IMG/VR virus record: IMGVR_UViG_3300035698_011383 | Coordinates: 1-20,099 of that record | Reading direction: 5' to 3' (one strand) | Length of the DNA stretch: 20,099 nucleotides | Source: a virus | Shown: positions 1 to 20,099 of the stretch, piece after piece | Layout: each line of letters opens with the position of its first letter | Numbering within the stretch: position 1 is the first letter of the stretch | The notes under the pieces: model-generated | The model's input: the letters and a program-made list of their open reading frames with translations, nothing else | Told to the model about the DNA's origin: nothing | The model's database searches: none | Translations under genes and position numbers: made by a program

Positions 1-2991
1 ATCTATTGCAAAAGTATTATAATCTCCCGTAAATGTTATATCCCCTCCAGAAGAAATATCAAGCCCTGCCGGGCTGTTTATCTGAATAACCCCGTCCGTC
101 CCTATTGAGAACATATCGGACCCGCTTACCTGACCCACGATCTCTGTATCATCAATTTGTATTCCATCAAGGGTCGAGTTTTTCGTTCCAGTACCTATCT
201 TGAAATATCCTCCTGAAGAAATCGCTACCGCGCGAGCAAGAACACTTCCTAAAAGCCCCTGGGCGCCTTGATCTCCTTGCGGCCCATTAGCTCCTTGGTT
301 GCCCTGGGTTCCAGTGAGTCCTTGAGCTCCGACGGCGCCAGTTGCTCCTTGGGACCCTACTGCTCCAGTAATGCCTTGAGCCCCAGTGTAGCCCTGATTT
401 CCCTGTGTCCCAGTGGATCCTTGAGATCCTGTTAATCCTTGGCTGCCAGTGACGCCAATATTGCCCTGGGCTCCGGTTGCTCCAGTATTACCCTGGGTTC
501 CCGTGAGCCCTTGGGTACCGACTGCGCCGGTGGCTCCTTGCGACCCTACTGCCCCGGTTGCCCCTTGAGCCCCATCATCTCCCTGGTTACCCTGTGTTCC
601 GGTAGACCCCTGGGCTCCTGTTAATCCTTGGCTGCCGGTGACGCCAATATTGCCCTGGGCTCCGGTTGCTCCAGTAGATCCTTGGCTTCCGGTTGCACCC
701 TGAGACCCCACTGCACCGGTGGCCCCTTGCGATCCTACTGCACCAGTTGCCCCCTGGTCGCCAGTTTCTCCCGTATCGCCTTTTGCTCCCGTCGAACCCT
801 GTGCACCTGTTGATCCCTGGCTGCCGGTTGCGCCCTGTGCGCCCTGTGCTCCCTCTTCACCGGTAGACCCTTGACTGCCTGTTGGACCTTGAGATCCTAC
901 TGCCCCGGTTGCTCCTTGTGACCCTACAACGCCTTGATGGCCCTGTGCCCCGGTGTCTCCCGTCTCTCCTTTGTCACCCTTTGCTCCCGTGGCCCCCTGA
1001 GAACCTGTGGCCCCCTGAGAACCCGTTTCCCCAGTATCACCGGTTACACCTTGACTACCTGTTGTCCCTTGTGCACCGACATCGCCAATAGACCCTTGGG
1101 ATCCCTGGGCCCCAGTTGATCCTTGGTCCCCTACCTCTCCTTGGTCCCCCTTTGCGCCAGTTGTGCCTTGTGCACCTGTTGACCCTTGGGTACCGGTTGC
1201 GCCTTGATTACCCTGAGACCCTGTCTCTCCCGTTACGCCCTGGCTGCCGGTTGGCCCCTGCGATCCCACTGCTCCCGTGGCCCCTTGCGATCCAGTAGTT
1301 CCTTGGTTTCCCTGGTCACCCTCATCTCCCTGGTTGCCCTGGGTTCCGGTTGCGCCTTGCACGCCTGTAACACCCTGGTTCCCCTGTGTGCCCGTTGCGC
1401 CTTGTGCTCCGGTGTCTCCCTGGTTTCCTTGCGCCCCGGTTGATCCAGTGGATCCTTGGGCTCCGGTTGTTCCTTGGTTTCCTTGTGTACCAGTAGTTCC
1501 CTGGGCGCCCGTAGCTCCTTGGTCTCCCTGAGTACCATCCGCGCCGACGTCCCCTGTACCGCCTGTTGACCCTTGCTGCCCTTGAAACCCCTGTGGTCCA
1601 GTGTTGCCAGTAACTCCTTGCGCCCCGGTAACACCCTGGTCACCCTGGTCACCCTTTGCACCCGTAGATCCTTGGCTACCCGTTACGCCTTGGCTACCAG
1701 TTTCGCCCTGATCCCCCTGTGGCCCCGTTGATCCAATTTCGCCTTGCGCGCCGGTAACCCCCTGGGATCCTGTCGTACCCTGGCTGCCGGTTTCCCCTTG
1801 GTCTCCCTGAGTACCCGTCGATCCTGTAACTCCTTGGAACCCCTGGTAACCTTGATTGCCCTGGGAACCCGTTACCCCTTGAGACCCTGTTTCTCCTACC
1901 TCACCTTGATTCCCCGTAGTTCCCTGGTCCCCTTGATTTCCGGTAGTGCCTTGGTAACCTTGATTGCCCTGGCTACCCGTTACGCCTTGGGATCCTGTCT
2001 CTCCTTGGGATCCTGTCTCTCCGACTACACCCTGGTATCCTTGATTTCCCTGTGCTCCTTGTGCCCCGGTTGCGCCTTGGGCTCCTTGTGTGCCCGTGGT
2101 ACCAGTAGATCCTTGATGACCTTGATATCCTTGATTTCCCTGTGCTCCTTGTGCCCCGGTTGCGCCTTGGGCTCCTTGTGTGCCCGTGGTACCAGTAGAT
2201 CCTTGATGACCTTGATAACCTTGGTTTCCCTGTGCTCCCGTGTCGCCTTGCGCACCGGTTTCTCCGACCTCCCCTTGAGTACCGTCTGAGCCCTGTACTC
2301 CTTGGCTACCGGTTACACCCTGGCTGCCGGTCGTGCCCTGACTGCCTGTTTCGCCTTGGTTCCCCTGCGATCCCGTTGATCCCGTAGACCCCTGATCTCC
2401 TTGATAACCCTGGTTGCCTTGAGATCCAGTATCCCCCTGAGATCCTGTTTCTCCGACTGACCCCTGATCCCCGGTAGTCCCCTGGTCCCCTTGGCTGCCA
2501 GTTACTCCTTGGCTACCAGTTGACCCCTGACTGCCGGTGTCCCCCTGGTCCCCTTGTGATCCAGTTGCCCCCGTAGATCCTTGGTCTCCTTGATACCCCT
2601 GCACTCCTTGTGCCCCAGTATCCCCCTGTGACCCCGTCTCCCCTACTTCCCCTTGATTGCCGGTGTTTCCCTGAAATCCTTGCGCCCCGACTACTCCTTG
2701 TGTCCCCTGGAACCCCTGGCTTCCTGTATCTCCTTGATAACCCTGGGCTCCATCCGCTCCGGTAGAACCCTGGTCGCCTTGGTATCCCTGGTTTCCTTGG
2801 GAGCCCTGATAACCCTGATAACCTCGCAGCCCTTGAAATCCTTGTGTACCGGTAACGCCCTGTGTTCCTTCTATGCCCTGGTACCCCTGGACCCCCTGGC
2901 TACCTGGAGATCCAGGGCCACCAACCGGGCCCCGAGCTCCAAACTCATACCAACCAGTGTTATTCTCATTTCTTACTTTGAGAACTGGCAT
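1..2991 (-). CDS. Giant collagen-like phage fibre protein (3' end outside window)
   Basis: At least 997 residues, open at the left edge with no stop in this frame. Residues 1-17 form a short head containing [14 protein letters not shown], the kind of strand that precedes collagen stretches in phage tail fibres. From residue 18 every third residue is glycine: reading the plus strand in 9-base steps, each step from 247 to 2940 begins with NCC, giving 300 glycines with no break. Y is mostly Gln or Thr and X is mostly Ser, Ala, Asn, Asp, Thr, Val, Tyr or Glu. Proline is rare, so stability cannot depend on hydroxyproline. The last 80 or so visible residues leave the repeat (…[19 protein letters not shown]…) and look beta-rich, perhaps the start of a trimerising or receptor-binding head. 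The ATG overlaps the stop of the glycosyltransferase-methyltransferase gene (TAATG). Function is inferred: a trimeric adhesion fibre on the virion. Confidence 0.9.
427..681 (-). repeat. Dispersed near-identical segments in the collagen array, 189 bp apart
   Basis: The segments starting at 427 and at 616 are nearly identical for about 60 bases, differing by one base near the middle (agt versus ggt). The offset of 189 bp is 21 Gly-X-Y triplets. This is an older in-register duplication than the one at 2036-2217. Confidence 0.85.
2036..2217 (-). repeat. Perfect 90-bp tandem duplication in the collagen array
   Basis: Two adjacent, apparently identical 90-bp units (2038-2127 and 2128-2217), each encoding ten Gly-X-Y triplets. 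The match extends about two bases to the left. A third, diverged copy begins at 2218. The period is an exact multiple of nine, so the collagen register is kept. Such exact identity in a region where other triplets have drifted indicates a recent duplication. Confidence 0.93.
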
Positions 2992-4262
2992 TAGATCAAT
3001 ATTTCTCCTACTGGCCGCTTAGAATACGGGCCCTTTATTGCGATTAAGTCTGCTTGAACTATCGGGATATTATTGTCTTTTTCAAAATCAGACGGGAAGT
3101 AGGTGACGATCCGACTCTTCTGAAAGCGGCCCTTGAAACTCGGGACATACTTTGAATAGAACTTGTCCGTGTAATACCAGAATGAGTTTTCGTTCCAGTA
3201 TGATATATGACTCGGATCCTGGAAGGCGCCGCGACCGTCCGTCGACGGGACATCTATAAATAACCACCCGCCAGGTGCCAGAACCCTATACGCTTCGTTC
3301 ATAGCGTGGATCGGATCCTTGAGGTGCTCGAATATATGGGATGCTCGGATTACTCCAACGCTATTTGGTGGGAATGGCCAGCTTTCATTTAGGTCTGTAA
3401 CTATGTCACAACCCAGTAAATCGACGGAAGAGTATCCTTCCCAGTGGTCGAATCGCCCTCCCAGGTCTATTAGTTCAAGATCCCCATCTACCGCCCACTT
3501 TGTTGCCATATCCCTGCTGTACTTCAAATAATTCCGTAACGTCTGCGCCTGGACGTCCTGATTATAAACCACGCAGGTGTTGTCGCCGTGTGTCCGGTAG
3601 AGATATAGGCACTTATCAATATGCTTTATCCCCTTCGCTCCGTATTTTATGTAATACCGGCAGCATAGATCGTGGTCATCTCCGGTCATTATAGTCTTGT
3701 CGTGGCCGCCGATCAGCTCGTATGAGTCTGTTCTCCACGCTCTAATATGGTTTGGGGCCCAAAAAATAAAGCGCATCATCTGAGAGGATGGTTCCCAGGC
3801 GATCATCTCGTCTAACTTGTGTCCTTTGTACTCAAAAGGTCGGTGTTTCCATCCCCAGTAGTCCGAGTAATGCTTCGCTTCCCAGGTGCCGTTCTTGAAC
3901 TCTGCGCTATTTGAATACACCATAACAACGGATGAATCCCTGAACGCCTTCTCTACTTCTTTCAAGGCGTCGGGAACCAACAGATCATCGGCGTCTAATT
4001 CTACGAGTATGTCCCCCTTTGCCTTTTCACACGCTATTTTCTTCAATCTCCCGATCCGGTTATGGCTTTCTCCATAGTCGTCATCTTTGGTAGAGAATAC
4101 CCTTACCCGCTTGCATTTCTCTACTCCCTTGGGGATCTTTCCACCGGCATTAGTCAACAGGATCCACTCCCAGTCTCTATACGACTGAGCTATTAAAGAC
4201 GCGTAAGCCTCTTCGATATAAGCGTTTGACTTCTTATAAACTGGCGTTATTATTGAGATCAT
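2991..4262 (-). CDS. Fused GT2 glycosyltransferase and SAM-dependent methyltransferase
   Basis: 423 residues in two domains. Residues 1 to about 235 are a family 2 glycosyltransferase (GT-A fold). ISIITPVYK is the first nucleotide-binding strand, ELDADD (89-93) is the DxD metal and sugar-nucleotide site, and [12 protein letters not shown] (193-204) with H225 lies where the catalytic acid and the late metal ligand are expected. Residues about 262-390 are a class I methyltransferase: IDLGGR (motif I region), EGYSSVDL, then [10 protein letters not shown] and [15 protein letters not shown] as in Methyltransf_11. No membrane segment is seen, so a cytoplasmic enzyme is expected. It has a good ribosome site (AAGGAG, 5 bases before ATG) and its stop overlaps the start of the collagen fibre gene as TAATG. 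From this position I infer that it glycosylates the fibre and that the second domain methylates the sugar. Sugar and acceptor are unknown. Lipopolysaccharide or host glycan modification is the alternative. Confidence 0.87.
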
Positions 4263-4272
4263 ACATTCTCCT

Positions 4273-4596
4273 TTACAGTTCTATCCATATCTGCCCGGAA
4301 ACCGGTGAGGTGGGGGCGGTTTCGGATATATTTGTTATTCTTAACTCTCCCGATGAGGTAACAACAGTGATTGGCAGCTCTCCAAGGGCCACTCCGTAAA
4401 ACTTCGAGTTATAGGCCACACAGGCTTTCACTCCAGAGGCAGCGGCAACTATGAAGAGGGTATCATCGTCCGGTACGTCATCCGGAACCGCCGAAACAAA
4501 CTCGGTCTTAAACGATTTAGCATATTCCAGGAAGTCTCGCAGCTTCTCGGAGTCCTCCTGGGTTGGGTTCATTAAGTCTATTTCTGGAGTTATCAT
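4273..4596 (-). CDS. Small hypothetical virion-associated protein
   Basis: 107 residues, family not recognised. The N-terminal half is acidic and probably helical (residues 10-35). The C-terminal half looks beta-rich and ends in SGQIWIEL, a Gly-Gln-Ile-Trp type ending often seen in small phage fibre or baseplate-associated proteins. The start overlaps the stop of the large neck/tail gene (ATGA), and the stop lies inside the ribosome-site region of the glycosyltransferase-methyltransferase gene, so all three are likely co-translated. The position between the neck/tail protein and the fibre suggests an adaptor or small tail component. This rests on context only. Confidence 0.75.
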   Translation of the reverse strand: MITPEIDLMNPTQEDSEKLRDFLEYAKSFKTEFVSAVPDDVPDDDTLFIVAAASGVKACVAYNSKFYGVALGELPITVVTSSGELRITNISETAPTSPVSGQIWIEL

Positions 4597-6659
4597 ATCC
4601 CTCGCCCGTGAAGGATTAGTTGTTCCATCGGCCTGTCTGGCCCGTCGATATACTCCCCATCGCTTCCCAGGTTGTGCAGCCGAACCTTGATATAGTTCCC
4701 AGTGATCTTTATATCGGTGGTACAGGTTGCTATTGCTCCAGGTGCGGCGCCGTGATCGTGTGGTCCGCCTGGATCCCAGTCCTTAATTTCTACCGGGCAG
4801 CCGGTCGAATGATTATGAGCTAGCTCTGATACCGTCATCTTGTCGGGCAGAGTGATGAGGGTATACCCGACAGTCTCTTCGACTTCACCATCGTCGTCAG
4901 CCCCCAGGGTAACCACTCCAGACGATGGCCACCCTGCTAGATCCTGGACTGTGATCTCGAGATCTCCTAGACTCGCAGAAGAATCCAAATATGTTCGGTG
5001 TGCTTCACTCGGGTTGTCATAGGTTTCTTTGAGAGAGAAGTATCCGTCGATCGGGGCCGACTGCTGGTCATCGTAGAAATCAACCATCACCTTATCTGGC
5101 CCGCGAAACGACCGGCGAAGGGTTGCCGTGAGGAACTTTATTCTCTGTGACGCTGATCCCATCCAACTAAGCTCTGCTTCCCAGGGCAACGGGCTCCCTG
5201 GAGTATCCGCGTCGATATACTTATCCCTTGATATATCCCTATCTACAACCCAGATCTGCCCATCTTCATCGGCGCTCAATAGACATGGCCTACCTGAATA
5301 TTCTGCGGGCGTCATGCTGATATACCCGTGGTCTATTGGCCACCAGGTATTATCCTTTCTTTTCCATACCAGTCCGATTGGTTCCCGGTCATTCCAGGCG
5401 GCAGATGCTTCGGTTCTGATTGAGGGCCAGGAGAAGATTACCGCATCGCGCCAGGCGTCGTATCCGGCGGAAACCATGAACCCATCATGCACATTTCTCT
5501 GCGTATAGTAGGCCCGGATCCTCTCGGCGCCCCTCTCGTCCATGCTGCGGCCAATATCGTAGACTTTCTGCCCGCTCAACATCCAGATAGTATCCCGGCC
5601 TGCCCAGACAAAGGAGTTGTCCGGAAGGCGGACAATAGATTGAAAGCTCACACAGTCGCAGGATCCATTCAGTAGCTGCGGGGACGAGAAGGGGATGATC
5701 CCCCCAGATCGTTCCATTATCCAGATACCCACATTTCCCCAGATTATTTGATACCGGCGATCCAGCGGTTGGCAGGCCACCAGGTAACTCGCGGGTCCAT
5801 CTCTAACGTCGTAATAGTCCGGCTCCCCCATTTTCCACGGGACCGCGTTCAGTGGATATTTATCAAGCATCAGGGGATTCTCTTCCGATCCGATACCCCA
5901 GAGGGACGACGCCCATTCATGCATATACCGGTATTGTCTGACCAGGTCAAGCTCTCCCGCAGGGTTAGTTAGCTTTCCATCCCAGTACCAGGCTTGATCT
6001 CTCTTGTAATTGGTCCCGACAATATACTGATTGCGTAGATACTGGGTTATATGAGTTGGATTGCGCCCATCTGCATCAAAGGTTAGGTCTGAATTGATTA
6101 GCCCGTCAAACTTTATTGCCTCAGAGTTTAGGGCGACAAGGTCATTCCATAGCACCAAGACAGGATCGCCATCGTCGAGGCTGGAAATACTATCCGGCAG
6201 AGGGTCTATAAGGTCCGTGACGTCCTCCCCGTTTCCCAGGCTGGTTATTATTTCTTGCACTGCCACTAATGCCGCGGCCGACATATCCGGGTCGACAATC
6301 GCATAGTTTAGATCTTCGGCCATTGCGGTAGATTCGGCAATAATGGTTTCCCGCTTGGTTACATTCTCTGCGTCCCCAAGCAGGAGATCGTGCCAGTTGG
6401 CCCCCTCTCGACTAAGCAAGAGATCCGGTCCCCGAAGGACATATGATGTATGTTCGTCGGGCCAAACAACCCTCTCGATGAAGGTGTTCCGTCCAACCTC
6501 CTTCGCCCAGGCAGCGCGACCGCGCCAAACAGAGAATCCTCTTGTTTCGCCGAAGATATTCTTAGCCCCCCGGAGTTCAGTCGGTAGCATCGAGGGTTCA
6601 TCGTAGTTTACCCCGGACAATACGTCGATTTGAATGGGAGTTGTATTTCTATTCGCCAT
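4593..6659 (-). CDS. Large neck/tail structural protein (P22 gp10-like position and size)
   Basis: 688 residues. It opens with a typical phage structural N-terminus (TPIQIDVLSGVNYDEP, LPTELRGAKNI). Repeated segments such as WYWDGKLTNP, VGIWIMERSGG, DNSFVWAGRDTIWML and GQIWVVDRD have the strand-rich, Trp- and Gly-containing look of beta-propeller blades. Length and gene order (after the adaptor-like gene) fit the podovirus stabilisation or tail-hub proteins typified by P22 gp10, but I cannot show homology by eye. Residues about 556-627 (LGDLEITVQDLAGWPSSGVV … LAHNHSTGCPVEI) resemble a small beta module also found as an insertion in this phage's capsid protein. The start overlaps the upstream gene by 11 bases, and the end overlaps the next gene as ATGA. 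Confidence 0.75.
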   Translation of the reverse strand: MANRNTTPIQIDVLSGVNYDEPSMLPTELRGAKNIFGETRGFSVWRGRAAWAKEVGRNTFIERVVWPDEHTSYVLRGPDLLLSREGANWHDLLLGDAENVTKRETIIAESTAMAEDLNYAIVDPDMSAAALVAVQEIITSLGNGEDVTDLIDPLPDSISSLDDGDPVLVLWNDLVALNSEAIKFDGLINSDLTFDADGRNPTHITQYLRNQYIVGTNYKRDQAWYWDGKLTNPAGELDLVRQYRYMHEWASSLWGIGSEENPLMLDKYPLNAVPWKMGEPDYYDVRDGPASYLVACQPLDRRYQIIWGNVGIWIMERSGGIIPFSSPQLLNGSCDCVSFQSIVRLPDNSFVWAGRDTIWMLSGQKVYDIGRSMDERGAERIRAYYTQRNVHDGFMVSAGYDAWRDAVIFSWPSIRTEASAAWNDREPIGLVWKRKDNTWWPIDHGYISMTPAEYSGRPCLLSADEDGQIWVVDRDISRDKYIDADTPGSPLPWEAELSWMGSASQRIKFLTATLRRSFRGPDKVMVDFYDDQQSAPIDGYFSLKETYDNPSEAHRTYLDSSASLGDLEITVQDLAGWPSSGVVTLGADDDGEVEETVGYTLITLPDKMTVSELAHNHSTGCPVEIKDWDPGGPHDHGAAPGAIATCTTDIKITGNYIKVRLHNLGSDGEYIDGPDRPMEQLILHGRGI

Positions 6660-7380
6660 AATCGCTAGCCATCCCCAGGTTAGTACGACACCTTTGTGGA
6701 TATATTGTAGAGCTTGGCTGGACCGGGATCGTGAGCTGCCTAATGAACCGATTTTTGTCCAGGAGGATGAGTCGGTCCAAGAGTCCCATATACTTCCCGT
6801 AGAATCTATCGGCCTTTACCTGGTCCCCTTGGTCAAGACACATCGCCGAGGCGGCTCCCCATTCGATTACCTTGTGGAACCTCGCGGGGAAGTCGGGGTA
6901 ACTCTCGGGCTCAACCAGGGTGGTAACTTCTTTATAAACCTCAGCGTACAGGTATGATCCGTATCTCGATATGAAGCTCGCTGATGGGGGTGGCCCGATC
7001 TGGAGCTTCGGGCGCATCGTGGTGGACTCTTGGTCAAGATACCGATGGAACCTTGGAGTACCAGGATCCTCTTCATTGATAGTATCAAACCAGTTATCAT
7101 CGGTAAGGGGATCGAGTCCTACCGGTTGTCCGTCGGAGCTTTTGTAAAACACTTTATCTACCCTGGAGAATGTAGTCGGAAGGGAATAGTCATACTGAGC
7201 TGCTACCATAGTCAGGGCCGATGACCGGATCCGGAAGAATGACCAATCCCTCTGTTCGGCCATCTCTTCGATCGTGTCATTGATAAACCCCTTTGCCTTG
7301 GTCTTGCCAGCGTTGGTTACGCTATCGCTGCGCCTGGCGACAGTCTGTGTGATGGTATCAAAGTTGCGCTGAGTGGTCAT
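6649..7380 (-). CDS. Probable head-tail adaptor (connector) protein
   Basis: 243 residues. Features shared with podovirus connector or adaptor proteins: an N-terminal helical part with FINDTIEEMAEQRDWSFFR (residues about 32-50, the recurring 'N…I…..WSF.R' helix), then TMVAAQYDYSLPTTFSRVDKV, the strand-plus-LP pattern that follows it. The C-terminal half is helical and includes HKVIEWGAASAMCLDQGD. In such phages this ring sits under the portal and joins head to tail. The gene precedes the large neck/tail gene, which starts within its last 11 bases. The start ATG at 7380 has AGGGGG upstream. Role from fold impression and order, not from a search. Confidence 0.7.
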   Translation of the reverse strand: MTTQRNFDTITQTVARRSDSVTNAGKTKAKGFINDTIEEMAEQRDWSFFRIRSSALTMVAAQYDYSLPTTFSRVDKVFYKSSDGQPVGLDPLTDDNWFDTINEEDPGTPRFHRYLDQESTTMRPKLQIGPPPSASFISRYGSYLYAEVYKEVTTLVEPESYPDFPARFHKVIEWGAASAMCLDQGDQVKADRFYGKYMGLLDRLILLDKNRFIRQLTIPVQPSSTIYPQRCRTNLGMASDYGE

Positions 7381-7401
7381 ATATGGGTCCCCCTAGTGTC
7401 C

Positions 7402-7698
7402 TTACATTGCATCTATCATTTTGCTTTTAAGAGCGATAAAGAAAGCTACAAATCCTCCTACGAGTGCCATTATAGCTACCAGCACCTTATCCACTACCGG
7501 CTTATAGTTTCTGCCTGGGCAGCTATCATGATCCAGGACTGACTTCTCAAGTTGATCGTTTAACTTCTCGAGGCTTTTCTGGATGAGGAGATTCTGTTTG
7601 CCAATCGAAATCATTGTCCTGTAATTCCATCCTCGTGCTGTGTCAGAGTCTGCCTTGATAAAGTCTGCTTCTGATATGATGTCAAGTCCATTCGGCAT
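7402..7698 (-). CDS. Small protein with coiled coil and C-terminal TM segment (holin-like candidate)
   Basis: 98 residues. Residues about 35-55 form a heptad-like amphipathic helix (IQKSLEKLNDQLEKSVLDH). Residues about 69-90 are one hydrophobic segment (VLVAIMALVGGFVAFFIAL), followed by a short Lys-containing tail. A soluble coiled coil before a single C-terminal TM is the layout of XhlA-type haemolysin/holin-associated proteins and some class III holins, so a lysis role is possible. No endolysin gene is visible beside it, so a membrane-anchored virion or exclusion protein is equally possible. Ribosome site AGGAGT, 7 bases before ATG. It follows a terminator-like hairpin and may therefore be expressed at a different level from the genes upstream. 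Confidence 0.75.
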   Translation of the reverse strand: MPNGLDIISEADFIKADSDTARGWNYRTMISIGKQNLLIQKSLEKLNDQLEKSVLDHDSCPGRNYKPVVDKVLVAIMALVGGFVAFFIALKSKMIDAM

Positions 7699-7728
7699 CG
7701 CAATTACTCCTGAGCATTAAATACAAAG

Positions 7729-7767
7729 ATCCCGAACCCCGGCAATGATTATCACCGGGGCCGGGAT
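7729..7767 (-). terminator. Strong hairpin after the secreted-protein gene
   Basis: Inverted repeat: outer arms ATCCCG (7729-7734) and CGGGAT (7762-7767), inner arms CCCCGG (7737-7742) and CCGGGG (7755-7760), with a 12-base loop. It starts 4 bases after the stop codon at 7772. On the minus strand the stem is followed by CTTTGTATTT, which is only moderately U-rich. It is therefore a plausible but possibly leaky intrinsic terminator, or a stem stabilising the 3' end. Confidence 0.65.
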
Positions 7768-7771
7768 TGCT

Positions 7772-8326
7772 TTACTTTAAGATTCCGTTTACCCTAACAA
7801 CACCATCGGATGCGGCGCCAGTAGTTAGAATTAGACTCACCCCGCCCTCGTCCTGTGAAGGAGGGTCAAAGTATTCTATCTTCTGGCCGGCTGCCCCGAG
7901 CTTAACACTATCAACGTATCTATCAGTGGGAGACTTGTCCCATTCTAATAGACCGTCTACCGCGCTTAGACTGGACCAGGATATTCCGGTAATCATCAGT
8001 CTCCTTCCAGCCGGAGTTTTCCACGGTCTAAAGGTTTCGGTATTGGTCAGTAGCTGGTTTGAAACCTGGGTAGTGTACTCATAATAAAGAACCACCGGCT
8101 GATCGGGGATCTCATAGGGAGGCACCGGCGTGTATTGTGGCGTCGGTGTTACAGTCGGCGTTGGCGTTACACTCGGCGTCGGTGTTACAGTCGGCGTTGG
8201 CGTTACACTCGGCGTCGGTGTTACAGTCGGCGTTGGCGTTACACTCGGCGAAGGAGTTGGCGTCTGGGCCATCAAAACAGTGGGCACAACCAGGAGCAAC
8301 CCCACAATCAATATAATCTTCTTCAC
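7772..8326 (-). CDS. Secreted protein with signal peptide, Thr/Pro repeat linker and C-terminal beta domain
   Basis: 184 residues. The start is GTG at 8326, with AAGGAG 8 bases upstream. Residues 1-20 are a classic signal peptide (Lys-Lys, a hydrophobic core, then VLMA before Gln21). No cysteine follows, so it is not a lipoprotein. Residues 21-70 are a Thr/Pro/Ser/Val repeat built from a 12-residue unit (PSVTPTPTVTPT) repeated three times, which gives an extended and potentially O-glycosylated linker. Residues 71-184 are a compact, strand-rich domain with no family I recognise (PAGRRLMITGISWSSLS, GGVSLILTTGAA). It lies among structural genes, between the capsid and connector genes. Exported phage proteins can act in superinfection exclusion, host-surface modification or lysis. 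None of these is shown here. Confidence 0.82.
   Translation of the reverse strand: MKKIILIVGLLLVVPTVLMAQTPTPSPSVTPTPTVTPTPSVTPTPTVTPTPSVTPTPTVTPTPQYTPVPPYEIPDQPVVLYYEYTTQVSNQLLTNTETFRPWKTPAGRRLMITGISWSSLSAVDGLLEWDKSPTDRYVDSVKLGAAGQKIEYFDPPSQDEGGVSLILTTGAASDGVVRVNGILK
8142..8249 (-). repeat. Three perfect 36-bp tandem repeats encoding the Thr/Pro linker
   Basis: Identical units at 8142-8177, 8178-8213 and 8214-8249, each encoding twelve residues of the Thr/Pro/Val/Ser linker. Diverged partial units flank them. Unit length is a multiple of three, so copy-number change would lengthen or shorten the linker without a frameshift. Confidence 0.95.
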
Positions 8327-8338
8327 GATAATCGCTCC

Positions 8339-8593
8339 TTATTTAGCCAGTGCATTCTTTACGCTCTTCGGGGTGGTCGGAGTAGCCGGTTTCGTGGCCT
8401 TCTTCTTGGCGGCCCTGGCTGCACCAGCTCTCTTGGCTACGATAGCTGCCTCTTTGGCGGCAAGAGCCCCATCGCGAGAATCAAATACCATCCTCACGCG
8501 ATCGGGAACCTCGTCGATCTCGAGCATACGGACCTTGTCCCCGCATGATTTCGCCAGCCGGGAGAAGTCTCCTCTCCGGATCTTGGTAATCAT
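8339..8593 (-). CDS. Small basic protein with Ala/Lys-rich tail
   Basis: 84 residues, family not recognised. Residues 1-42 form a short folded-looking domain (MLEIDEVPDRVRMVFDSRDG). From about residue 43 the chain becomes an Ala/Lys/Pro/Thr-rich tail (AAKEAAIVAKRAGAARAAKK, then KATKPATPTTPK) like a histone H1 tail or a highly basic nucleic-acid-binding extension. It follows the capsid gene, where phages often place head decoration or cement proteins, but the basic tail would equally suit DNA binding. No good Shine-Dalgarno precedes the ATG at 8593. An in-frame stop at 8624 excludes a much longer form. Its stop sits in the ribosome-site region of the next gene. Confidence 0.65.
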   Translation of the reverse strand: MITKIRRGDFSRLAKSCGDKVRMLEIDEVPDRVRMVFDSRDGALAAKEAAIVAKRAGAARAAKKKATKPATPTTPKSVKNALAK

Positions 8594-8623
8594 ATCATTG
8601 ACAGGAAGGAATGTAATCTTAGT

Positions 8624-8740
8624 TCATACTCTTGTGGCAGGATCCATGTCACCAGTCTTGATAATATAGTTTCCGGCCTGAATTACATCTTGCCACTGGA
8701 CATACACCCTCCGGTTATCGGTTTTGTTATGCCTAGTCAT
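8624..8740 (-). CDS. 38-residue hypothetical protein
   Basis: Short frame: ATG at 8740, TGA at 8626-8624. A ribosome site (GAGGTGA) lies about 5-7 bases before the start. The product is MTRHNKTDNRRVYVQWQDVI followed by 18 residues including GNYIIKTGDMDPATRV. It has alternating polar and hydrophobic residues but no signal peptide or recognisable motif. It fills most of the gap between the capsid gene and the basic protein gene on the same strand. Supported by the ribosome site and by position only. Confidence 0.5.
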   Translation of the reverse strand: MTRHNKTDNRRVYVQWQDVIQAGNYIIKTGDMDPATRV

Positions 8741-8778
8741 TTCTATCACCTCACTATTGATTTGTTCTATGGGGAGGA

Positions 8779-8810
8779 GGAATGGCGCCGACCCCCACCG
8801 GCGCCATTCC
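8779..8810 (-). terminator. Perfect 12-bp stem hairpin downstream of the capsid gene
   Basis: Arms GGAATGGCGCCG (8779-8790) and CGGCGCCATTCC (8799-8810) pair perfectly around an 8-base loop. It begins 20 bases past the capsid stop. Neither strand has a U-tract after the stem, so it is either a weak terminator or, more likely, a stem that protects or processes the abundant capsid mRNA. It separates capsid expression from the small genes downstream. Confidence 0.5.
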
Positions 8811-8830
8811 TATCTAACCCTCCCGGGGTT

Positions 8831-10126
8831 CTATATATTGCTGGCGTTCAAGGGGTTGGCAGAGTACACGGACATAACAGCATAATTCGGAATCTTTCCG
8901 TCCCGTCTTTTAACGGCACACTGTCCGAATATAGCCTTGAGGCCCAAACCGTGTTCAAATCCATAATCCTCGACCTCGGAAATTGCAGTAGCTCTCATCC
9001 CCCACCCTCGACAACCGATATGAGCTCCAAACCCGATCAGGTGAGAAATGTTCCGGTTGGTTATCAGAGCGCCCTCTGCGTGTGCTGCCGCGCTGGTGCT
9101 ATTTGCTCCGCGGGTGCACCCAGTATAAGCATACCCACAACCCTCGCTGTCCTCACTTACTCCTGTATATGTGATCTCTTCTGTTCCGATCAGGATACTT
9201 CCGGTAGTAGTAAAGTTCTGAAGGTAGTCTTTCTTGTCGCCGCTAACCCCGACCAGGATAGTCGTAGCTGCGTCAGTTAGATCGGTACCTGCCCCATCGG
9301 TATAGACTACCGACTCCGGACGTAACGGGGTCCCCTGGACGCAATCAGTGTGCATCGAGTAATAGGGGAACAGCGCCATCCCGCGAAGGAAGAAATTAGC
9401 TCCGGTAAACATCGGGTTAGTCTTTCCGCGTTCGGCTGCATACTTCGCAGCGTCATCAAACTGACTATCCTGCTGAAGGCGGAAGTCCGAGATCTCGTCG
9501 TAACCAATCCCGAAGATGGGAACGGACCGGCCATCAACACTTTCCATCCCGATCGGGCGAGCGCCCTTCCGGATCAAAGCTAACCGCAGGAGCTCGATCT
9601 CCGACACACCCAGCTCGTCGCCAGTATCAATAGTAGCGTCACTTACAGCGTCACCACCGTAAAGGTGATCGAGACTCGACCCAAGAGTAGCCAGGTCAAG
9701 CAGCGCGAGCATAAGGTCATCGTCAATTCGGCGGGCCATCCAGTCTGTCATCAGTTCCCTGATAGTTTCCTGGACGGAGAAGTTCGCCTCGAGTGATCCC
9801 TGGTCGTCAAACGCCATCGCGTTACGGAGCCAATCAACCGTAAGGTCAAACTGCCCGATCTGCAATTTTGTTTCTTTGGTCTTCAGGGTGGTATTTCCAG
9901 TTACTCCCCGGGAATATACGCGAGAAACGGTCTGGAAGTGAATCACATCTCCCTTTCCCTTCGCGAAATTTTCCTTCTCAATAATAGGACTAAACGATCT
10001 GGTGTGACTTGATCTCAGGTGGCTCCAGAAAGAACGCTTTACAGCGTCTATCTGAGTACCAGGCGCCCACATCTCTGGGATCGCATAGTCTAAATTGGTT
10101 TTAGTTGTGGTATTTAAGTAGGTCAT
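8831..10126 (-). CDS. Major capsid protein, N4-gp56 / DUF4043 type
   Basis: 431 residues. The diagnostic block is FAKGKGDVIHFQTVSRVYSR (residues 54-73) with GVTGNTTL, then LQIGQFDLTVDWLRNAMAFD and IRELMTDWMARRIDDDLMLALL (122-143), the layout of N4-gp56/DUF4043 coat proteins (HK97-like fold). Later family features are NPMFTGANFFLRGMALF (237-253) and EVEDYGFEHGLGLKAIFG (384-401). Between residues about 262 and 360 there is an insertion ending in GSILIGTEEITYTG … GCTRGANSTSAAAHAEGA, a small beta module of the type found in phage fibres and decoration domains. It probably projects from the capsid surface. The gene follows the scaffold gene by 17 bases, with GGGAG 9 bases before ATG. It self-assembles on the scaffold to form the head shell. 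Confidence 0.9.
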   Translation of the reverse strand: MTYLNTTTKTNLDYAIPEMWAPGTQIDAVKRSFWSHLRSSHTRSFSPIIEKENFAKGKGDVIHFQTVSRVYSRGVTGNTTLKTKETKLQIGQFDLTVDWLRNAMAFDDQGSLEANFSVQETIRELMTDWMARRIDDDLMLALLDLATLGSSLDHLYGGDAVSDATIDTGDELGVSEIELLRLALIRKGARPIGMESVDGRSVPIFGIGYDEISDFRLQQDSQFDDAAKYAAERGKTNPMFTGANFFLRGMALFPYYSMHTDCVQGTPLRPESVVYTDGAGTDLTDAATTILVGVSGDKKDYLQNFTTTGSILIGTEEITYTGVSEDSEGCGYAYTGCTRGANSTSAAAHAEGALITNRNISHLIGFGAHIGCRGWGMRATAISEVEDYGFEHGLGLKAIFGQCAVKRRDGKIPNYAVMSVYSANPLNASNI

Positions 10127-10143
10127 TGTGTGTTACTCCCGTT

Positions 10144-10953
10144 TTATTCTTCGGGAGGCAATCCAATCGAAGCACGATCATACTCACGCTGCTTATCCCT
10201 GCTCCAGGTGCCGTACACCTTGGGATCTACACGGTTAAATCCTGCTCTCGCTTGAGGAATTATCGCGCCAGTGGGACTTCTCCCGCTAACGAGGTTTTCG
10301 CCTCCCAGGTTATTATTACCGGATAAATATGCCGCCTGTGTAAGTTCTTTACTTGCCATAGCGGCCGCCTTATACACATTGAGTGCATTTACTGTTTTGC
10401 CACGAAGTATCTTCTGGGTCCGTACTCTCAGAGGACTATTCTCATCCCCCAGGGACCCAAACTCCCCGTGACCGTATTCTTTTTCTGCGTCAATCATAGC
10501 TTCGCGGACAGCGCGATCGGCAAGTATTCCATCCGATCTTTCCTTCTTCTTGCTCTCGTCAAAGCTAATAGCCATCTTGCGCCGATCGTTGTGTATCGCC
10601 GCCTCCAGGCTTCCCTTCATAAGCGTAACCATCTCCTCGGTGTAACCGGACTCTCTAAGTTCTTCATCGGTCGGCCCGATCATCGGTTCCGGGATAGGGA
10701 TTCCAGTGCTGGTATTCCTTAGCCTTTCGTCCTCTGTCCTGCGGATGCCCTCTTCAATGATTCTGGCCTTCTCGGCTGCGAGCTCCGCTTTCTCCTGTTG
10801 GAACTGTTTCCACCTTGGATCGTTATGCCACGGCACTCCCTCACCTTGTTCACTTCCTGGCGGTGTCTGCGATCCGCCTTGGGGGGGGATCTGTGACCCC
10901 GCGCCCGTACCTTGAACATCCCCTCGCTGACTAGTGTCTATAATTGTATCCAT
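10144..10953 (-). CDS. Probable capsid scaffolding protein
   Basis: 269 residues, hydrophilic and highly charged. Residues 1-45 are low-complexity Gly/Gln/Pro/Ser. Residues about 48-80 are a predicted helix or coiled coil (FQQEKAELAAEKARIIEEG). A second helical, Lys/Glu-rich stretch covers about 105-165. The C-terminus is polar and partly basic (VYGTWSRDKQREYDRASIG). No cysteine is present. This composition, and its place directly before the capsid gene, match phage internal scaffolds, which guide procapsid assembly and then leave or are cleaved. Sequence conservation in scaffolds is poor, so the call rests on composition and synteny. Ribosome site TAGGAGG before ATG at 10953. Confidence 0.8.
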   Translation of the reverse strand: MDTIIDTSQRGDVQGTGAGSQIPPQGGSQTPPGSEQGEGVPWHNDPRWKQFQQEKAELAAEKARIIEEGIRRTEDERLRNTSTGIPIPEPMIGPTDEELRESGYTEEMVTLMKGSLEAAIHNDRRKMAISFDESKKKERSDGILADRAVREAMIDAEKEYGHGEFGSLGDENSPLRVRTQKILRGKTVNALNVYKAAAMASKELTQAAYLSGNNNLGGENLVSGRSPTGAIIPQARAGFNRVDPKVYGTWSRDKQREYDRASIGLPPEE

Positions 10954-10980
10954 CTTACTGCCTCCTACGGGGATTTATAG

Positions 10981-10996
10981 CGCCCGCCGCCGGGCG
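10981..10996 (-). other. Short GC hairpin between the small post-portal gene and the scaffold gene
   Basis: CGCCCG (10981-10986) pairs with CGGGCG (10991-10996) across a 4-base loop, about 10 bases upstream of the scaffold gene's ribosome site on the minus strand. There is no U-tract, so it is unlikely to terminate. It could modulate the rate of scaffold translation or mRNA stability. Confidence 0.4.
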
Positions 10997-11002
10997 TGAG
11001 GT

Positions 11003-11353
11003 TTAGATTGGTTGATCTACTTTGTATTCCGATTCTTCTCGGTTCCTGGTCAATATGCTTTCGGCTGCGAACTGTATCGCTGTCTTGGCGTCCATAACTT
11101 CTCCGAGTCCCCATAATCTACCCTTCAGTATGTCGGGGTGCATTGCCTGGGGAGCCGGGCTGGCGAGCTGATTGAGTGTATCTCGGTACACTGAAGCAAT
11201 CAGGTGCAATATGAACTTAAACGCTGGAGTGGACTCCAGATCCCTCAGCCCTTCCGCTATCTTTAGCGTAACCAGGTCATCAGGTGCTCCGTCCCATTCT
11301 GGGATGATGTATCCCATTATCTCTTGGGGCGTCGGGGGTTCTACGTTAAACAT
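11003..11353 (-). CDS. Small conserved-looking protein between portal and scaffold
   Basis: 116 residues, family not recognised. It is mostly helical with amphipathic segments (LVTLKIAEGLRDLESTPAFK; FILHLIASVYRDTLNQL) and a C-terminal block GRLWGLGEVMDAKTAIQFAA. There is no signal peptide or TM segment. The start ATG overlaps the portal stop as TAATG, so it is translationally coupled to the portal gene. Phages often place small head-assembly or portal-associated factors here. Nothing in the sequence defines the role further. Confidence 0.75.
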   Translation of the reverse strand: MFNVEPPTPQEIMGYIIPEWDGAPDDLVTLKIAEGLRDLESTPAFKFILHLIASVYRDTLNQLASPAPQAMHPDILKGRLWGLGEVMDAKTAIQFAAESILTRNREESEYKVDQPI

Positions 11354-13509
11354 TATTGTGCACTCCTCTGCGGGGATCCTAATAGCCCCGCGTTACCGGC
11401 CTGGTCCATTAACTGCGACCGTAGTTTACTGTTCTGGACACCGTCCAGGATCTTCTTGAAGTTCTGTTTCTTCTCTTCCTCTGCGGCCATCGCGGCCATC
11501 TTCGCTTGCTCTTGATAGATCTCGTCCAGCGTTGGTAGCGGGAATTTCTCTATATTTAGTTTATCTGTCATAAATAAGACCATATCGTACATAAACTGAG
11601 GCGACTTCATAGCGGGGAAGCCCATTTGCGCCATCTTGGTGCCCAAGTAGTCTATATTCTGAAGCATTTCCTTTCTTTTGGCATCGGATTGCCTGGTCCG
11701 GATCGTCGTGGTGATCTCTCCGTCGAACGCCTGGCTCTTTAGAGTCTTGACCCGAAGCACCTCACCCATCTTCTTGTTTTGGTCGTCGAGCATAACCTTC
11801 TCTTTGCTGACGTACTTGTGGCCCTTCGCTCCTGCGTGGTGCTTATAGAGATACCGGATGTACTCCATCATCCCGTTTAGAGACCGGGCGAGAGAAGACA
11901 CCTGGCGATCAAACATCAGGGATCCGAACGCCTCATTCATCTGTAGTTCTCCGAGAGTCTTGGTCTTACTGGTCTGACTCGGTACTCCGGACAGGGTTTC
12001 GTTGGCGCCCCATAGCTGCTGAATGTATAGCGTAAACTGCTGTATCTGCTGGAATACGACGATCTGGTTCTTGTCGTGACGGAAGAGCTCCATGAACTTC
12101 GCGGAGTCTGCATACCACCTCGAACCAGGACCCCATGAGTATTTCTCCGCGTCGAGCAAGCTGCGACTCGATACGATCACCGGGGGGGAGTTGGCAATGG
12201 ACCCGGCATCCAACGCCTGGTTGGCTAGTGCGTCCATGACATCGCGGTATCCCTTGATGCTGCCCGGGACACAGTCTCCACTATACCGGCCATCCTCCGG
12301 CCTAACCTGGATTAAGAACATCGGGCGTATGTACTTGGTTTCGTTACGACAATTAAAGTTCGGGACATACTTCAGCACCTCTCCGGCGTCCTCAGAGTAC
12401 CAGGCAATGATCTCTTGCTCCCGACCCTTCTTTTTGTTGTCCTCACCGATAGTAGTAGCCCCGTAGAACTCGAAGATGTCTATCGGTTTAGTTTGTGCCT
12501 CTTCTTGGTTCTTCTCCTGGTGCGCCATAATAACTCTTTCTATCACCTCGGCGTCGAAACCATCCGGCTCTTCCCTGGATTTAATCCTTCTTCGCAGCCA
12601 CGCTTCATTGACGTGGAGCTTGAAAGACATCCACGGCAGCGCCTGGGTATCGTTTGTCCTGGCATCATTCGGATGGAATACGTCCTTTGGGTGGAAGAGA
12701 TCGAAGTCTATCCCCTCCGAGTAGGTAACCCATGTTTTGACTGCCTTCTCCCCTACGGTATAGGTAACTTCCTTCTGTTCTACTCCCTTGGTCAATGGAC
12801 CGGGCTCCAATACCCTTACCGTCCTGGCCTTGTTGTCGAACCTGTATCCGAGTGTAGCCATCACCGTTTCGGGATCGTCTAGGCCCTGGTCCCGTAACGC
12901 TATGGCGGTTTCTCTTAGTGCACCACTCTCGAGGATGATCCTATGCCAAATAAGATCGACTAAATCGGTTTCTTCGTGATACACCTCGATCGGAGCCTCG
13001 TCCGGATCGCGGAGGATTACTGTGTTCTTTCCGTTCTTATGCAGAAGATACCGGCGCTTTTCCTCGACGTATCGCTTCTTTACCTCCCAATACGGTTTGA
13101 TTACTGGATCTGCCAGCTTGTAGCTCATCGGGATCGCCTCTGACAGTATCCTGCCTAGTTCTCCCTTGGTTACTAGATGGTGCTGGTATAGGTTGTCTAT
13201 CTCCCCGGCCTCTTTGAATATCTCCCCTACCAGCCGGTAAGACTCGAACATTGGATCCAGAGTGAGTGCGGCCTCCATTTTTGGTATGAGCTGATTTATT
13301 ACGATCGCGTCCAGCCCGATCGCCACGTCGGCACATCCTGGCCACGGTCGTCTCTTTGGGTTCGTTTCGGGGTCCGGCCCCAGGGATAACCCACTAACAG
13401 ATCTCTTGGCCTCTACTCTTAGTTCCCAGTTGTCGAGCTCCTTCTCGTATGCCTTTCGTTGCCCGGAGTTTGCGGTCACAATTAAGGTACTTCTGATATG
13501 CTCCCCCAC
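11353..13509 (-). CDS. Portal protein
   Basis: About 718 residues from the GTG at 13509. Size and order (after the large terminase, before scaffold and capsid) fit the large podovirus/P22-type portal. Recognisable portal-like features are RRPWPGCADVAIGLDAIVIN near residues 53-72 (the 'PG.sn.' entry block of long portals), a central region with PVIVSSRSLLDAEKYSWGPG, QIQQFTLYIQQLWGANETLS followed by GVPSQTSKTKTLGELQMNEA (the conserved 'G..s….tAtE…' stretch), and a C-terminal charged helix EIYQEQAKMAAMAAEEEKKQ resembling the barrel/crown helix. It forms the dodecameric DNA channel at one capsid vertex and docks the terminase. The start is uncertain: GTG lacks a clear ribosome site, and the frame is open upstream to 13678 without ATG, GTG or TTG. 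Confidence 0.88.
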   Translation of the reverse strand: MGEHIRSTLIVTANSGQRKAYEKELDNWELRVEAKRSVSGLSLGPDPETNPKRRPWPGCADVAIGLDAIVINQLIPKMEAALTLDPMFESYRLVGEIFKEAGEIDNLYQHHLVTKGELGRILSEAIPMSYKLADPVIKPYWEVKKRYVEEKRRYLLHKNGKNTVILRDPDEAPIEVYHEETDLVDLIWHRIILESGALRETAIALRDQGLDDPETVMATLGYRFDNKARTVRVLEPGPLTKGVEQKEVTYTVGEKAVKTWVTYSEGIDFDLFHPKDVFHPNDARTNDTQALPWMSFKLHVNEAWLRRRIKSREEPDGFDAEVIERVIMAHQEKNQEEAQTKPIDIFEFYGATTIGEDNKKKGREQEIIAWYSEDAGEVLKYVPNFNCRNETKYIRPMFLIQVRPEDGRYSGDCVPGSIKGYRDVMDALANQALDAGSIANSPPVIVSSRSLLDAEKYSWGPGSRWYADSAKFMELFRHDKNQIVVFQQIQQFTLYIQQLWGANETLSGVPSQTSKTKTLGELQMNEAFGSLMFDRQVSSLARSLNGMMEYIRYLYKHHAGAKGHKYVSKEKVMLDDQNKKMGEVLRVKTLKSQAFDGEITTTIRTRQSDAKRKEMLQNIDYLGTKMAQMGFPAMKSPQFMYDMVLFMTDKLNIEKFPLPTLDEIYQEQAKMAAMAAEEEKKQNFKKILDGVQNSKLRSQLMDQAGNAGLLGSPQRSAQ

Positions 13510-13556
13510 CTCTATTACATCCGGTGGCGCCCCAATGTAACTCTTATTGTCTGTTA

Positions 13557-13745
13557 CTACTGTCGCTTCAGCGCCCGCAGAATTCGTTTCTTCATCTCCT
13601 TTTCTGCTCTTCTGCGCCCGGTGGCCGATCCGCCTGGTCGCAGTATTCTGTCTCTTTCGAATACTATTCCTGCCGTGCTACCTCGGCGGCGGGATATTCT
13701 CCGTACATCACTCAGCTTGGTTGTGTTTAGTATGCTAATAGCCAC
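13557..13745 (-). CDS. Small basic protein between large terminase and portal (tentative)
   Basis: A 62-residue frame starting at GTG 13745, overlapping the last bases of the large terminase gene, and ending with TAG at 13559-13557. The product is strikingly basic (VRRISRRRGSTAGIV; ATGRRRAEKEMKKRILRALK), which could suit nucleic-acid or terminase/portal contact. GGAGG precedes the GTG, but with only 2 bases of spacing. No family is recognised, and Arg-rich frames can arise by chance opposite coding constraints. The 225-base gap it fills otherwise has no gene, which is the main argument for it. Confidence 0.35.
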   Translation of the reverse strand: MAISILNTTKLSDVRRISRRRGSTAGIVFERDRILRPGGSATGRRRAEKEMKKRILRALKRQ

Positions 13746-15504
13746 TACCTCCAGCTGCGTAGTTTTGTGCTTCGGCCCGTCCCTGATCTCGATAGTCCGC
13801 AGCATCACCCTCTCGATCTGGTTGGTCCTCCCAGGGGGACGTTTCTAATAGCTGTACTCCAATCATCGCTCCAATCATCGCGTCGGAGTAATTCCCTGAT
13901 AGTGGCCTATGCTCTCCTGTTTCTGGGTCCCTCACGTAGGTCAACATCTCATCCAGGGTTACAATGTCATTTATGTGCCTGATCTCCGACCTCACGAAGT
14001 CGGCCATGTCGTTCTCCATAATAGGCAGAGTCCCGGTAGTGGTGTTCCATCCCCACCTGAGCGTCCTCTGGAAGGTCAGCTTGGTCAGTTGGTTGGTTCT
14101 GAATACATTCTCGTACGGTTCCCGGTGCTTGCGCCCGTGTCTTAACCCAGAGACAACCCCCGCCCCCATGTTATTGCACTCCGGAGCTACCAGTCCCCTG
14201 TTGTAATACGTTCCAAGCGCGAATAACACGTCCTCATATACGTCGGGGGGGTATTTGCATCGAACTGTGGCTACTTGCTCCCTTGTTCTTAGATGGAACA
14301 CGCTGGCAGTTGACCAGGCCCCGGAAGTGAGCCCGTCCCCTATGTCGGCGCCGATGACGTAGATCTCTCCTGGCACTGGGTGCCGGAAGATCTTGACGAT
14401 CCCGTATTCCTCTTTCTGGAAGAGAACCCGTCCGTGTGCCGCGACCTGGAGATGGCCACGCTGCCCGAACTCCGGATCTATCTCCTCGATCCTCTTCTCG
14501 ATGATAGGACCGCACCCTACTAGCACCATATTCCCGGAAACAACAAAAGCCTCATTGATGTTCGATGGGAAGTTTTCGAGAAATAAACCCAGGGCTACGT
14601 CCTGGTCGTCGTGAATAGCCAAGTATTCCTCGATCTTATCCCGGCGCCACTGGAGTTGTTCATTGTTAATCGGTCCCCAGGGATCGTCCTTGTACCTCTC
14701 GACGAAGTCCTCTTCCTCTCGGGTGCGCTTAAAGTCGCGCGTAACAGCGTGTTTGTACTCTTCAGTTGCAAACCAGGGTAGGAATACCAGCTGAAAGGCG
14801 CCACGCCCTGCTCTGGCAGCCTGGACCATCCGATAAAAGATCCCCCCGGCCCCCTTTGCGGTAGATTCTAGGAATGCCGTTGTCCTTCCGCCCGGGAGAT
14901 CTGGCATAGCGGGGATCAGAGCTCCCATTATCTCTTCTCCCCTGGAGAATCGAGAGATTTCCGACAGTTCGATATGCTGCCAAGTCTTGGTTATCCCTAA
15001 ACTCTTGTTCCGTGAGTTATCGACAAGCATTGACGTATCTCCCTGCTCGTCCGCCCAGGTCATCTTCTTCTTGTTGTCACTCTCTAGTGTGGGGGATATT
15101 GGCAAGCACCTATTAACATGGTCCTGGAACCGACCGGCCATCTCGAACAGGTACTCGGAGTTGGTGGCAGAGTCCGCACATATCAGGATGTTGACGTTGC
15201 GCTGAACGATCGCAATGCAATACAGGATCGCCATCGTGATAGTTGAGATGCCCTGCTGGCGAGACTTAACGATCAGTAGTCTTACATTCAGCCTCTTCTT
15301 CCACCCCTGCCGTACGATCGAGAGGAGGAAGCGCTGTACCCAGTTCGGCCTGAACACGACCAGGCCCCCGGCCTTACTACGGCACTTGAGCCAACCTCGA
15401 TCTATGACGAGAAAGGGATCCTCGGCGAACTCCTCGAGCTGCTTTGCGGTCATTATCCTCTCTTCCGCTTGTAGTACAGGACTCGTCAAAGCTCTACCCA
15501 CCAT
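13735..15504 (-). CDS. terL: Terminase large subunit (packaging ATPase and nuclease)
   Basis: 589 residues with both expected domains. ATPase: Walker A-type VKSRQQGIST (residues 79-88), Walker B with catalytic Glu in HIELSEISRF (177-186), and coupling motif ESTAKGAGG (213-221). Nuclease (RNase H-like): the acidic triad is visible as D387 in IGADIGDG, E442 in APECNNMGAG and D541 in NYSDAMIGAMIG. It translocates DNA into the procapsid through the portal and cuts the concatemer. The ATG at 15504 lies 19 bases inside the end of the small terminase gene. A second ATG (residue 18, at 15453) has a comparable ribosome site and may be the true start, since the first 17 residues lie outside the conserved domain. 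Confidence 0.95.
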   Translation of the reverse strand: MVGRALTSPVLQAEERIMTAKQLEEFAEDPFLVIDRGWLKCRSKAGGLVVFRPNWVQRFLLSIVRQGWKKRLNVRLLIVKSRQQGISTITMAILYCIAIVQRNVNILICADSATNSEYLFEMAGRFQDHVNRCLPISPTLESDNKKKMTWADEQGDTSMLVDNSRNKSLGITKTWQHIELSEISRFSRGEEIMGALIPAMPDLPGGRTTAFLESTAKGAGGIFYRMVQAARAGRGAFQLVFLPWFATEEYKHAVTRDFKRTREEEDFVERYKDDPWGPINNEQLQWRRDKIEEYLAIHDDQDVALGLFLENFPSNINEAFVVSGNMVLVGCGPIIEKRIEEIDPEFGQRGHLQVAAHGRVLFQKEEYGIVKIFRHPVPGEIYVIGADIGDGLTSGAWSTASVFHLRTREQVATVRCKYPPDVYEDVLFALGTYYNRGLVAPECNNMGAGVVSGLRHGRKHREPYENVFRTNQLTKLTFQRTLRWGWNTTTGTLPIMENDMADFVRSEIRHINDIVTLDEMLTYVRDPETGEHRPLSGNYSDAMIGAMIGVQLLETSPWEDQPDREGDAADYRDQGRAEAQNYAAGGSGY

Positions 15505-16130
15505 TCCGGAGCAGGCGCCGGTAGCAATATCCCCAGGTGCTTGAAGTGAGTACGTACTGATCTATATGTTTTCCCTTGGCTCTTCATAGTCCCCGCGATC
15601 CGTTCGATGGACTCCTGGTCGCTGGACTCCTCCTCGATCTTGACCCGATCCACCATATCGCCCCGGATCTTATAGAATAGCTGTATTCCCTTTGCTCTAG
15701 CGTGCCAGTCTGGGACCTCCACGAAGTCGTTAGAGATCGACATACCTGCCGGGACCCGGAGCAATATCCCGTCCTTGTCGGACGCATACTGAGTAATGTA
15801 CCCGACTATCCTGGTGGCCTCGATAAGGTCTGCGTGATAATCAACCACGGAGTCTATCGCCAGCCTCTCGTTGCGCAGAAATGCCTCTTTGACGTCAGGG
15901 TGCTTCCTTAGTCGAGCCACTGCATTGTAAGACACTGAGTCTGCCGAATACGGCGGATTACACATTCTCCCGGCCTCGACTACGTTGCCGGTCTTCCTTA
16001 GATTGTTCGCGAGCTGGATCTGTCGCTGTGTTAATGGCCGGTGCTTTTTCTTTTTGGGATTAGTCTTTACCTTGGCAGGAGTTGCCTTCGCTGCCTTCTT
16101 CACTGTCTTTTTGGGTTTAGCTTTTGGCAT
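15486..16130 (-). CDS. terS: Terminase small subunit (probable)
   Basis: 214 residues from ATG 16130, chosen because AAGGGGG lies 6 bases upstream. An in-frame ATG at 16214 has no such site. Residues 1-31 are a Lys/Ala/Pro-rich tail (MPKAKPKKTVKKAAKATPAK). Residues about 33-88 are a helix-turn-helix of small terminase type: LTQRQIQLANNLRKTGNVVE, AGRMCNPPYSADSVSYNAVA, RLRKHPDVKEAFL. The middle is helical, followed by a C-terminal segment ending EWWVEL that would contact the large subunit. It recognises the packaging site and regulates the ATPase. The assignment is supported by HTH type and by overlap with terL. The basic N-terminal extension is longer than usual for the family and may add non-specific DNA binding. 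Confidence 0.82.
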   Translation of the reverse strand: MPKAKPKKTVKKAAKATPAKVKTNPKKKKHRPLTQRQIQLANNLRKTGNVVEAGRMCNPPYSADSVSYNAVARLRKHPDVKEAFLRNERLAIDSVVDYHADLIEATRIVGYITQYASDKDGILLRVPAGMSISNDFVEVPDWHARAKGIQLFYKIRGDMVDRVKIEEESSDQESIERIAGTMKSQGKTYRSVRTHFKHLGILLPAPAPEWWVEL

Positions 16131-16326
16131 ATAGTGCCCCCTTAACCTTATCCCAAATTGCGGATAATACGTGGGGAATGTATAGCGGATATTCTTTCTT
16201 TTATGTATTGGCAAGTTTTCTTACTTTTTTATTTGACTACTATTTGCTTGTGTGCGATATTAGGTGTGCGGTGGGTTTGGCGAGGGGGACAACCTAGTAA
16301 CTGCCAACCAAAAGGAGGGTGGCAAA
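16131..16326. other. Divergent intergenic regulatory region
   Basis: 196 bases separating leftward packaging genes from the rightward three-gene island; the longest non-coding stretch in the window. It contains the rightward promoter (16233-16261), a T-rich tract (16215-16232) and the ribosome sites of both flanking genes. On the minus strand I see AT-rich promoter-like elements (TTGCCA near 16210) but no well-spaced -10 partner, so the leftward late promoter may use a phage-specific signal or activator, or transcription may enter from upstream. Confidence 0.6.
16233..16261 (+). promoter_or_regulatory. Sigma70-type promoter for the three-gene island
   Basis: TTGACT (16233-16238) and GATATT (16256-16261) with exactly 17 bases between. 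Five of six -35 bases and four of six -10 bases match the consensus. It lies about 65 bases before the first ATG of the plus-strand genes and points toward them. Confidence 0.7.
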
Positions 16327-16740
16327 ATGAGAGAGAAGAGAGATGGAGAGAAAGCTGATATTAACCGGGAACTGGCGGATGAGATTGGAGTCTGTCATAT
16401 CTGCGGACTAGCTCCGGAGCAGTGCGCTTGCGGATGGGGACAGGAAGACCCGCGTATCAAAGCAGTTCGAGATGACAAGCTAGTCGGACGGGGTACCTGC
16501 TCCTCGATCGACGAATGCTGGGGCGACAACGAGCTCCTGGAACTCCTGGACGGAAAGGGATGGTTCGACGGGTGCTCAGTGGCCAAGAGTCCGAGGGAGG
16601 CAGTTAAGATGTGTCGTCACCACGATGCTTTGATTTTAGAGAACGCACTCAATAATAGGCATGGCGCGGACGACGATCCGGAGCTACTGGCCTGGAACGA
16701 GTGGAAGAAGGCCCGGAAGGATAACCCCATCAAGTGCTAG
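16327..16740 (+). CDS. Small Cys-rich hypothetical protein (possible zinc-binding)
   Basis: 137 residues from ATG 16327, chosen over an in-frame ATG at 16264 because AAAGGAGGG lies 7 bases upstream. Residues about 22-38 contain VCHICGLAPEQCACGWG, a Cys-x2-Cys plus Cys-x-Cys cluster typical of a small zinc knuckle. A later Cys-Arg-His-His pair (MCRHHDALILENALNN) may complete a site. The middle is acidic (DECWGDNELLELLDGKG) and the C-terminus ends in an amphipathic helix with Trp residues. No family is recognised. It is the first gene of a plus-strand operon transcribed away from the packaging genes, so an early regulatory or host-takeover function is plausible but unproven. Confidence 0.8.
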   Translation: MREKRDGEKADINRELADEIGVCHICGLAPEQCACGWGQEDPRIKAVRDDKLVGRGTCSSIDECWGDNELLELLDGKGWFDGCSVAKSPREAVKMCRHHDALILENALNNRHGADDDPELLAWNEWKKARKDNPIKC

Positions 16741-16764
16741 TCGCGACAAGAAGGAGAAGAGACT

Positions 16765-16959
16765 ATGAGCAGGGATAGAGAAATAGAAGATAGGCCATAT
16801 TCAATGCCGTACGGATCCAGCGATCCAATAGAACAGTTAGAATACAATCGAGTAGGGTTCATCGAGGATCTGAGAGTTTACCTGGGAAACGGAGCATATC
16901 ATTACATCGGCGCCGTAGCAGCCAATCAAGCAAGGAGAGGTTATTACTATGAAGACTAA
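16765..16959 (+). CDS. 64-residue hypothetical protein
   Basis: Second gene of the plus-strand island. AAGGAG lies just upstream of ATG 16765, after a 24-base gap. The product is polar and tyrosine-rich (PYSMPYGSSDPIEQLEYNRV; YLGNGAYHYIGAVAANQARR), with a short helical middle and no TM segment or known motif. Its stop overlaps the start of the next gene by 11 bases, so the two are coupled. Function unknown. Confidence 0.72.
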   Translation: MSRDREIEDRPYSMPYGSSDPIEQLEYNRVGFIEDLRVYLGNGAYHYIGAVAANQARRGYYYED

Positions 16960-17161
16960 ACATTTACTCGGAGCAATAGACGCGATGGTTGCAATGGAAG
17001 AGGGTTCGAGTGAAGCCCCCGGAAGTGCTGCCAGGATAAACACCTTAAAATATTACCGGGACCATGTCACCCGAGAACAGATTAGGAAGGAAGAGGAGGG
17101 CTCAAGGCAATTAGAAGGTCTGATAGACCTACTCACGGATGGCCAGGGCCTGCGCCCCTAA
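16949..17161 (+). CDS. 70-residue hypothetical helical protein
   Basis: Third gene of the plus-strand island. Ribosome site AAGGAGAGG lies 8 bases before ATG 16949. The product is predicted largely helical and charged (YYRDHVTREQIRKEEEGSRQ), ending in a Leu-rich helix (LEGLIDLLTDGQGLRP). No family is recognised. Its stop codon overlaps the stop of the converging HTH gene on the opposite strand, and the operon's terminator lies about 50 bases further on, inside that gene. Confidence 0.72.
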   Translation: MKTKHLLGAIDAMVAMEEGSSEAPGSAARINTLKYYRDHVTREQIRKEEEGSRQLEGLIDLLTDGQGLRP

Positions 17162-17424
17162 GGAATAGACAAGTGTCGGTGGCACTTAATTCGCGCCGAC
17201 CTGACATACCGGGTGACGGTGACCCCTTTGATCGGGCCACCGTCACCCTTTTTCTTGTTACTAAGTTGCCTGGCGATCGCCCTGGGCGTCATTCCTCCCA
17301 GGTAGTAGGCCAGGAGGACAATCTTCTCCCGATCGCTACACGGTTGCATGATCCACTCTAGCGACCCGATCTGACACTCTTGCTCTGGGATTATTTCAGG
17401 ATACTCTTGGTACTCATTCCCCAT
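17158..17424 (-). CDS. Sigma-region-4-like HTH regulator
   Basis: 88 residues. Residues 30-85 follow the pattern of a sigma-70 region 4 type domain: CSDREKIVLLAYYLGGMTPR, AIARQL, then GVTVTRYVRSARIKCHRHL as recognition helix. Between the two HTH helices lies an extra loop NKKKGDGGPIKG (56-67), longer than the usual turn. There is no core-binding sigma region 2, so it would be a small activator or antiterminator-like factor, as in phage late-gene regulators. It overlaps the upstream gene by 11 bases, with AAGGAG 10 bases before ATG. The loop and first recognition-helix residues are encoded by the terminator hairpin of the opposing operon. Target promoters unknown; the leftward late genes are a natural candidate. 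Confidence 0.72.
   Translation of the reverse strand: MGNEYQEYPEIIPEQECQIGSLEWIMQPCSDREKIVLLAYYLGGMTPRAIARQLSNKKKGDGGPIKGVTVTRYVRSARIKCHRHLSIP
17211..17253 (+). terminator. Intrinsic terminator of the plus-strand island
   Basis: GGGTGACGGTG (17211-17221) pairs perfectly with CACCGTCACCC (17238-17248), with further CCC/GGG pairing inside the 16-base loop, followed at once by TTTTT (17249-17253) and more T-rich sequence. It lies about 50 bases past the last stop of the three-gene operon. It is unusual in lying wholly within the coding sequence of the opposite-strand HTH gene. Confidence 0.88.
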
Positions 17425-17818
17425 CTTTCGGAGTCTCCTTCCTGGAATATTCCTCGGTCGCTGCCCTGGGATCCGTATAGAAGGCGTCGATCGCCCGGGT
17501 TAAGTTTGGTATTCCGTGAAACACGAACTGCTTGCAACCAACATCGACGGTGAATCCATTCTCCACCCTAACTATTTTCACTGGGTATTTGTCGCGGGGA
17601 TCCTCGCCCTTCCCTCCGTGGATGCAGTACATGTCGGGGTGATACTCGAGTGGCACTTCCATATCCCTACCTCCTGTTTTTATTCCTAGTGTTTCCTCTA
17701 CCATTGCATGAAGATCTCTCTCGTCGCGTATCGCCATTCTCCTGACCCGGGCCCTATCCTCGAACCGATCAGCCGGCGTCGGATAGATCCCCAGGCCACA
17801 ATTTATGTCGTAGGTCAT
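17414..17818 (-). CDS. Hypothetical protein with possible internal start
   Basis: 134 residues from ATG 17818 (GGGGAG 5 bases upstream). The N-terminal 52 residues are charged and include FEDRARVRRMAIRDERDLHA. The C-terminal 82 residues include MEVPLEYHPDMYCIHGGKGE and the strand-like KYPVKIVRVENGFTVDVGCK, ending in a helix ITRAIDAFYTDPR-like stretch. An in-frame ATG at 17662 has a near-ideal AGGAGGT site 6 bases upstream, so a shorter 82-residue product is likely, alone or alongside the full form. No family is recognised. The C-terminal part looks like the small, single-domain accessory proteins common in phage early operons. It overlaps the sigma-like gene by 11 bases. Confidence 0.65.
   Translation of the reverse strand: MTYDINCGLGIYPTPADRFEDRARVRRMAIRDERDLHAMVEETLGIKTGGRDMEVPLEYHPDMYCIHGGKGEDPRDKYPVKIVRVENGFTVDVGCKQFVFHGIPNLTRAIDAFYTDPRAATEEYSRKETPKDGE
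17669..17675 (-). promoter_or_regulatory. Strong internal ribosome binding site
   Basis: AGGAGGT on the minus strand, 6 bases before an in-frame ATG at 17662 inside the 17414-17818 frame. It is a closer match to the anti-Shine-Dalgarno sequence than the site at the upstream start. Confidence 0.7.
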
Positions 17819-17856
17819 CCGTTCTCCCCTCTGTTAAAAAAGACAGGAACAGTCGT

Positions 17857-18375
17857 CTACTCTGGATTCGGGCAGGGATCGTGTTCACGTCCGTCGTCTG
17901 GCTTTTGGGCACTCAGGAGAACTGCCAGGTCGTTCAGTACCCCTTGGACATCATTACTTATATCCTCGAGCTTGTTAGCCATCATCGCAGTTACCGCGGC
18001 GTGATCCTTTAATCGTCGGTCATACGTATCTTCTATCATCGCGACATACGTCGTTAGTTCTTTCACGGCCCACAGGACGTCTTCTTCTCCCTTGTCCTGT
18101 TGCTCAATGGGGATCGGGAGCTCTCTCTGCCCCGCGATCGGAGGAGCATTGTATGCGTATTCGTCAACCTTTGCCCGCCTGCGTTTGGCCCTATAGTCCA
18201 TTTCCAAATACTGCAAGCACCTGCAAACAGTGGAATACGACGTTTCAAAACCAAGGTCCTCTTGTATTTTTTTTGCGACGGTGTGCTTAGACGGTCGCCT
18301 CAGTAGGTCCTCGCGGTATTTCAGTAAATACATACAAATCTTAGTTCTCTTCTCTTCCTGGCTTAATTTTTTCAT
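17857..18375 (-). CDS. HTH DNA-binding protein
   Basis: 172 residues from ATG 18375, chosen because GGAGGT lies 5 bases upstream and the start overlaps the resolvase gene's stop (ATGA). An ATG at 18429 would add 18 residues without support. Residues about 10-60 form a helix-turn-helix or small winged helix: KICMYLLKYREDLLRRPSK, TVAKKIQEDLGFETSYSTVC, RCLQYLEMDYRAKRRRAK, where YSTVCRCLQYLE is the likely recognition helix, followed by a basic patch. Residues 95-155 are helical and acidic, suggesting oligomerisation. Together this resembles a phage transcription regulator or replication initiator. No specific family is identified. Confidence 0.75.
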   Translation of the reverse strand: MKKLSQEEKRTKICMYLLKYREDLLRRPSKHTVAKKIQEDLGFETSYSTVCRCLQYLEMDYRAKRRRAKVDEYAYNAPPIAGQRELPIPIEQQDKGEEDVLWAVKELTTYVAMIEDTYDRRLKDHAAVTAMMANKLEDISNDVQGVLNDLAVLLSAQKPDDGREHDPCPNPE

Positions 18376-18884
18376 GATGCACCTCCCGGTTCTTCCAGCA
18401 GTCCACCGTCCCGGGCTTGCATCTCCCACCCGTAGAGAGTGGCGGCTGCCCTGGCTAACATAATCGCGTCGCGGGAGTGAGAAGATGTTCTATTCGTTGC
18501 GGGGTACTTGAATATAACCTCGACGTCCTCTTTGCTTAATTTAGTCCGGAGCCCCATCTTCTTTGGGTTGACCGAATACACCTTGGCCGCGACCCTCCTC
18601 TCGAAGTATTTAATTAGCTCGCGCGCATAGGCCCGGTTCCTCTCGACGTTCTGAGCTATCTTCATCATCCCGAACTTCGTGACGTTTGGCCTGGCGTAGA
18701 TATGAGTATCTTCGTTATACTCGATTCCTATGATTAAAGACCCCTCCTTGTCTAGGATTTCGTCGATCACCTTCTCGGCCTTGTCACCATCAACAGTAAT
18801 GACAAGCTCATATAAATTGGTTTCCAGGTTCAGCAGAGCTATTCCAGTCCTGCGCCCCGGATCTACTCCGACTGCTTTCATCAT
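18372..18884 (-). CDS. RuvC-like Holliday junction resolvase
   Basis: 170 residues, RNase H-like fold. The four metal-binding acidic positions are visible: D8 in VGVDPGRRTGIAL, E55 in IIGIEYNED, and H136 and D139 in SSHSRDAIMLA. Length matches bacterial RuvC (about 170 residues). Basic residues (RNRAYARELIKYFERR, NPKKMGLRTK) would bind the junction. In phages such enzymes resolve branched replication intermediates before packaging. The start (ATGATG) overlaps the stop of the propeller gene, and its stop overlaps the start of the HTH gene, so the three are translationally coupled. Either of the two adjacent ATGs could be used. Confidence 0.85.
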   Translation of the reverse strand: MMKAVGVDPGRRTGIALLNLETNLYELVITVDGDKAEKVIDEILDKEGSLIIGIEYNEDTHIYARPNVTKFGMMKIAQNVERNRAYARELIKYFERRVAAKVYSVNPKKMGLRTKLSKEDVEVIFKYPATNRTSSHSRDAIMLARAAATLYGWEMQARDGGLLEEPGGAS

Positions 18885-19702
18885 GCGGCCCCTATATTCT
18901 TCTTAAATTCGTTAATAGCTTTCTCTATTTCTCTAATCTCGGAGAGAACATAATCAACCGTTAATACGTGGTATAGTCCGCCCTGATCGTCGTTGACAAT
19001 CGGCGCCTCTTCCGGTTCAACGTCCCCCGTGACCTTTCTGATGTCCAGGCAATAGATCGGCTGGCCCTTTCCCCCTACCATCCACAGGCGGCCTTTACTG
19101 TCTACTGAAAGTCCTCCGTCGTCACCGACTGACCCTGGGATATCAAAATCATTAAGGGTCTCTCCCTTGGGAGACACTCGGTATAAATGACCACCGTTCG
19201 GATCACCCTCCCCACCCTCGTAAGTTGCCCAGAAATACTGCCCTATCTTTGCAATTCCTCTGGGAGAAAACTCAATGGCAAGGTCAGGAAGTTCTCGCCG
19301 CCCTGTTATGGTAGAGAGGCATACAATTTTCTTGCCAATCTGGTCTGCACCCCACAAACGCCCCGGCTCCACTCTATCAAAAAAGATCCCATATCCGTGA
19401 GTGGGTCGGGGGATTGAACCAGTCTTATACCCTGCCATGTTAAGTTGCCAGTATTCAGTAGCACCACCACCAGGACTTGCCCAAATAGTCTCGGTAATCG
19501 GGTCATAACTGATGTCATGGATGCTGGTGGGAATATTAGTGTTAATTACACCCTCAACTGCACCCGTTATGATATTCCTAATGGCAATGACTGTCTCCTT
19601 TCCCCCTGCTTCCAAGAATTTGCCATTTGCGATAGTGCCTCCTCCAGACCATCCACGGCCCAACCTCTTAAACTCTGCTACTTTAAGATCATCAAAATTC
19701 AT
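18881..19702 (-). CDS. Beta-propeller protein (NHL/SMP-30-like repeats)
   Basis: 273 residues with four or more recurring blade motifs: HDISYDPITETIWASP (62-77), GYGIFFDRVEPGRLWGAD (103-120), RGIAKIGQYFWATYE (148-162) and GGLSVDSKGRLWMVGG (196-211). Each is a strand, an Asp/Gly turn and an aromatic. A C-terminal helix (VLSEIREIEKAINEFKKN, about 252-269) could mediate assembly. No signal peptide is seen, so an intracellular or virion-internal protein is expected. Such propellers often bind proteins or small ligands; no catalytic residues can be assigned. It has a strong GGAGGAGGT ribosome site and overlaps both neighbours as ATGA. Coupling to a RuvC resolvase is an unusual context. Confidence 0.75.
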   Translation of the reverse strand: MNFDDLKVAEFKRLGRGWSGGGTIANGKFLEAGGKETVIAIRNIITGAVEGVINTNIPTSIHDISYDPITETIWASPGGGATEYWQLNMAGYKTGSIPRPTHGYGIFFDRVEPGRLWGADQIGKKIVCLSTITGRRELPDLAIEFSPRGIAKIGQYFWATYEGGEGDPNGGHLYRVSPKGETLNDFDIPGSVGDDGGLSVDSKGRLWMVGGKGQPIYCLDIRKVTGDVEPEEAPIVNDDQGGLYHVLTVDYVLSEIREIEKAINEFKKNIGAA

Positions 19703-20099
19703 ACCTCCTCCTTTCTTTTGGAGAGGATTGACATAATGTTATTTAGCAATTCATCCCTTATCGGCCAGGTCATTTCTCCTGCCGCACCATTGAGAGCTGT
19801 AATTACTTCCTTTCCTACCCCTAATGAATCAACGGGGAGCGACTGAATTGCATCAAAGCAACTTTTCAACATTTCCAAGCACTCCCCCAACAAATCCCCC
19901 TCCGCACGCTCTGCGGCTCTATCTCCGCAGTTTTTAGTATAGCTGTTCCAGGTGGCAACGATCAAGTGAGCTGTTGCTTTTGCGGGATATTCCTTGCCAT
20001 TAATATCACATTCATGAACAGATATTCCCGCTGAGTTACCTTCATCGGTCAATAATCCGTATGCTTTAGTCCTGGATACTCCGGTGTTCCATTCTTCAA
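19699..20099 (-). CDS. Hypothetical phage protein, 5' end outside window
   Basis: The frame is open to the right edge. The only start-like codon near the edge is TTG at 20052, and the residues beyond it (EEWNTGVSRTKAYGLL) look coding, so the real start is probably outside. The visible 133 residues have a strand-rich front half (SAGISVHECDINGKEYP), then KATAHLIVATWNSYTKN and helical segments (LLGECLEMLKSCFDAIQ). The order, a small beta part followed by an 'A.LI..a.N…' helix and a Leu-rich helix, resembles widespread small phage proteins of unknown function. It is coupled to the propeller gene through a GTATGA overlap. Confidence 0.7.
   Translation of the reverse strand, partial: EEWNTGVSRTKAYGLLTDEGNSAGISVHECDINGKEYPAKATAHLIVATWNSYTKNCGDRAAERAEGDLLGECLEMLKSCFDAIQSLPVDSLGVGKEVITALNGAAGEMTWPIRDELLNNIMSILSKRKEEV

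What the first reader, a model, noticed from the sequence alone, without database searches (positions are those of the whole stretch)
1..2991. Uninterrupted collagen-like fibre of about 300 Gly-X-Y triplets with Gln/Thr in Y
Every 9-base step from 247 to 2940 starts with NCC on the plus strand, so 300 glycines occur with no register slip across 2.7 kb. Prolines are rare, and Y is dominated by Gln and Thr. Known phage and bacterial collagens (for example Bacillus BclA) also use GXT/GXQ, but an unbroken array this long beside the neck/tail genes would give a very long rigid fibre (a collagen helix rises about 0.29 nm per residue, so roughly a quarter of a micrometre). Gene position suggests the virion's adhesion fibre.
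Basis: partly seen in the sequence, partly recalled or inferred. Interest (0 to 1): 0.72.

Follow-up and report, generated by a model that had tools for sequence, protein, structure and literature searches.

The report
Phage collagen fibre with sugar-transferase partner
A phage gene encodes an unbroken 300-triplet collagen-like fibre; it belongs to a mobile three-gene set (a probable docking piece, a sugar-transferase and the fibre) shared by unrelated phages, and most relatives carry two collagen arms of nearly equal length around a small sugar-binding-type domain, which hints at a folded or otherwise length-matched fibre.

Summary
Observation confirmed: the minus-strand ORF 2991→1 (997 aa, open at the contig end) has exactly 300 uninterrupted Gly-X-Y triplets (nt 2940–241), Y = Q 52%, T 34%, with 8 prolines. 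Codons have diverged while glycine is kept, so it is an old, constrained protein. Length and Q/T-rich Y are not unique: other viral contigs hold runs of 329–785.

The fibre gene overlaps a glycosyltransferase-2/methyltransferase gene (GT-MT) by one base, and that follows a small ORF I call a 'dock'. I found 18 further distinct phage contigs with this GT-MT type. All 19 have a collagen gene just downstream; 18 have the same N-terminal cap, and most have the dock upstream. Window capsid and terminase have no match in the four cassette contigs checked, so the cassette moves between phages (λ-like, Gram-positive-type and SU10-like).

In 12 of 12 complete relatives with a mid-shaft domain, collagen triplets before and after it nearly match (eight within one, three by two, one by nine). 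Two-array collagens elsewhere do not.

Best reading: a receptor-binding tail fibre, probably O-glycosylated by its neighbour; matched arms suggest it folds at mid-shaft. Glycosylation and folding are inferred.

The parts
1..2991 (-). Collagen-like fibre gene, 997 aa, 3' end missing (contig edge)
   Evidence: ORF; PF01391 E=2.3e-140; PHROG tail fiber families
2941..2991 (-). N-cap [17 protein letters not shown], conserved in the family ([18 protein letters not shown])
241..2940 (-). Uninterrupted shaft, 300 Gly-X-Y triplets, Y = Q/T
   Evidence: codon analysis
1537..1599 (-). Mid-shaft stretch [21 protein letters not shown] (triplets 149-155, counted from 0). X-residue composition changes here (best change point 155 of 298); holds the only Gly in X outside the first three triplets. 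Possible bend site (weak inference)
241..258 (-). Shaft-head joint GLLGSV (family consensus GAQGLLG[DST]xLA)
1..240 (-). Start of C-terminal head; 55% identical over 75 aa to the head of L336, 63% over 54 aa to L344
   Evidence: shorter match to L005
3005..3009 (-). AGGAG, likely ribosome-binding site of the fibre gene, 13 nt before its ATG
   Evidence: Sequence
2991..4262 (-). GT2 glycosyltransferase-methyltransferase fusion (423 aa); its TAA overlaps the fibre ATG by one base (TAATG)
   Evidence: Pfam/PHROG; family; tree; model and fold search; junction
4273..4596 (-). 'Dock' ORF (107 aa), C-terminal motif NISxTxPxxPxxxxxW; homologous domain lies just upstream of GT-MT in most relatives
   Evidence: Leave-one-out HMM E=7e-5 among 34,514 ORFs
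4593..6659 (-). Virion structural protein (688 aa; weak phrog_3287)
6649..7380 (-). SU10-type adaptor protein (neck)
   Evidence: PF24175 E=5.8e-14
8831..10126 (-). Major capsid protein
   Evidence: phrog_334 E=8e-23
11353..13509 (-). Portal / head-tail adaptor
   Evidence: phrog_332 E=1.3e-8
13735..15504 (-). Terminase large subunit
   Evidence: phrog_38407 (function unknown) E=6.5e-19 and phrog_2 (terminase) E=1.5e-14

Best explanation
The gene encodes the shaft and part of the head of a trimeric receptor-binding tail fibre of a probably short-tailed (SU10-like) phage. It is the last gene of a mobile cassette: dock, GT2-methyltransferase, collagen fibre. SHOWN here: conserved gene order, one-base overlap, shared N-cap, joint and modular heads, exchange between unrelated phages, and nearly matched collagen length on both sides of a mid-shaft CBM_5/12-like (or other) domain in 12 of 12 complete relatives that have one. 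INFERRED, likely: the short N-cap attaches the fibre to the tail through the dock domain (in L127 fused to the C-terminus of a gpJ-like tail-tip protein), and the C-terminal head, perhaps with the mid-shaft domain, binds the host. INFERRED, plausible: the enzyme made just before the fibre O-glycosylates (and its methyltransferase half may methylate the sugar of) Thr in the Gly-X-Thr triplets, before trimer folding; this would hydrate and stabilise a Pro-poor, Hyp-free triple helix, as the GT SgtA does glycosylate the neighbouring BclA3 collagen of C. difficile. INFERRED, tentative: matched arms mean the fibre can fold back at mid-shaft, bringing the head near the dock. The window's uninterrupted version has lost, or never had, the mid-shaft domain; a weak composition change near its midpoint is compatible with two arms of about 149 triplets.
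For: Fibre: PF01391 and tail-fiber PHROGs; codon divergence with glycine kept. Cassette: of 19 distinct GT-MT loci at 45% identity or more (window included), all 19 have a collagen gene (or, in the truncated L205, its start) within 1.3 kb downstream and 18 have the N-cap fibre directly downstream (17 start within -18..+29 nt of the GT-MT stop, L328 at +169); of the seven below 45% in that scan, none has an N-cap fibre. Tree of 32 GT-MTs: five collagen-adjacent ones form one 100/98 clade; label changes 2 vs shuffled mean 5.6, 2 of 500 as low. Random viral contigs: 1 of 120 with an array of 10 or more triplets, a Gly-rich one, vs 16 of 76 GT-MT loci. Dock. Mobility: window MCP matches only L003/L002 and terminase only L003, none of L126, L127, L202, L205, while GT-MT matches those four; cassette seen with SU10-type capsid/adaptor (L336), tape-measure tails (L328, L344) and gpJ-like tails (L127, L205). 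Matched arms: 110/110, 69/69, 67/67, 42/42, 63/63, 72/72, 67/68, 138/137, 58/60, 50/52, 41/43, 124/115 (L340's 138/137 by hand from the runs and joint); permuting arm 2 among the first 11 fibres: 0 of 200,000 as close; arms are not copies; 17 two-array collagens elsewhere: mean |diff|/total 0.38, 1 of 17 at or below 0.04. Precedents: SgtA-BclA3 (PMC7157674), mimivirus L230 (PMC9614988), phage EPclA collagen fibres (PMC3368898). GT domain: GT-A matches including SpsA and GalT1/CgT.
Against: No direct evidence of glycosylation. GT2 genes are only weakly, not significantly, more common in collagen-bearing contigs at large (12/50 vs 5/50), and none of 120 census loci had a GT-MT hit at E<=1e-5, so the link is specific to this lineage. 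Thr in Y is as low as 3% in L330 (35 triplets only) and 11% in L336, so Thr need not be the target. [quoted passage not shown] The fold-back rests on length matching alone; L346 deviates by 9 triplets; L338, L339 and the window lack a mid-domain, and L338 shows no mid-point change. The dock-fibre contact is inferred from gene order. Extra linkers in L127, L331 and L340 were handled by counting collagen triplets only, a choice made after seeing the data. The L202 head model failed (pLDDT 33). Relatives share ancestry and were all found through this GT-MT family.
Confidence: 0.6

Rival explanations
1. Receptor-binding fibre as above, but the GT-MT acts on something else (host surface glycan for superinfection exclusion, another virion protein, or DNA) and travels with the fibre because both concern adsorption.
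For: More distant GT-MT relatives mostly lie in contigs without collagen arrays nearby, beside unrelated genes, so the enzyme family has other contexts; phage glycosyltransferases are elsewhere proposed to protect DNA or prevent superinfection (PMC10202952).
Against: Direct adjacency in 18 of 19 members of this clade, with exchange between unrelated phages as a unit.
Confidence: 0.3
2. Matched arms do not mean a fold-back: the fibre is extended and the mid-shaft domain marks half length for another reason, such as half-staggered packing of neighbouring fibres or a folding nucleus that must sit centrally.
For: No structure available; arm sequences show no convincing antiparallel correspondence.
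Against: Triplet-exact equality in six fibres, kept while arm length ranges from 42 to 110 (up to 138 with near-equality), seems tighter than a folding nucleus would need.
Confidence: 0.35
3. The collagen protein is a head or neck decoration (like SPP1 gp12) rather than a tail fibre.
For: In the window it follows capsid and neck genes; collagen-fold capsid decoration is known (SPP1 gp12, PMC6316719).
Against: In relatives it lies next to tail-tip genes (gpJ-like in L127 and L205) or late tail genes (L202), and in L202 a lysin-like ORF follows; long variable heads are atypical of decorations.
Confidence: 0.08
4. Low-complexity expansion without function.
For: A superperiod and a near-identical 90-bp duplication (2029-2238) show growth by duplication.
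Against: Glycine is kept at 300 of 300 positions although codons have diverged; conserved cap, joint and head.
Confidence: 0.02

Closest known systems
Phage-derived collagen-like fibres of E. coli O157:H7 prophages (EPclA; PMC3368898)
   Same: Tail-fibre type phage protein with a collagen triple helix between N- and C-terminal domains
   Different: EPclA collagen is 111 residues (about 30 nm) with a PfN globular domain and a coiled coil, and rEPclA was not glycosylated; here 900 residues, a 17-residue cap, an overlapping glycosyltransferase gene and, in relatives, a mid-shaft domain with matched arms
BclA3-SgtA of Clostridioides difficile (PMC7157674)
   Same: GT-A type glycosyltransferase gene immediately upstream of a Thr-rich collagen-like surface fibre
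   Different: Spore protein, GPT repeats, SgtA has TPR repeats and no methyltransferase; here a phage protein, Q/T with little Pro, GT2-methyltransferase fusion; modification not shown here
Mimivirus collagen and L230 (PMC9614988)
   Same: Virus encodes both collagen and a bifunctional enzyme with a glycosyltransferase half
   Different: L230 is a lysyl hydroxylase-glucosyltransferase that acts on collagen; here no hydroxylase domain was found and only 5 Lys lie in Y
Bacillus BclA and streptococcal Scl collagens
   Same: Long collagen-like regions without mammalian-type hydroxyproline, with Thr common in Y
   Different: Cell or spore surface proteins; Pro in X common (review PMC8968730), here 2%

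Membership tests
Pfam Collagen (PF01391) | Tandem Gly-X-Y repeats | tested here: met
   300 triplets, E=2.3e-140
Phage collagen-like tail fibre | Virion/tail gene neighbourhood | tested here: met
   Adaptor, capsid, portal and terminase in the window; tail genes upstream in relatives
Phage collagen-like tail fibre | N-terminal virion-binding part and C-terminal receptor-binding head | tested here: inconclusive
   Conserved N-cap and variable heads; head incomplete in the window; AF2 model of the L202 head failed
Phage collagen-like tail fibre | Trimeric triple helix | not testable with these tools
   Needs CD, EM or SEC-MALLS
EPclA-type (PfN-PCoil-Col-PfC) | PfN globular domain plus coiled coil before the collagen | tested here: not met
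   Only 17 residues precede the array
SgtA/BclA-type glycosylated collagen pair | Glycosyltransferase gene next to the collagen gene | tested here: met
   One-base overlap; conserved in relatives
SgtA/BclA-type glycosylated collagen pair | O-glycosylated Thr in the collagen region | not testable with these tools
   Thr is 34% of Y; modification unknown
SgtA/BclA-type glycosylated collagen pair | GT with C-terminal TPR domain | tested here: not met
   Second domain is a methyltransferase
Mimivirus L230-type collagen modifier | Lysyl hydroxylase domain | tested here: not met
   No such Pfam match
Matched-arm architecture seen in relatives | Mid-shaft domain (usually 47-aa, CBM_5/12-like) between matched arms | tested here: not met
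   Window array is uninterrupted

The most novel reading that the evidence does not exclude
A mobile three-gene phage adhesion cassette builds a glycosylated collagen fibre whose two collagen arms are held to the same length by selection, because the fibre folds at mid-shaft into a hairpin; a dedicated GT2-methyltransferase decorates Thr of the helix and a small dock domain fixes the fibre to unrelated tail types. The window would be the longest, domain-less version.
Probability: 0.3. Interest if true: 0.8.

Novelty: new variant of a known kind. Interest (0 to 1): 0.58.

Why it matters
Phage collagens are common but their design rules are unknown. A fibre module that moves between unrelated tails with its own candidate modifying enzyme, and whose collagen arms stay matched while changing length up to threefold, offers a testable rule for how long phage fibres fold and might give a compact system for making glycosylated, hydroxyproline-free collagen in bacteria.

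Tried and rejected
(1) Extending the contig: G000 is the 20,099-base record itself; the megablast of window 2991-20099 found no named-phage match. (2) N-cap and head by tblastn in named phages: none. (3) AF2 of the L202 head: pLDDT 33, unusable. (4) General link of GT2 with phage collagens: 12/50 vs 5/50, not significant. (5) Arms as duplicated copies: rejected, similarity at shuffle level in nearly all. (6) Antiparallel correspondence of arms: only weak excess in L328 and L336, not convincing. (8) The 688-aa protein: no relative found by sequence. (9) Literature searches found no description of this cassette in the held library; absence there is not proof of novelty.

Full report
OBSERVATION. 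The minus-strand ORF 2991..1 (997 aa, open at the contig's left end) holds 300 consecutive Gly-X-Y triplets at nt 2940-241, with no slip. X is mainly S, A, D, T, N; Y is Q 52% and T 34%; only 8 prolines. The array is preceded by 17 residues ([17 protein letters not shown]) and followed by 80 residues of a head cut by the contig end. A 21-triplet superperiod is visible at protein level (24.7% triplet identity, shuffled maximum 13.7%), but half of the codons in identical triplets at that lag differ silently. The array therefore grew by old duplications and has since been held by selection on glycine. The exception is one nearly identical 90-bp duplication at 2029-2238.

IS THE LENGTH SPECIAL? 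A scan for 64 consecutive GG-N7 steps in viral contigs reached its limit at 120 loci. In that sample unbroken runs reach 785, 429 and 329 triplets, and Q or T dominates Y in many; another locus has 479. The window is at the long end, not unique. The three longest census runs are low-complexity arrays (14-15 different triplets), whereas the window has 46 different triplets.

SETTING. The window is a 20,099-base virus record. Genes on the minus strand in order of transcription: terminase, portal, capsid protein, SU10-type adaptor, a 688-aa virion protein, a 107-aa ORF, a 423-aa glycosyltransferase-2/methyltransferase fusion (GT-MT), then the fibre, with small ORFs of unknown function between. 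The GT-MT stop overlaps the fibre start as TAATG. No tape-measure gene was recognised between capsid and fibre, which with the SU10 adaptor suggests a short-tailed phage (inference).

RELATIVES. A search with GT-MT gave 76 viral loci; the closest have collagen genes beside it. A DNA pattern for the N-cap NTGWYxFG found three cap-plus-collagen contigs, L127 (= L204/L207), L202 and L205, each with GT-MT immediately upstream. A search with an alignment of the clade brought more. Altogether 19 distinct GT-MT loci at 45% identity or more (window included) have downstream sequence. All 19 have a collagen gene within 1.3 kb (in L205 only its first 30 codons are on the contig), and 18 have the N-cap fibre directly downstream; in L126 a sugar-nucleotide epimerase/dehydratase gene lies between and the cap is not recognised. 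None of the seven more distant loci in that scan has an N-cap fibre. In a tree of 32 GT-MTs the first five collagen-adjacent ones form one clade with support 100/98, and the label needs 2 changes against 5.6 in shuffles. Among 120 random viral contigs only one glycine-rich array of 10 or more triplets was seen.

A THIRD COMPONENT. The proteins ending just upstream of GT-MT in L127, L202 and L205 share a C-terminal domain with the motif [NR]ISxTEPxxPxxxxVW. An HMM of those three finds the window's 107-aa ORF as its best non-training hit among 34,514 ORFs (E = 7e-5), and the domain next to GT-MT in most new members, but not in L126, L338 or L339. In L127 the domain is the C-terminus of a gpJ-like tail-tip protein. 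I call it a dock; that it holds the fibre's N-cap is inference.

MOBILITY. The window's capsid protein matches only L003 and L002 and its terminase only L003; these gave no GT-MT hit. L126, L127, L202 and L205 have GT-MT and collagen but no match to the window's capsid or terminase (L202 and L205 are short fragments, so absence there says little). The cassette also occurs with an SU10-type capsid and adaptor (L336) whose capsid protein has no BLASTP similarity to the window's, and with tape-measure tails (L328, L344).

MATCHED ARMS. Most complete fibres have the form N-cap, collagen arm 1, a 47-aa CBM_5/12-like domain (Pfam match in four of the fibres scanned, one of them below the curated cut-off; others by sequence pattern), collagen arm 2, joint GAQGLLG[DST], head. 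Collagen triplets in arm 1 / arm 2 (joint excluded): L328 110/110, L332 42/42, L334 69/69, L336 67/67, L342 63/63, L344 72/72, L202 67/68, L127 41/43, L331 58/60, L333 50/52, L346 124/115. L340 has a different mid-domain and further inserted domains, yet 138/137 by my count (arm 2 = 34+29+69+5). Permuting arm 2 among the first 11 fibres never came as close in 200,000 trials. L202, L342 and L346 have nearly the same CBM (87-91% identical) but arms from 63 to 124, so length changes quickly while staying nearly matched. The arms are not copies of each other. Seventeen two-array collagens outside the cassette average |diff|/total 0.38, with 1 of 17 at or below 0.04. This was found after looking and deserves an independent sample. 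The window, L338 (8+278) and L339 (184) lack a mid-domain. In the window and L339 the X-residue composition changes near the midpoint (155 of 298; 91 of 184), in L338 it does not (75 of 278); the shuffles do not correct for the repeat structure, so this is weak.

MECHANISM. Best supported: a receptor-binding tail fibre with constant attachment parts (dock, cap) and variable heads (the 80 residues seen in the window resemble heads of L336 and L344). Plausible: the adjacent enzyme glycosylates Thr of the collagen. The closest tested precedent is SgtA, encoded immediately upstream of bclA3, which adds O-GlcNAc to Thr in peptides of the collagen repeats (PMC7157674); mimivirus L230 is a viral collagen glycosyltransferase (PMC9614988). 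The GT domain is a GT-A fold with matches to chondroitin polymerase, SpsA and GalT1/CgT (model pLDDT 77.7), which does not tell the substrate. Against a general rule, GT2 genes are not significantly enriched in collagen-bearing contigs at large. Tentative: matched arms imply a hairpin; half-staggered packing is a rival.

VERDICT. The new elements are the three-gene cassette and the matched-arm rule. All functional statements beyond gene content and architecture are untested.

Noticed in passing
window 7772-8326 (-), repeat 8139-8250: 184-aa ORF with a signal-peptide-like start and a 36-bp tandem repeat encoding VTPTPS/VTPTPT; Thr-Pro linker of a probable exported or virion surface protein.
   Followed up: partly
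L003 5501-8485: Portal-type ORF that appears to hold an intein-like insert (CYSPDTEALT...YVRRNGIACWCGN), in a capsid relative of the window; an HNH-like ORF lies at 12178-12936.
   Followed up: no
L127 about 10320: GT-MT reading frame is split in two overlapping ORFs (9995-10441 and 10330-11262); frameshift or sequencing error.
   Followed up: no
L114, L115, L150: Longer unbroken Gly-X-Y runs (785, 429, 479 triplets); L150 also carries a GT-MT relative 3.6 kb away, with Y = Gln/Ser.
   Followed up: partly
L126 11275-12267: NAD-dependent sugar-nucleotide epimerase/dehydratase gene between GT-MT and collagen gene; two more glycosyltransferase-like ORFs at 590-2316 (judged by eye).
   Followed up: partly
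L207: The L127 phage contig is also held in a Phenylobacterium zucineum MAG (NMUI01000069.1), a hint but no proof of host.
   Followed up: no

Follow-up and report, generated by a model that had tools for sequence, protein, structure and literature searches.

Collagen-like proteins are common components of phage tail fibres, and the literature searched names no phage enzyme that modifies them. The chlorovirus protein PBCV-1 A064R is a proven viral chain of the type glycosyltransferase–glycosyltransferase–methyltransferase; its two rhamnosyltransferase domains and C-terminal sugar O-methyltransferase act on the N-glycan of the major capsid protein in a eukaryotic host (PMC9614988). Mimivirus L230, a lysyl hydroxylase joined to a glucosyltransferase and lacking a methyltransferase, glycosylates hydroxylysine in the collagen-like proteins of its own virus (PMC9614988). 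BclA of the Bacillus exosporium is a collagen-like fibre whose glycans terminate in a methylated sugar (PMC6222408; see also PMC3368898, which cites it). Virion-glycosylating actinobacteriophages encode glycosyltransferases, sometimes together with a separate methyltransferase gene, and Rhodococcus phages carrying both a glycosyltransferase and a methyltransferase gene have been suggested to possess glycosylated virions too; collagen fibres are not implicated in the account consulted (PMC13313380). The collagens of E. coli prophages prefer Thr at the Y position of the GXY triplet, and one recombinant example was unglycosylated (PMC3368898). Recombinant phage collagen without sugar was stable to 42 C (PMC3368898), which counts against the reading preferred below.

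The window analysed here is the whole 20,099-nucleotide stretch at positions 1–20,099 of IMG/VR record IMGVR_UViG_3300035698_011383, a phage fragment in which nearly all genes are coded on the minus strand. Among these are genes for a terminase, a portal-like protein, a Phage_capsid_3 capsid, an SU10-type adaptor, the fibre and a weakly matched virion protein. No kin of this virus were found in viral contigs using its tail protein and terminase. The cassette of interest consists of a small upstream ORF, a glycosyltransferase–methyltransferase fusion gene and a collagen-like tail fibre gene (Table 1).

Table 1. Features of the enzyme–fibre cassette, in window coordinates
Feature	Position	Strand	Evidence or detail
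Small ORF preceding the enzyme gene, 107 aa	4273..4596	-	C-terminus ISETAPTSPVSGQIWIEL
GT2–methyltransferase fusion gene, 423 aa, ATG to TAA	2991..4262	-	Pfam, PHROG, alignment, AlphaFold2
GT-A (GT2) domain, about residues 1–235	3558..4262	-	PF00535, VIA-align
DADD (DxD) motif, residues 90–93	3984..3995	-	D90, D92, D93 identical in 70/70 lineages
Class I SAM methyltransferase domain, about residues 261–410	3033..3482	-	PF08241/PF13489, PHROG 6636
Methyltransferase motif I, degenerate, LIDLGGR, residues 264–270	3453..3473	-	D266 63/70, G269 60/70, D281 68/70
Most conserved loop of the family, residues 339–363	3174..3248	-	Mean consensus frequency 0.92 vs 0.49–0.63 elsewhere
AGGAGA, Shine-Dalgarno-like, for the fibre	3004..3009	-	Lies within the PVGE codons at the 3' end of the enzyme gene
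TAATG, one base shared by the enzyme stop and the fibre start	2989..2993	-	Stop 2993–2991, fibre ATG 2991–2989
Collagen-like tail fibre, short leader then about 300 GXY triplets	1..2991	-	PF01391 E=2.3e-140, PHROG tail fibre families

The enzyme ORF is regarded as real because 200 shuffles of this DNA gave no open stretch beyond 186 codons, against 423 residues here, and because 70 lineages in which GT2 is likewise followed by methyltransferase could be aligned. PF00535 matched residues 3–147 (E=1.7e-12; 48.1 bits against a cut-off of 23.3) and PF08241 residues 287–336 (E=1.1e-9; 39.2 bits against a Pfam cut-off of 21.2), which assigns the two halves to the GT2 family and the class I SAM methyltransferases. 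The initial annotation of a GT-A glycosyltransferase with DADD and a class I methyltransferase in one protein is thus borne out, with the qualification that motif I is degenerate, reading DLGG(R/G) and not GxGxG, a point against the reading preferred below. In the glycosyltransferase half the three aspartates of the DxD motif, together with D196, are invariant (70/70 lineages); in the methyltransferase half E312, H313 and the acidic D281 are kept in 68 of the 70. The window enzyme also possesses the conserved loop that, with both domains in one chain, characterizes the GT2–methyltransferase phage family. Within this loop G343, G345, A346, D349, P350 and H352 occur in every lineage, and we infer from its conservation that it would bind substrate and that the methylation chemistry would be common across the family.

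An AlphaFold2 model built from 43 related sequences had a pLDDT of 87.8 and a pTM of 0.89. The low confidence at residues 345–351 would fit a loop that becomes ordered upon binding. Comparison of the glycosyltransferase half with GT-A enzymes using VIA-align gave Z scores of 20–24 (up to 24.2) to the chondroitin polymerase K4CP, heparosan synthase 2, WrtF, SpsA and RmlT, which agrees with the DxD motif in indicating a GT-A fold; polypeptide GalNAc-transferases ranked lower, at about Z 18. So common a fold does not identify the acceptor. A single glycosyltransferase domain was found by Pfam scan and in the model, unlike the two in A064R, and no lysyl hydroxylase domain of the L230 type was detected in the chain by Pfam and NCBIfam scans. 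Compared by description, A064R resembles the window enzyme in being a virus-encoded single chain with a C-terminal methyltransferase; the likeness to L230 lies in a viral enzyme acting on the collagen of its own virus, an activity which is predicted for the window enzyme.

The solved glycosyltransferase domains nearest to this half (K4CP, TarS, TarP and RmlT) act on polysaccharides or teichoic acids, which favours a reading in which the enzyme modifies the host surface. Alteration of an O-antigen, capsule or teichoic acid receptor would block coinfection, or the release of progeny onto debris, and its place near a fibre would reflect the joint transfer of host-recognition genes. Phage glycosyltransferases in tail-fibre regions are usually interpreted in this way in the literature (PMC7029224), and in some cyanophage-like lineages the enzyme indeed lies beside a UDP-galactopyranose mutase and another glycosyltransferase. 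We nevertheless consider it fairly unlikely here, since no flippase and no GtrA- or GtrC-type membrane partner was recognised in the 20 window ORFs scanned, the enzyme gene overlaps a late structural gene, and a single conserved enzyme would be less expected for many different surfaces. Nor was a sugar-nucleotide gene recognised in the window.

The fibre ORF runs off the end of the record after 997 residues, so that its C-terminus lies outside the record. These residues include 140 Thr and 78 Ser, in keeping with the initial estimate of well over a hundred Thr/Ser sites; the Y position is occupied by Gln in 52% and by Thr in 34% of the triplets. Pro is nearly absent, and there are only 8 Lys, which sets this fibre apart from the hydroxylysine-bearing substrate of L230. 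BclA is a spore protein, and its likeness to the present system concerns the fibre and the glycan predicted on it.

The overlap of the enzyme stop with the fibre start was exactly as first annotated. PVGE and a purine-rich stretch recur in lineages L003, L307, L308 and L310, and the ORF preceding the enzyme has a similar C-terminus in L003, L307, L308, L310, L311, L316 and L317, this end often reading ...TEPxxPxxGxxW in the clade of the window. The enzyme stop is overlapped or abutted by the fibre start in the window and in L003, L308, L310, L311, L316, L317 and L318; in L307 the fibre begins 168 bases after the enzyme.

A maximum-likelihood tree of the 70 lineages places the window in a 15-member clade (support 100/99), every member of which has a collagen gene within 3 kb of the enzyme; the 16 GSS-type triplets of L068 were left out as collagen in labelling the tree. 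The order is not fixed, the collagen gene directly preceding the enzyme in L312 and L313 of this clade and in L354, L360 and L370 outside it. In L002 the enzyme and collagen genes are separated by one for a sugar-nucleotide dehydratase/epimerase, and in L378 such a gene is found near the enzyme. The fibre leaders of the clade are alike ([IV]RNETNTGWYxFG), and a scan of viral contigs with NTGWY[DE]FG alone revealed two loci, both directly behind a GT2–methyltransferase enzyme; the enzyme of one of them (L288) had escaped the initial scan for enzymes of this kind. A tblastn search of cultured phages with the leader gave no match, the query being short and open to masking by low-complexity filtering. 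The terminase of the window was undetected in 16 of 16 related records, a set that includes fragments, and the cassette is adjoined by a GH25 lysin in L317 and accompanied by a DUF1833 tail protein in L308. The pairing of enzyme and collagen thus recurs in clearly different, unrelated phage backbones, with differing tail and lysis genes, which again speaks against modification of the host surface.

The sequences show both domains with their conserved catalytic residues, the overlap of the genes and the repeated pairing with collagen; from this coupling and these active sites we infer the activity, the sugar donor, the acceptor residue, the fibre as substrate and any benefit. The best explanation, to which we give about an even chance, is that it O-glycosylates the collagen fibre and then methylates the sugar, both activities being predicted from sequence. 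The enzyme would be soluble and cytoplasmic and made late in infection together with the fibre, the TAATG overlap, with the ribosome-binding site placed within the enzyme gene, coupling the two translationally and so keeping enzyme and substrate in step. The GT2 domain would take a sugar from a nucleotide sugar made by the host and attach it to Ser/Thr hydroxyls of the nascent fibre, or to a prior sugar, and the fused methyltransferase would then O-methylate the transferred sugar as a cap. A fibre decorated in this way might gain stability, or be better shielded from proteases or decoys. Glycosylation of DNA was also considered and judged unlikely, because the enzyme gene sits at a late, tail-gene position.

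The composition of the fibre was less informative than initially supposed. Thr/Ser content does not serve as a sign of an acceptor: the median fraction of Thr plus Ser at the Y position was 0.19 in collagens next to the enzyme and 0.22 in distant ones (P=0.49), and the E. coli prophage collagens share the taste for Thr at this position. At the X position collagens near the enzyme had more Ser/Thr (P=0.012) and less Pro (P=0.001), both weak, uncorrected differences among related lineages. Nor was anything found in support of the exported Thr/Pro protein at 7772–8326 as a second acceptor; if its signal peptide works it would be exported, and a cytoplasmic enzyme would need to act first.

The co-occurrence of the fusion with collagen genes in other phages, raised in the initial annotation, was observed across the family as well as in the clade of the window. 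A collagen gene was present within 5.5 kb of the enzyme in 37 of 55 lineages with enough flanking sequence and near none of 45 control anchors (Fisher P=4e-14), the anchors being portal or ribonucleotide reductase genes in control records, that is, not tail genes, and from unmatched habitats. When only records of 40 kb or more were counted, a collagen gene at any position was present in 15 of the 18 that carry the enzyme and in 3 of the 16 that lack it (P=0.0004), again with unmatched habitats and lineages that are not fully independent; some lineages in the whole-family counts are near-copies, which left 13/14 once merged. Within the large records, the two genes were close only slightly more often than chance would give (7 of 18 within 3 kb against 3.7 expected), and tight pairing is therefore a property of the clade of the window and some other lineages. 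The opposite arrangement, in which the fusion would stand consistently without collagen and next to LPS or nucleotide-sugar genes, was not seen overall.

Eighteen lineages with enough flank had no collagen within 5.5 kb. In Synechococcus phage S-CRM01 and related cyanophages the enzyme is some 30–50 kb from any collagen, in some of them in a sugar cluster with the mutase and glycosyltransferase mentioned above, and in one clade it lies by recombination-like genes, named by eye and without a Pfam match. These cases do not support an exclusive dedication of the enzyme to the fibre, as first suggested. Since tail regions exchange in blocks and many lineages lack an adjacent collagen, the enzyme might be a passenger of tail-fibre cassettes that has lost, or never had, a role in the fibre. 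This is highly improbable, however, as almost every lineage retains the catalytic residues and the enzyme repeatedly adjoins collagen on either side; the occurrence of collagen both before and after the enzyme shows that the two are not one inherited block.

Relatives of the enzyme numbered 76 in a first scan of viral contigs, and at least 589 stretches matched in an alignment-based scan. A survey of 50,697 phage records gave the whole fusion in a single cultured phage, S-CRM01, whose g90 (annotated methyltransferase / glycosyl transferase, of putative function) is a full-length family member with 41% identity. This phage also has collagen tail fibres, the closest collagen gene being 51 kb away from g90, which stands near psbA in a group of small unknown genes. 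Since S-CRM01 is cultured, the question of fibre glycosylation is testable now. Of 398 sampled Pseudomonadota genomes one contained the fusion, on a phage contig that is also a viral record; cyanobacteria and Bacillota were outside this sample, and plasmids yielded no homolog of the whole fusion. Given its near-absence from these bacteria, its absence from plasmids and its many matches in viral contigs, the fusion apparently constitutes a phage family, phage-restricted within these samples.

Its novelty, claimed initially, holds for phages, for this architecture and for the pairing with a fibre; the principle itself was known from A064R and L230, and the actinobacteriophage enzymes differ in architecture. 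If the fibre is indeed the substrate, this would be the first enzyme of bacterial viruses dedicated to collagen modification; it might explain how phage collagens poor in Pro can work, and it would offer a compact two-activity tool for placing methylated sugars onto recombinant collagen. More speculatively, and with rather low confidence, a dedicated GT2–methyltransferase for collagen fibres may have moved as a fibre cassette between phage types, T4-like relatives adding, beside the enzyme, 2OG-Fe(II) oxygenases with a fold like that of prolyl hydroxylases, so that fibres would be hydroxylated and/or capped with O-methylated sugars in analogy to animals.

In the T4-like lineages the enzyme precedes a head–tail adaptor gene and collagen lies 2–5 kb away, an arrangement that would suit an enzyme acting on other virion proteins (capsid, tail tube, baseplate or adaptor), with the collagen gene a mere neighbour. 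Some actinobacteriophages with reportedly glycosylated virions (PMC13313380, citing Freeman 2023) provide a precedent, and the Che8 glycosyltransferase occurs as a weak hit among the viral fold matches. In the clade of the window, however, the collagen fibre stays adjacent while other structural genes change, and we regard this reading as unlikely.

A further protein was noted in T4-like lineages. A DUF6445 protein with an invariant HxD, H and R is encoded within 3 kb of the enzyme in 33 of 59 determinable lineages, and 2OG-Fe(II) oxygenases (such as OGFOD1, PHD2 and P4H) make up the best matches listed for its model throughout. No gene of this type was found in the 20 kb of the window. As a lead, a hydroxylase and a glycosyltransferase beside collagen may recall the modification of animal collagen. 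In L073 a PF13640 oxygenase is present alongside as well.

The proteins with a DUF6445 domain which adjoin the glycosyltransferase-methyltransferase enzyme in four lineages of viral contigs (L073, L074, L041 and L044) are 2OG-Fe(II) oxygenase-like in motif and predicted fold, whereas the label of PHROG 1644, to which they belong, is "minor coat protein". These proteins are possible fibre hydroxylases. In L073 and L028, the first 10 kb contain four collagen-containing tail genes in a row directly upstream of the enzyme, one of which is mainly of the G(T/S)S type and lacks Gln at Y.

Genes of sugar-nucleotide metabolism near the enzyme in L002 and L378 suggest that the donor sugar is also made by some of the phages themselves. 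Two genes downstream of the enzyme in L313 perhaps represent another modification pair.

The 184-aa window protein at 7772-8326, which seems to carry a signal peptide and has a linker of PTPTVTPTPSV repeats, gave weak PHROG matches throughout, to PHROGs of unassigned function. The ORFs preceding the enzyme in the window, L003, L307, L308, L310, L311, L316 and L317 share a C-terminal tag, ISxTEPxxPxxGxxW, and are otherwise dissimilar. The enzyme of L003 is split into two frames that overlap, either through an error in sequencing or because this copy is broken; L003 and L080 are one contig, whose 34.8 kb record has also been assigned to a Phenylobacterium MAG by binning.

Features in the window and in contigs carrying relatives of the enzyme
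Location	Strand	Feature	Position or basis
L073:11236-11886		DUF6445 protein	adjoins enzyme; motif, predicted fold
L074:9403-9987		DUF6445 protein	adjoins enzyme; motif, predicted fold
L041:9400-9987		DUF6445 protein	adjoins enzyme; motif, predicted fold
L044:11234-11806		DUF6445 protein	adjoins enzyme; motif, predicted fold
L002:11275-12267		sugar-nucleotide dehydratase/epimerase	between enzyme and collagen gene
L378:1945-2961		sugar-nucleotide dehydratase/epimerase	four called genes upstream of enzyme
L313:7773-8330		Cys-rich protein, ACSCNATCYGY repeats	downstream of enzyme
L313:8363-9061		ORF with radical-SAM-like CxxxCxxC motif	downstream of enzyme
Window 7772-8326	-	184-aa protein	between capsid and adaptor genes
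Window 4273-4596	-	ORF with C-terminal tag	precedes enzyme
L003:9995-11262		enzyme, two overlapping frames
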